DNA from: Craspedostauros australis
Taxonomy: Eukaryota; Bacillariophyta; Bacillariophyceae; Mastogloiales; Achnanthaceae
Assembly (NCBI GenBank): GCA_026770025.1
Contig: JAMXDE010000018.1
Coordinates: forward strand, 496,001-560,000
Length of the DNA: 64,000 nt
Direction of reading: 5' to 3'
Position 1 is the first letter of the stretch; each line of letters begins with the position of its first letter. Below, one piece after another: positions 1 to 64,000 of the stretch. Position numbers and translations under genes: made by a program. The notes below the pieces were generated by a model. That model saw only the letters and a list, made by a program, of their open reading frames with translations, ran no database searches and had not been told where the DNA came from.

Positions 1-1
1 G

Positions 2-985
2 ATCAGATCTGCCGTGGTGCGAACGTCCACCCGGCAGACCATCTTCCTGCCCATCCCAGGTCTTGTGGATCCCAAGGAGCTCAAACCGTCCGACTTGGTG
101 GGAACCAACAAGGACTCCTACCTCATCCTCGAGAAGTTGCCGGAGGAGTTCGACTCCCGCGTCCAAGCCATGGAGGTGGATGAACGTCCCTCCGAGGAAT
201 ACTCAGACATCGGTGGGGCAGATCAGCAGATTCAGGAATTGATCGAGGCGGTCGTGCTGCCCATGACGCACAAGGACATGTTTGACACCATCGGCATTCG
301 GCCACCGAAGGGCGTGCTGCTGCACGGACCTCCGGGAACGGGAAAGACCTTGCTTGCGCGTGCCTGCGCCAATCAGACCAACGCCATCTTCCTCAAGCTC
401 GCCGGACCGCAGCTCGTGCAGATGTTCATCGGAGATGGTGCCAAGCTCATTCGCGATGCCTTCGAGCTTGCGAAGGCGAAGATTAAGGGAGGCGAGAGCG
501 CCGGCGCCATCCTCTTCATCGATGAGATCGATGCCATCGGAACCAAGCGCTTCGGTGGCGACCAGTCCGGAGATCGTGAGGTTCAGAGAACCATGCTGGA
601 GCTGCTCTCGCAGCTGGATGGATTCTCATCCAACGAGATGATCAAGGTCATCGCTGCCACGAATAGACCCGACGTGCTGGATCCTGCCCTGCTGCGATCC
701 GGACGTTTGGATCGTAAGATCGAGCTCCCGCACCCCAACGAGGCCGCGCGTGCAAAGATCCTGCGAATTCACTCCCGCAAAATGAACGTGCACACCGAGG
801 TCGTCTACGAAGAGCTTGCCCGCGGTTGCGAAGACTTCAACGGCGCGCAACTCAAGGCCATCTGCGTCGAGGCTGGTATGCTGGCGCTGAGAAGAGAATC
901 GACAGAGATCTTCCACGAGGACTTTGTGGAGGCGATCACGGTCGTGGCCGCCAAGAAGAAGGGGTCGCTGGATTACTTTGCGTAA
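2..985 (+). CDS. RPT5: 26S proteasome regulatory ATPase RPT5 (subunit 6A), 3' part
   Basis: AAA+ ATPase of the 19S base ring, which unfolds ubiquitinated substrates and feeds them into the 20S core. The frame is open to the left edge, so the N-terminal coiled coil lies outside. Visible: the OB-domain end, the RPT signature (EEYSDIGG), Walker A GPPGTGKT, Walker B ILFIDEID, the pore-loop region (QMFIGDG), the SRH segment ([18 protein letters not shown]) and the C-terminal AAA lid. The protein ends in YFA, an HbYX-type tail that docks into the 20S alpha ring. RPT5 is preferred over other RPTs because of the segments [10 protein letters not shown] and [10 protein letters not shown]. No intron is seen in this part. 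Identity is near certain. Confidence 0.96.
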
Positions 986-1161
986 TGCGATCGAAACTAG
1001 AGTAGATTCCTTTATCGTTTTACTACATGTGCTCTACGTTTGTATTGGCGGAGGTTGTGTGCGGAGTCTATTAAACTTGGTTCCTGTAGCGCCCTTGGCA
1101 CTTCCTTCTACAAGTACTCATACGACGTATCTATACTCAGAGATGGTTATCACCATCCTTG

Positions 1162-1494
1162 TCAGAAGACAAGATCATCGTCGTCGTCGTCATCGTCGTC
1201 ATCGTCGTCGTCAATGTTTCCGACCATTTCAATCTTGGTGACGGCATCTTCCCGAAAGTATGGGCCATCATCAACGACATGCCGTCGGCCTATCTGCATG
1301 GGAGATATGAAGACACAAACCAGCTGTTCACCACGACTATCCATTCGCAATACAGCCATCGCGGTTTCGTCCGTGGCGCTGTCGATGATTTCCAATTCGC
1401 CATCGCTGCGCAAATGATACAGAACGGTGCAGTCTTGCGCATCCGCAACGATGCACAAGAGGAAGATGCAACAGACAAACAAAATGATGTCCAT
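1162..1494 (-). CDS. small predicted secreted protein with poly-Asp tail
   Basis: 110-residue reading frame starting at an ATG. Residues 1-20 are a clean signal peptide (MDIILFVCCIFLLCIVADAQ). The middle has no recognised domain. The C terminus is a run of 13 Asp residues, encoded by a GTC/ATC-type triplet repeat on the plus strand at about 1,164-1,212, followed by LVF and stop. It is convergent with RPT5, about 180 bp away. The signal peptide favours a real gene. Against it are the short length, lack of a known family and the simple-sequence tail. Poly-Asp tails can bind calcium or mineral surfaces, but that role is inference here. Confidence 0.42.
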   Translation of the reverse strand: MDIILFVCCIFLLCIVADAQDCTVLYHLRSDGELEIIDSATDETAMAVLRMDSRGEQLVCVFISPMQIGRRHVVDDGPYFREDAVTKIEMVGNIDDDDDDDDDDDDDLVF

Positions 1495-2200
1495 GGCTGC
1501 ATTGCAGTACGCGATTTATGCATCATATCATCCGGTGCAGAAGCGCGATAGAATGTGGATGGAATGCTTGTGGAGTGGAGCAGAGTGTAGTGGTTGGTTT
1601 AGCTGTTGTTTTGTTGTCGTTGATGAGTCTTTGTTGATGATGATGCTTTGGCGCGATGTATCGTCTCTTGATCTTCGCTTGTGTCTGTGCCTATACTTGT
1701 GCCCCTCGCTGTGGCTGTTCTCTTGTTGGATCGCCTTGTGCTGCCCCAGTTTGTGCTGTTGCTGTGCGATCGTTTGAGCATCCGTCTCACAGAATTGGGC
1801 ACATCCCGAAATCATTGCTCGGTCCGAGAGTGAAGAATGTAGTAGAGGCCATCGGGAATTCACGGGATGATCACCGCTGGCCTGAAGTCTGCTGGACTGG
1901 ATGTGAAAAGTAGAGAATCGTTGAGTAAGTCAGTGAGTGAGCGAGTACGGTACCGCCATCTTTGTGCAGTTGCATCAGTCTTTGTGTTGCTGAGAGTGAG
2001 TGGTGGGATTGGAGTGTATCATGCGTTGGTTCTGATTGAGCTTTCAATGAATGCGTTGGAATGTTGTCTGTTTGCCTTTTGCGGAAATGACATCGAATTG
2101 GACGCTCCACGGAGTCGAGAATGGCTTGCTCGTCGTTGTTGTGGCTTCGTCGCGTCCATGCGTGTATGCAACTGTTGGGATCGAGAATAAATGCGACAGT
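1495..2200. other. intergenic stretch, nothing recognised
   Basis: About 700 bp between the poly-Asp gene and the 3' end of the plastid-protein gene. Frames are short, with no domain, signal peptide or repeat of note. It probably holds the promoter of the small secreted gene and 3' untranslated sequence. Confidence 0.5.
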
Positions 2201-2713
2201 CTAAGAGGGCAGACCAGCCCATGGCACGCCATTGGGCATCGCATCCCGAGGTCCGATGGCGCTGAGGAAGTTGAGGATGTTGATGAAGATGAAGACGTCG
2301 AACCAGAACTTTCCATCCGAGAGGAGTTCTGGCAACCGATCGAAGGTGCCATCCGGATCAATGTTATCCAGCAACGGATTCTCCACAATGACATTGGACA
2401 GCAGTGCGTAATCTTCCTCCTCCTCATCGTATTCATCGTCCTCATCATATTCATCATCGTAATCGTCGTCATCGTACACGCCGTACTCGTCGCTCTGTTG
2501 GCCACCCGTTCGGTAACGATCGTCGTAATATTCATCCTCGTCATCATCATCGCGGAACCTCCGCCGATTGCCGCCTCTGCGAATCGGAACCTTTTCGGAG
2601 TCTTGTTCCGCAAAGAGCCGCATGGATGCGATCGCAGAACGTTGCGGTGTCACGCAAAAGGCGGAGGCCGTCGATGCACACAGCGCCATCGCCAGGATGA
2701 TGAATCTCGTCAT
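2201..2713 (-). CDS. plastid-targeted protein of unknown function, acidic/Tyr-rich
   Basis: 170 residues from the ATG at 2,713, chosen because it opens directly into a signal peptide (MTRFIILAMALCASTASA) followed by FCVTP. The Phe after A-S-A is the heterokont plastid motif, and a short Arg/Ser/Met transit-like stretch follows. The middle (about residues 45-105) is very rich in Asp, Glu and Tyr (runs such as DDDDYDDEYDEDDEYDEEEE). The C-terminal 60 residues look folded (NPLLDNIDPDGTFDRLPELL) with a short hydrophobic helix (FWFDVFIFINILNFL) that could touch a membrane. No known family was recognised. An in-frame upstream extension lacks the signal-peptide logic and was not used. Confidence 0.72.
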   Translation of the reverse strand: MTRFIILAMALCASTASAFCVTPQRSAIASMRLFAEQDSEKVPIRRGGNRRRFRDDDDEDEYYDDRYRTGGQQSDEYGVYDDDDYDDEYDEDDEYDEEEEDYALLSNVIVENPLLDNIDPDGTFDRLPELLSDGKFWFDVFIFINILNFLSAIGPRDAMPNGVPWAGLPS

Positions 2714-3219
2714 CGCGCAGGGTCTTTGTTCGCGTTGATCGGCTGTGGCCGTCTCTTTGTTGATTGAATGGATATGATCTGTTGCGAACACTCAAATGCA
2801 ATGCATCAGTATCGTTCCTCCGAGCTGTAAAGTATGTATGTATTGTACGTATTGCAAAGTAAGTATTCTATGATGTTGTCAGAGTATGGTCGATCGTTGC
2901 TGTCGGCTGGACGCTTCTGTTCCTTTCGTTTTGTTCCTTGACATCAACGCTCTCCTTCGCGTTGGCGTCGTGCCGATGGGAATGATTGGCGCCAATACGG
3001 ACGCAGTGCAGACCAAGATACCATGTCCACGTGGAGAAGTGAGTCTAAATAAATTGAAGATAGATTATTCCGGACTACTCTAGAGGATGGATTGTGTTGC
3101 GTTGCTCGTTGTCTTTGTGCCATACTCGTACACAGATGCTTTCACTTGCGTACAGATGGCATCTATACTTAATCCACGTATCTCTATTAAAGTCCGCAGA
3201 CACCTCATCCCATGTTTTC
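2714..3219. other. intergenic stretch, nothing recognised
   Basis: About 500 bp between two genes on the minus strand. It should contain the promoter of the plastid-protein gene and the 3' end of the HAD gene. No conserved frame, RNA gene or repeat is visible. Confidence 0.5.
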
Positions 3220-4758
3220 TCACGAAGAAAACAACTCCGGAAAGACGTCGCGCATATCATGAATGGTATCGAGTTCGACCTCGGCGTGTTCCGTGCTGAT
3301 GGCCGTCCCGGAATCGCGGCCAATCCTCCCCACGAGGATCCCCCTCCATCCCACCTGCCGCGCCGTCTGGATGTTCTTGATGGAGTCATCGAAGAAGAGG
3401 CAATCTTCCGGATTCGTGATGCCGGCGATCTCCATGGCGCGGTGGAACGAAGCCAATGCGTGCTTCGTTTCCAAGTGACAGGCCTTGACGTCGATGATGG
3501 TGGGTTCGAACATGTCGGCGACGCCCAAGGCTTCGATGCAGCGCTGGGCATGATCGCTGATGCTGGCCGTGAAGATGAAGCGGGCGATGCTGGGATCCAA
3601 CGACGCGAGCATGCTGCGCAGTTTCGGATCCGGTTGGATGAGGTCCTTGATGGGAATGTCGTGCACTTTGCGCAAGAACTCGTCGATGGCCTCGTCCGTG
3701 TTGTCGAGGAGACCTTCCGCCAGCAGACCCTTCAAGGCCGTGCCGTGCTTCTTGTAGAGCTCGTAGGCCGCGCCGTCCGGCAGACCCACCTCGTTCATAC
3801 ACCATTCGTTGATCTTGGCCGTCAATTGATTCGCCGTCTTCCACCCATCGAAGTAGAGCGTGTCGTCGCAATCGAAGAAGATGACCTTGGGTTTGGGACG
3901 CATCTCGTAGCTCGACAGATCGCTGCTGGAGTATCCCTTGAGCATGCGGCGGTTGACCTTGATGTCGTGCAATCGCTGCAGGTACAGGCGCAGCGCGTGG
4001 GCATGGTCGTCGTCTGCAGACATGGCAACGAGGTCGGCCAACGACACGCGCTTCATGTCTTGTGCAACGACGTCGCCATGATCGCACCAGCACTCGTAGA
4101 GCTGTCCCCAGATGCAGCTCATGGCGTCCTTGAAATGAAAGCGGAAATGCTGCACCAACGTGGGCGCGTCGTCCTTGGAGGGGATCTTGCCGCTCTTTCC
4201 GATCCGCAGCTCCTTGATTTGCAGCTGCTGCTGGATGAGTCGTTCCGCCGCATCTTGGTAGGCTTCGCCGTTGTGCACCATGTCGTTGAGCGTCTTGCAC
4301 GACGATGCATCATCGTCGTTCGTCCGCAGCAAGACAGCATCTTGCGCCTCCCAACCGCGCAGCACGACGAAGACGGATCTGTGGCAGATGTTGTCCCTGC
4401 GCACGGCGTCTCGCGTGTGGCCTGTGGGCGTGGGATCGTTGTCGGCCTCCGATACGGTGCAGATCAATGGATCCGGCCTGTTCTGCGTGCAGTCGTTTGT
4501 TTCCTTCGTGTCTCTCATCGTCGCGGTTGTTTTCTTTCTTGGTCGTTTTTGTTTTCTTTCTTGGGTCCTGTTTTCTTGGTTGCTTGTTGTGTGGTTCTGC
4601 GTGGTTTTATGATCCATTTGTTGCATTTGTTCTTGTTCTGCCACCGGAGTCGTGCATTCTTGGAGGCGTGGAGATGGCGGACAGGATGGCGTTGGGAGGC
4701 TTCGCTTCGTTTCTGCAGCGCGGGAATCTCTGAGAAGCCCGAGATTCGAGTTCTCCAT
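3220..4758 (-). CDS. degenerate Nudix domain fused to HAD pyrimidine 5'-nucleotidase
   Basis: 512 residues from the ATG at 4,758; a later ATG (residue 81, position 4,518) is an alternative because residues 1-95 are low-complexity and basic. Residues about 98-245 resemble an IPP-isomerase-type Nudix fold (GHTRDAVRRDNICHRSVFVV, then HNGEAYQDAAERLIQQQLQI). The Nudix box is degraded: the REUxEE metal-binding part reads RLIQQQ, so hydrolysis is unlikely. Residues about 290-505 are a HAD phosphatase with motif I FFDCDDTLYFD (nucleophile D296, acid D298), motif II FTAS, and motif IV FFDDS. The cap resembles the SDT1/PHM8 pyrimidine 5'-nucleotidase group, which dephosphorylates UMP/CMP. The fusion is what the sequence shows; a sensor or scaffolding role for the Nudix part is inference. 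Confidence 0.82.
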   Translation of the reverse strand: MENSNLGLLRDSRAAETKRSLPTPSCPPSPRLQECTTPVAEQEQMQQMDHKTTQNHTTSNQENRTQERKQKRPRKKTTATMRDTKETNDCTQNRPDPLICTVSEADNDPTPTGHTRDAVRRDNICHRSVFVVLRGWEAQDAVLLRTNDDDASSCKTLNDMVHNGEAYQDAAERLIQQQLQIKELRIGKSGKIPSKDDAPTLVQHFRFHFKDAMSCIWGQLYECWCDHGDVVAQDMKRVSLADLVAMSADDDHAHALRLYLQRLHDIKVNRRMLKGYSSSDLSSYEMRPKPKVIFFDCDDTLYFDGWKTANQLTAKINEWCMNEVGLPDGAAYELYKKHGTALKGLLAEGLLDNTDEAIDEFLRKVHDIPIKDLIQPDPKLRSMLASLDPSIARFIFTASISDHAQRCIEALGVADMFEPTIIDVKACHLETKHALASFHRAMEIAGITNPEDCLFFDDSIKNIQTARQVGWRGILVGRIGRDSGTAISTEHAEVELDTIHDMRDVFPELFSS

Positions 4759-4966
4759 TTCCAGGTTGGAGGCAACAAACTATGGACACAAACAGATGAG
4801 CATCCGATGAGGCAGTCACCAGGGAACACTCGGGCTGAATCCATCGGCACGAACAGGCTCTATTGTTACTAGTACAACTCTACTTTATGACGTTGTACGA
4901 TGAGACTGTATGCACCATACCACACAAATTCTCCTAGAATTGGCGATGGCACCAATCTCTAAACCG

Positions 4967-7900
4967 CTACACACCAAATAGCGACGACGTCCAGATCACG
5001 GGATCATCTTCGGAACACACATGCCGCGACGTGCACCCGGACGCCACTTCCACCAACGTGCAAAGCCGACCACCCTTGCGCTCGCATATGCCAATGCCGT
5101 CGTACAACGTCCCGAACATCTCCGGACACGCGTCATCGTTCGATGGTTCCGAGTAGATCCTGCAATAAGGCTGAATGATCTCGAAACCATCGGCCGCCGC
5201 ATCGGCGCAGCATCGGATCGTGTGCGACGTCTCGAGCGGGGATCGTTTGATCCACATCAGGCCGCCGCACAGATCTATATCATCGCAGACAGCCCACGCG
5301 TGGCTGGCCGTTTGGGCTTGTGCCAAGAATTCGCTCGTGGGCGCCGGAGAACGCGTCGGTTCGGAACTCGGTGCGGCCGACGGTAGTGCTAGGATCAAAT
5401 CTGCCTCCAGATGCAAGGAATCTCGAGTTCCTATCTGCGATGGCACCAAAGACGGGGAATCCGACGGAATGGAGCTGGGCATCCACGTGTCGTTGTCTTC
5501 CAAAGCCGAGGTGGAATTGTTGGACGGCTGAGTCGCAGGTTCTTCACTTGCGATGTCCAAAGAGGCATCCCATGATGATGCGGTTCCCATCTGCGTGGGC
5601 ACCAACGACGGTGCGTCCGATGGAATGGAGCTTGGCAGAAGGGTATCGTCCAACGGATTGCCGGTAAAGTTGGACTCTTCCCGATTCACGGGTGCTTCCG
5701 TTATGACGACGATCGCATCAGCCGATGGTGGAGCTATGATCTGCGTGGGAACAACGGACGGTGCGTCGGACGGAATGGAACTGGGAATCCACGTATCTGC
5801 CTCCATCGAATTCGGCGTGTTCGTGGGCGCATCCGAGATGACGCCTATTGCATCACGCGATGGTGGTTCTACTACTATCTGCGTGGGAACCAGAGACGGC
5901 GCGTCGGATGGTATTGAGCTTGGCTCGAAGGTCTCGGTGGTCCAATCAATGCGTCCAGAGGTTGGCGCATTCGTCGGAGACGGCGATGGTTCGTCTGTCA
6001 GCAAAGCGGATGGAATTCCGCTGGGTCGCGACGTGGGCTGTGCTGAAGGTTTTATGGTTGGCCCGGCACTAGGTTCACCAGTCGGCTGAATCGTGGGATG
6101 CTGCGATGCTTGGTTCGATGGTGAACCCGTAGGTGATGCCGACGGAACCATTGACGGTGATCCGCTCGGTTCCATACTATGAGTCGGCGACCACGAATGT
6201 TGCGCAGACGGCGTTGACGAAGGTATCATCGACGGCGATCCGCTCGGTTCCATGCTGTAAGTCGGAGACCATGAGTGTTGCGCAGATGGCGATGACGTTG
6301 GATACATGCTTGGTCGCTGCGATGGACCAACACTTGGAGGCTGGCTGGGCACCTGTGATGGTTCTTGACTGGGATCTCGAGTTGGTTCACCCGTTGGCGA
6401 CATGCTCGGCAATGAGCTGGGCAGTGCACTTGGCACCACGCTGGGGATATCGCTCGGCGCCATCGTTGGTGCCGAAGTAGGTGAATGTGAATGCAGTATG
6501 GTGGGCGCTGACGTCGGTGTCTGGCTTGGTGTCGCGCTTGGAAGTTGGGAAGGCTCGAGCGACGGTTCTGCCGAGGGTAAGTGGCTTGGCGTTGATGTCG
6601 GCTGCATGGTTGGATCTGACGATGGCCCTCCTGATGGTTCCGAAGTGGGCTGCGTCGTTGGTATTGGAGTTGGGCCTGCTGTTGGAATCATTGTGGGTGG
6701 TGTCGAAGGCTCCTTCGACGGACTTACTGAAGGTGCGAGTGTCGGTTGAGACGTTGGATTTGAAGTCGGCTGTGAGGTCGGTGCTGATGTCGGTTGAGAA
6801 GTGGGATTTGAAGTCGGCGATGATGTAGGTGGAGACGTCGGACTAGCTGTCGGCTGCGAGGTAGGTTGCGATGTCGGATTTGAAGTGGGCTGTGATGTGG
6901 GTCTCGACGTCGGCTGTGAAGTCGGTTGCGAAGTCGGCTGCGATGTCGGTCTTGTTGTTGGAATTGAAGTCGGCGCTGATGTGGGTCTCGACGTCGGCTG
7001 TGAAGTAGGTTGCGAAGTCGGTTGAGATGTCGGACTTGTCGTTGGAATTGAAGTCGGCGCTGATGTTGGCTGATACGTAGGCCTCGACGTCGGCTGTGAC
7101 GTAGGTTGCGAAGTCGGTTGAGACGTCGGACTTGCCGTTGGATTGGAAGTCGGCGCTGATGTTGGTTGAGCCGTAGGCCTCGACGTCGGCTGCGATGTCG
7201 GATTGGACGTGGGCCGTGAGGTCGGCCTCGACGTCGGATTGGAAGTCGGCTGGCTGGTGGGACTCATCGTGGGTGGCGCGGGCGGCGGCGGAACCGGAGT
7301 GTAGATGCGATCCTTGAGCTCCTTCTCAAAGTTCTTGGCCGGGATGCCGTAGTTGTAACACCTGCCCCACGCGCCACGGTGCAGACCAAGCAGTTCGTTT
7401 TCGGGATACGAGATGATGGGCGAACCGGACGTGCCGGGTTCGGTGTCGCAAGTATAGTCGAAGTTCTTGCTTCTCATCTGACAGAAGCCGGTGCCAGAGC
7501 TGGTGTCCTTGAATCCAATCTCCTTGGAACGTCCCCACGGATGCTGCGGGATGTAGATCTGTTGACCGGCGTCGTACTTCTTATTGTAGTTCAAGTATCT
7601 GCGACCGATGCGATGGGATGTAGCGTATGGTCGAGTGGAGTGGAGAAGACGGTGCAACATGGGTGATCGATGGTGAGAACATGGTGTCGCCAATCCTCCA
7701 CGGCTATGGACCAACTACGACCAACGAGGAAACGTGGCGATACCAACAGAGATACTTCGGCACCAACACTTGACATCCTTCAAGAACCCCACCGCCACTC
7801 ACCCGTACTTCTTGCTTGGAAACCCGGCGAGCCGAATAAGAGCATAATCCACCCTCTCATCCACGTAGACCAACACGTGCGGATTCCACGACTTATCCTC

Positions 7901-8728
7901 CAGCACATGACCTCGCAGCCCGAAGATATCGTGGCCGATCGTGCCGCCACATTCATCCTCCAAATCAAACTCGATGACGGTGTTATCGAGATCGCTCTGC
8001 GAACCGATGCAATGCTCATTCGTCAGAAAGTAATCGGCCGACCCCACGAGGAATCCGGTGCACAGACTGTGTCCATTGATCAACAACCGCGCCACGACAC
8101 GCGAATGCCGATAGACGGAAGGATGCGACTGCTGCAAACACGTAATATCCTCGAGGTTGCTGGCACCGCAGATGCGCAGCTCACGGCGCGTCGCATTGGA
8201 TCGCAGCAGTCGGTGCTGCTTGCCATCCGCCTCCGGAAACAGTTCGTGTTTCTGCAGTTCGTCTTGATTGGGATACCCGGCCGCGTACTTGTCAATATGA
8301 AACGCCACATGCTGCGCCGCATCCAGCTCGTCGTCGCAGACCAGCACGACGTAGGCCGTATCGCCGTAAACATGCCGCGCCCACTGCCGCCGCTGCGTAT
8401 CGTCCTGTTCCAACACGGTGATTTGATCGGGCGCCTCGGACAGATCGCTGACGACGTGGATACGACATCGGCCGTCGCTGATACGGATGTGCGCAAAGTG
8501 GATGGAGATGAAGGATGCGTCGGCATGATGGATCTCGTAGATGCATTGAGCGTCGTTGGAGGCGATGGAGACGGCGATATCGTCTGCCACTCTCATGGGG
8601 ATGCGCAGCGGCGGCGGAGCGTCCTCGGCGCTGCCTGCTTCTGATCGTCGGCCTCTCATGCTTGCGGCGGTCGTCGATCGGATGAGTGGCAGCATGCACA
8701 GCCACACCAGCAGCAGACGGCATCTCAT
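4967..8728 (-). CDS. secreted trypsin-like serine protease with PTS-repeat stalk and Cys-rich C terminus
   Basis: Two exons: 8,728-7,803 and 7,598-4,967, with a 204-bp intron (GTGAGT...CGCAG) that joins KKYG to YLNYNKKY; 1,185 residues. The ATG at 8,728 was chosen because it starts a signal peptide (MRCRLLLVWLCMLPLIRSTT). The protease domain spans the intron. The full triad is visible: His in FLTNEHCIG, Asp in ERVDYALIRL, Ser in GTSGSPI. A long Pro/Thr/Ser stalk follows, first perfect PTSQPTSNPTS-type four-residue repeats, then looser PS-rich units. The last ~110 residues form a Cys-rich domain (CERKGGRLCT) of a kind seen in stramenopile secreted proteins. It probably acts at the cell surface or outside the cell. 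Substrate unknown. Confidence 0.85.
5960..7270 (-). repeat. Pro/Thr/Ser four-residue coding repeat (PTSx)n
   Basis: Coding tandem repeat inside the protease gene. The 12-bp unit encodes P-T-S-(Q/N/R/A) and is almost regular at about 6,750-7,260, then becomes degenerate with PS-rich units towards 5,960. Such stalks are probably extended and glycosylated. At DNA level it is a slippage-prone minisatellite. Confidence 0.85.
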
Positions 8729-9870
8729 TGTCGTCCAAGGGAATGCAACGGTCGACTGTCTTCGTCTCCTCGTCATCTGCATCGTCATCTGCATCGTCAT
8801 GGTGCTGTCGAGTGGAGCGGAGGACTTTGCCATACTCGATGCGACTGAGGAGGAATGAGAAATGTTCGGATTGTACGATGATTCCTCCCAAAAGGTTGGA
8901 AGCGAAAGAGAAGTGGAGGGATGCACATCAATCGTTGATGCACTGCCCTATGATTGAAATGGGTGCTCCATCTGCGCAACGCCGTCGTAACAGAGAGTGT
9001 AGTCGATGCAACTGTGAGTATAGTACGTCCGTGAGACTCCGTGGAGATGATTGCCACCACTACACAAACATATCTTTCGTGACGAACAGCATGCTTGAAT
9101 GGTTTGTAATTTGGCGGAGACAAAGGAGTTGTTGTGCGCGGCCATGACCGTTGATACCACGCGTCCTTATGTGAGAGGTGCGTTCTATTCGTCGCCAAGA
9201 CCCACATTTACATAACGAAACTTGATGTTGCGACATGAAATGTCATTAATCGACAGATTTCCAACGCAGTCGTGTCCAAATTCGCCAAGTCTCCGCCACA
9301 AACTCCAAGTCTTTCTCATCACCGCAGCGCCATGTGGTGCTGCTCACTTGCACGTGGGGCCGGAATGTATTCCTCCACGTGCCAAACCCAAGATCAGCCT
9401 GCTAATGCCCAAGACTTCATACCAAAACATTGATCGCCAAATTCGGCTGCACAAAGCAGACACTCGCCAATGAGTCTGAATGCGCGCGAAGCTCTGCGAG
9501 CATTTGTTGATGCAATACTATTGTACATTGAAATCTATTACATGTGATGATGGTGATGGATTGGTGGCATGCCGAACGCAGTGTGGGCGACATACTGCCC
9601 ATCGTCGTCCACCATGCTGGCACAGGGCGATCAGAATCCCTCCCATCAAGATGCCTCTGCATGTTCATCAATTCAGCAGTGCGCATCGCCTCGCCCCAAT
9701 TTTCAAATGGAGGAAGAGGGACGCTGCACGTTACGTTGCGAAGCAATGCATTGCAAATTTCCGATGACCATACGTTCGAGAAATCTTCGCACATGGCAGT
9801 GCATTCCTGCACAGTGTTAAAATGGCACCGCACCATGTACAGAACCGCGCCGCGCCGCCTTCACGCACAT
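8729..9870. other. intergenic stretch, no convincing gene
   Basis: 1.1 kb between the protease start and the end of the BAF-like gene. It should include the protease promoter. A 139-codon minus-strand frame at 9,417-9,836 starts with ATG but has no signal peptide, domain or compositional support, so it was not called. Confidence 0.45.
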
Positions 9871-10443
9871 CTATTCCTCATCCTCGTCGTCGGAATCATC
9901 CTCAAAGTCCGCAGCGTCGTAAATTCCAGAAAAGAATGTGGCCGACTTCTCGGCGATGGCCTTGACGATGGCGGATCGATGGGACGAAATGCCTCGGTTC
10001 TTCAGGAATTCCCAGAACTTCTGCGTGTGCTCGATGGATCCCACCTGGTGGTCATCGGAGTCCGGTCCTTTCAGCATGAGGAACTTGCCGAAGAGCTGGA
10101 AGGTGTTGGTGATCTTTTCGTTGTCGTCATCGAGCTCCTGCAGCTTGCGGATCGCCGCTGGACCAATGCCTGGGACTTCCGACAGATCGCCTGTAATGGG
10201 GGTCGTGCGCCATTCCTCCATGCGGTCATCGGAGACCTTCGATCTGCGTGGGTCGTATCCTTCGTCAGCCTGCGTGAATGTGGTAGAGAAGAGTAGACAT
10301 GAGTGTTGTCATGATTGATTCGCAATGACGTTGCCAATGTTGCCAGTATTGGCGGAAGACGGAAAATGCGATGAGGTTCGATTGTGTGAGAGGTTGATGA
10401 TGTCACAGACAGCGCAGAAAGAGAGCACAATATGATTTACCAT
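9871..10443 (-). CDS. BAF-like helix-hairpin-helix protein
   Basis: Proposed exons: 10,443-10,441 (only the ATG, in a strong CCACCATG context) and 10,269-9,871, with a 171-bp intron (GTAAAT...CGCAG). The product is 133 residues beginning MADEGYDPRRSKV. Without this exon the first ATG would be at 10,221 (MEEWRTTPITGD). The core holds a helix-hairpin-helix (LSEVPGIGPAAIRKL), then FGKFLMLKG, then FWEFLKNRGI, and an acidic tail (DDSDDEDEE). The order GIG...KL...GxFLxLK...FxxxLK matches the layout of animal barrier-to-autointegration factor, a DNA- and lamina-binding protein of about 90 residues. Homology is suggested by pattern only. It could also be an unrelated SAM/HhH protein. Confidence 0.72.
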
Positions 10444-11653
10444 GGTGGCAGCAGAGTCTGGAAATACTCTGGTCCAGACATGCTTCGGGTGGCCAAACCA
10501 AGGCAAAGTGAGACGTGAATTCACCATCCGTTGCTTTCATGCAACCCCATTGACCATCGTTGTCAACAGCGCCAGCCACAGGAGCAGGATTGACGCGTTC
10601 ATCTGCCACGAAGGAAGCAACTGCAGAAGCGATGCACGCATCAGCGCAAACATACCATCTTGAAATGCGTTTGCAGTAGAGCGGTTGTGTTGGGGTGAAG
10701 TCTTTGCTCGTGTTTGTGAGATGCGGGAGCGTCTCTGTTGCGATGTGTTTTATGAGGCTGCGGGATGATGACGAGAAAGTGAAGCCGATTGTTGGATGCA
10801 GGCTGTGTGATGGGAAGAGAGGATGTGCAGGAGTGCTGTTATCGTATCCGTTCTTGAGACTATCGACAATGAGCGGTTGGTTGGATGTCGACTCTTTCTT
10901 CTTCGTCCTCTCTTCTCTCTGTCTCTTGTCAACTCTCTTTGCTCTCCTCCTCTTCCTTCATTCGCTGTGTGAATTGTGTGGTGGGTTTGTGTTGTCCCAC
11001 GACGCTCTTCGTATCTTGCGTTTGAAAAATCGAGCCGTTATTTTTGAACCCACCAACGTTTCAAATCTAGCTCGCGAGTCGCAATGAAGACCTCGCATAA
11101 ACGGGATTGGAGTTGGATTGAGACATGATGAAGACAAAACAAGAAGCTGGATAGTAGGCTGTTGAGTTTAGACTAGAATATCGAAATAGCCTTCTCGCTG
11201 TCTGTCCGCCCCCAGTTCATGACTGATCGAATCGTTGACACATCAGGAAACGACCATGACACAGCCACCAACACCAACACATCGTCAAAACGGCAACACC
11301 TCTCGTTTCCTTCTCCTGATTTTGTTCTTCGGAGTTGATGTGCGGAATACCCACAATCTTCCTCGTTCGTTGATCTGTCGGCATTCGTTGTTCACCATCT
11401 CCCAGAACCTTTCCTGCCACACACCGATACCAGCGTCATACTCGAAATCGGATAGAGGAGTATTGGAACAGCCAGTGCACTCTTGTTGGTCGCCTCACAC
11501 GATACACTCCATCTTCTTTGTCAAACGCGGCAAGACCAACCTGCTCATAGTCATCACTTGCGGTCGAATCAAGTCCAGAGAACGACTGCAACGGAGAACA
11601 AGGCGAAGTACTTTCACAGCAACGCAGCAGCACAGCAGTACAATACGAGCAGG
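10444..11653. other. divergent intergenic region, nothing recognised
   Basis: 1.2 kb between the divergently transcribed BAF-like and Der genes. It is likely to hold both promoters and 5' leaders. Pyrimidine-rich patches (for example near 10,890-10,960) are present. No frame has a recognised domain. Confidence 0.45.
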
Positions 11654-13954
11654 ATGAAGCTCAGTTCTGCACTTGCGCTCGTTGCCAGCGCGATGGCTGT
11701 GATGCCAGCCGCCGCCTTCGTGGCGCCACGCACCCTCTCCTCATCGCCCGGCTCCGCCCTGCATGTCTCCGTCAAGCCACAGGATGTGGATGGCTTCGAG
11801 ATGGCTGACTTTGATGAGAACGACGACGATGGCATGGAGGACATGGAGGACGCCCAGTTCTCAGCTCTCGATTTGGAGGTCGCATGGGATGGCGGCAATC
11901 CCGACTCGGACAACGTGGTTGTGGTGGGCATGGACGATCCGGAGCCCGTGGCGACCATCAACCGCGGCAAGTCCTTCAACCCCGGTTCCAAGCCCATGAG
12001 ACGGTACAACGAGGGCAAGAAGAACAAGAGGGAGCCCATCATCGCCATCATCGGTCGCCCCAACGTGGGCAAGTCCGCCTTGGCCAACCGCATCGCCGGA
12101 ACGCAATCGGGAGGTGCCATCGTCGCCGACGAGTCCGGCATCACGCGCGATCGCACCTACCGCCGCGCCGAGTTCCTGGGCGAGGTCTTTCAGCTCGTCG
12201 ACACGGGCGGTCTCGTCTTCGATGAGGACGAATCGACCCTGTTCGCCAAGGAGATCCGCCAGCAGGCCATGATCGCCTTATCCGAAGCCTCGGCCGCCAT
12301 CGTCGTCGTTGATGGACAGACCGGCGTCACATCCATGGACCTGCAGATCGCGGAATTCATCCGCAAGGAGATCCTCAAGGACATGCCCGTCGTCGTGGCC
12401 GTCAACAAGTGCGAGTCCGCCACGACGGGGGCCCTCAACGCGGCCGAGTTTTGGAACATGGGCATCGGCGAGCCGCGGCCCGTGTCGGCGTTGCATGGTG
12501 TGGGAACGGCCGAGCTGCTCGAGGAGGTCTTCGAGGGCATCGTGCAAAAGGGCACGGCTGGCGTCGACAAGTTCGGCACGAAGGCGCAGCGGCTGCAGGA
12601 GGCCCGCACGCGCATGAAGTCCAAGAAGCGTATGCCCGGTGAAGATGAGACGGAATGGAAGATGAGAAAGTACGGCATCGGTGACGTCGCCAAGCGCATC
12701 GAGGAGGAATTTGAGGATGCCCTCGCCGCCTTTGACGATGTGGAACGTCCCGAGGAGATCAGCATCGCCATCATCGGGCGGCCCAACGTCGGCAAGTCTT
12801 CCTTGCTCAACGCCGTCTTTGGACAGGACCGAGCCATCGTCAGCGACATGGCCGGCACGACGCGCGATTCCATCGACGCCATCATGGAGCGCCCGGCCGA
12901 GAAGGAAGGCGAGCTGTCCACCATCTACCGGTTCGTCGATACTGCCGGAATCCGAAGAAAGGGCAAGGTCGATTTCGGACCGGAATTCTTCATGGTCAAC
13001 CGTGCGCTGCGTGCCATCCGACGTGCGGATGTTGGTACGTTGCAAATGAAACGTGCATACTGAGCATGCTGCTGCCGCTTGTCTCTGTCGATTGTGTGAA
13101 GCATGGCATCAAGGATTCGGCACATAGATGCTTGTTGTTGGCTTCCCGACATTGGGTGATGCGAATGGTCCTTCCCGTTTTGGTTCAGTCAACATCTCGC
13201 ACTTGTGTTTCTCTGCTATCGTTGTCACAACTGACTGTCGACCAAATTCTCTCCCATTCTCTTCCCGCATCCAATCCAATCTATAAATACACACTCCGCT
13301 CCACTGGACTTGGCTTGCCATTCCGTAGCACTCCTGGTGATGGACGCCACTGCCGGTGTCACGGAGCAAGATCGCATCCTCGCGCAGAAGATCGCCGACG
13401 ACGGGAGAGCATGCGCCATCATTTGCAACAAATGGGACGCCGTCGTCGACAAGGATTCGTCGACCTACGATACGTCCGTCAAGTACATCCGTTCTGAGAT
13501 CCCGCAGATGCGATGGGCACCCATACTATTCATCTCCGCCGAAACAGGACAGCGCGTGGGCAAGATCTACAGCGTCATCGACGAGGCCATCAATGCGCAC
13601 CGCAAACGTGTCTCCACGTCCGTCCTCAACGAGGTGCTGCGAGATGCCATCCTCTGGCAACCACCGCCGGCACGACGCAACGGCGCGCAGGCCAAGATCT
13701 ACTACTGCCATCAGGTCAGCACGCGTCCACCTACCATCGTCGTCTTCTGCAATGACCCCGGGCTCGTCAACGACAACTACAGGAGGTACCTGGACCGCAA
13801 GTTTCGAGAATCGCTGGAGGGCTTCGAAGCCACGCCCATCCGATGGCTCTTCCGCGGACGCCGTCAACGTGATATCTTGCGGCAGCGCGATATGAACGGC
13901 GCGCCGGGAGATGGTGGCGCTGGAGTGAGTTATCCATTCCCGCATGCGGACTAA
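11654..13954 (+). CDS. der: plastid Der/EngA double GTPase (ribosome assembly)
   Basis: Exons 11,654-13,034 and 13,329-13,954; the 294-bp intron (GTACGT...CGTAG) restores the motif [12 protein letters not shown]. 668 residues. The N terminus is a signal peptide ending AAA-FVAP, the heterokont plastid motif, followed by an acidic linker to about residue 125. There are two tandem GTPase domains: G1 GRPNVGKSA near 134-142 with DTGG and NKCE, and a second GRPNVGKSS near 375-383 with DTAG and, in exon 2, NKWD. The C-terminal KH-like domain follows ([10 protein letters not shown]). Der is a bacterial factor for 50S subunit maturation, so this copy should act on plastid ribosomes. The spacer between the G domains (about 300-365) is longer than in bacteria. 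The start was chosen at the signal peptide. Confidence 0.94.
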
Positions 13955-14203
13955 GAGTATAAACTGTACGAATAATAAGAGTAAAACGCATGTGCGTACG
14001 ACCATGACTCTCCAGAGTATTCGTTTGAGTTCGATGTGGAGCAGCAGACGCTTTCGCTATTTCAACAAATGCAAATCACGAGTGCATACCAAACTTGCGT
14101 ACAGGCACGTATGAGTACTCTGCTCTGCCCTTTGTGTGAGTCACCACGCCACCACCCAGCTGTATCCGATGGTAGGGCAAGTCTTGCATTGCAGTCCTTC
14201 TCT

Positions 14204-14971
14204 TCATTTCTCCCGCAAGACCTTCATCACCTCTTTCAACAGTTGCTTGTCGCGATGCGGCTTCAGCGTGTTCAATCCATGATCTCTTGCTGCCTTGTTG
14301 TATTCCTCCTGCATCTGCTGATATTGCCGCTTGAATTGCGCATCCTGATCATCTATCCGTTTCTCCTCCTCTAGTATCAGACGTTCCAACTCTGCCGTCG
14401 ACAGGGACCAATAGAGCTCCATCTGCTGCCGTTCATCGTCATCGGCGCAGGCTTGCAAATTGAGCGGGCTGCAGGCCGCATGCCGCAGCTTCTCCTGAGC
14501 GAACTCAAGCAACGCATCGAACGTCTTTTCACCATCGTACCGACGCAGAAAGATCCCATGCTGCGACGCATCGCCATACAGCACGGTGGGGAATGCCGTG
14601 ATCTGCATGTCCTGTGAGCACCATGATTCGTGGTCCACGCAATTGACTTGCGCGATGATGCCGTTCGGATTGCTGCTCCCATTCATGAATGCATCGTGCA
14701 ATCGAGTCCAGTGCGGTGCCAAGTCCTGACAATGGCCGCACCATGGCGCGAAGAACTTCGCCAGCACCGATTTGCCTTGCGTTGTCTCTTCCCAGTTGTC
14801 CGGCGTCAGTTCGATCGAATGCGGCGTGGAATCTTTGGTAGCATCGGAATCCGCAGCTTGCCGCGACCCATCCGAAGACTTGCCCGTGCTTGCGCGAGCC
14901 AATTGCACGCACAGCACAAGGACAAGCAAGACGGCAGCAGCCGTCCTCGCTTTCGTTGTGAGCTGCGTCAT
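14204..14971 (-). CDS. PDI-like single thioredoxin-domain protein of the secretory pathway
   Basis: 255 residues. Residues 1-27 are a signal peptide (TAAAVLLVLVLCVQLARA). The thioredoxin domain spans about 50-165 with active site WCGHC (Cys78/Cys81) in FFAPWCGHC and the cis-Pro loop FPTVLYG (Pro128). The C-terminal third (about 190-250) is charged and helical, probably a coiled coil. No KDEL-type tail is present; it ends LREK. It would oxidise or isomerise disulfides in the ER or a later secretory compartment. The gene is convergent with der, 249 bp apart. It is shorter than classical PDI, which has two active domains. Confidence 0.88.
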   Translation of the reverse strand: MTQLTTKARTAAAVLLVLVLCVQLARASTGKSSDGSRQAADSDATKDSTPHSIELTPDNWEETTQGKSVLAKFFAPWCGHCQDLAPHWTRLHDAFMNGSSNPNGIIAQVNCVDHESWCSQDMQITAFPTVLYGDASQHGIFLRRYDGEKTFDALLEFAQEKLRHAACSPLNLQACADDDERQQMELYWSLSTAELERLILEEEKRIDDQDAQFKRQYQQMQEEYNKAARDHGLNTLKPHRDKQLLKEVMKVLREK

Positions 14972-15526
14972 GTTTCGAAGTTGCGCACCTCTTGGACAGT
15001 TCGCGAGGAATCGATGGTGTTGTGAGTGATCGTAATTGCTTCCACTTCCATGTTTGGTACGACTGCAACCTGCCTTCGACGAAAAACGGTGTCACGATAA
15101 CACTGGTTGTGGAGTTTTGTGGGTGATGAGTTGCGTCACAATAGACTAATGTAGAGAACAACCAAACCATCCAAATAACTACTCATGATGCAATCTCAAC
15201 ACCACATTGTTTACAATTAAAATAAATTGTGCATTCAGACACCTGACTATCAGTGATTCTTAATATCAAGTTAAATTTGTATAATATAATATTATAGAAT
15301 AGAATAGAATAGAATACTTGGATTAGTGTGGTGTTCTTGCAGGGGCCAGGACGTTGGCACATACTCCACACCTGCACATACGTTGACACTCGCGCTTTCG
15401 GACAGAAGTGGTTGACCGTCCAAGTGCCAATTGGTATAATTCGATTTTGTTTACTCTGCGTGTGTAATATCTTGGACTTCAGAAACGCGGGCGACGATGA
15501 ACATCGACATCAAATGTGGAGACTAT
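14972..15526. other. intergenic stretch with AT-rich and pentamer repeats
   Basis: 555 bp. It includes an AT-rich inverted patch around 15,275-15,297 followed by a tandem (AGAAT)n run to about 15,316. The segment 15,095-15,131 recurs in inverse orientation at 27,579-27,618. No gene is seen. Confidence 0.5.
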
Positions 15527-17266
15527 TCATGGCACCACACTGCACACTCCTGCACCAATGCATTCTCCATTGGGGATGACGTAAGAGTTGTTGAAACACG
15601 AGGAATTACCACGGCAGGCTCCGTCCCCTACCATTCCGGTGTTGTAGTAGCATGCTCTGTTTTCGTAGCACGACCCGATGCCAACGTCGGCTCGGTTGAC
15701 GAAACAGGCGAATGGGCCTTTGCAGGAGTCCTGGCCGATGTCGCCAAAGTTCACGGTACAGGTGAAGTTGCCATGGCAGGCTCCGTCCCCTACCATTCCG
15801 GCGTTGAAGTAGCATGCTGCATATTCGTAGCACGAACCCATGCCAACGTCGGCTCGGTTGAGACGACAGGCGAATGGGCCTTGGCAGGAGTCCTGGCCGA
15901 TGTCGCCACCGTTCTCAGCGCAGGTGAATCTGCCGAGGCAGGATCCGTCCCCTACCATTCCGAAGTTGCGGATGCATGAAGAGCCTCCGTGGCATGACCC
16001 GATGCCCACGACGCCCTGATTTTCATCGCAGGCGAGTGTACCTTCGCAGGAGTCCTGCCCGATGTCGCCAGTGTTCGCGTAGCAAGAACTATCGCCATGG
16101 CAAGAGCCAGTTCCGATTGCTCCTTCGCTTAAAGTGCATGCATATCTGCCTACGCAAGAGTTTTCCTGCACGTCGCCTCGGTTGCGGCCACATGCTCTGT
16201 CTGTGGTGCAAGAATTTTCGCTAATGTCTCCCCTATTCTGGGAACACGAAGCCTTCTCGATGCATGAGAATGAGGAGATATCACCTGAGTTTTCGAAGCA
16301 ACTACCAACGCCGTTGCAAGATTGCTCACTGACTTTACCGGTGTTGCGTGTGCAACTGCCGAGGCCATTGCAAGCGTAAGAAGGAATTGATATCTCTATG
16401 CCAAGGCAGGCTTCCACACCGTTGCAAGCATAGGGAGCAATCGTAATGGCCGTTGTCTCATTGAGACCGAATGCGCAAGAGTAATTGCCATTGCAGGAGT
16501 TGGGGCACACCGTCACGCGTCGGTCGCTGCTCCACGTACATGCGGGAGCTATCTCAATGTCTGGCGCTTGACAGCAGTTAGCCTCCTCATCTGCGCACTT
16601 CGCGGTGACATCCTCGGCCGTTCCGGTGAAGCAGGACTTGAATGCCTTGTTGGACTTGGAAGACTTCTCAGACTTGGCTCCCTTTGATGACGATTTCTCA
16701 GACTTGGGGGACTTGAGCTGGCGGTTGTGAGCATTGAGGGCTTCGACCGTCTTCTCAGGATGTAGTTCTGCGATCGACGCAAGCGACGCGCCCTTCTTGG
16801 CATCATCAGTGGCGCCTTGAAGACGACCAAGATCGGTGAACTTGCGCTCAAGCTTTTGTTCAAGCTTGTTCTTGGTGTTGGTGGAAGAGGTGGCACGTCG
16901 ACGACGGAAGTTGCTTGCTTTGATCTTCGCCTCTGTCTTGGTGCTGGCTTCCTTGAAGTTGGGAACAAGATGGTCGATGTTGGGCATGGAGGAGATGTCA
17001 GAGAGGAGCATGTTCACCTTGTCCTCAGTGTCTTGTGCTGCGATCTTGGTGTTGTCGCCGTGTGCGGAGTTGAACGCCAAGATCTTGGCCTTGCGCTCAG
17101 CTGCCAGCTTGGCGAACTTCGCTTGAAGAGCGTTGATGTCGCCATCGATGTTGAGATCGGTGGCGACCTTGGTACGACCGCTCGTGTCGAGCACGGCATC
17201 GACGCCGCTGCAGATGATGCTCTGTGCGATGACGAGAGCGAGGATGTCTTTCTTCATGGGTGGCAT
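15527..17266 (-). CDS. secreted Cys protein with 18-residue tandem repeats
   Basis: 579 residues; the ATG three codons later (17,257) is an equally good start. An N-terminal hydrophobic signal (ILALVIAQSIICSGVDA) is followed by a helical Lys/Glu region to about residue 180, a Ser/Lys linker (SEKSSSKGAKSEKSSKSNK) and then about 18 repeats of 18 residues. The repeat core is S-C-x-G-x-x-x-C followed by about ten residues with N-x-G-(D/M)-(I/V)-G. One repeat per turn with two Cys each suggests a disulfide-braced beta-solenoid. The last repeats form a 54-residue higher-order unit present twice. Function unknown; an extracellular structural or adhesive role is inference. No intron is needed. Confidence 0.82.
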   Translation of the reverse strand: MPPMKKDILALVIAQSIICSGVDAVLDTSGRTKVATDLNIDGDINALQAKFAKLAAERKAKILAFNSAHGDNTKIAAQDTEDKVNMLLSDISSMPNIDHLVPNFKEASTKTEAKIKASNFRRRRATSSTNTKNKLEQKLERKFTDLGRLQGATDDAKKGASLASIAELHPEKTVEALNAHNRQLKSPKSEKSSSKGAKSEKSSKSNKAFKSCFTGTAEDVTAKCADEEANCCQAPDIEIAPACTWSSDRRVTVCPNSCNGNYSCAFGLNETTAITIAPYACNGVEACLGIEISIPSYACNGLGSCTRNTGKVSEQSCNGVGSCFENSGDISSFSCIEKASCSQNRGDISENSCTTDRACGRNRGDVQENSCVGRYACTLSEGAIGTGSCHGDSSCYANTGDIGQDSCEGTLACDENQGVVGIGSCHGGSSCIRNFGMVGDGSCLGRFTCAENGGDIGQDSCQGPFACRLNRADVGMGSCYEYAACYFNAGMVGDGACHGNFTCTVNFGDIGQDSCKGPFACFVNRADVGIGSCYENRACYYNTGMVGDGACRGNSSCFNNSYVIPNGECIGAGVCSVVP

Positions 17267-18012
17267 GGTTGCGTGTTGTTGTTGTCGGTGTTGTTGTTAC
17301 TTGTTGTGTGTGCGCTTTGGCCTTGAGTCAAGTTGAGTTGAGTTGGTCTGTTCTCGATTTTGTGGCTGGTGGGAAGGAATCCCTCGAAGGGTGAAACTCA
17401 TCTCATTCTCTTTGTCATCCCCTGCTGTTGTTTGCGTGTGTTTGGCAACAACATCTTCGCCAAAGTAAACAGTGGAGCGCGGGCGATCCAACAACTTCGG
17501 GAAACTTTCAACTTCGTGGAGGTGGCAACAACGGCGAAGCCACACTTGGATGCCGGACATTGTGGCGCTCATTTAATTTCGCCTCGCCATTTTTGCCTGG
17601 TGTTGCGTGGGGCAACGACAAATTACTTCAGCCCCACTGTCTGAGCAGACATGACAAGATCCTGCACAAGCGTGCTCCAGTGACAACAGATATTTGAGGT
17701 CGTGAATTGTTTTTTGGTGATGTCTGTTGTGAGCGGGACTTGCTCTCTCTGTGCGGGTCTTCGATTGATGATGTTCACTTGAGCGTCGTGGCCCACCCTT
17801 CACCTCGTGGAACAGCTCTACGACAGAGAGCCGAGGGGAGAAGTCCTCGGTCGCCCTCCGCGTTTTGCCCGCGCTTGGTCCCAGGCATACAACCTGCAGA
17901 GAACGATACGACTACCCATCGCAACGGAATGCAATGATTGGAATGATTGAAAAATTCACTCACTGATTGGCTGACCAACCAACCAACCAACCAACCAACC
18001 AACCAACCAAAA
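17267..18012. other. intergenic stretch with CCAA microsatellite
   Basis: About 750 bp between the divergent Cys-repeat gene and the MGDG synthase remnant. It ends in a tetranucleotide run, (CCAA)n, at about 17,976-18,010, immediately followed by AACAG, which looks like the intron acceptor of the broken MGDG gene. No first exon for that gene was recognised. Confidence 0.5.
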
Positions 18013-19069
18013 CAGGATTACAAGCCACTCAAGATCACGTTCCTTTCATCCGACACCGGCGGCGGACACCGCGCATCTGTTCAGGCGTTGGCGGAGCAAT
18101 TCCTCGTCAAGTACCCCTAAAGCACCTACGAATTGGTCGACGTTTGGACTGATCATGGCGTTCTGCCATACTGCACCATCAAGAACAGCCACAAGACAGT
18201 GTCGTTCAAACCGTGGCAGTGGAGGATCTTCGACCACCTCTCCAACATCCGCCTCAACATCCGCCTCAACCACGTCTCCTCAGAATTCCACTCGCAGAAA
18301 ATGTGCGGAGGCAGAATCCGACGCCGCCTCCAATCTCTCCAATCTCTCCAGCCAGACGTCATCATCTCCGTTCATCCAGCGATGAACTTCACACACCCTC
18401 AAGGAGACCATCCACATCTCCAAGAACCAAGGCAAGCACATCCCATTCTTCACCGTCGTTACGGATCTCGGCTCCGCTCACATGATGTGGTTCTCGAAGC
18501 ACGTTGATAAACTCTACGTCGCATCCCAACGTCTCCGCATCTCTGTGTCTGTATCACCGCCAGGAAACAAGGCAAGACGCCCGACGAGAACATCGTCCTC
18601 GCAGGACTACCCATCCGTCATGGCTGCCCATCTGTCATGACTTTGCCGTCCAGGCCGACAAGCTCGGCAACCGCACCTCCGAAACCGGCAAGCAGTATCA
18701 GCATCAGATCCGCCAGCAGGTGCTTGGCGATGACGTCTATGACCCATCCAAAAAGATGGTCCTCATCATGGGTGGCGGAGAAGGTGTTGGAGGGTTGTCG
18801 GAGATTGTCGACCAAATATACATCGACTTGGTCAACCGCAGTGTCGATGCCACAATCTGCGTCGTATGTGGCCGAAACGAAAAGCTGAAGACTGATCTGG
18901 AGGCTTGTGATTGGGACACCATCATCAGGGAAGAAAACGAGGACGGCGCGGGGCAGTCCGCCAGACGGTGGCAGCAACGACTGAGACGACGAAGAAGGAG
19001 AACAAGGAGATCGCCGACGACATTGGCAAGCACACTCAAAATTGGATCAAGCTGAATGAGGGAGTGTGA
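18013..19069 (+). pseudogene. MGD: MGDG synthase pseudogene, duplication copy A
   Basis: Host galactolipid synthase remnant (UDP-Gal:diacylglycerol galactosyltransferase of plastid membranes). It starts after a plausible acceptor with LKITFLSSDTGGGHRAS, the family's N-terminal GGGH motif, and includes LVDVWTDHG, VVTDLGSAHMMWFSKHVDKLY and VLIMGGGEGVGGL. It is broken: a TAA at 18,118-18,120, three frame changes (after ISVHPAMNFT, after VASQRLR, and before HDFAVQADK), and loss of about 600 bp holding the C-terminal catalytic core and the intron, which copy B keeps. The end (STLASTLKIGSS frame) is out of register. No functional product is expected. Confidence 0.85.
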
Positions 19070-19851
19070 ATCGAGCGTGAATCAAGAGCCCAGACTCGTT
19101 GGACAACATGCCTGAGTGGTATGTGAGCGCAACTGTGATGGAATGGCATGCAATGCAATGGACTGATTAATCGATGGATCGATCGATCCAATAACGACAT
19201 CTGAACTCGGACTAGAGAACAAACAGTATTAATGATGGCGCCTCAACTCCAACAACATGCAAGAGTCGCGTTGATGTTTTCGAGTAGCATTCACATGAAC
19301 TGCAAGCATGGCAGAGTACTTGTGGTGTGGAGTACGTATGTAGACTCTTGTGTGGGACAAAGGTCCTCTCATTCGTGCAGGTCGGTGTATGCCTGTCATC
19401 ATGTCCAGGATCCTTCGACGAAATTTAGAACAAGGTCACAGCGCAACGAACATTGTGCATTCAGAACCGAATATGGGTATAGTGGCCAATCAGGAGTGTG
19501 CTGTGATTGAAGGAAGTCGAATCGAATCGAGTTGAATAGAGTGCTGTGTTGTGTTGTGTTGTGAGGTCCAAGGCGTGAATGCGAGGACGAGTGCCACAGC
19601 AACATCGCCCACAGAGCGAAAATGGCGCGAAAGTTTTGCGGTTCGTGACCCGCGCTCACAAAACCAAACCGTTCTGTTCCCTCCGCCATTCTCTCGGCCG
19701 TTCACACACAAGCACGCGGTTGCAACAAAACTCGAGGGGCACGAAAGGAAGAAAGTAAGAAGACATAACATACCATAAACTCAACTTCCACAACAATCAC
19801 CATCATCATCATCGTCATCATCATCACCACCACCAAGCAAACCATCCAACA
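19070..19851. other. intergenic/promoter region of copy A
   Basis: About 780 bp upstream of the small secreted gene. It is largely shared with copy B (27,377-28,177). It contains a perfect 16-bp palindrome TGGATCGATCGATCCA at 19,175-19,190. The last ~300 bp (from GAAGTCGAATCGAATCGAG) are nearly identical in both copies and are the best promoter candidate. Confidence 0.5.
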
Positions 19852-20412
19852 ATGAAGTTTGTTCCCACTGTCGTTCTTGCTCTGTTGCTCACAACAACAT
19901 TGCCTAGCTGTGCCTTTGCAGCAGATGGCCCTGAAGATGATGCTGCAGGTGCCATGTTGCAAACGCAAAGTGCAGGTATGGGTCTTCCAGCTGTGCGGGG
20001 CTTGTGGAAAGCCCTTTGCTCAGTCATTTTCTCGCAATACTTTGAGTTTGTGATGAAGGCGCTATTTGTTGCTGCTGTTGGTACCATCGTTGGTGGCAAC
20101 TTGATTGAGAAGGGAGTGAAGCAGGCTGACAAGGCTGCAGAGCGGTGGATTGACCAAGTTGACAAGGTTGCGGAGCGACGCATCAACCAAGCTTCGGAGA
20201 ATTTGGATCAGATCATAGAGCGGCGTATTGACCAAGTTGACAAGGCTGCGGAGCGACACATCGACCAAGCTTCGGAGAACTTGCAGGACATCGTGGACTG
20301 CACATTTCTCAATGAGAGAGAGTGTTGCAAACAAGCCAACGAGGCCAGCATCAACAGCAACAGCAACACCAACAAAAGAAGCACCAGTAATGGCAACAAA
20401 CTAACCATCTAA
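19852..20412 (+). CDS. small secreted protein with 11-residue helical repeats, copy A
   Basis: 186 residues with signal peptide KFVPTVVLALLLTTTLPSCAFA. A hydrophobic segment (FEFVMKALFVAAVGTIVGG) near residues 64-82 may span or enter a membrane. Amphipathic repeats follow, with units such as DKAAERWIDQV, DKVAERRINQA and SENLDQIIERRIDQV. Two Cys-containing turns (DCTFLNERECCKQ) and an Asn/Ser tail end the protein. The paralogue in unit B is longer because it has an extra 26-residue repeat and three KKP...MGG repeats. It is convergent with the giant gene, 64 bp apart. The helical repeats resemble lipid-surface-binding helices in general, but no family was recognised. Confidence 0.78.
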   Translation: MKFVPTVVLALLLTTTLPSCAFAADGPEDDAAGAMLQTQSAGMGLPAVRGLWKALCSVIFSQYFEFVMKALFVAAVGTIVGGNLIEKGVKQADKAAERWIDQVDKVAERRINQASENLDQIIERRIDQVDKAAERHIDQASENLQDIVDCTFLNERECCKQANEASINSNSNTNKRSTSNGNKLTI

Positions 20413-20476
20413 GCATGTTGCCAATGGTATTCTATGAGCTATGTGTTGACTGCAATCACCTGGTGCACATGTAGGC

Positions 20477-23400
20477 TCACGCAGCGACCTTATTCTTGCG
20501 TGGCCTCTTCTCGACATCGTCTTCCGTGTAGGACGGATCCGTCGAGCTTTCGGTGCCGCCGTCCTCATCTTCCTCATCCGTTTTCGTGGTGAGCAAGGAG
20601 CGCGACTTTTGCTTGCGGAAAGACGATTGCATCGTATCCTCCTCATCGCGGTGCTTGTGCAGCACGCGATGCTTGGAACGCGTGGAGGTGGACACGATCT
20701 CGCTGCTGCTGTGATTGCTGTCGCGAATGGAATCGGCACGCCGACGTCTCGTGGCGCTGCGGCTGCGGTGCCTCTTGTCGCTAACGTTGTTGCTGCTGCC
20801 TTTCTTGCTTTTGGTGGGAGCGGCCTCCTGCGCCGCAGATTTGTCCGTGTCATTGCGTTTGTTGGGTTTGCGTGCGGCGGATCGATGGCGCGATCGCGTG
20901 GATTGGTTCTTCATTTCCGTGCTCTCGCGAGATGAAGATTTCTTCGCGCGGGAGGATTTCGGCTTCGACATATCCATAACATCGCTCTTTGACGGAGTCT
21001 TCTTCAACGATTCTCCGTTCTTGCTTTCACGTTTGCGCGATGATCGATGCCTCGACCGAGTTGACGGTTCTGCCGTGGTGGCTGTCACGGCTGTTGTCGA
21101 AGTGTCCTGCTGCGGCTGATCACCCACGGACAACTTGCGCGAGGATCGGTTGAGGTCACCCTTTCCGCGCGTCGAACGGTGACGTGATCGCGTGGATGGA
21201 TTGGTGTCATCCATATCCTTCTTGCGCGACGATCTGTTTCTGGAACGGCTGGATGGATCCGCGGCATTGTCCAATGCCTCTTCCGTCACCTTCTTCAGGT
21301 CGCGTTGCTTCCGCGACGACTTCTGCCGCGCCAATCTACCAGTGCGGTTTGGCGTTGACGAGGTGGCATCCTGCGAGGCCATGCGTCCGGCAGGGTCAGG
21401 TGCACTCTCCTTGCGCCGTGATGACCGATGACGTGACCCCGATCGCAGAGCCGCCTCCACCGCATCGGCATTGATATCAGATTTGCGCTCGTCGCGATTG
21501 CTGCGGCCAACCTTGTGCTTGGAACGCGAGGATGGTTCCACCTCTTCCTCATCCTGGCTGCTGCGATGCGACGAACGAGTCTTGCGACGAGTGGATCGTT
21601 CGCCTCGCGCGGATGCCTCACGAGCGTCACTTGGATCCAGCTTCGAGGATGATCCTGCCTTCGTGCGTCTCGATCGGCCCTCCTTCTGGTGCGACGATCC
21701 CAATTCGTTCTGATCCAGTGTGCGCTGATGACGTGATGACTTGCCACCATCGTCCTTCTTGGATGTCTTGTGTCTGTTCCGCGTTGATGGCGACTTCAAA
21801 TCACGATCATGGTTGGACTTCTTTTCCAGGTCGGGAACGAGCAAGTTACCTTGGGCGCGCAGGCGACGCGACGATCCGCTCTTCTTGTGGCTTGTGCTAC
21901 TGGGTGTCTGGCTGTGCGATTGCGGGCTGAAGATGGTATCCGATTCGGACGGCGACATGAGGGTGGAGAAGCTATCTGCGTGCTTCCCTCCCCTTGACGA
22001 TGCGGCCGTGATGGTGCTGTTGTGAAGATCCGATGTCGTTCCAAGATTACCATTGCCATTGCCATTGCCGCTGCTGTCACTGGAGCGTCGTTTCGACGAG
22101 CTGGATTTGCCCTTGGACTTGCGCTGCGCTTTGGTTTCCGCCGAAGATTTTCCAACTGCGATGGCTGCCGCTGATGCCGACGTGGCGTTGGAACGCCTCG
22201 CCTTGCTCTTCTTGGTGGATTTCGTCTTGGTTTTCTCCACCTCACCATTGTCGCAAAGGCGACTTGACGACTGCAACTGCGACGATGAACCAAACATGGA
22301 CGTTGCCGTGGTGGTCGCCGTGATGATCGAACCATTTCGGACCTTGGACGACGTTGCTTTTTTGTTCTGCGCAGCGGCCGAATCGCCGTCTCCCATCATG
22401 AGGCTCTTCGTGCTGCGCCTCATATCCTTTTGGGAGGTGATGGTCTCACGGTGATCATCGGCATCCTTCCTCGCCTTGGATTGCGCATCGTCGTCGTTGT
22501 CATTGTGCCGCTGACTGGACTTGGACGGCGCGTCATTCTCATCATGATCGTCGCTCAACTGAAGCGACTGCTGCGACGGTGGTTTCAGCGGCTGGCGCGA
22601 TTCCGCGTTGCTGCTGTCGCCATCATCCGGAATCGAAGTGAAACCGGAATCTTCCAACGGCGATGACTCGTGGATCATCGGGATGAAGAGATTGCGGTGA
22701 CTTCCGCTGCGTTGACCGGGCGGTGAAAGGAAGGGCAGCTGATCACCGGCCGTCGACGTCGACGTTGCCATCGACGTGGGCGTCTTTGTGTTGGCAGACG
22801 TCGTCGACGTCGTGTTGGATCGTTTGCTGCTCTTTCGTTTGGGTGCCTTCCTCGAATGCGTGGAGGTTTGCGGACGCTGTGCATCGTCATCGGCGCCCGT
22901 GGACTCCAACATCGTCGACGATCTCATGATACTGTGCGGGTCAAACTGCGGAATATCCTTGAGATCCGTCGTCATGTTCATGAGGCTGTCATCCAGCGAC
23001 TTCGCGTGCGTGATGGACATGGAGCTGCGCGACTGCTGCACCTGCGGTGACTCGTAGTTGAATGACACCTCATCCGGATCATCATGATCGTCATCATTGT
23101 CATGCTTATCAAAACTGCCTTTGCGATGATGCGACGAAAAGAACTTGATGGGCAGACCGAATCGTTTGCGATTGGGAGACACCGATCGTTGTCTGCGGCG
23201 ATTCCTTGTGAGCGGAGACATGAGGATCCCGTTGCGTTGCTGCGGCATTGTTGTTGATGATGTTTCGCCGCTCTTCGACGGTGCATCGGTCACCTTGCGT
23301 TGGCTCGACGACAGCTTGTCGATCGTATCCTTCTTGTTGATCGCGGACTTGGACTTCTTGGGCCGCTTGCGTTCTCCAACACCATCGACACTCCTGCGAC

Positions 23401-25449
23401 TATGCTGCGACGCTCGGCGATCCTTCTTTTTCTTCTTCTTCGTCTTCTCGTTCGGCGCCGCCGCGGCATCGGATTCCGTGACGCCATCATCATCATCATC
23501 ATCATCTTCGTCGTCGTCCTTGAGATAGTGTCCGCGCAACGCCAACGGCACGCGCTTATTGTCGGGCCGCAACCCTCCGAAGAACTTGGTGATGGAGAGT
23601 CGCTGTTTGTGCGTGCCCGTCGTATGCGGTGCATGGCGCGCGGCCGGCGTGAGCTTGGGCACGGGCGAGGCCGGAATGAACTTTTTCGCGAATGAGGCCG
23701 ATCGCTTGACAGCGTCGAGGGGTTTGGTGACGCGGACGTGCTCCGATCGCGATGGATGCTGCTGTTTCTTTTTGGAAGCGTAGCTGCTGTCCCCGCTGGA
23801 CGTTTTGCGTGGCGCGTCGATCGTGCGCGGGTGCTCCGATTGCGATTTTGGTTTGGAGCGATTGCGTCGCGGCATGGGTGGTTCGAAGGGTGGTGGCGAT
23901 GGCATCGGTTTGATGCCGTTATCGGACGATGCATGCTGCGCCATGAAGTTGTCATAATCCGTCCACACGCTGATGTCTTCATCCGACGGAACGACGGGCC
24001 GTTCTTGCGGATCGATGACGATGAGCACGGGAACGAAATGGGTCGATGCCGACGGTGCCGGCGCTTCTCTCGTGATCATGCGGTCGATGGAGTTCGTGCG
24101 GCCGTGTCGGAAGGATCGATTGATCGAACGCAAGGCCGGACGGTCTTTCTCGTCTCGCAGTTCGTCGCGGAAGTCTTCATCGCCATCGTCTTCATCCGAT
24201 TCCTCACTGCTACTACTACTGCTGCTGCTGCTCGAACTGGATTCCTCGCTGCCGCTGCTGTCCGTTTCGGAGTCATCGAGCGATTCCTGATCCCAGCTGG
24301 CATTCTCATGCAAGACGCAATGGATCGTCATGGGCACCGAGGCTGCGCTGCTGCTGTCCGAAGAAGAAGAAGACGATGATGATGACGACGACGACGACGA
24401 AGAGGAGGACGATGACGAGCTCTGTTGATCGGCGCGCTGAAGACTCTGCTGGCGCAGCTTTGAGAACTTGCCGGGCGGGTCGTTGGCATTGTCATGCGTA
24501 TGCTGTTGCTGTTGCTGCTGCTTATTGGAATGCTGTTGCGCATACAGATGATGCACGTCGACTGGCTGATTGATGTGCAGTTGTTGCTGATGTTGCAGTT
24601 GCTGATGTTGCTGATGCGGAAGCTGATGATGGGGATGCTGCTGAAACTGATGCTGTTGCTGCTGCAATTGTGCATGCTGCAGCTGTGGCTGCGATTGCAG
24701 CAATATGGATGAGGAAGACGAATGCGAGGGCTGCAGTATGAGATGGGAGGACACGAGCGACCTGGAAGAATGCTCGCGATGCGGCAACGCCGACGGTGGC
24801 AGCGGCGCTTGGGGAAGCAGATGCGCATGCGAGATGGTTGGATCCGGAAGGGGTGGCTGCACCAGAGCCGTGGCGCTCGTGTTGGAACTCTTCATCATCT
24901 GCAAGACGTGCAACTGCTCCATGAGGGCCTGGTTCTGCTGCGACAGCAACAGCAACGTATCATGATTGGATGCGCTGTTGTTGTTGAGATGGAGGGTGCT
25001 GCTGTTGTTGAGGGTGCTGCTGCTGCTGCTGTTGAGATTGCTGTCTGTATTGAAACGGAGACGGTAGTTGGGTATAAGATCGTGTCTAAAAGTGTTGATT
25101 TGCGGATTGTGATCTGTTTCTTTCTTCTGCGGTGCACCTTCTGTGCCTTTTTGTTGTCTGCTGCTGCTCGTGACTCCTCTGAGCCCTCGTGACTGGTTTC
25201 GCTCCAATAGTCTGAGTGGAAGCCTGTTTGATTCAGCTGCTGCACTTGCTGATGCTGATGTTGCTGTTGCTGCTGCTGCTGATGATGAAGAGCCACGGTT
25301 GCCGCATGCGCCTGTTGCACTTGATGCTGTTGCTGATGTTGAGTCTGCTGCTGATGCGTCTGTTGCTGTTGCGTCTGCGTCTGCTGATGCTGTATCTGAT
25401 ACTGCTGCTTCTGCAGATTGGCAACCAGAGAGGCCTGCGTCTGCACCAT
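20477..25449 (-). CDS. giant Gln/Ser/Arg-rich disordered protein, copy A (5' end damaged)
   Basis: Copy of the gene at 29,130-34,172. Relative to copy B it carries a 162-bp insertion at 25,048-25,209 and a 74-bp deletion near its original start, which puts the old ATG (25,618) out of frame (MSSHSHSQPKRR then stop). An ATG at 25,449 (MVQTQASLVANL) is in the ancestral frame. If 25,193-25,045 is removed as an intron (GTCACG...TACAG, 149 bp), exons 25,449-25,194 and 25,044-20,477 join in frame, giving 1,607 residues with HSDYWSETNSNL at the seam. The donor is weak compared with the GTNNGT donors of other genes here, so the copy may instead be a 5'-truncated gene. Composition is as in copy B. Confidence 0.65.
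25048..25209. mobile_element. 162-bp insertion with 5-bp target duplication (MITE- or introner-like)
   Basis: Present only in copy A. It is flanked by GTCTG on both sides (25,043-25,047 and 25,210-25,214), while copy B has a single GTCTG at 33,699-33,703. The ends are inverted: TATTG at the left and CAATA at the right, with weaker similarity beyond. It encodes no protein. This is the signature of a small non-autonomous DNA insertion. Read in gene orientation it ends in TTTCAATACAG, a good 3' splice site. Confidence 0.7.
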
Positions 25450-25618
25450 CTGCGCCAGGATGTCGATCTTGGCATCGCTGGAAACGGAGGACGGCGTCGT
25501 CGGCGGCTGCGGCTGCTTCGGAAAGGAATGGTGGTTCTGGCTGTGGGTGCTGGGGCTGCCATCGTGCGGCAGCGCAAGTTCATCGTCGCTTCGGTTGGCT
25601 GTGGCTGTGGCTGCTCAT

Positions 25619-25831
25619 GTCGTCAATCTGATATTGTATAATACTATTATATTATATAATATAATACAATACTATGACTCCTCACAGTCTGATATCCCCA
25701 ATGAGATGGCCTCCGTGGTGGGTCTGTGCGTCCTGAGCCATGGACCCCTCCTCCTCCTCTCGCGCTCCGAATTCGTTGTGATGCACCAGTGTGGACCAAA
25801 ACACGGGAGCGGATGCGAACCCCTCTAAGAT
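25619..25831. other. duplication junction with AT-rich imperfect palindrome
   Basis: Spacer between units A and B. Positions about 25,630-25,675 are an AT-only stretch of TATTG/TATAATA motifs that nearly folds on itself. The rest (25,680-25,831) matches neither the left flank of unit A nor the right flank of unit B in an obvious way. It may be filler DNA from the duplication event or later rearrangement. Confidence 0.5.
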
Positions 25832-27376
25832 TTGGTCGACGTTTGGACTGATCATGGCGTTCTGCCATACCGCACCATCAAGAACAGCCACAAGAGAGTG
25901 TCGTTCAAACCGTGGCAGTGGAGGAACTTCAACCACCTCTCCAACATCCGCCTCAACCGCGTCTCCTCAGAATTCCACTCGCAGAAAATGTGCGGAGGCA
26001 GAATCTGACGCCGCCTCCAATCTCTCCAATCTCTCCAGCCAGACGTCGTCATCTCCGTTCATCCAGCCATGAACTTCACACACCCTCAAGAAGACTATCC
26101 ACATCTCCAAGAACCAAGGCAAGCACATCCCATCCTTCACCGTCGTTACGGATCTCGGATCCGCTCACAGGATGTGGTTCTCGAACCACGTTGATAAACT
26201 CTACGTTGCATTCCAACGTCTCCGCGTCTCTGTGTCTGTGTCACCGCCAGGAAACAAAGCAAGACGCCCAACGAGATCATCGTCCTCACAGGACTACCCA
26301 TCCGTCATGGCTGCCCATCTGTCATGACTTTGCCGTCCAGGCCGACAAGCTCGGCAGCCGCACTTCCGAAACCGGCAAGCAGTATCAGCATCAGATCCAT
26401 GTGCAGGTCTGCGTGCAGGTCTGCCAGCAGGTCCTTGGCGATGAGGGCGATGAGGCCTATGACCCATCCAAAAAGATGGTCCTCATCATGGGTGGCGGAG
26501 AAGGTGTTGGAGGATTGTCGGAGATCGTCGACCAAATGTACATCGACTTGGTCAACCGCAGTGTCGATGCCACAATCTGCATCGTGTGCGGCCGAAACGA
26601 AAAGCTGAAGACTGATCTGGAGGCTCGTGATTGGGACACCATCATCAGGGAAGAAAACGAGGACGGTGCGGAGCAGTCCACCGGACGACGACGACGACGA
26701 CGAAGGAGAAACCGCCGCAGAACGAACAAGACAAGTCCGTTGGTCGCCGCCGTCGCCACTCCTGGCAATGTCAACGTGGTTGGCTTGGGATTCGTGACCA
26801 ACATGGCGGAATACATGGCAGCATCGGATGTGCTGGTCACGAAGGCGGGACCAGGTACCATCGCCGAAGCCGCCTCTGTTGGATTGCCCGTCATGTTGAC
26901 AAGGTACGCCACGCATGGAATGAATCCGTGGATTGATTGGTGAATGAATGAGTGGATGAATGGAAAGAACAAACGAACGAAGGCAGAAGTATCCATTGTC
27001 TCTCACACCCGTTTTGCTCTGCCTGCTCGTCTTCGAAAACACAACGCACACGCACACACGTGCTCCATCTTATTCTCGTCATCTGATGATACGAACCATC
27101 ACCATCATCAACAATAACTCCAATCGCAACCACAGCTTCCTCCCTGAACAGGAAGCCGGCAACGTCGATGTCGTTTTGGAAAGTGGCTATGGTGCCTTCG
27201 ACAAGAACCCGGAAGTCATTGGTGAAACCGTCTCGGGATGGTTGCTCGATCAATCCAAGCTCGCTGAATTGAGCAAGGCCGCGAGCCGAGCTGGCAATCC
27301 AAACGCCGCCAAGGAGATCGCCGATGACATTGGCAAGCATACTCAGAATTGGATCAAGCTGAATGAGGGAGTGTGA
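25832..27376 (+). pseudogene. MGD: MGDG synthase pseudogene, duplication copy B
   Basis: Starts abruptly at LVDVWTDHGVLPYRTIKN because the duplication breakpoint cut off the N terminus. It shares all three frame changes with copy A and has its own stop in CGGRI-TGA-RRL. The C-terminal catalytic region is well kept: FAVQADKLG, VLIMGGGEGVGGL, VVGLGFVTNMAEYMAASD, VTKAGPGTIAEAASVGLPVM. An intron at 26,904-27,135 (GTACGC...CACAG, 232 bp) leads to FLPEQEAGNVDVVLESGYG and the end IADDIGKHTQNWIKLNEGV. The lesions shared with copy A mean the gene was dead before it was duplicated. A working MGDG synthase must lie elsewhere in the genome. Confidence 0.85.
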
Positions 27377-28177
27377 ATCGAGTGTGAATCGAGTGTGAAT
27401 CAAGAGCCCAGACTCGTTGGACAACATGCCTGAGTGGTATGCGAGTGCACCCGTGATGGAATGGAATGGCATGCAACGCAATGCATCGCAATGGGCAGAT
27501 TAATCGATGGATCGATCGATCCAATAACGACATCTGAAGTCGGACTAGAGATAGAGAACAACCAATGTTAATCATAGCCAACCTCATCACCCACAAAACT
27601 CCACAACTAGTGTTATCGCTTGCTGGCTTGCTGCATTTTACATTCTGTGCAGGTCGTACTCGTGGTGTGGAGTACGTATGTAGACTCTTGTGTGGGACGA
27701 AGGTCCCCTCATTCGTGCAGGTCGGTGTATGCCTGTGGTCATGTCCAGGACCCTTCGACGAAATTTGGAACAAGGTCGCAGCACAATGGACGTTGTGCAT
27801 TCAGAACCGAATACGGGTATAGTGGCGAATCAGGAGTGTGCTGTGATTGAAGGAAGTCGAATCGAATCGAGTTGAATTGAGTGTTGTGTTGTGAGGTCCA
27901 AGGCGTGAATGTGAGGACGAGTGCCACAGCAACATCGCCCGCAGAGCGAAAATGGCGCGAAAGTTTTGCGGTTCGCTGCCCGCGCTCACAAAACCAAACC
28001 GTTCTTGTTCCCTCCGCCATTCTCTCGGCCGTTCACACACAAGCACGCGGTTGCAACAAAACTCGAGGGGTACGAAAGGAAGAAAGTAAGAAGACATAAC
28101 ATACCATAAACTCAACTTCCACAACAATCACTTTCCATTACCATTTCTATCATTATCACCAAGCCAAACATGCAACA
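27377..28177. other. intergenic/promoter region of copy B
   Basis: About 800 bp, the counterpart of 19,070-19,851. It has the same perfect 16-bp palindrome at 27,508-27,523. A block at 27,579-27,618 is absent from copy A and matches 15,095-15,131 in inverse orientation. The last ~300 bp are nearly identical to copy A. Confidence 0.5.
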
Positions 28178-29065
28178 ATGAAGTTTGTTTCCACTGTTGT
28201 TCTTGCCCTGCTGCTCATCACAGCAGTGCCTACGTCTGCCTTTGCAACAGGCAGCCTCACCAAGAAGCCTGTGTTGATCATGGGTGGATGCACCATCAAA
28301 GCTGGAGACCCCACCAAGAAGCCCTGGTGGATCCTGGGTGGACACACCGACAAAGCTGGTGGCACCACCAAGAAGCCCGTGTTGATCATGGGTGGACACA
28401 CTGACAAAGCTGAAGGCAAGGCCAAGGATGGTACACCAGGCTCTATGTTTGCGCTGGGCCGTCGTTCTGGCGCAGCTGTAGCTGTGTCTGCAATTTTTGC
28501 TGCAGGTGTCATTTTCCTAAAGCAAAGTGCAGGGATGCGTCTTCCATCTGTGCAGTGCTTGAGGAAAGCCCTTTGCTCAGTCATTCTCTCGCAATACTTT
28601 GAGTTTGTGATGAAGGCACTGTTTGTTGCTGCTGTTGGTACCGTCGTTGGTGGCAACTTGATTGAGAAGGGAGTGACACATGCTGACAAGGCTGCAGAGC
28701 GGTGGATTGACCAAGTTGACAAGGCTGCGGAGCAGTGGATTGACCAAGCTTCGGAGAATTTGGATCGGATCATAGAGCGCCGTATTGACCAAGTTGACAA
28801 GGCTGCAGAGCAGTGGATTGACCAAGCTTCGGAGAATTTGGATCGGATCATAGAGCGGCATATTGACCAAGTTGACAAGGCTGCGGAGCGACGCATCGAC
28901 CAAGCTTCGGAGAACTTGCAGGACATCGTGGACTGCACATTTCTCAATGAGAGAGAGTGTTGCAAACAAGCCAACGAGGCCAGCATCAACAGCAACAGCA
29001 ACAGCAACAGCAACACCAACAACAACAAAAGCAGCACCAGTAATGACAACAAACTAACCATCTAA
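28178..29065 (+). CDS. small secreted protein with helical and KKP-MGG repeats, copy B
   Basis: 295 residues, paralogue of 19,852-20,412. After the signal peptide (VVLALLLITAVPTSAFA) come three 18-residue repeats (TKKPVLIMGGCTIKAGDP, TKKPWWILGGHTDKAGGT, TKKPVLIMGGHTDKAEGK) that copy A lacks. A hydrophobic stretch (AAVAVSAIFAAGVIFL) follows, then the shared membrane-like segment and helical repeats, with one extra 26-residue unit (DKAAEQWIDQA plus SENLDRIIERRIDQV type). The Cys turns and Asn/Ser tail are conserved. The frame is intact, so it is probably expressed. Function unknown; gain or loss of whole repeats keeps the frame, suggesting the repeats tolerate or favour length change. Confidence 0.8.
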   Translation: MKFVSTVVLALLLITAVPTSAFATGSLTKKPVLIMGGCTIKAGDPTKKPWWILGGHTDKAGGTTKKPVLIMGGHTDKAEGKAKDGTPGSMFALGRRSGAAVAVSAIFAAGVIFLKQSAGMRLPSVQCLRKALCSVILSQYFEFVMKALFVAAVGTVVGGNLIEKGVTHADKAAERWIDQVDKAAEQWIDQASENLDRIIERRIDQVDKAAEQWIDQASENLDRIIERHIDQVDKAAERRIDQASENLQDIVDCTFLNERECCKQANEASINSNSNSNSNTNNNKSSTSNDNKLTI

Positions 29066-29129
29066 GCATGTTGCCAATGGTATTCTATGAGTTATGTGTT
29101 GACTGCAATCACCTGGTGCACATGTAGGC

Positions 29130-32100
29130 TCACGCAGCGACCTTGTTCTTGCGTGGCCTCTTCTCGACATCGTCTTCCGTGTAGGACGGATCCGTCGAGC
29201 TTTCGGTGCCGCCGTCCTCATCTTCCTCATCCGTTTTCGTGGTGAGCAAGGAGCGTGACTTTTGCTTGCGGAAAGACGATTGCATCGTATCCTCCTCATC
29301 GCGGTGCTTGTGCAGCACGCGATGCTTGGAACGCGTGGAGGTGGATACGATCTCGCTGCTGCTGTGATTGCTGTCGCGAATGGAATCGGCACGCCGACGT
29401 CTCGTGGCGCTGCGGCTGCGGTGCCTCTTGTCGCTAACGTTGTTGCTGCTGCCTTTCTTGCTTTTGGCGGGAGCGGTCTCCTGCGCCGCAGATTTGTCCG
29501 TGTCATTGCGTTTGTTGGGTTTGCGTGCGGCGGATCGATGGCGCGATCGCGTGGATTGGTTCTTCATTTCCGTGCTCTCGCGAGATGAAGATTTCTTCGC
29601 GCGGGAGGATTTCGGCTTCGACATATCCATAACATCGCTCTTTGACGGAGTCTTCTTCAACGATTCTCCGTTCTTGCTTTCGCGTTTGCGCGATGATCGA
29701 TGCCTCGATCGAGTTGACGGTTCTGCCGTGGTGGCTGTCACGGCTGTTGTCGAAGCGTCTTGCTGCGGCTGATCACCCACGGACAACTTGCGCGAGGATC
29801 GGTTCAGGTCACCCTTTCCGCGCGTCGAACGGTGACGTGATCGCGTGGATGGATTGGTGTCATCCATATCCTTCTTGCGCGACGATCTGTTTCTGGAACG
29901 GCTGGATGGATCTGCGGCATTGTCCAATGCCTCTTCCGCCACCTTCTTCAGGTCGCGTTGCTTCCGCGACGACTTCTGCCGCGCCAATCTGCCAGTGCGG
30001 TTTGGCGTTGACGAGGTGGCATCCTGCGAGGCCATGCGTCCGGCAGGGTCGGGTGCGCTCTCCTTGCGCCGTGATGACCGATGACGTGACCCTGATCGCA
30101 GAGCCGCCTCCACCGCATCGGCATTGATATCAGATTTGCGCTCGTCACGATTGCTGCGGCCAACCTTGTGCTTGGAACGCGAGGATGGTTCCACCTCTTC
30201 CTCATCCTGGCTGCTGCGATGCGACGAACGAGTCTTGCGACGAGTGGATCGTTCGCCTCGTGCGGATGCCTCACGAGCGTCACTTGGATCCAGCTTCGAG
30301 GATGATCCTGTCTTCGTGCGTCTCGATCGGCCCTCCTTCTGGTGCGACGATCCCAATTCGTTCTGATCCAGTGTGTGTTGATGACGCGATGACTTGCCAC
30401 CATCGTCCTTCTTGGATGTCTTGTGTCTGTTCCGCGTTGATGGCGACTTCAAATCACGATCATGGTTGGACTTCTTTTCCAGGTCGGGAACGAGCAAGTT
30501 ACCTTGGGCGCGCAGGCGACGCGACGATCCGCTCTTCTTGTGGCTTGTGCTACTGGGTGTCTGGCTGCGCGATTGTGGGCTGAAGATGGTATCCGATTCG
30601 GACGGCGACATGAGGGTGGAGAAGCTATCTGCGTGCTTCCCTCCCCTTGACGATGCGGCCGTGATGGTGCTGTTGTGAAGATCCGATGTCGCTCCAAGAT
30701 TGCCATTGCCATTGCCATTGCCGCTGCTGTTGCTGGAGCGTCGTTTCGACGAGCTGGATTTGCCCTTGGACTTGCGCTGCGCTTTGGTTTCCGCCGAAGA
30801 TTTTCCAACTGCGATGGCTGCCGCTGATGCCGACGTGGCGTTGGAACGCCTCGCCTTGCTCTTCTTGGTGGATTTTGTCTTGATTTTCTCCACCTCACCA
30901 TTGTCGCAAAGGCGACTTGACGACTGCAACTGCGACGATGAACCAAACATGGACGTTGCCGTGGTGGTCGCCGTGATGATCGAACCATTTCGGACCTTGG
31001 ACGACGTTGCTTTTTTGTTCTGCGCAGCGGCCGAATCGCCGTCTCCCGTCATGAGGCTCTTCGTGCTGCGCCTCATATCCTTTTGGGAGGTGATGGTCTC
31101 ACGGTGATCATCGGCATCCTTCCTCGCCTTGGATTGCGCATCGTCGTCGTTGTCATTGTGCTGCTGACTGGACTTGGACGGCGCGTCATTCTCATCATGA
31201 TCGTCGCTCAACTGAAGTGACTGCTGCGACGGTGGTTTCAGTGGCTGACGCGATTCCGCGTTGCTGCTGTCGCCATCATCCGGAATCGAAGTGAAACCGG
31301 AATCTTCCAACGGCGATGACTCGTGGATCATCGGGATGAAGAGATTGCGGTGACTTCCGCTGCGTTGACCGGGCGGTGAAAGGAAGGGCAGCTGATCACC
31401 GGCCGTCGACGTCGACGTCGCCATCGACGTTGCCATCGACGTGGGCGTCTTTGTGTTGGCAGACGTCGTTGACGTCGTGTTGGATCGTTTGCTGCTCTTT
31501 CGTTTGGGTGCCTTCCTCGAATGCGTGGAGGTTTGCGGACGCTGTGCATCGTCATCGGTGCCCGTGGACTCCAACATCGTCGACGATCTCATGATACTGT
31601 GCGGGTCAAACTGCGGAATATCCTTGAGATCCGTCGTCATGTTCATGAGGCTGTCATCCAGCGACTTCGCGTGTGTGATCGACATGGAGCTGCGCGACTG
31701 CTGCACCTGCGGTGACTCGCAGTTGAATGACACCTCATCCGGATCATCATGATCGTCATCATTGTCATGCTTATCAAAACTGCCCTTGCGATGATGCGAG
31801 GAAAAGAACTTGATGGGCAGACCGAATCGTTTGCGATTGGGAGACACCGATCGTTGCCTGCGGCGATTCCTTGTGAGCGGAGACATGAGGATCCCGTTGC
31901 GTTGCTGCGGCATTGTTGTTGATGATGTCTCACCGCTCTTCGACGGCGCATCGGTCACCTTGCGTTGGCTCGACGACAGCTTGTCGATCGTATCCTTCTT
32001 GTTGATCGCGGACTTGGACTTCTTGGGCCGCTTGCGTTCTCCAACACCATCGACACTCCTGCGACTATGCTGCGACGCTCGGCGATCCTTCTTTTTCTTC

Positions 32101-34172
32101 TTCTTCGTCTTCTCGTTGGGCGCCGCCGCGGCATCGGATTCCGTCACGCCATCATCATCATCTTCTTCGTCGTCCTTGAGATACTGTCCGCGCAACGCCA
32201 ACGGCACGCGCTTATTGTCGGGCCGCAACCCCCCGAAGAACTTGGTGATGGAGAGTCGCTGTTTGTGCGTGCCCGTCGTATGCGGTGCATGGCGCGCGGC
32301 CGGCGTGAGCTTGGGCACGGGCGAGACCGGAATGAACTTTTTCGCGAATGAGGCCGATCGCTTGACAGCGTCGAGGGGTTTGGTGACGCGGACGTGCTCC
32401 GATCGCGATGGATGCTGCTGATTCTTTTTGGAAGCGTAGCTGCTGTCGCCGCTGGACGTTTTGCGTGGGACGTCGATCGTGCGCGGGTGCTCCGATTGCG
32501 ATTTTGGTTTGGAGCGATTGCGTCGCGGCATGGGTGGTTCGAAGGGTGGTGGCGATGGCATCGGTTTGATGCCGTTATCGGACGATGCATGCTGCGCCAT
32601 GAAGTTGTCATAATCCGTCCACACGCTGATGTCTTCATCCGACGGAACGACGGGCCGTTCTTGCGGATCGATGACGATGAGCACGGGAACGAAATGGGTC
32701 GATGCCGACGGTGCCGGCGCTTCTCTCGTGATCATGCGGTCGATGGAGCTCGTGCGGCCGTGTCGGAAGGATCGATTGATCGAGCGCAAGGCCGGACGGT
32801 CTTTCTCGTCTCGCAGTTCGTCGCGGAAGTCTTCATCGCCATCGTCTTCATCCGATTCCTCACTGCTACTACTACTGCTGCTGCTGCTCGAACTGGATTC
32901 CTCGCTGCCGCTGCTGTCCGTTTCGGAGTCATCGAGCGATTCCTGATCCCAGCTGGCATTCTCATGCAAGACGCAATGGATCGTCATGGGCACCGAGGCT
33001 GCGCTGCTGCTGTCCGAAGAAGAAGAAGACGATGATGATGACGACGACGACGACGAAGAGGAGGACGATGACGAGCTCTGTTGATCGGCGCGCTGAAGAC
33101 TCTGCTGGCGCAGCTTTGAGAACTTGCCGGGCGGGTCGTTGGCATTGTCATGCGTATGCTGTTGCTGTTGCTGCTGCTTATTGGAATGCTGTTGCGCATA
33201 CAGATGATGCACGTCGACTGGCTGATTGATGTGCAGTTGTTGCTGATGTTGCAGTTGCTGATGTTGCTGATGCGGAAGCTGATGATGGGGATGCTGCTGA
33301 AACTGATGCTGTTGCTGCTGCAATTGTGCATGCTGCAGCTGTGGCTGCGATTGCAGCAATATGGATGAGGAAGACGAATGCGAGGGCTGCAGTATGAGAT
33401 GGGAGGACACGAGCGACCTGGAAGAATGCTCGCGATGCGGCAACGCCGACGGTGGCAGCGGCGCTTGGGGAAGCAGATGCGCATGCGAGATGGTTGGATC
33501 CGGAAGGGGTGGCTGCACCAGAGCCGTGGCGCTCGTGTTGGAACTCTTCATCATCTGCAAGACGTGCAACTGCTCCATGAGGGCCTGGTTCTGCTGCGAC
33601 AGCAACAGCAACGTATCATGATTGGATGCGCTGTTGTTGTTGAGATGGAGGGTGCTGCTGTTGTTGAGGGTGCTGCTGCTGCTGCTGTTGAGATTGCTGT
33701 CTGAGTGGAAGCCGGTTTGACTCAGCTGCTGCACTTGCTGATGCTGATGTTGCTGCTGCTGATGATGAAGAGCCACGGTTGCCGCATGCGCCTGTTGCAC
33801 TTGATGCTGTTGCTGATGTTGAGTCTGCTGTTGATGAGTCTGTTGCTGTTGCGTCTGCGTCTGCTGATGCTGTATCTGATACTGCTGCTTCTGCAGATTG
33901 GCAACCAGAGAGGCCTGCGTCTGCACCATCTGCGCCAGGATGTCGATCTTGGCATCGCTGGAAACGGAGGACGGCGTCGTCGGCGACTGCGGCTGCTTCG
34001 GAAAGGAATGGTGGCTCTGGCTGTGGGTGCTGGGGCTGCCATCGTGCGGCAGCGCAAGTTCATCGTCGCTTCGGTTGGCTGTGGCGATGAAGGCGGGCGT
34101 CGGCGCATAGTACGTCGTCGTTGTGGTTGCCATGCCGGTCGCCCTTCTCAGGCTGTGGCTGTGGCTGCTCAT
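29130..34172 (-). CDS. giant Gln/Ser/Arg-rich disordered protein, copy B (intact)
   Basis: 1,680 residues from the ATG at 34,172 (MSSHSHSLRRATG); frame open throughout, no intron needed. Order: Gln/His-rich segment with coiled-coil character (about residues 75-330), poly-Ser run, acidic patch (EESDEDDGDEDF), one short ordered-looking stretch (FVPVLIVIDPQERPVVPSDE, then WTDYDNFMAQ), Lys/Ser-rich middle, and a C-terminal third with about eight units of the type STRSRHRSSRK. The tail ends KRPRKNKVAA. RS-rich tails occur in splicing and nuclear-speckle proteins, so a nuclear role is possible, but no RRM, kinase or other domain is present. No family name can be given. Confidence 0.8.
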   Translation of the reverse strand: MSSHSHSLRRATGMATTTTTYYAPTPAFIATANRSDDELALPHDGSPSTHSQSHHSFPKQPQSPTTPSSVSSDAKIDILAQMVQTQASLVANLQKQQYQIQHQQTQTQQQQTHQQQTQHQQQHQVQQAHAATVALHHQQQQHQHQQVQQLSQTGFHSDSNLNSSSSSTLNNSSTLHLNNNSASNHDTLLLLSQQNQALMEQLHVLQMMKSSNTSATALVQPPLPDPTISHAHLLPQAPLPPSALPHREHSSRSLVSSHLILQPSHSSSSSILLQSQPQLQHAQLQQQQHQFQQHPHHQLPHQQHQQLQHQQQLHINQPVDVHHLYAQQHSNKQQQQQQHTHDNANDPPGKFSKLRQQSLQRADQQSSSSSSSSSSSSSSSSSSSSSDSSSAASVPMTIHCVLHENASWDQESLDDSETDSSGSEESSSSSSSSSSSSEESDEDDGDEDFRDELRDEKDRPALRSINRSFRHGRTSSIDRMITREAPAPSASTHFVPVLIVIDPQERPVVPSDEDISVWTDYDNFMAQHASSDNGIKPMPSPPPFEPPMPRRNRSKPKSQSEHPRTIDVPRKTSSGDSSYASKKNQQHPSRSEHVRVTKPLDAVKRSASFAKKFIPVSPVPKLTPAARHAPHTTGTHKQRLSITKFFGGLRPDNKRVPLALRGQYLKDDEEDDDDGVTESDAAAAPNEKTKKKKKKDRRASQHSRRSVDGVGERKRPKKSKSAINKKDTIDKLSSSQRKVTDAPSKSGETSSTTMPQQRNGILMSPLTRNRRRQRSVSPNRKRFGLPIKFFSSHHRKGSFDKHDNDDDHDDPDEVSFNCESPQVQQSRSSMSITHAKSLDDSLMNMTTDLKDIPQFDPHSIMRSSTMLESTGTDDDAQRPQTSTHSRKAPKRKSSKRSNTTSTTSANTKTPTSMATSMATSTSTAGDQLPFLSPPGQRSGSHRNLFIPMIHESSPLEDSGFTSIPDDGDSSNAESRQPLKPPSQQSLQLSDDHDENDAPSKSSQQHNDNDDDAQSKARKDADDHRETITSQKDMRRSTKSLMTGDGDSAAAQNKKATSSKVRNGSIITATTTATSMFGSSSQLQSSSRLCDNGEVEKIKTKSTKKSKARRSNATSASAAAIAVGKSSAETKAQRKSKGKSSSSKRRSSNSSGNGNGNGNLGATSDLHNSTITAASSRGGKHADSFSTLMSPSESDTIFSPQSRSQTPSSTSHKKSGSSRRLRAQGNLLVPDLEKKSNHDRDLKSPSTRNRHKTSKKDDGGKSSRHQHTLDQNELGSSHQKEGRSRRTKTGSSSKLDPSDAREASARGERSTRRKTRSSHRSSQDEEEVEPSSRSKHKVGRSNRDERKSDINADAVEAALRSGSRHRSSRRKESAPDPAGRMASQDATSSTPNRTGRLARQKSSRKQRDLKKVAEEALDNAADPSSRSRNRSSRKKDMDDTNPSTRSRHRSTRGKGDLNRSSRKLSVGDQPQQDASTTAVTATTAEPSTRSRHRSSRKRESKNGESLKKTPSKSDVMDMSKPKSSRAKKSSSRESTEMKNQSTRSRHRSAARKPNKRNDTDKSAAQETAPAKSKKGSSNNVSDKRHRSRSATRRRRADSIRDSNHSSSEIVSTSTRSKHRVLHKHRDEEDTMQSSFRKQKSRSLLTTKTDEEDEDGGTESSTDPSYTEDDVEKRPRKNKVAA

Positions 34173-35666
34173 CTCGTCACTCTGATAACACTCTGTGCAG
34201 TCTGATAATGTTATTGATAATGCTCTGTGCAATGGTATGATTCAATGCTCTGTCCAATGGATTGAGCAGACTCGAGAACTCGTTGTCTCGTTGCGGACTT
34301 GATCGCAGTCGGCTGCCCCTGTTGGCGTTGGTGCCTTCTCTTCGGTTGCACACTCCGGAAAGCGAAGGTCAGCAACGAAGAGACGTTGCTCCTGTGTGAG
34401 GTCCTTCAGGAATGTCCAACCAGATGCAATGAGATGCAAAGCGCTGCTTCGGAGGCCTTTCAGTGAATCTTCAGATGAGACAGCAGATCGGGTTTGTCCG
34501 CGCTCCTCTGGTTGCCGCTGCTGCGTGGGTCTTTGGTGCAATGGCAGCAAGATGATAGCGCCGTCTCCTCCTCTTGCTCTTGCTATAGCTGTTGCTTGTG
34601 ATGATACAAGGACTGCGCGTCTTCTTGTTCCCAACACTCTCTTGTGCTTTGCCTTCTGGCCTTTCTTGCTCGCTTTCTTGGTCTCTCGTTGGCCTTTCTT
34701 GCTTGCTCGCGTGTTGTCTTGCTTGCTTGTTGCCTTTCTTGCTCGAACACCCAACTCAATTCAGCACCTTCTTGCTCTGGAGCGATGGTTCAGCTTGGGA
34801 TGCCGATGATAACATGAATGGCTTGGATGGATGGCGAGATGAATACCAGAACACCAATGGAGCCGAGTGGAGTAGAGTAGAGTACGCTGCTTGCTTCCTT
34901 CCTTGCTTGCCTGCTTACAACACCACTCTCTTCCATTCCTCCTTGGCTGCGCCAACCAACACTCCCTCGCTCTCGTTTCACGTGCGCCACTCTCTCTCGA
35001 TGTGTTCAATCACATGCCGCACAAACCAAGACGACGTGCCGATGCCGCGCAAAAGTCAAAAGAGTCCCTGCGACAACACACGCGCGCTGCACACTCGCAC
35101 ACAACATTCGCCTCATCTGCAAAATCCACACAAATGAGGACCGCCAAAAAATCTGCTTAACAACAACGTTCCGGGAAACGAATTAGGGTCTGATTGATAA
35201 TTAACCAATCATACATTGACAAGCAAACGACAACGAGGAGCGATAATCAAATGATATTAATCGTGGACTCTCGCCATAAGTGAAACAGAAATCCCGAATA
35301 GTCCACGGGTGGAGCTATCCCGGGAATGGACTCACTCGTGAATCAAGGGAGAACAAAACGGAATCGCTTGTTCCACCGAAAAAGATGTAAGTCGATTTGG
35401 TCGTGAAACATCGGTCGAAGGTCGTGTCATTTTCACGATCAGATGAAGCAACCAGACAAACAGACAGACGGATATCGGTATGAAGAAACAGACAGCGTCA
35501 GCCTGCAAGTTTTCCCATTTCGACCCATACACTGTTTCTATCCCCATTCCGACGGTGCATGCATCGAACAAGAAAGGGGAAGGTTGCGAGCACTTCTGCG
35601 TAGACTATGGAAGTTACTACAATGTTGTGAGCATTCCTATCCAATTGCGCTCGGCTCACTATGTCT
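34173..35666. other. intergenic stretch, nothing recognised
   Basis: 1.5 kb between the giant gene and the 3' end of the first chitin synthase. It should hold the giant gene's promoter. TTGCTTGC/TTTCTTGCT-type repeats occur at about 34,640-34,770, and a pyrimidine-rich stretch near 34,880-34,940. Frames there are low-complexity, and none was called. Confidence 0.45.
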
Positions 35667-38600
35667 TCAATGCATCGCATGTGCCGAGGCGGCGTCTGCC
35701 ACGGATGCTGTTTGCTGCGGCGAAGCATTCTCGTGGCCTCCGTACACCACGACGATGCTGTCCGGGCTCAGCGTCTGCAGCAGGTCGCAGATGGATTCTG
35801 CGTACTCCTCGCGCTGCGACTGCATCATCTCTCGTGCTATTCCGCCTTCGTCGCTGGCATCAATGCGATGGACGAAGACGTGGTAGCCTCCAGCATCGTT
35901 GCTGTACTGGCTGCCATCCCTCTTGCGATGCAGAATGTCGTTGATCCCGTGCTTCTCGCGCAGAACCTGGGAACGTTGGATGGACTTCATCGCGGACACC
36001 ATCTTCTGGAACATGGCGCCATCGTGCGTTTCGAAGTACACCAGCAGTTCATGCGACATGGTGCAGATCGTGTGGACTTCCACCTTCATCATTCCGCCGA
36101 CCATTGTTGGGACGGCCTTGCCATTCGCACTGGAGCCGGTATCAACGCTCGAAATCGTGGAGAACATTTCGCTTCCCGATGTGCCTGTTGCGGGCAAATC
36201 TCCATTTGCCGTTGCTGCGTTCGTGTTGATGTTCATCTTCATGCCCGTGTCACCCTCGACTTGCGCAGTATTGTTCGCACTACTCGTACCTTCCATCTGA
36301 AGTGACGGGCTTCCGCTTGCGTTCGTGCGACTTCCGCTGGTCGTATTGCCAGCGACATCTTCGGCTGTATCATCATCCGCGGAAGCTTTGCCAGCGGCGG
36401 TATCACCATCGATCCGACGGGTCTTACCCCAAGAAAAGTCGTCCATGTGGACGAAGGAGTACAATGGGAAGATGAGGTAGAACGTGGGGATGCCCAGCAC
36501 GATGTAGATGATGAACCAGAAGAAGTGGTCCCACCGCGAACGGATGATGAACGGGAGCATGAGCAGCCCGATGGTGATGCCGTAGAAGTACAGCACCACG
36601 CGATCGATCGTCTCTGGTTTCGAAATGAAGAGGTACGTGAGGTAGCCGATGTACGTGATGCTGGCGGGCAGGATCAGGGTGGCCAGCAAATCCGCAATCA
36701 CGACCGTCTTCATGGAGATGCAACAGATGCCGCACATTGTCTTGACCTTCATCAGCTCGAACATGTTGTGCAATGTCGAGTTGATCCATCGACGGCGTTG
36801 GCTCAGCAGGACGTTGAAGGTGTGCGGCACTGTCGTCCAGCAGATGGCCTCCGGGACGAAGTTCAATCGCATGCCCGGAAAGTGCTGCAGCAGCAACGTG
36901 GTCAGCATGCGGTCCTCACCCAGCTCGTACAGATTCTTCTCGTGCAACGATTTGATATCGTTGCGGGCGTACTCCAAGAAAATGCGGTCTGATGAAATCA
37001 GCGGATTCATCTCCTCCGTGAACAGCCTGTACATGGTGAAGCATCCCGGCAGACATGTGACGCAGCCGAACACAGATTCGAATGCCCGTTTCATGTGGTG
37101 GCTTGAGAAGTACTCGAAGACCTGGATCATGGTGACCCACGACTGCATCTTGTTGTCGACCTGCGTCTCGCCGCAGCAAGCCAGTACGTTCTTGTCATGT
37201 TCGAGGCTGTACGCCATGTGGATGATGGCCTTCGGGTGGATGCGAGTGTCGGCATCGACGGCCATCATGTACTCGACTTGCTGCAACGGGAGGTTCAGCT
37301 TCTCGAATGTCGAGAGCACCGCAGCGTCCAACTCCGTCGGTTTGCGGTTGTGATGCAACCGATTGAGCATGCCTGTCATGATGAGCTGCGAGTCTCGCTT
37401 TCCTCGGTTGCCCGCGGTCGTCGTGCCGCGTTCCTCGGGCGTGCCCTGCTTGACCAGAACGATGTACTTCAGACCTTTAGTTTCGTTGCCGACTGTCTTT
37501 TCGTGCACGCCGGAGTAGACGGAGACGAAGTTCTCGGTACACTTGCCCAATGACTCGTACGCATACCCCGCATCGGAGGGGTCAAAGTTGAATCCTAAAA
37601 GCTTGCCAAGCACCGCCGGAGTGCTGGCGGATGCACCACGGCCGGTGATCACGCCGTCGGCAACGATGACGAGGATTTTGTTCTCCTCCGGGTACTCGCC
37701 TTCGAGCACGCTGTTGATCGTCTTCATCAGCTCCTGATCGGTCTCGTTGTAACACGGCACCATGATCATGACGGCCGCCTTGGTATCTTCGTTGGTGAAT
37801 TGAGGGTGGCGACGTGCCAGGTACAGCATGGAGCAGAGCACCTGCACGATCATGATGAATGCGACGGCGAACATGAGGAAGTACATGGCGATGCCAAGGC
37901 TGGCGCAAACCTCGTCGTACCGCCGATCGACCTGGGCGTGGTAGAAGAGCATGTCCAGACACACCTTGAAGTCTTCCGTGGCAAACAGGTCGTGGTACAG
38001 CTCCGAGCCATCACGGTTGACCCTGTTGACAATGAGCCGGTGGAGATCTTCGTACAGGTATGCATGGAAATGACCGACGTTCTTGTTGATCACCTTGCTT
38101 CGTTCATCTCTGCAGTTGCAATTGCGATTGCACGAGTATGGAGGTGGATGTCATCATGACCACATTGAATGTTTGCGCGAAGAGCAAAGCATGATCACCG
38201 AATAGAATTGCGAAGTTGGTGAGATGGCTGTTTGCATGCGATTGTTGCTGTTGCTAGTCTTGCTGTCGCACACACTCAGTGATCTCCGTTGAATACACCG
38301 CACGCACTGTACCAAATGGCACTTACCGTAACGCATCCACGTATTTGGTGATGTTGTAAATGCTGTCATCGACAACGAGATATTGCATATCGTCACCCTC
38401 CAGTCCTCGCGGGCCGAGCCTCCAGGATGGAATGAGGAAATCTCCCTTGCGATAGTCCCCCAGAAGCTCTTCGACACCGTCAGGACCGACCGCGTTCGTG
38501 TGACATGGGATGCCGAGGTACTCTTCCAACTCCGTGAGCTCGGGGCACGTCGGCTCCTCGACGTGCGCGTTCGGGTTGACTTCGTTGACACAATAATCCG

Positions 38601-40056
38601 GCAGCGCGGCAGGCGGCGTACGAGGAAAGATCGAGCTGGCGTCCTGTCCCAAGTAATCGACGATGCCATTCGTGCCGCCGGGATGATGGCCGATGTAGTG
38701 CTTGACGTCGTAGATAGTGCCGAAGATCGTGATCCAGGCTTCGTCCTTCAATTCGTTGATCTCACCTTGCGTGAACTGATCGACACGTTCGCACAGGAAG
38801 ATCGGCAGGAAGCCGATGCCTCCGACCACGGCGATCGACATGACGCAGACGATGATGCAGATGGCGACCTTTTCGCGCCAGGCCATCTTGGCGTCCGCGC
38901 CGTCTCTGCAGATGAGGAAGTCGGGGACGAACCATGTCAGCGCCACCGACACCGACTTCCAGAATTGAGATCCGGGAGGATTCTCGTCGCGTTTGTACGG
39001 CGCGATTGGCGGGCTGTACTGTGCGTCCACCGTCTTTGCGTTCTTGGTGCTGCTATCGGCGGATAACGCGAGGGAGGTGGTGGTTGTACGAACGGTGCTT
39101 GTTGCGGCACCGTTGATGCGATTCGCTCTGTCCACCAGAAATTGCTGCCGTGTTGGGATGCGGGAAACGACTTGGGACGACCCAGCCATCGACGGCGGAC
39201 TGTTGCTGCTGGCGTTGTCGGATGGTGCAGAGTCGGATTCATCGTGAATTTCCTCAATTTGCGACGACGGTTCGATGTTGATGGTGGAACCAACGATGGC
39301 GTTGTCTGGCAGTTGATCGAGGTACGACTGCTGAGATATGGCCCTTTGCAACGCGGTGAGCGGTGGTGCGGCGGCCTCCTCAAAATCATCCGAGAACTCC
39401 ATCGACAAGTCGGGAACAGCGCACATGGAGAGGCGGTTGTTTCTGCTCGTGTCCGGAATGGCGGGACTTGATCCGCCCATCATCGCTTGTAGAGCCATGA
39501 TGTTGGTAGACGCCATGTTGAGTTCCGTCAAGCCGGCAGCAGCCTGTCGGCTTCTGGGCTGTGCGTGTTGCTGTTGCTGCGGCTGTGTCTGCTGCTGCTG
39601 CTTGTTGTGCAGCATGTTGACGATCATGTGTTGCGTGGCAACCATCTGACGCAGCATCTGGGCCGTACTGTTATCCATCGTTGGCATTGCGCTGCCGCTG
39701 CCGTTGATCTGGCCTTGGAACGAAAGCCTTGGCCCATGCTTGATGGACGATGACCGGACGAGATGATCACGGTGCCCGTCCGTTGCTGCGGTGGCATCTG
39801 TCGCACTCGCCTGCAGTTGCATCGCATTCACATCACCGCCAAAAGCAGACTCGTTCAGACCTTCGTCGTGCTCGCCGAGCGTCACGGGGGTAGGCAGACC
39901 TGTGAAGCTGCTCTTGCGATACGGCATGACGCTGCTCGTTCCCTGCGGTTGCGGCTTTGTGGTCTCCTGGATACGCTCGGCGCCGCTATCACATTGTCTG
40001 AGGCCATCGGCGTGGACGCCATCGTCCTTCTTGTTACCTGTGCTGCTGCTGTCCAT
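35667..40056 (-). CDS. CHS: chitin synthase with cytochrome-b5-like domain (paralogue 1)
   Basis: Exons 40,056-38,327 and 38,109-35,667; 217-bp intron (GTAAGT...TGCAG), phase 2, joining YVDALR to DERSKVINK. 1,390 residues. The ATG at 40,056 (MDSSSTGNKKDD) has a good context. Order: disordered Gln/Ser-rich N terminus, TM helix (VAICIIVCVMSIAVVGGIGF), cytochrome-b5-like domain (YDVKHYIGHHPGGTNGIVDY), TM helices, then the GT2 chitin synthase core with MVPCYNET, ADG, AVDADTRIHP, GEDRMLTTLLL and LSQRRRWINS, further TM helices, and a cytosolic tail. It makes chitin from UDP-GlcNAc at the plasma membrane. The layout matches fungal class V-VII-like synthases without a myosin motor. Centric diatoms are known to secrete chitin. 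Confidence 0.93.
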
Positions 40057-41289
40057 GTTTTCGAAGGAGTGGCTAATACGAGTCGGTCGTGTAATAGCTC
40101 GTACTCTGGTGGATGCTGTTCCTGCCGAATAGATTTTATGCAAGACAAGGAAGAGAGCTTTGTGGGATGGCCGTCACCCTTCAGGCGCTTGCTTCGTAGC
40201 CACCTTTCATTTTCGCACAAAAAATACAGTGATAGCACCTCAAGTGAGCATCCAATCCTCTCTGGTTCCCTCGAAGGGTCATCCGACTTGGACACTTGGT
40301 GATAACTTGTGAAATGCGTCTGCAGCAGCATAAGTCTCTTCCGTCTTTGATAACCGAGAGACATCCACTTGAGGGACCCATTCGGCTGCGTCGGTGAATC
40401 ACAGTTGTCAACAACCTGCAAAAAATCCGCACCCTTGTGAGATGAAGTCAAAGAACAGAGGATCGGAGCAACCGGCGAAATGCCCGCCGCAGATTCTCTT
40501 GTGCTTGACATCGAATGGTCGCACACGTTGGAGTGCTCTCATCTTTTCTCGTTATCTCATCTCTCGGCATCAAGCCACGTAGCGTCCCCATGATGTCCCT
40601 CCTTTGACAAGCCCCCTTGTCCCAGTTGTTGCTGTCCAAAGTCCTCGCCGGCTGTTGCGTCTTTCTTGTTACCACTTGTGCAGAATTGCCACTTGTGTGT
40701 GTCTTCATGTCCATCCACGTTCCGTGATGTTCTTGCATTTCGCGAATCAAACAAACAAACCGGCGAAACGCCAAAATTGAAGTATTTTATCAGTTACCGC
40801 TACTTCCACGGACATTCTGGCGCGCGGCGTTATTACACGTTAACTCTGGAGAAGCACAACCGCCAAATCATGTCAGTGTTGACAAATGGAACGCGAGATT
40901 CAACTGCGACATTCCAGTCGTGGCGCCAACCACATCAGTCATCACAAAAGGCCTCCTCACAACCACCACATTCACTGGTTTGTTGGTGGTGCTGTCACCA
41001 ACGACAGACATCATCACCACATCACCACACATCCATCAAGAGATGCAAGGAACAAACCTCCTCCACACAGAACTTCAGACGTATTCTATCTGTCAGGCAG
41101 ACTTGTAGGAACTGTACCGACCAGTACGAGCCATGATGCCGAGGTCATATTCCCACGATCCACGCCGCATGCCGTGATCTGCCCACCCTCTTCGGTCACA
41201 GCACCTGCCCATCCGTACAAGATCGGTGTTCAACATTGGGTCCCTTGTCATCATCATTTCATCTGACGGAAATCATTAGAACGAACAGA
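40057..41289. other. divergent intergenic region, nothing recognised
   Basis: 1.2 kb between the divergent chitin synthase and Mpv17-like genes, so probably both promoters. Short frames only. A 5' untranslated exon of either gene could lie here, but none can be supported from sequence alone. Confidence 0.45.
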
Positions 41290-42690
41290 ATGGATGGCAT
41301 AAGGCATCGAGTACGGCGTCCTTCGATCCACTACATCATTCTGTTTGTGGCGATACAGCTTGCGGTCTTCATCGGCCTTCCCACCGCCGATGGCTTCTGT
41401 ATCAACAGGCATTCCGGTAGTGTCTCGGCACGCACAAACTTTGCAAGCAACTGCATTGATCCATGCGTTGCTGGTAGCAGCCATTACCGAATCTCAGTTG
41501 GATCACGGCATTGTGCTTCCAAGCTCAGTCTATTGCAACAGCAGCGCAACCCTGACAATGAAGTTGCGAACGGCGTATCGCACAAGCCGGAATGTACGAC
41601 AGAAGAGCCATCATGGACGTCTGACGACCCACCGAAACCATGGCGTTCCGTCTCGGCATGTCTGCTCGCTGCGATCACATTGAACTTCTTCAACCTTCGA
41701 GCGAGCGTTGCGGATGTCGCTGCATCGGCATCGGTGCCATCAACGCCTCTCGCGTCACCATCCGTAGTGCTCTCCACAGTCCCAACTTCGTTGCTGCGGA
41801 AATCTGACAACGAACGCAATCGATCCAGGCGATGGTCGTTGTTGCAGACGGGAATTCGCTCATTCTGCATTGCACGGATAGCGCAGCAGCTGTTTCCTGC
41901 GATACGAAGCAGCATCGGCAAGTTCTCGACCTTCTACATGAGCCGACTATCGGCGTATCCCATTGTGACGAAGGCCATCACGGCGGCCTTCATCTCGGTG
42001 GTTGGAGATGCGATCGCTCAGCGTATCAAGCTCAGACTCAAGATGAGCCGAAAGCAACAGAATGGCGTCAGTGAAGACGACGCAGACAATGGCACGTCGC
42101 CTTCGCATCAACATGTGAACGACGCAACAACAGGAAGTCAGAACAGCCATACATGTGCGACTATCCCGAAGACCAAGAGTTGGTTGGGATGGTACGACAA
42201 GCGCAGAGGAGCATCCATCTTCTTGGATTGCCTTGTCATCAGCGGACCGCTCATGCATTATGCGTACGATTGGTTGGAGACATTGATCCCGGTGCACACC
42301 TCCAACACAATATCGCCAGCGCTGGCCGCTCTGCTCCAGGTCATTCTCGATGACACGTTGGTGGACACGGCGTTCATCCTGGTCACATTCATCACGACCG
42401 CCATCGGCGAAGGATACATGAAAGACCTGCCGCGACAGCTGCGCAAGGACTTCATCCCGACCGTCAAGGCCGGCTGGGCCACGAGCTTCTTCCTCCTACC
42501 GATCGAATTCGTGTGTTTCCGATTCCTCCCCGTCAGTCTGCGCGTGCTTGGCATGAACTTGGTCGATGTGGTGTGGGAGACGATGGTAAGCTTTGCCATG
42601 CATCGCAATCGCTCTCAAGTTGGGTCCGCCGATCGTGGCAGCAAGGAGGGCGGCGGCGATCTCAAAACAGCAGCGGCGGTATCATCATGA
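41290..42690 (+). CDS. Mpv17/PMP22-family membrane protein (paralogue 1)
   Basis: 466 residues from the ATG at 41,290. The N terminus has a hydrophobic signal (IHYIILFVAIQLAVFIGL) followed by ADG-FC, similar to a heterokont plastid presequence. A Ser-rich linker runs to about residue 215. The C-terminal half is the Mpv17 domain: YPIVTKAITAAFISVVGDAI, then DKRRGASIFLDCLVISGP, LMHYAYDWLETLIP, a DDTLVDTAF segment and FLPVSLRVLGMNLVDVVWE, with about four hydrophobic helices. Family members sit in mitochondrial, peroxisomal or plastid membranes and are linked to channel or metabolite-homeostasis roles. The exact substrate is unknown. Closest in this window to the protein at 49,918. Confidence 0.85.
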   Translation: MDGIRHRVRRPSIHYIILFVAIQLAVFIGLPTADGFCINRHSGSVSARTNFASNCIDPCVAGSSHYRISVGSRHCASKLSLLQQQRNPDNEVANGVSHKPECTTEEPSWTSDDPPKPWRSVSACLLAAITLNFFNLRASVADVAASASVPSTPLASPSVVLSTVPTSLLRKSDNERNRSRRWSLLQTGIRSFCIARIAQQLFPAIRSSIGKFSTFYMSRLSAYPIVTKAITAAFISVVGDAIAQRIKLRLKMSRKQQNGVSEDDADNGTSPSHQHVNDATTGSQNSHTCATIPKTKSWLGWYDKRRGASIFLDCLVISGPLMHYAYDWLETLIPVHTSNTISPALAALLQVILDDTLVDTAFILVTFITTAIGEGYMKDLPRQLRKDFIPTVKAGWATSFFLLPIEFVCFRFLPVSLRVLGMNLVDVVWETMVSFAMHRNRSQVGSADRGSKEGGGDLKTAAAVSS

Positions 42691-43053
42691 TGGTCGGTAC
42701 TCGGCTGCAGTGTGTGAGCAGAGATAGAATGGCGTTATTCCAACGCAGTGGCATGAAGACCGGCAGCTAGTGCTGATGGCACAAGGACCAAATGGTAATA
42801 CCTACTGCTCTAGTATCAGTAGTTTAGCTTTCACATAGCACGTGGCTTGATGGTGAACATGTCGTGCGACACATACAATAGGGCAGCACATGCGTGTGTA
42901 AGTAAGTGTATGTAACATGCATTCATTACCTCTTCAAAATTACGTCCTCGTGGTCTAATGATATCTTTCCGTCCGTTCCGCTGCCAATGCAGCTTCGCGC
43001 TCCATCCAACATCCATTCTTGCTATGCCTTGGGATACGTACTCCCAACCTTTC
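42691..43053. other. short convergent intergenic region
   Basis: 363 bp between two convergent Mpv17-family genes. It should hold both 3' untranslated regions. Nothing else is seen. Confidence 0.5.
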
Positions 43054-43782
43054 TCATAATGTGGCTCCTCCACTGATGGTGTCGCATTGAACGCGCCCAC
43101 CATTTGTTTCTGGCGCAACGACCAACTCTTTGGAATGCGTCATGTAATCCAGCGTCATGGTCCACAGCAGATTCGCCGCCGCCACGGCGCGCACACGAGC
43201 CGCCGCCGGGATGAGGGCAAAGTTCATGCCCATGAAGGGAATCCAGAACATCCAGCACGATGTCATCGTCGGCACGAACTGCTGCTCCATCTGCTGCTTC
43301 GTCGTCGACCAGGGCACGCCTTGCATCCATCCCGTCGAGATGAAGTAGGCCGGCAAGTAGAGGAGGGGGACATGGATGAAGTTATCCGCCAGCGTTCCGA
43401 CGGCGCCTTGCAGTTGATTTGGTGTCAATCGTTGAACGAGCAAGGAGACCGGACTCATGGACATTAGCGTTGTTACAGGCGCGGTCTGTTCCACAAGCGC
43501 GGCTCCAGATCCGCCCGTCGTCACAAGCTGTTTGCCGATGGTCGCGTTGCGTTGGACGGACCGTATCACATGCTGCGTCAGCTTGGGATACAGCGGGTAG
43601 ATGAGATTGCAGACGCCGCCGACGTAGAGACCTGAGAATAGTGACACGGCCGCGATGCGGCGATGGTCCAGATCGTGAAGATTCCTGTTGTCTTCGCACA
43701 TCGTCTGGCAGAAGAGGTCGGCCGATAGCCCCAGGCCGCCGGCAACAGCGACATCACGGAGGATAGCAGAACCGAACGCCAT
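43054..43782 (-). CDS. Mpv17/PMP22-family membrane protein (paralogue 2, divergent)
   Basis: 242 residues, ATG at 43,782, no presequence beyond a hydrophobic first helix. Mpv17 features: GLGLSADLFCQTMCE, then DHRRIAAVSLFSGLYVGGV with IYPLYPKL, a DNFIHVPLLYLPAYF segment, and WMFWIPFMGMNFALIPAAAR followed by LLWTMTLDYMTH. The family usually has about 180-220 residues, so this is close to the minimal form. It lacks the HYAYD-type motif shared by the other two family members here and is therefore an older branch. Convergent with the gene at 41,290. Confidence 0.8.
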   Translation of the reverse strand: MAFGSAILRDVAVAGGLGLSADLFCQTMCEDNRNLHDLDHRRIAAVSLFSGLYVGGVCNLIYPLYPKLTQHVIRSVQRNATIGKQLVTTGGSGAALVEQTAPVTTLMSMSPVSLLVQRLTPNQLQGAVGTLADNFIHVPLLYLPAYFISTGWMQGVPWSTTKQQMEQQFVPTMTSCWMFWIPFMGMNFALIPAAARVRAVAAANLLWTMTLDYMTHSKELVVAPETNGGRVQCDTISGGATL

Positions 43783-44435
43783 TGTTGCAATTGTCTTGTA
43801 CTGAGTGCGATAGTTTCGTATTGGTAGTTTCTTGTATTAGTCTATGTGCGTTGCAAGAATGCAATTGAGCAGATAGCGAGGCACTCGGATCGTGTTGTGG
43901 ATGTCGGCGAAGTGATGAATCTATTCTGAACGAGTATGAATAAAGGTGGCGATGACAGTGACGGAAGCAACGACGACAACAACGACAACGATGATGTGGA
44001 TGGCATGCCACATGGACGCCAACGCGATGTTGAAGTGGGTGTCACAACGTCACAGAGAATTGCGTGAGGAGGGGAGATTCGATGCGGAATGACTGATGTC
44101 CTTTGTGGCCACAGAATTTTGTTCTTTCTCGATCGTGGAAGATTCTTCTGAGAATCACGATGGCGAATCTTCGTTTCAACAGAAATCGCTGCTGGAGCCA
44201 TCACCATCTTCCCCCCCATCCGATGAGAGGACACATGTCTCCACACACTGCCACGACCATCACCTGGATACGTACGTCTCACAAGAAGATCCAAAGACGG
44301 CATACCATCAGACACTAGCCAGAAAAGAAGATGGCACATCTGCACAGGGCATTCTAACCTGACCATACCTGCCACTATACCACTATACCACACGACCACA
44401 GATTACTCAAGAGTCTGAACAACCCCATCACACCA
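43783..44435. other. divergent intergenic region
   Basis: 653 bp between divergent Mpv17-like and GMC oxidoreductase genes; probably both promoters. No frame of interest. Confidence 0.45.
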
Positions 44436-46565
44436 ATGATGAGATCAATCGCACCCATGCGACTGTCAGGAGGGCTCACCACGCAGATCTTGCGAGGCAG
44501 AAAGCGTTCGATACCAGCATGGTTGCCTTCATACGTGCCAAGGACCGCCCCTGTGGCAACAATGGTTGGAGCGCATTCGTACAGCCACTTGGCCGCACCC
44601 ACATCTCCTCTCCAAGCAACCGACGGCACGACGACCAAAGGAGCTCACGTCCAGAAATCGTTTGACTACATCATCTTGGGTGCAGGATCCGCGGGTTGCG
44701 TCTTGGCAAATCGCATCCTCGAGCCAAATCGCCATGACAACGACACCGTGATGTTGATGGACGCAGGATCGCACGGCGCGCTGGGAGGACGCAAATCTTT
44801 GAGCACGAATCCGCTGGAGTTTTGGAAGTTCGCCATGCCAAGTGCGTTGACGGAAAATCTGGGGCCCACGGCCGACAAGGCCAACTGGCTGTTTCAGACG
44901 ACGCCGCAAACAAATCTCAATGGAAGATGCATCGAACAACCGCGCGGCAAGTGTCTTGGTGGCTCCTCCAACCTCAATGCGATGGTGTATGCGCGGGGGC
45001 ATCCGCAAGATTTTGAGCGGTGGCATGCCGACGATATGAAGCCGTTGCTGGAGGATGGCGATCTTGACGAACAGATCGATTGGGACTATGCCAGCGTGTT
45101 GCCGTACTTCAAACGAGCTCAGCGCGATGCGACACCATCGCCTCCGGTGCCCAATTACGAGCATTCCTCTGCGACTTCTCAAAGCGGCAGCAGCAACAAC
45201 AACGATGGCTATGACAGCAATGCCTCCACCGCCGATCTCATGCGCTACAAAGGTACGGACGGCCCGCTGGTTGTGACGAACGGGGCCAAGTTTTCGACGC
45301 AGACCTATCCTGGCAAGCCGAATCTGTTGGACCGATCCATCCTCTTTGACAAATTCGTGGAGGCAGGTATGGCAGCAGGTTACCCGTACACACCCGACTC
45401 CAACGGATACCAGACGGAAGGATTCGGCCCGCTCGATCAGACTGTCAGCGAGACCGGTGAACGCTGTTCGACGGAGCGCGCCTACCTATCGCCGCTCTTG
45501 GATGATAGCGGCAAGCCGAAGGATCCGGAACGCTTCGCTCTGAGTCCTAACTGCCACGCGCTGCGAATCCTGTTCGATGGATCCAAAGCAATTGGCGTCG
45601 AGTACTGCAACACAAAGACGGGCGAAATCGAAACGGCGTACGCCGAGAAGGAGGTCATCGTGTCGTTGGGTGCGATAGGATCGCCGCAGCTGCTGATGTG
45701 TTCGGGCGTCGGGCCCGCAGATCATCTGAAGGAGAACGACATCGACGTCGTGATGGATCATCCGATGGTGGGAGCCAACCTGCAGGATCATTTGGAGTTC
45801 TACATGCAGTACATGTGCAAGCAACCCGTGACGTTGTTCCCCGTTGGAAATTGGATGCCAACTCCGTGGTACAGAATCATGGTGGGCCTCGAATGGTTCC
45901 TGCGCGATGGTTCAGGACTGGCGGGCAGCAACCAGTTCGAAACGGGAGGATTCATCCGCAGCCGTGCTGGTATCGACCATCCCAATCTGCAGTACCACTT
46001 CGTGCCCGGGGCCGTGGAAGAACAGTCCGAATTCCTGCCGTTCCATGCATTCCAGGTGCACTGCGGGTCGTTGCGACCCAGCAGCCGTGGCACCATCCGC
46101 TTGACCAGCAAAGATAGCCGCGAGGCTCCTCTGATCGATCCCAACTACCTGGATACGGAAGAGGACGTTCGAGATTTGCGAGACGGCTTCAAACTGACGG
46201 AGGAGATCATCCAAACGCAGCCCATGGATGCGTACCGCGGCGAGGCGCTGTACAAGGATCAGGTGGATACGAGCAACGATGACAGCATCGATGCGTGGAT
46301 CCGCAACCACTCCCATTCGGCGTACCATCCATCCTGCACGTGCGCGATGGGCAAAGTGACGGACACCGCAGGACGCGTTTTCGGCATGGATGGTCTGCGC
46401 GTGGTCGATGCCAGCCTCATGCCGACGATGACGAGCGGCAACCTGAACGCCCCCACGATCATGATGGCTGAGAAGATCGCGGATCATGTTCTGGGCAACG
46501 CGCAGCTGCCGAAGGAATCCGCCGATTGGTTCCTACATCCGCAATGGGAGACGGAGCAGCGGTAG
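44436..46565 (+). CDS. GMC-family FAD oxidoreductase, choline-dehydrogenase-like
   Basis: 709 residues, no intron. The N-terminal ~70 residues are Arg/Ser-rich with no acidic residue in the first 60, as in mitochondrial transit peptides. FAD-binding Rossmann motif ILGAGSAGCVLANRI (GxGxxG near 82-87), GMC signature 1 PRGKCLGGSSNLNAMVYARG, signature 2 GSPQLLMCSGVGP, and the C-terminal catalytic His region AYHPSCTCAMG with VDASLMPTMTSGN. This is the BetA/CHDH branch, which oxidises choline to betaine aldehyde for glycine betaine, an osmoprotectant and methyl donor; other alcohols remain possible. A Ser/Asn-rich insert (AKRAQRDATPSPPVP region, about residues 230-265) is longer than in bacterial BetA. 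Two ATGs in tandem (44,436 and 44,439). Confidence 0.9.
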   Translation: MMRSIAPMRLSGGLTTQILRGRKRSIPAWLPSYVPRTAPVATMVGAHSYSHLAAPTSPLQATDGTTTKGAHVQKSFDYIILGAGSAGCVLANRILEPNRHDNDTVMLMDAGSHGALGGRKSLSTNPLEFWKFAMPSALTENLGPTADKANWLFQTTPQTNLNGRCIEQPRGKCLGGSSNLNAMVYARGHPQDFERWHADDMKPLLEDGDLDEQIDWDYASVLPYFKRAQRDATPSPPVPNYEHSSATSQSGSSNNNDGYDSNASTADLMRYKGTDGPLVVTNGAKFSTQTYPGKPNLLDRSILFDKFVEAGMAAGYPYTPDSNGYQTEGFGPLDQTVSETGERCSTERAYLSPLLDDSGKPKDPERFALSPNCHALRILFDGSKAIGVEYCNTKTGEIETAYAEKEVIVSLGAIGSPQLLMCSGVGPADHLKENDIDVVMDHPMVGANLQDHLEFYMQYMCKQPVTLFPVGNWMPTPWYRIMVGLEWFLRDGSGLAGSNQFETGGFIRSRAGIDHPNLQYHFVPGAVEEQSEFLPFHAFQVHCGSLRPSSRGTIRLTSKDSREAPLIDPNYLDTEEDVRDLRDGFKLTEEIIQTQPMDAYRGEALYKDQVDTSNDDSIDAWIRNHSHSAYHPSCTCAMGKVTDTAGRVFGMDGLRVVDASLMPTMTSGNLNAPTIMMAEKIADHVLGNAQLPKESADWFLHPQWETEQR

Positions 46566-47391
46566 CAGCAGGGCGTGCGGTTATTGCGATAGCAACACGA
46601 CGAATCACATAATAGCTCCAGAGAACATAACCTTGGGGTAAGAGATCGCACAAGCTACGACTATTCATTCCACCCACATCCTAGACTTCTTCTCATAGAA
46701 TAGATTCTCATCGAACACGGTAGTTCCGAAAAGGAAAGCTCTGAACTCCTCGCTTGTCCGTATCTCAGAAACGCACAACATGCAAGTACTTGTGCCCACG
46801 TTCTCGACTCCTCATCCATGTGCGTTCCAAGATTGAACATCGGTGGGAAATGCCGAGGCTGGAGTCGTGGAGGTTGGCGATCACACACAAAGAGGCACGA
46901 CTAAGAAATTTGAATGAGCGTGGGGAGATCTTGTTCACATCATTCCATTCATGTCAACGCAGCAAACAGATACGATTGCATGCTCAGGAGGTCCACGGCG
47001 ATGCATGAACGCATACATGTGTGCATAGCATAACGGCACAGAAGCACACATCACACGGAGATGGAGACACGATGTGGGAACACGCGGAAAGAGCGAGATG
47101 AATGCATGTACTCTGCACGTTGGTGACACGAATGTATGATTGGGTGCACGCTCATCGAGGCATGATCGGACGGGAATATGTGGTCAGTGTTGCATGTGCT
47201 CATGGCCGACTTCACACTTTCTCATTTCGGTCTCGAGCAGCTCTCTCCAGAGACAGAGAGAGACAGAACACAGCAGGAACAGGCGACGGCAGCATCAACC
47301 ATAACGATAGCCCCATCGTCCATTGTCCACAAACACACACGCATTCTCGTGCATAGATCGGCCAAAGCGCGGAAGCTCACAGACAATCCCA
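46566..47391. other. intergenic stretch, nothing recognised
   Basis: About 830 bp, with purine-rich patches (GAGACAGAGAGAGACAG near 47,250-47,270). It is likely to contain the 3' end of the GMC gene and the promoter of the next gene. Confidence 0.45.
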
Positions 47392-49389
47392 ATGATGGAC
47401 TCCTACTACAGCTCGTATCAACGCGCGGCATGCCTCTTCCTGTTGCTGGCATCATGGGCATTGGGGCAGCAGACACCGCAGGCGACCGTCAATGACATCG
47501 CCGTCCTTTCCTCGCCGTTCGCACTCGAGCTCACCGATGTGCCGCCGGATCTCGACGTGGTTTCCGAAGGCATCGTGGAGACCACCATCCTGGACTTTAT
47601 CACGAAGGCGCTGCAAGACGGCAACGAGACGGAGATTGTGCTGGAGGATGTGCGGTGGCTGTACTACGACTATCTGCGGACCAACACCATGATGGCGCAG
47701 ACGATGGAGCATGCCATCATCGTCTTTCGAACGTTGGTCGTATTCCGTGACGTCGCAGCCGAAGATCGCAACGCCACCAGCTCCGATGCCACGCGATTCA
47801 TCGTGGACGATGCCATCACCGAGACGTTCTCATCGCCATCCTCCAAGCGCGCCTTTGTCGCAGCGTTGCAAGCCTCCAACGATCCATCGCTCACGGCGGC
47901 GTCCGAACCAACCATCGGCGTCTACGAGCCACCGCAAGACGTGCCGGGCGACAATCGCGCAGGCCCCGATAATGACGACGACGACGGCCGGCCCCTCGCG
48001 GCGTGGGAGATTGCGCTGATCGCGGCATGCTGCGTCATCTTCTGCGCCATGCTGTGCAGCATCCTACAGCATCATCACGACCAGAGCAAGGCGCTGTACT
48101 TGGAAATGGGAGACGACAGCAACTCCACAGCCACCGTGGCCAAGGCGCCGTCCGTGACGAACGACGACGTGTCCGTGGAGGACGAGTTGGATTACACGGC
48201 CGGGCGGTACGCCGATGTGGAGACGGGCACGGTGTGCACGCCGGTCATCACGGATCCGCATCAAGCCGAAACGCCCAAGATGACGAACACGCGGCTCATT
48301 GAGCCGTTGGAACGACCCGACGAGATCAGCGCGGATGTTTACAGCAATCTGTATTCCCAATTCCGTAGCAAGGGTGACGATGATGAGAGCAGCAGTGATC
48401 GTGGCATCCAGTTCCGCAGCCGACGCAGCGTGAGCGACGAGCAGCTGATGCACAGCTCGAACTTGCTGGGCATCGCGCCGCAGATGCTGGATTCGCAGAT
48501 GGAAGGCTTCAGCGACGACATGGATGATATCCCTTTGGATGATCCGGACGATGGCAGTGACAGCATGGTGGATAACCGAACGAAGAGCTCGCTGACGGGG
48601 CGTTCGTCATCGTCTCAAGATGTGGATGACAACGACGATGAAGATCTCTCCATCCTCACCGAAAGCCTGGCAAGCGTCGTCTCTTTGGAGAAGGATGCCG
48701 AGACAGTGTACGGTCCCGATTACTACGACGACGAAGGAGGCAGCGGGATGTGTGCGTCCGAAAGCGACGACATCCTATCCTCGTTGACGGACCAGAGCTT
48801 GGAGAGTTTGAAGCCGGAGGAGCACGATCACAAGGAGAACTGGTTTCGGGAAACGAGGGTGAAGCATGCCCTGGCGCAACAACGGCAACAGCGAGAACAG
48901 GCGAAGCAGCAAGAAGAGGAACAACAGCAAGAACAGAAGGAGGATGAGATGCATGAGCAAAAGACGCCAAAAGACACAGACCACGTGGATCACGTGGACA
49001 ACATGTCGACCATCTTTCATGTGGACGCCGCCGAGTACACAGGCGATGGGCAAAGCCAGATGAGCGGCATGTCCAACGTTGCCAAGTGGCTCGATAACAT
49101 TCGCGTGGTGGGACGCGACAACCGCCGCCGGCAACAGGCGACTGCGGGACGGCGAGCGAAAGCGAACGACACCCAAGTATCTTCCAAGACCTCCAAGGAG
49201 CACACGTCCATCGAGTCGCCGGGCGTTGTTGACCATGTTGATGTTGATCATCACCATGGCGATGATGACGAAGAGGAACACTCCTTCAATCCCCCAACCA
49301 AGCACGGCAAGAACGAAGACGACGATACCGTGTCCTTGGAAGCCTCACTGGAACACTCGTTGGCGGCATCTTGCGTGTGTTTGTCATGA
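47392..49389 (+). CDS. predicted type I membrane protein, unknown function
   Basis: 665 residues from the first of two adjacent ATGs (47,392 and 47,395). Signal peptide (AACLFLLLASWALGQQ), an extracellular or lumenal domain of about 175 residues without Cys (segments LELTDVPPDLDVVSEGIVET, VRWLYYDYLRT), one TM helix (AAWEIALIAACCVIFCAMLC) near residue 200, and a long acidic cytosolic tail. The tail has Ser/Asp clusters, a Gln/Glu-rich coiled coil (QQREQAKQQEEEQQQEQKED) and ends in CVCLS. No catalytic domain. The layout suggests a receptor- or cargo-adaptor-like surface protein with an intrinsically disordered tail, but no family was recognised. Confidence 0.75.
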   Translation: MMDSYYSSYQRAACLFLLLASWALGQQTPQATVNDIAVLSSPFALELTDVPPDLDVVSEGIVETTILDFITKALQDGNETEIVLEDVRWLYYDYLRTNTMMAQTMEHAIIVFRTLVVFRDVAAEDRNATSSDATRFIVDDAITETFSSPSSKRAFVAALQASNDPSLTAASEPTIGVYEPPQDVPGDNRAGPDNDDDDGRPLAAWEIALIAACCVIFCAMLCSILQHHHDQSKALYLEMGDDSNSTATVAKAPSVTNDDVSVEDELDYTAGRYADVETGTVCTPVITDPHQAETPKMTNTRLIEPLERPDEISADVYSNLYSQFRSKGDDDESSSDRGIQFRSRRSVSDEQLMHSSNLLGIAPQMLDSQMEGFSDDMDDIPLDDPDDGSDSMVDNRTKSSLTGRSSSSQDVDDNDDEDLSILTESLASVVSLEKDAETVYGPDYYDDEGGSGMCASESDDILSSLTDQSLESLKPEEHDHKENWFRETRVKHALAQQRQQREQAKQQEEEQQQEQKEDEMHEQKTPKDTDHVDHVDNMSTIFHVDAAEYTGDGQSQMSGMSNVAKWLDNIRVVGRDNRRRQQATAGRRAKANDTQVSSKTSKEHTSIESPGVVDHVDVDHHHGDDDEEEHSFNPPTKHGKNEDDDTVSLEASLEHSLAASCVCLS

Positions 49390-49917
49390 ACCGACACGGG
49401 ACAATACTCCGCACACACGACTAGAATTTGCCGTTGACATAGTATTTGGATGGAGACGTTAAACGCGACTCATCGCACACGACTAACCCTAGAAAATCAT
49501 CCGTTTGAACAAAACGAAGTGTCGCAGAATTGTCTCAGGCTTCGTTCTTTTAGCGCACGCGCGTTGGACGCAACTCAACTGACCCATGTGGCACTCGAAA
49601 TGGCGCGGCAGCACGCAGTCGTTCCTGTCAACACTTGGCGAAGAGACCCGCCAAGACAAACACGCTATGAGGGCATCCCACACAGCCAGAGGCAGAGAGA
49701 GACACGGAAGTAAGAACCTCTCAGCTGGGACACAATACATTCGTTTCGTGCCGAATCATCCCGCATCTGCTGCCATCAGAACAATCAAGAACAGAAGAAT
49801 CTTCGGCTCTTGGCTGCTGCTGGGTGACAGGTATCCGAATGCCATAGCTCGTATTCGGCGCACATCTGAGAGTACCCCAACTGAGAACAGAACAGGGAAA
49901 CAGAACAGCAGAGGACC
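49390..49917. other. intergenic stretch, nothing recognised
   Basis: 528 bp between two plus-strand genes. It should hold the promoter and leader of the next Mpv17-family gene. Confidence 0.45.
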
Positions 49918-51411
49918 ATGATGCGAAGGATACGCGACGGCGCCATGGTGACGACCACAGCGTGCGCGGTTCTCATGGTGATCGTCGCGACGAGCTGCGT
50001 GCTGAGCACAAAGGCTTCTTTGACGGAAGACACAAGTCAGGGCTCCAACGCTGACTCTCCCACCACCACTGCATCCACGGCAACTGCATCCACAAACACG
50101 ATAGCCATGGCCAAGATCTCCATGTCCGCGCCCACCAACAACCAGCCCACGGACATGCCCGTGGGCATCGATCGCTTCGATGAACCTCATGAGGGTGCTG
50201 GAGGTCTCTCCGAAGCTCTCTTCGCTTGCTACGCCATCGTTTCCCTCTTGTTCACCGTGGTGTCCATGCGTGTTGCGCGCTCACGGTCCAGCAACGATCA
50301 TCAAACGACTACGCAGGAGACGACAGCAGCAGCAACAGCAGCAACAGACATTGTTCGCAGTCAGAGCAGCGGCCTCAGACAGAGGGAATGCAGCAGCGAC
50401 TCCATCATGTCAATGGCAACCGCAGCAACCTCGAATGCATCAGCCTCAGCGTTGACAACAGCATCATCAACACCTCCCACGAAACATGCTTCCGCTTGGC
50501 CGGACTCCTTCTCGCATGCGCTGCCTTGGCAGGCGTTCTCATTAGGCGGGATCGCCGTCTCAACATCGCTCCTGTTCCAAGCCGCGGACACCAAGCTCTG
50601 GGCATCCGCTGTCGCCGTCGTTGTCGCATGGTCCGACCAGTACAGCCTGGCGCTGGAGACCTCCCCCATCATCACCAAGTCTGTCACGTCGGCGGTCATT
50701 GGGATCATAGGGGACTTTGGCGCGCAGTGGATCGAGCACATCCTGACATCGACGCACGATGATCATCAGCACCCACCAGCGTCATCCGTTGTCACATCTG
50801 CTGCCATTACTACCACTCCCACAAACAACCACACTCACACCAACACAAACAACAATCAAGACCAAGAACGTGAGCATACGCATGCACATGGACACAGCAA
50901 CAACGACTCCAGGGGCAATACGAGTACCAAGGGACGGTTCCACTTCCTGGATTTACGTCGAGGTTGGGCCTGCGCGGTCGACGGGCTCCTGCTCTCAGGT
51001 CCTATCCTCCACTACGCCTACGATCTGCTCGAGTACATGATCCCCATCGAGGAGGGCGACGGCTCCTCCTTCGCTGCCCTGCTCCACGTCCTCATCAACG
51101 ACTTCTTCCTCGATGCCATCTTCGTCGCCATCCTCTTCGTCTCGACGGCCGTCCTGGAAGGCTGTGCGCACGACCTGCGAAGGCAGATGGCCAACGACTA
51201 CCTGCCGGCCGTCAAGGCCAGCATCATCTCCAGCGTCGGCCTCTTCCCCATAGAGTTCCTCTGCTTCCGCTTCCTGCCCCTCGACTTTCGGGTGCTCAGC
51301 ATGAACTTCATCGACATCATCTGGGGTGCCATGATCAGCTACATGGCACATCGATCCAGGGGCAAGGCACCAACCATGACCACTCCGCAGGATGCATGCA
51401 AGGCTGATTGA
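49918..51411 (+). CDS. Mpv17/PMP22-family membrane protein (paralogue 3)
   Basis: 497 residues, ATG at 49,918, no intron. The N terminus has a hydrophobic segment (ACAVLMVIVATSCVLS), a Thr/Ala-rich linker and a second hydrophobic helix. The Mpv17 domain begins near ETSPIITKSVTSAVIGIIGD, is interrupted by a His/Asn/Thr low-complexity insert (THTNTNNNQDQEREHTHAHG), and continues with LDLRRGWACAVDGLLLSGP, ILHYAYDLLEYMIP and RFLPLDFRVLSMNFIDIIWG. It shares the HYAYDxLE and RFLP...RVL.MN..D..W motifs with the gene at 41,290, so the two are paralogues. The His-rich insert could bind metal, but simple slippage explains it equally well. Confidence 0.85.
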   Translation: MMRRIRDGAMVTTTACAVLMVIVATSCVLSTKASLTEDTSQGSNADSPTTTASTATASTNTIAMAKISMSAPTNNQPTDMPVGIDRFDEPHEGAGGLSEALFACYAIVSLLFTVVSMRVARSRSSNDHQTTTQETTAAATAATDIVRSQSSGLRQRECSSDSIMSMATAATSNASASALTTASSTPPTKHASAWPDSFSHALPWQAFSLGGIAVSTSLLFQAADTKLWASAVAVVVAWSDQYSLALETSPIITKSVTSAVIGIIGDFGAQWIEHILTSTHDDHQHPPASSVVTSAAITTTPTNNHTHTNTNNNQDQEREHTHAHGHSNNDSRGNTSTKGRFHFLDLRRGWACAVDGLLLSGPILHYAYDLLEYMIPIEEGDGSSFAALLHVLINDFFLDAIFVAILFVSTAVLEGCAHDLRRQMANDYLPAVKASIISSVGLFPIEFLCFRFLPLDFRVLSMNFIDIIWGAMISYMAHRSRGKAPTMTTPQDACKAD

Positions 51412-51957
51412 ACTTGCGCATGCAGGCGAACCACTTTGTCTCTTCGAACGAGAACCGGCACAAGCCTACACCCACCTGCCAACAAAATCAATCAAGATGA
51501 GGACCATACTTAGTCGAGCACTCGATTGTATAGCAGAGTATTGTTTCTCTACTCACTCCACTAATGTTCCATCGTGCAATATGAGACACTGCTATTATAT
51601 GAACGGCATACATTTCGGTGCATTGCATGGAAGCACAAAGGTGAAAGTCATGTCCGTCGTTTGCTTCCGTCTGCGAGCCACCTATGACATGCCTTGTTAC
51701 GTGCCGAAAAAGTGAGTTGGCGCCAGATCATGATTGAACGCTCCAATCCAGTCATGTATGACGTATGCCAGCCAATCAACACAGTGTCCACGTCACAGCC
51801 ACCCAACAAAAATGGCCACCGATGTGATCCAGAAAGGCACCGGATGAGATTGTGGACGCACTTCGTTGATCGCATCACATCACATCACAATCTTCCATTC
51901 CACTCTTGCTCCAACACTCTCTGCTCTGCTCCAACACTACGAGTATACCGCACCACC
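51412..51957. other. intergenic stretch, nothing recognised
   Basis: 546 bp upstream of the SBPase gene. Probably contains its promoter. Short frames only. Confidence 0.45.
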
Positions 51958-53214
51958 ATGTCCACCTCCCAAGACCGCCAGAAGAAGTTCGTGCAGGCCG
52001 CTTCCTCGTCGTCCGTCTACACGACAGAAGAGAAGAAGGACTACTACGAGACGCTGGATCAGGTCCTCGAGGACAAGTGCAAGGATGCCCAGCTGCAGCA
52101 GGTCCTGCGCGACATGCTCGACGTCTGCGCAGAGATCACCGATGCCCTGCGCATCCATCTCGTCACCGTCGAAGGCACGGCCAACGATTTCGGGGATTCG
52201 CAGCTCAGTGTTGATGTACGTGCGTGATATACATGCGTGATGTGATATACGTGCGTGATGTGGCTGCACTCTCCGATTGCGGGAACTTGATACTGTTCTG
52301 CACGTGTGCCATGATGCGCAATCACGTGCTAGTACATTCCCGACTTGTTGACACCACGTGCAATTCATTCATCGACTCTGCGTCGCTCACCATCTCACGC
52401 ATACGACGTGATCAATTCACCACTCTACAATCCGCAGATGGTCGCCGACAAGCTCATTTGGGACGCCGTCAAGAAATCCGCCGTGATCCGCGAAGGTGCG
52501 TCGGAGGAGGACCCGATCGTGCGCAACGTCGATGAGGGCGGTCAAGGCGAGTACACGGTGTGCTGGGACCCGCTCGACGGATCCTCCATCGTCGACAACA
52601 ACTGGGCCGTGGGCACCATGATGGGCGTGTGGCCCAAGAGGACCGGCTTGATCGGCGCCACAGGACGCGACCAGGTCACGTCGTTGGTGGCCTTGTACGG
52701 TCCGCGCACGACCGTGCTCGTGGCGCTGGACGATGGCACGTACGAATTCACGTACGGCTGCAAGGCGCCGGGGCACAGCAAGCCGGAGCCGTGGATCTGC
52801 TCGCGGCACAAGATCGAGATCAGCGCCGATACCAAGATCTTTTCGCCGGCCAACTTGCGCGCGGCGCAGGATCTTTCGGGGTACCGCGAGCTGGTGGACT
52901 ACTACATGACGAACCGCAAGACGCTGCGGTATACGGGCGGTATGGTGCCGGATGTGTACCAGCAGTTCACCAAGAATCAGGGCGTGTTTTGCAATCCGAC
53001 GTCGGACAAGAGTCCAGCCAAGTTGCGTCTGGCGTTCGAGGCGGCTCCGTTCGGGTACCTGGTGGAAAAGTCCGGCGGCAAGACTTCGGACGGAGTCACA
53101 GGCGGCTCCATCTTGGATGTGCAGATCAATGCCGTCGATCAGCGCACCGCCCTGTGCTTGGGATCTTCCAACGAGGTCAATCGTTTCAATGAGATGCTGA
53201 ATTTGGCCAAGTAA
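51958..53214 (+). CDS. sedoheptulose-1,7-bisphosphatase without plastid presequence
   Basis: Exons 51,958-52,215 and 52,438-53,214; 222-bp intron (GTACGT...CGCAG), phase 0, inside GDSQLSVD / MVADKLIW. 344 residues. FBPase/SBPase fold with metal-binding DPLDGSS (residues 130-136), VGTMMGVWP, TGRDQV, LRYTGGMVPDV and GxxxEKSGGKTSDG. The GDxQLxVDVxADKLI and SSIVDNNWAVGT segments point to SBPase rather than FBPase. SBPase hydrolyses sedoheptulose 1,7-bisphosphate in the Calvin cycle. The N terminus (MSTSQDRQKKFVQAASSSSV) lacks a signal peptide, so this enzyme should be cytosolic, as has been described for one SBPase form in diatoms. The catalytic core is complete. Confidence 0.9.
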
Positions 53215-53685
53215 GATCATATTACTCGTAGTCGAAGGTAGAACAGAGCACGCCGTTTTGTGAAGAGGTCGTACCGTGGCGTGAGCGCGATCTACAGTCG
53301 ATTCCCGTTCAGCCATGCTGTTTGCATTGAACTGGGATGTAGCACGTATCATATGTACTTGGACATACAAATGGCAATGGAAACCGATGCGTACGAAGAC
53401 GAAGGTCGATTGATAACATGGAGCAATGTAGGTGTTCTAAATGTTACAGAGTACAGAACCTTCGTTTGATGACGTGAATAGAATGCGGCTCTTGGCCAGA
53501 GGGCCACGATCCCGGGCGCTCGCATGACGGGGATGGGCGGTCTTTCATTCTAGTATCTGCCCACTCGTTGTTGCAGTCTCTCGTCTTGTGATTGTTTCAT
53601 CTTGTTGGATGGTGGTGTCCGATTCGTGCAATGATTGATCTGCGAATGCGTCCAGCAAGCACGACGGGGGTGCCGCCACTACAAC
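53215..53685. other. convergent intergenic region, nothing recognised
   Basis: 471 bp between the convergent SBPase and chitin synthase genes. It should hold both 3' untranslated regions. Confidence 0.45.
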
Positions 53686-56600
53686 TCAAGAATCAGAGGG
53701 ATTGTGATCGTCATCGCCACCGCCACCGTCACTGACATCTTCGTCGTCGCTGCCTGCACCTGCGGCTTGTTGGCAGGAAAACATTTCAAGCAGAATTGCA
53801 TTCCTCGCTTCTCCCGCACAGCTTTCTCCGAAGTAAAGCTCGATGGTGTCTCCATCCGTCGCCAATGTATCAAGTGTCATTTGAGGAAAGACGTCCTGAA
53901 TGAACATGATAGCATCGCCGGTGCTGACGTGATCACCAAGTGGTTCCGTCCCTCCTTCCGGGGAAACATCCATCCCAACACGAAACTCGAAGCTATCCTC
54001 CGGGTTCCTGGCGCTGATCCTGCGCATCATCTCGCACAATGTTCCTGCGTACTCTTGCCGCAGCGCCACAGTGTTGTGTTCTGTGGGTTGGATGCGGCGG
54101 ACGAGAGCGAACCATAAGTTGTCGCTCTCTGGGTTGGTTGTGTCTGCGCTACGGGGGATGTTGTGATCATCGGGATCGCAGCGTGCGAGGATGCTGTGGA
54201 TGTTGAATTCCTGCTGGAGCGCTTGTGAGCGTTCAAGCTCGGTGAAAAGCTGCTCCAATGGAGGTTGCTGGTCTTGGTCTGTGGCCTTGAAATAGACCAA
54301 GATCTCTCCAGAGTCTGTCCCTGCCGACACAGCCTCAACCACTTTCATATCTCCGCCGCTCACCATGCGCGTCTTACCCCACCAAAAGTCATCCATGTGG
54401 AGGAACGCGTACAGTGGAATGACGAAGTAGAGCGTTGGAATGCCAAACATCACGTACATGATGAACCAGAAGAAGTAGCCCCACCGAGCCAAGATCAGGG
54501 GCGGAAGCATCATCAGGATGAACGTCGCAGTGCAGAAGTATAACACGAACGTGTCGATCGTTTCGGGCTGAGTGGCAAAGAGATATCCCAGGTATCCGAG
54601 GTAGGCGATACTGGCCGGAAGGATCATGGTGGCGAGCAGATCTGCGATCACGATGGTCTTCATGGAAATGCAGCAGATACCGCACATCGGCTCCACCTTC
54701 AACAACTCGAACATGTTGTGGAGTGTGGAGTTGATCCATCGACGACGTTGGCTCAGCAAGATGGAGAAGGTGTGTGGGACGATGATCCAGCAGATGGCTT
54801 CTGGGACGAGACTCAGCTTCATTCCGGGGAAATGCTGCAACAGCAGCGTCGTGAGCGTGCGATCTTCTCTGATCTCGTAGAGGTTCTTCTCGTGAAGCGA
54901 TTCGATGTCGTTGCGGAAGTACTTTTGGACGATGATGTCGGCGGAGATCAAGGGGTTCATGTCTTCGGTGAAAAGTCGGTACATGGTGAAGCAGCCTGGG
55001 AGACATGTGACGCAACCGAACACAGACTCGAAGGCCTTCTTCATGTGATGGCTTGAGAAGTACTCGAAGACTTGCATCATGGTGACCCACGATTGCGCTT
55101 TGTTGTCGATTTGGACTTCTCCGCAGCAGGCGAGGACGGTCTTGTTGCGCTTGAGGTGGTAGACCATGTGCTGCATGGCCATGCGGTGTACGCGGGTGTC
55201 GGCGTCGATGGCCATCATGTACTCGATGTCCTTCAGCGGAATGCCGAGTTGCTCAAGCTCGCGCTTCACGACATTATCCAGCTCGCCTGGCTCACGGTTG
55301 TATTGCATGCGATTTAGCATGCCCGTGATCACGAGCTGAGAGTCGCGCCTTCCTCTCCTACCGGCTCGGCAAGTGCCACGTTCTGCCATCGATCCTTGCT
55401 TGACGAGGACCATGTACTTGAGGCGTCGCGTTCCGTTGCCGATCTTCTTTTCGTACACTCCTGCGTAGACAGAGATGTAGTTTCTCGTGTTCTTTCCCAG
55501 GCTTTTGTATTCGTATGCCTCGTCCATGCAATCGAATTCGAAACCGAGGATCTGGCCAAGGATCTCTGGTGTGCTGGCGGTTGCACCATATCCGGTGATG
55601 ACACCGTCAGCCACAACGGTCAGAACCTTGTTCTCCTCAGGGTAGTCATTCAAGAGAACACTATCGATGGCCTTGAGGAGTTCCTTGCCCGTTTCATTGT
55701 AGCATGGCACCATGATCATGACAGCGGCTGACTTGTCCTCATCCGCAAAGTGCGGGTGGCGGCGTGCCAGGTAGTGGAGGGAGCAGAAGACCTGGATGAG
55801 CATCATGAAGGTGACGACGAAGAGAAGGAAGTACATGGCGATACCGATGTTGGAACAGATGCCGTCATAACGATCATCCACGCGGGCATGGTAGAACATC
55901 ATGTCCATGCAGTTCTTGTAATCGTTGGTGTTGAACAAGTCGTTGTAAAGTGCCGTCGCATCGTCACCGAGCCTGTTGATGATAATTGTATGGAGCTGTT
56001 CGACGAGATAGGCATTTGGGTGGGAGTGTTCCTTTGAAATGATCTTGGTCTTTTCGTCGCTGTGAGAGTAAATGCAAGGGTTGCAAGAAGCGTTAGCTTG
56101 GATCAGATCTTGTTTGCAAAGCACATGCCAACAACAACAACATCAACATCAAACTTACCGCAACCCATCGATGTACTGTGTGACGTCGTAAATGGTCTTG
56201 TCAATAAGGAGGTAGTTCATGGCTTCATCCTTACCAAGGTTCCCTGGTGCGAAAACCAACTCTCCTTCCTGATATCCACTAAGGATGCTGTGTACACCTT
56301 CGCGGCCGATGACGTTGGTGTGACAGTAGGTCTCGTCCAATGCATTATCTTCGTCGCTGATGTTTGGACAGCCCACATCGCTCACCAGGGACGAGTGCTT
56401 CTCGATATCAAGGCAGACCGTGGGGAGTGCAGCTGGAGGTGGACGTGGAAAGAAACGGGATACATCCTGACCCAGGTAGTCGCGGATGCTATGTGAGCTG
56501 CCACGATGCTTGCCGATGTATTGCTTGACGTCGTAGATGGCACCAAAGATCACAATCCAGGCCTCGCCTCTTAGTTCACCAATGTCTTTTTGTGTGTACA

Positions 56601-57429
56601 AGTCGGATGGTGGGCACAAGAAGATGGGGAGGAAGCCGATGCCACCCACAATCGCGAAAGAGACGAACAGAATGATAAGGCAGATGGTGACTTTCTCACG
56701 CCATGCCTGTTTAGCAAGGGTGCGGTTCTTCGGGACCAGAGAATCAGGAATGAAGCACGTCATGACCACGGAGAGGGACTTCCAGAATCGCGAGCCCGGT
56801 GGATTTTCTTCACGTACGTAATCGTCGATGGGGTCTGCGTACTGCTGCGTGGCACGTTGTGGAGGGCTTGCACTCGAAAGAGAGGACAGTGTGATTGAAC
56901 TCGGAACTACCGACCGGTCGGGCTCCTGGAAACGTCGAGGCGGTGACAAGCGGGTTGACCGCATGAATCCATCGCCGCTAGGCAGGAACCCATCACCTTG
57001 CGCATCTCTGGGATGGCGGACCCGCATGGGATCTGCAAATCGTGACGGGCGAATTGGCAACGTAGGTATATGGATGCGAGGCAGGAACCCATCACCTTGC
57101 GCATCTCTGGGATGGCGGACCCGCATAGGATCTGCAAATCGTGACGGGCGAGTTGACAGCGTGGATTCATCGCCGCTAGGCAGGAACCCATCACCTTGCG
57201 CATCTCTGGGATGGCGGACCCGCATGGGATCTGCAAATCGTGACGGGCGAATTGGCAACGTAGGTATATGGATGCGAGGCAGGAACCCATCGTCCTGTGG
57301 ATCATCGATGACGCTGCGTGGCCATATCTCGTCAGTGGTGCGATCATAGACGATACTATCGGGAATGTTGGAGAGCGCTGGGTCGTCCAAGCCGCTGAGA
57401 GAAGTCGCACGCTGCCGAGACGAAGACAT
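53686..57429 (-). CDS. CHS: chitin synthase with degenerate cytochrome-b5-like domain (paralogue 2)
   Basis: Exons 57,429-56,159 and 56,059-53,686; 99-bp intron (GTAAGT...CACAG), at the same site and phase 2 as in the first paralogue (YIDGLR / DEKTKII). 1,214 residues from the ATG at 57,429; an additional 5' exon cannot be excluded. Order: disordered N terminus with a 33-residue tandem repeat, TM helix (VTICLIILFVSFAIVGGIGF), cytochrome-b5-like domain in which HPGG has become HRGS, then the GT2 core with MVPCYNET, ADG, AIDADTRVHR, REDRTLTTLLL and LSQRRRWINS, TM helices and a tail ending in an acidic stretch. Chitin synthesis at the plasma membrane is expected. Loss of HPGG suggests that haem binding, if any, is lost in this copy. 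Confidence 0.93.
56981..57290 (-). repeat. 99-bp coding tandem repeat in chitin synthase 2
   Basis: The motif GGCAGGAACCCATC recurs at 56,981, 57,080, 57,179 and 57,278, exactly 99 bp apart. Each unit encodes 33 residues (for example DGFLPRIHIPTLPIRPSRFA then DPMRVRHPRDAQG). Two variants alternate (RIHIPTLPI and SGDESTLST type), giving a 198-bp higher-order repeat. Near identity at DNA level indicates recent expansion. Confidence 0.92.
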
Positions 57430-58465
57430 CAGCCCTTGTTGCGATAGCTGGTGCTCTTTCTGACTTGCTGTGTTGGCGATGTTTGAAGGATCGGATGAAT
57501 GGCGGAGACTCCAGAGACAAGCCAAGTTGGAAGGCAGAGATCCTTGATTTATGGTGATGTCGATGCCAGAGTTGGAGGTTCCCCATCACGAACAGCGTGT
57601 ACGTATCATCGTTGGCTGTTCGCACACACTCATTCGAGCGTATCTTCGGGCGTACCTGCGAGCTAAGTTGCCCAAGGGGTCCGTGCGCAAACAGAAAGCA
57701 ACCCATGTCAATAGTATGGTCGCATGGTCACATAGTCGCATGGTCACATAGTCGCACTCTTCGTGATGCTTGTAGTTGTGGCAGATGGCAGTCTGGCATC
57801 AAGTTCTTGTTCCTGGATTAGTGGGCGGAGACAAGGAACGGTGGAGGGAGAACCGCACCCCAGATGCTGAAAGGCATCACGATCTTTGGGCGACTTCGTG
57901 ATCAGTCGAATGAATCAATGTTGCTTTCGTGCTTTCGCTCGCAAGTGTGGTCCCACACACGAGGGTTGCGACAGATGCTCATTCATAGTACGGGTGCTGT
58001 GGTAATACGAACGTGCAAACTCTGGCTCTATCTTACACATGCTCGTTCTGGTATGGAAGCCATTAGCTGCAATAGTGGATGATGTAATGTGGAAAATTAT
58101 TATTGAGTACAGTATTCGAAGATGTTGCATTGGCTCACAAACTTCATGTTGACGTATAGCTCGGCCACCAGAAGAGAACCAACGTGAACTCAATTATTTC
58201 TCTAAAGCAAGCGCTCCACTTCGACCATTTCGCAAGGTGGCATTCTATGACATACTAAATTGCCTTCGATCATCCATCCACTTGTTTCCCGTACATGCTC
58301 TCTCGTTGTCTTCGTCCGCGGATTGTTCAACTTGAATGAGCACAACCGTCATAAGCAAGATCGCCTCCGCTCCCCACTGCCTGTGCCAAGCCTTCTCACG
58401 CAACTTTACTTGTACGAAGAACATCACGGTCACCACCACCGTCGCTGTCGGCTTCAATGCTGCGG
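57430..58465. other. intergenic stretch with short tandem repeat
   Basis: 1.0 kb. A short tandem repeat of GGTCACATAGTCGCAT type lies at about 57,716-57,755. The stretch next to 57,429 is open in the chitin synthase frame up to a stop near 57,588, so it may be leader or part of an unrecognised first exon. Nothing else is seen. Confidence 0.45.
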
Positions 58466-59329
58466 TCACTTGAAGATGATGGTGGTCAAGATACCGATTA
58501 TCGAAACCACAAACAACCGCACGCCGAGCGACACAGAGGTCTCGACCAGAACACCGGCAGGATCCTCCTCGATATCCTCCTTGTACAGATCCACACCCGG
58601 CCGCAGGATGAAGAACTCCACGAGCACGTAGGCCACGGCCGCCAGCGGCAGCTTGTCGAGCACGTTGTTGGTGGTCGCGACGCTCTTGACCGTGACGAGC
58701 CATGAGCCGAGATTGGTCTGAAGCACCATGGGCTGCGGCAGGATGCCCTTAGTCTCGGCGAATCCCGGCAGATGCGTCGCGCTGATCGCGTTGAGCTGCT
58801 TGGCCCCGTCGATGACGTGGAATCCCTTCGTCACGGCCTTCTCGACGGCTTGCTGAAACTGCGGTGAGGCATCCGGGATCATGTCCTGCACCGATGAGGG
58901 GGGCGGCAGTCCCATGTCCGTCAACGCCTTCGTGGTCGGCACGATGGAATGGCCGTCGAGATGCGGATCGGGCGGACCGAAGAAGGGATTGGAATGGCCA
59001 TGCGCTTTGCCGAGCTTCAGCAGGGAGGCGTACTCCTTCCGATCGAACGACGCCGCGGATGACGATGAGACGGCCCCCGCTATTTTGTCGATGGCACGCA
59101 GCGCGGTTTGCGACGATGCGCGCGTGCGTCTCACTGACTTGATCATCGGCAGATTGCCATTGCGAGAAAAGGATTGCGGTTGGAAGGCTGCTGCGGTTGG
59201 GACCGTCTGGATTGCTGCCAGCATCGTCGCGCACACGGCCATCACGGCAACTGCGCTCCTATCGATCGCTGCATGCCTTCGTGTCATCTTCTTCAGTCGT
59301 TCACAGTGATTCTCGAGTGCGTCTTCCAT
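58466..59329 (-). CDS. plastid-targeted membrane protein of unknown function
   Basis: 287 residues from 59,329, or 273 from the second ATG at 59,287, which starts closer to the signal peptide (AVAVMAVCATMLAAIQTVPT). Cleavage would fall at AAA-FQPQSF, the heterokont plastid motif, followed by an Arg/Ser transit-like stretch. The mature part has a mid-section rich in Pro (MGLPPPSSVQDMIPDASPQF) and two hydrophobic helices at the C terminus (LPLAAVAYVLVEFFIL and LFVVSIIGILTTIIF), so it is probably a plastid membrane protein. No domain was recognised. The presequence and the C-terminal helices are what the sequence shows; location is inferred. Confidence 0.75.
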   Translation of the reverse strand: MEDALENHCERLKKMTRRHAAIDRSAVAVMAVCATMLAAIQTVPTAAAFQPQSFSRNGNLPMIKSVRRTRASSQTALRAIDKIAGAVSSSSAASFDRKEYASLLKLGKAHGHSNPFFGPPDPHLDGHSIVPTTKALTDMGLPPPSSVQDMIPDASPQFQQAVEKAVTKGFHVIDGAKQLNAISATHLPGFAETKGILPQPMVLQTNLGSWLVTVKSVATTNNVLDKLPLAAVAYVLVEFFILRPGVDLYKEDIEEDPAGVLVETSVSLGVRLFVVSIIGILTTIIFK

Positions 59330-59941
59330 CAGAGTGTTGCGTGTACTCGCGGTGCTTGGGTTCTGGAGATGGACGGTGCGAGCTGTCTGAACATGCCGAT
59401 GGCCATCACCATTGTCGCTGCCATCACGATCGTGCTGTTCGTGTTCTTCTCTCGTTCTGATTTTCTTCGAATCGCGACACGTTTGTTCCTTCGCGTTGTC
59501 GTTCTCATGATGGGATGTGGTTCATTCCACGTGGAATAGACATGATTCGGACAACGCAATGTTGATCGTGTCAAAATGTCCGTGAGTGGTATTGGAGGTC
59601 AGACTGTACGCGTATTGTATCATTTAATGTTCGTCAACGGGATTGGCTTCTGTGTTTCGAACGATTCGATGTTGCCCACGCAGGCACGACTGCAGATCTT
59701 GTGTTCGCTTGTGCCCAAATCGAAATCGACTTCTCCGGATTCGTTGTGGTCACGCAACACCACCAACGTATCCAAGCCTCCCGTCGAGAGAGCCTTGGAT
59801 CCATACCACCACCGTACCAACTCTGTCTTCTTGGTTCTCATAAATTGAAAGCAAACAACAGCAACAACAGCCTCGCAACAACAGACTCACAACAACACAC
59901 TCACAACAGACTCACAACTACAACAGCAACAGAAGAAGAAA
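59330..59941. other. divergent intergenic region
   Basis: 612 bp between divergent genes. The stretch just upstream of msrA (59,850-59,940) is a CAACA/CTCACAACA-type repeat, probably the 5' leader. Confidence 0.5.
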
Positions 59942-60544
59942 ATGACAGACTCGAGCAGCACAATGTCCGCCAAGATCGCCTTCGGAGCAGGATGCTACTG
60001 GGGAACCGAGAAGTACTTCGTCAAGGACTTTCCCAAGATGATCGGCAAGGGAAGCAGCGCGGATGTGTACGTCCAGGAGGAGGTCAAGGTCGGCTTCATG
60101 TCGCCGGAGGGAGAGAAGGCCATGAAGAATCCTTCCTACCGACAGGTCTGCTCGGGAACCACGGGACACGTCGAGGTGCTCAACGTGGAGCTCAAGGAAC
60201 CGACCGAAGAGATGATGGAGCAGCTCATCCGCTTCTTCTTCATGTTCCACGACCCCACCACCATGAACCGCCAGGGCAACGACGCCGGCACGCAGTACGC
60301 GTCCGTCATCTTCGTCTCCGATGCGCAGCAGGAGGCCATCGCCAAGAAATGCATCGCGGAGCTGCAGCAGGCGATCGACGACAAGGTCGTCACGGCCTAC
60401 ACCTCGCCCAACGTCAGCACGGCCGTCGTGCCGTACTCCGACTTTTACGCCGCCCACGACGAGTATCAGGAGTACCTCATGAACAACCCGACGGGCTACT
60501 GCAATCACCGATTCCGATTCAAGCAATGGCCGACGAAGGCCTGA
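59942..60544 (+). CDS. msrA: peptide methionine sulfoxide reductase A
   Basis: 200 residues, ATG at 59,942 (a second ATG seven codons on would also serve). Catalytic motif GAGCYWGTEKYF with nucleophilic Cys18; most MsrA proteins have GCFW, so Tyr replaces Phe. Further family segments: YRQVCSGTTGHVEVLNVEL, FFFMFHDPTTMNRQGNDAGT and QYASVIF. It reduces the S-epimer of methionine sulfoxide in proteins with thioredoxin. No signal or transit peptide is visible, so cytosolic. Possible resolving Cys include that in GYCNHR near the C terminus. Length is typical. Confidence 0.94.
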   Translation: MTDSSSTMSAKIAFGAGCYWGTEKYFVKDFPKMIGKGSSADVYVQEEVKVGFMSPEGEKAMKNPSYRQVCSGTTGHVEVLNVELKEPTEEMMEQLIRFFFMFHDPTTMNRQGNDAGTQYASVIFVSDAQQEAIAKKCIAELQQAIDDKVVTAYTSPNVSTAVVPYSDFYAAHDEYQEYLMNNPTGYCNHRFRFKQWPTKA

Positions 60545-60753
60545 ACGGTCGCGCGTTTGTGATCGTGCGGAGAAGCAACAGTCTTCAACGAACATTCGAA
60601 CCATTGAGAATTTCATCTAACATGCGTCCCGAACAAAATGCATCCGGCAATGATTGCAACTTGATATGCCAACGCAGGCAGTAGCTATCCATGAGTTTGC
60701 GTCTGAGAGAACGCCGAATGGGAAGAAAAGGAAGCACACGTAAATCGACAAAC

Positions 60754-61050
60754 TTAAACATTCACGTATTCTACCCAACTCTTCTTCTCTGAGGGCATCC
60801 ACCTGGCCAATCCTTGCAACATCTTCTCCCTCCTTTGAATGGCATTATACGTACATGGAGCGTCGAAGGCGTCGTTGCGTGATCTCTCTGCTGCGAACTG
60901 TTGGCCAAACAATTCCTTCCCATGATTTCCAATGCCCACATTTTGACTGACCGTCGACAGTGTGGTTCTGAGGATGATGTCGGCATCGGAAAGCGAACCC
61001 CAACCGAAGAACACGTTCTGTTTCTCCGCCTCTTCTCGATCCGTTCGCAT
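60754..61050 (-). CDS. possible small protein, unknown
   Basis: 98 residues from an ATG at 61,050 (MRTDREEAEKQNVFFGWGS). The composition is balanced and protein-like (LSDADIILRTTLSTVSQNVG, CTYNAIQRREKMLQGLARW, ending KSWVEYVNV) without low complexity. No domain was recognised. It is convergent with msrA, whose stop is about 210 bp away. The first codons could instead follow an acceptor site, so the start is uncertain. It may be a chance frame. Confidence 0.35.
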   Translation of the reverse strand: MRTDREEAEKQNVFFGWGSLSDADIILRTTLSTVSQNVGIGNHGKELFGQQFAAERSRNDAFDAPCTYNAIQRREKMLQGLARWMPSEKKSWVEYVNV

Positions 61051-61344
61051 TCGCAAACACTCTCAACTGTTCTCCTTTGTTCCTCTTTGTCGTCGATCCT
61101 CTCTTGTGGCAGTGTTTGTGGCGGTGTTGTTGCGTACAAGAGCAAGGCGAAAGGTGAAAGAGACCTCATCTGCCGTGGATTGAGCGGTAAGATGGAGGCG
61201 TGGGCATCGTGGAACGCAAAGCTCATAAATTGAGCAGTTTGAACACATTGAAGCAACACCACCACCTGTCAAGATCCATCAAGATCCATCAGCAACCACA
61301 GATAATAGCAGCGGCACATAGTACAATAGCCAACCTAAGAAACC

Positions 61345-62928
61345 ATGCAGAACGGAACTGCTGCTGCTGCTCCCCGGGAACCTTCCGACCGCGTGCGGGT
61401 CTCCTTCGCGCACGCGGATGGCGAGACCAGCGCTGCCGGACCGCCCTTCGTGTTGGTCAAGTACTTCCTGGATCGGCAGGGCGGATACGGCATCGACAAC
61501 AGCAGCGCGCGGATTTGGAGGCAGCCACCGCCCAAGTGCACGGCCAGCGACGTGCGGGCCTTCTTGCGACAGCAGGGCATCCTGCCGCCATCTCGCAACG
61601 ACGACAGTGGCAACAGCGACGGGAGCTCGCTGCCCCATGACATCCTGGCCGAGGTGTACTTGTCCGAATTCACATGCTACATGCTGCTGGACATGTGCGA
61701 ATTGGAGGGCATCACATTCGATTTCAGCGCGACGTCGACGCAGAGTCCTGGCGTGCTCAACATCCGGCTGACGGATGTGGAAGTCAACACGCGGCCGGAG
61801 GTCGACGCGGCGGCCATGGCCATCGCCGAAGAGGAAGACTACTCCGGGACTACGTCCGAGAACAGCGAGGAACGGGCGCCGAGCGGAGCTGGTGCGACCA
61901 AGGCACGCAGATCCAAGACGGAGAGCACGTCCAAGCAAGGCGGCACGGTGGACAAGGAGACGATGCAAGGGATGGCGCAGGGATTGAATGTTCCAGCAGC
62001 TGCGAGCACTGCCTTTCCGATGGCTTCCGGCACACCCCCAATCGTGCTTGCGTCGCCGTCGTGGTTCGGTTTGGCAGACGCGTCCCAGCAGACGACACCA
62101 TCCACGTGCTCGGCGGTGCCCATCGGTCTGTACGCATTCTCCCTCACGGTGCTGATGGAGGTCATCGACCTGTACCAGAAACTCGCCGGCGGAGTCGATG
62201 AATCGTTCGTGCTGACGTGGGGACCGTACGCCTTCTGGATATCCGGATTCCTGCAGGTCCTGGTCGGCATCATGGAATGGACCCGCAACAACATCTACGG
62301 TGCCACCGCCTTTCTGGCATTCGGATGCTTCTGGCTTGCGAACGGCACGAAGATCATCCTCAAGAATTACTTCCCCGGTGAGATCGCCCAGGACGTGCTG
62401 GAGGATGACGATCCGGTTGGCAACTTCCTGCGCAACCTGCACATCCTCGGCTTCGTCTGCGTGCTCTTCAAGGCGACGCTGACGATGAACCGCCTCAGCA
62501 CGACGTTGATCTCGCTGCTCATCGTCCTCCTCATCTTCACATCCGTGGCCCTGTGGGATGAGACATTGGAATGGATCCAGGCCATCTCCGGAACCGTCGT
62601 GTCATTGTTTGCCTTCTACGTCTTCACGGCCGAGTTCCTGAACGAGGTGTACCACGACGAGCTGATGCCGCTGTATCCGTGGTCGACGGAGAGTCCGAAG
62701 GAAGCCTTCGGTGCTGCTGGACGTTCCACCAAGCTGGTATCCGCCAAGGCAACAGCGACTGCAGCAAGCGAACAGGCCACCGCCACGGCCGCCATGGTGG
62801 TCGCATTGCGCAACGCTCACGCCGTCGGAGGCACCAAAGCCCCCGCCAGCAACAACAAGGACAACAGCAGCAACACGTCGCCAAGTGTGCACCAGCTGCG
62901 TGGCGTCCAGCCAGTCTCTGAAAAGTAG
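61345..62928 (+). CDS. AceTr (GPR1/FUN34/yaaH) family transporter with long N-terminal extension
   Basis: 527 residues, ATG at 61,345. The C-terminal ~230 residues are the AceTr acetate/succinate channel-transporter domain: the family's NPxPxGL motif appears as SAVPIGLYAF near residue 255, followed by six hydrophobic helices (for example GPYAFWISGFLQVLVGIMEW, GATAFLAFGCFWLANG, LISLLIVLLIFTSVALW). The N-terminal ~240 residues are not part of the usual family. They contain an ordered-looking part (FVLVKYFLDRQGGYGIDNSS, AEVYLSEFTCYMLLDMCELE) and an acidic/Ser linker. The tail is Ala/Thr-rich and disordered. Likely membrane: plasma or vacuolar, not determined. Substrate (acetate or other short acids) is inferred from the family. 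Confidence 0.82.
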   Translation: MQNGTAAAAPREPSDRVRVSFAHADGETSAAGPPFVLVKYFLDRQGGYGIDNSSARIWRQPPPKCTASDVRAFLRQQGILPPSRNDDSGNSDGSSLPHDILAEVYLSEFTCYMLLDMCELEGITFDFSATSTQSPGVLNIRLTDVEVNTRPEVDAAAMAIAEEEDYSGTTSENSEERAPSGAGATKARRSKTESTSKQGGTVDKETMQGMAQGLNVPAAASTAFPMASGTPPIVLASPSWFGLADASQQTTPSTCSAVPIGLYAFSLTVLMEVIDLYQKLAGGVDESFVLTWGPYAFWISGFLQVLVGIMEWTRNNIYGATAFLAFGCFWLANGTKIILKNYFPGEIAQDVLEDDDPVGNFLRNLHILGFVCVLFKATLTMNRLSTTLISLLIVLLIFTSVALWDETLEWIQAISGTVVSLFAFYVFTAEFLNEVYHDELMPLYPWSTESPKEAFGAAGRSTKLVSAKATATAASEQATATAAMVVALRNAHAVGGTKAPASNNKDNSSNTSPSVHQLRGVQPVSEK

Positions 62929-63137
62929 GAGTAGCCAAGCGCAAAGCGATAGACGCCTGCTCAAGTCCACACCACGCTCTTGCAACAACACAACACAGCA
63001 CGATACGTAGGAGTAGAGTGTACAGTTTCATTTACTCTAGTATTAGTAATGGCATTGCTGTGGCTCCACCACACTTCGTTCCTTAAAATGAATACGCGAT
63101 CGAGAACACGAGACTCCCGGTCAGTTGATACGCCGAT

Positions 63138-64000
63138 TTATGGCGAGACGACGACCGTCGGGCACTTGTTGGTGCCCCACAGACATGTCTCATGCTCTTC
63201 ATTTTCGTACGGAATGCAAACGCGCGTGTTGATGTCCTGGCACGGACCGTCGGTGTTGTAGGTGCAGCCGGTGCATCGCACCTCGGTGATTGGACCGTTG
63301 CCTTCGCCAGGGCCGGGTTGCGATGGAGGTGTCCATGGATCGCCTCCGACCATGTCGGCACACAGGATGGTGCCGGGTGGGCAGTTGCCGTCGGAGTCCC
63401 AGAATGGCCAGCAGACAGTGTTGGAGGACTTGCAGGGACCGGCGGTGCCGTGGAAGCAGCCCGTGCACATTCCGGCTGCGTCTGTGGGTGTGCCTTGCGG
63501 CACGTCGATGACTTCATTGACGGGGTTGGAAGGTGCCACGACGTCGACGATGGTTTCTCCCACATCCTCGGTTGGTGCGCTGGTTGGTTCCGGATCAGGC
63601 AGGGTCGTGGGATGGCTGGTGGGCGATGCCTGAGGATCCTGTGGCGCGGGAGTGACCGCCACCACTTCCCCGGAATCCTTGATCCCGCAAAGCTTGGCAC
63701 CGACGGTACTGGCGGCCTGACATTCGTCCGGGGTCTTGGCCCAGTTGACGCAGGATGGGTTCATGGCGAGGGAGTACTTGAGTCCGCACTGTCCGTCGCT
63801 GCAGCCCGAGCACAGGGCCTCCTCCGTGTACCACTTGCCGCGGGCTGGCTGCGCGGCGTTACCGGCACCCGTGAGGCTGTACTTGGTGGGGTTGTAGATG
63901 TGACGCAGGGCGCTGAGGGCCTTCTTGAAGTTGTTGAATCTGTCGCCTGGCTCGTGGACGTTGCCGGCGCCTTGGCAGAAGAGGGCGGGGCAGCCGCGGT
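63138..64000 (-). CDS. secreted Cys-module protein, 3' part (runs off window)
   Basis: The frame is open from the right edge to a stop at 63,138, about 287 residues; the start lies outside. It contains Cys modules of the type C-x-G-C....G-P-C......V-C-x-P...C..G-T..C (CTGCFHGTAGPC with CWPFWDSDGNCPPGT; CTGCTYNTDGPC with VCIPYENEEHETC), plus a related upstream one (CSGCSDGQCG). Between them is a Pro/Thr/Ser linker (PTSHPTTLPDPEPTSAPTED). An extracellular or wall protein is likely. The upstream part (RFNNFKKALSALRHIYNPTK) has no recognised domain. Confidence 0.75.
   Translation of the reverse strand, partial: RGCPALFCQGAGNVHEPGDRFNNFKKALSALRHIYNPTKYSLTGAGNAAQPARGKWYTEEALCSGCSDGQCGLKYSLAMNPSCVNWAKTPDECQAASTVGAKLCGIKDSGEVVAVTPAPQDPQASPTSHPTTLPDPEPTSAPTEDVGETIVDVVAPSNPVNEVIDVPQGTPTDAAGMCTGCFHGTAGPCKSSNTVCWPFWDSDGNCPPGTILCADMVGGDPWTPPSQPGPGEGNGPITEVRCTGCTYNTDGPCQDINTRVCIPYENEEHETCLWGTNKCPTVVVSP

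What the first reader, a model, noticed from the sequence alone, without database searches (positions are those of the whole stretch)
25043..25214. A 162-bp insertion with target duplication that may act as a newborn intron
Copy A of the giant gene has 162 bp that copy B lacks. The insert has TATTG/CAATA inverted ends and is flanked by GTCTG twice, while the empty site in copy B has one GTCTG. Read in the gene's direction it ends in TTTCAATACAG, and removing 149 bp from GTCACG to that AG leaves the protein in frame with six residues added. Intron gain by a small transposon (introner-like) is rarely caught with the empty allele next to it. The weak GTCACG donor is the main doubt.
Basis: partly seen in the sequence, partly recalled or inferred. 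Interest (0 to 1): 0.75.

Follow-up and report, generated by a model that had tools for sequence, protein, structure and literature searches.

The report
Solo retrotransposon LTR interrupting a gene
The extra 162 bases in one gene copy are the leftover end-repeat (a "solo LTR") of a young copia-type jumping element, an ordinary kind of insertion, and nothing in the sequence shows that the cell removes it as a new intron.

Summary
Window 25048-25209 is a 162-bp insert between two GTCTG copies; copy B has one GTCTG at 33699-33703. A whole-genome search gives 38 matches. Twelve of the 30 complete copies form six same-strand pairs, 5.4-7.6 kb apart. In 6 of 6 the two LTRs are identical, 5-bp duplications flank the outside, and the same primer-site-like and polypurine-like stretches adjoin the LTRs. 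Four of the six interiors hold one open frame of 2223-2359 aa; the two scanned have copia reverse transcriptase, PF07727. The insert is therefore a solo LTR of a young Ty1/copia family, probably in a diatom, lying in the gene's sense direction. The splice case is no better than chance: six GT-AG pairs restore the frame, and 703 of 1000 shuffled inserts have at least one. The donor GTCACG is an LTR motif and does not fit GTRNGT, as five donors read by eye do. Unspliced, the insert ends the native frame. Copy A still shows protein constraint on its own branch (9 N, 16 S), so the insertion is recent or copy A is still used. RNA would decide.

The parts
25048..25209 (-). Solo LTR (162 bp) of a Ty1/copia-type retrotransposon, in the same direction as the host gene; 5-bp inverted ends TATTG/CAATA
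   Evidence: 38 genome matches; 158 of 162 bases identical to both LTRs of the 5.5-kb element in L044 (fetched as L009, L011) and to the solo copy L010
25210..25214 (-). Target-site duplication, upstream copy in gene direction (GTCTG on + strand)
   Evidence: single copy in paralogue B at 33699-33703
25043..25047 (-).
25188..25193 (-).
   Evidence: position 17 in 25 of 30 complete LTRs; both copies (17 and 36) in 22 of 30, one copy in 5, none in 3
25169..25174 (-). Second GTCACG of the LTR, at position 36
20477..25579 (-). Copy A of the large low-complexity gene, stop-to-stop ORF in the frame downstream of the insert (1700 aa); first ATG of this frame after the insert at 24922
24895..25614 (-). 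Native N-terminal frame of copy A: runs through the LTR and out of frame to a stop (239 codons, stop to stop)
29130..34241 (-). Copy B, uninterrupted paralogue (1703-aa stop-to-stop ORF) with the empty site
33699..33703 (-). Empty target site in copy B (GTCTG once)

Best explanation
A young copia retrotransposon integrated in sense orientation into the coding region of copy A and made the 5-bp GTCTG duplication. Recombination between its two LTRs then deleted the interior and left one 162-bp LTR. SHOWN: LTR identity, target duplication, empty site in copy B, full elements of the same family with long ORFs and identical LTRs. INFERRED: that the insertion followed the A/B duplication, the order of steps, and the LTR-LTR recombination. 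EFFECT (inferred): the 167 added bases break the native reading frame. Unspliced, the N-terminal part runs through the LTR and stops, so the insert is a disruptive exonic insertion and not an intron. The confidence given is for the identity as a solo LTR; for the effect taken alone I would say about 0.78.
For: 38 matches genome-wide, a lower bound. Of 30 complete copies, 12 form six same-strand pairs 5.4-7.6 kb apart. In 6 of 6 pairs the two LTRs are identical, a 5-bp duplication flanks the outside (compared by eye in the printed flanks), GTTTATCAGGCT follows the 5' LTR and CCAAAAGGGGCG precedes the 3' LTR. Three elements have a single open frame of 2359 aa and one of 2223 aa. PF07727 (RVT_2) at E 4.3e-21 and 1.7e-21 in the two 2359-aa frames scanned. 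A 659-aa C-terminal piece finds 574 proteins at E<=0.001 among 7994 scored; the 120 listed carry PF07727. Eight single LTRs, the window's included, have exact 5-bp duplications; one of the eight is nested in a full element, and for the other seven no second LTR is listed within 25 kb. The window LTR is 158/162 identical to L010 and to both LTRs of L044. 162+5=167 bp is 2 mod 3, and the native frame reaches a stop.
Against: Copy A has kept its frame downstream of the insert over 1518 aligned codons. dN/dS between A and B is about 0.15 (20 N, 39 S), and the A branch alone has 9 N and 16 S changes against 6 N and 13 S for B. A long-dead copy would not look so; hence the insertion is recent or some functional product is still made from copy A. 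The LTR ends TA...TA are not the usual TG...CA. The frames of two further elements (L044, L045) gave no Pfam match at E<=0.001, nor did one L045 frame at E<=1, although they show a copia-like RNase H stretch that I recognise from memory.
Confidence: 0.93

Rival explanations
1. The solo LTR is spliced out of the copy A mRNA as a newborn intron (donor GTCACG at 25193, acceptor AG at 25045 supplied by the target duplication), keeping the protein in frame with six extra residues.
For: The frame arithmetic works. Copy A is under protein constraint on its own branch. Exonic copia insertions can be spliced out: the Evelknievel element in Arabidopsis CMT1, with splice sites partly in the target duplication (PMC6238269, passages), and ONSEN insertions (PMC12112155, passages). 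Nine of 30 complete LTRs of the family (L014, L015, L030-L036) carry a GTGAGT that fits the donor pattern, though the window's does not.
Against: GTCACG differs from GTRNGT at all three informative positions, while 5 of 5 donors read by eye here fit it (GTACGT, GTAAGT, GTAAGT, GTACGT, GTGAGT). No GTRNGT occurs in the insert or the 150 bases upstream. The motif at position 17 is present in 25 of 30 complete LTRs, among them 10 of the 12 LTRs of full elements. No other single LTR was seen to interrupt a long host ORF.
Confidence: 0.06
2. The LTR, which should hold a promoter in full elements, drives a transcript of copy A that starts in or just after the LTR and yields an N-truncated protein from the first downstream in-frame ATG at 24922.
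For: Sense orientation. A TATA-like stretch lies at LTR position 133 of the window copy; 25 of the 30 complete LTRs have such a stretch. The downstream frame is intact and constrained, and its first ATG after the insert is at 24922.
Against: No transcript data. The constraint was measured over the whole time since duplication, not since insertion. TATA-like pentamers are common. That these LTRs hold promoters is general knowledge of LTR elements, not tested here.
Confidence: 0.15
3. It is a small non-autonomous DNA transposon (MITE or introner) recognised by its inverted ends.
For: 5-bp inverted ends TATTG/CAATA and a 5-bp target duplication.
Against: Sequences of the same family, 162-183 bp, sit as identical direct repeats at both ends of six elements, with primer-site-like and polypurine-like sequences adjoining in 6 of 6 pairs.
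Confidence: 0.01

Closest known systems
Copia elements from diatoms (CoDi; Maumus et al. 2009, PMC2806351, passages seen)
   Same: Ty1/copia reverse transcriptase. Full length about 7.6 kb (6.9 kb in L045, 5.5 kb in L044) lies within the 5182-8062 bp given for diatom retroelements, and LTR length 158-193 bp lies within 153-844 bp. LTR pairs are young.
   Different: LTR ends TATTG...CAATA instead of TG...CA (the paper finds TG/CA in 23 of 26 families). Clade within CoDi not tested.
Solo LTRs in general (e.g. small grass LTR elements, PMC3281118, passages seen)
   Same: One LTR with 5-bp target duplication; the paper reports solo LTRs of 79-87 bp.
   Different: This one interrupts a coding frame and has its empty paralogous site in the same window.
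Exonic Evelknievel (retroelement) in Arabidopsis CMT1, spliced out (PMC6238269, abstract and passages)
   Same: LTR element in an exon, 5-bp duplication next to a possible acceptor AG.
   Different: There splicing is shown by cDNA; here there is none, the interior is gone and the donor is poor.
Introners (Gozashti et al. 2022, PMC9860276, passages)
   Same: Short mobile insertion with target duplication; an introner may add codons (their Aureococcus case).
   Different: The term LTR does not occur in that paper's main text. Here the family members are LTRs and were not seen as introns of many genes.

Membership tests
Solo LTR of a Ty1/copia retrotransposon | Same sequence found as direct repeats at both ends of full elements | tested here: met
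   6 same-strand pairs, 5.4-7.6 kb apart; two LTRs identical in 6 of 6; the LTRs of L044 are 158/162 identical to the insert
Solo LTR of a Ty1/copia retrotransposon | Interior encodes copia reverse transcriptase (PF07727) | tested here: met
   2 of 2 intact 2359-aa frames scanned (L047, L046); not found in the frames of L044 and L045; L048 and L049 not scanned
Solo LTR of a Ty1/copia retrotransposon | Primer-site and polypurine sequences next to the LTRs of full elements | tested here: met
   GTTTATCAGGCT after the 5' LTR and CCAAAAGGGGCG before the 3' LTR in 6 of 6; that the first pairs with a tRNA was not tested
Solo LTR of a Ty1/copia retrotransposon | Single LTR with target duplication and no interior | tested here: met
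   GTCTG twice, no second LTR listed near it
Introner | Inserted sequence is removed by the spliceosome | not testable with these tools
   no RNA data; donor poor
Introner | Related copies form introns in many genes | tested here: not met
   Of the other 7 single LTRs with target duplications, one is nested inside a full element; for 6 the joined flanks give spanning ORFs of at most 168 aa. Frames across the LTR itself reach 224 aa at L010 and 165 aa at L012. This does not prove that the sites lie outside genes.
Introner | Splice sites carried by the element or its duplication | tested here: inconclusive
   GT-AG pairs exist but no more than in shuffles
CoDi clade of diatom copia elements | Clusters with CoDi reverse transcriptases in a tree | not tested
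   no reference sequences fetched

The most novel reading that the evidence does not exclude
The solo LTR is spliced out of the copy A transcript through a non-standard donor, so that LTR-LTR recombination turned an exonic copia insertion into a compact 149-nt intron with the empty paralogue still next door.
Probability: 0.06. Interest if true: 0.5.

Novelty: new member of a known kind. Interest (0 to 1): 0.17.

Why it matters
It replaces a striking reading (a newborn intron) with an ordinary one: a young copia family leaving solo LTRs, one of them in a coding frame. It also shows that a GT-AG pair which restores the frame is weak evidence in an insert of this length. The A/B pair with a filled and an empty site is still a neat natural test of what cells do with an exonic LTR.

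Tried and rejected
Intron reading: tested against shuffles, against donors of this genome and against other copies of the insert; not supported. MITE or DNA transposon: rejected on the paired copies. 'Copy A is simply dead' was considered, because the ATG next to the 5' end of copy A opens only a very short frame (read by eye) and its 5' flank matches paralogues on C77, C38 and C20 and not copy B (L058, L059 and L056 aligned). The substitution pattern argues against a long-dead copy, so I left this open. Protein search with copy B found no relative at E<=0.001 among the 7935 candidates scored, so no outside gene model could be used. The PDB search with a copia frame gave nothing. The ARAGORN scan of the window gave no tRNA, so no candidate primer tRNA was found. 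Literature: 'introner' with 'LTR retrotransposon' and 'diatom' gave one dinoflagellate review (listing only); 'solo LTR' with 'introner' gave 0 papers; 'solo-LTR' with 'diatom' gave 4 papers (listing only). The library holds open-licence papers only, so these do not show absence from print. No Rfam search was answered.

Full report
OBSERVATION. Copy A (ORF 20477-25579, - strand) and copy B (29130-34241, - strand) are paralogues in the same window. Copy A has 162 bp at 25048-25209 between two copies of GTCTG; copy B has one GTCTG at 33699-33703.

WHAT THE INSERT IS. A search of the whole genome (G000, 74.8 Mb, 90 contigs) with 25043-25214 gives 38 matches, a lower bound by the tool's own note. 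I fetched flanks of the 37 outside the window (two regions hold two matches each). Thirty of the 38 are complete at both ends and eight are partial. Of the 30: 12 form six same-strand pairs; 8 are single copies with an exact 5-bp duplication (window, L010, L012, L013, L017, L020, one of two in L025, L028); 6 (L031-L036) have the duplication ACAAC and nearly the same flanks, so I count them as one insertion copied; 3 (L026, L027, L029) share identical flanks and have no duplication; 1 (L030) has none.

THE PAIRS ARE LTRs. In element direction, 6 of 6 pairs have the same two internal neighbours: GTTTATCAGGCT after the 5' copy (position of a primer site) and CCAAAAGGGGCG before the 3' copy (polypurine tract). 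In 6 of 6 the two LTRs are identical over 162-183 bp. In 6 of 6 the printed outer flanks carry a 5-bp duplication, compared by eye: TGTTC, GTTTG, CAGAG, GCAAC, CTTCT, TCACT. The interiors of L046, L047 and L048 hold one open frame of 2359 aa each; L049 has 2223 aa, L044 1674 aa, and L045 two frames of 777 and 1401 aa (stop to stop). Pfam RVT_2 (PF07727) matches at E 4.3e-21 and 1.7e-21 in the two 2359-aa frames that I scanned (L047, L046). L044 and L045 gave no match, and L048 and L049 were not scanned. A 659-aa C-terminal piece of L047 has 574 relatives at E<=0.001 among 7994 scored; the best has 65% identity over 93%, and the 120 listed carry PF07727. This is a Ty1/copia family. Identical LTRs point to recent activity.

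THE HOST. Chitin synthase from the window (35667-38150) finds 3559 relatives; in the 120 listed, the species-named rows I saw are diatoms (such as Fistulifera, Thalassiosira, Skeletonema, Cyclotella), while the two best rows are transcripts without a species name. I infer a diatom; the species is not known to me. Published diatom copia-type families have LTRs of 153-844 bp and full lengths of 5182-8062 bp, with TG/CA ends in 23 of 26 families (PMC2806351, passages). The present TATTG/CAATA ends are a minority type.

HOW IT GOT THERE. Copy B holds the empty site, so the insertion came after the duplication (inference). A full element would have made the 5-bp duplication, and recombination between its LTRs would have left one LTR. 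Of the five LTRs compared, the nearest are both LTRs of the 5.5-kb element in L044 and the solo copy L010, 158/162 each; L012 and L013 have 153/162.

EFFECT ON THE GENE. The insert and the duplication add 167 bp, which is 2 mod 3. The native N-terminal frame reads through all 54 LTR codons and stops after the insert (24895-25614, 239 codons); from the in-frame ATG at 25449 this is 184 aa. The frame downstream of the insert is open over 1518 codons aligned to copy B, with 39 synonymous and 20 non-synonymous differences, dS 0.038 and dN 0.0057; one codon with two changes was split evenly. Polarised by a paralogue on contig C77, the A branch has 16 S and 9 N, the B branch 13 S and 6 N, and 9 S and 5 N are unpolarised (the paralogue covers about 3.1 kb of the 4.6 kb). 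Copy A was therefore constrained for much of its life. This speaks against a long-dead copy and is the best argument for the rivals: splicing, or an LTR-driven short form from the ATG at 24922. It is equally explained by a recent insertion.

THE INTRON CASE. Among 1000 shuffles of the LTR, 703 have at least one and 249 have six or more (mononucleotide shuffles). (b) Five introns of this genome that I read by eye from exon translations have donors GTACGT (window 52216, fructose bisphosphatase), GTAAGT, GTAAGT, GTACGT and GTGAGT (L065-L068; for L068 I read no acceptor). All fit GTRNGT; GTCACG does not, and no GTRNGT lies in the insert or 150 bases upstream. The sample is small. (c) GTCACG is an LTR motif: present at positions 17 and 36 in 22 of 30 complete LTRs, once in 5, absent in 3. 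Nine of 30 LTRs (L014, L015, L030-L036) carry a GTGAGT that would fit as a donor; the window's does not. (d) Of the seven other single LTRs with duplications, one is nested in a full element. For six, joined flanks give spanning ORFs of at most 168 aa, while frames across the LTR itself reach 224 aa at L010 and 165 aa at L012. The longest ORFs near them lie beside the LTR except the one over L010 (six longest per locus). Of ten such ORFs scanned, four have known domains: a pseudouridine synthase beside L012, an SGS/CS/TPR protein and an ankyrin protein on the two sides of L017, and a weak dynamin match beside L030. This does not prove that those sites are intergenic. (e) In the Cpn60/TCP1 family, 7 of about 11 gene places match nearly the whole profile in one stretch, one of them with a TAA inside, so introns look sparse in this family.

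PRECEDENT. Splicing of exonic LTR elements is known: Evelknievel in Arabidopsis CMT1, with one variant using the target duplication and the LTR end for its sites (PMC6238269, abstract and passages), and new ONSEN insertions (PMC12112155, passages). So even if splicing were shown here, it would be a further case of a known thing. Introners as described (PMC9860276, passages) are families that form introns in many genes; that was not met here.

VERDICT. Real insertion, ordinary kind: a solo LTR of a young copia family in a coding frame. The intron claim is not excluded but has no positive evidence beyond chance.

Noticed in passing
L046, L047, L048 (contigs C63, C21, C23): Three copia elements with identical LTR pairs and one uninterrupted 2359-aa frame each: a very recently active family in this genome.
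   Followed up: partly
L025 / L049 (contig C17 near 318704): A single LTR of the same family lies nested, in the opposite direction, inside a full element.
   Followed up: no
L031-L036 (contigs C41, C31, C4, C63, C21, C9): One LTR insertion (193 bp, duplication ACAAC) found six times with nearly the same flanks, so it probably rides on another dispersed repeat.
   Followed up: no
L026, L027 (C16:1055314 and 1062290; interior L050) and L029: LTR copies with identical flanks and no target duplication; two lie 7 kb apart around host-like frames that look like ankyrin-repeat and galactokinase-like proteins (recognised from memory, not scanned).
   Followed up: no
window 20477-25579, 29130-34241; contigs C77, C38, C20: The large Ser/Gln-rich gene has further paralogues on C77, C38 and C20, some frame-disrupted near the 5' end, and no relative at E<=0.001 among the candidates scored in the protein collection: perhaps a lineage-specific, fast-duplicating gene.
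   Followed up: partly
window 34086-34159 versus 25597-25605: Copy B has 74 bp near its start that copy A lacks (9-bp repeat at the join); the paralogues L056, L058 and L059 also lack most of it, and copy A's 5' flank matches theirs and not copy B's.
   Followed up: partly
window 35667-40173 and 53686-57585: On the - strand a cytochrome b5-domain ORF lies directly upstream of a chitin synthase ORF, twice in the window. Many listed relatives carry both domains in one protein, so each pair may be exons of one gene.
   Followed up: no
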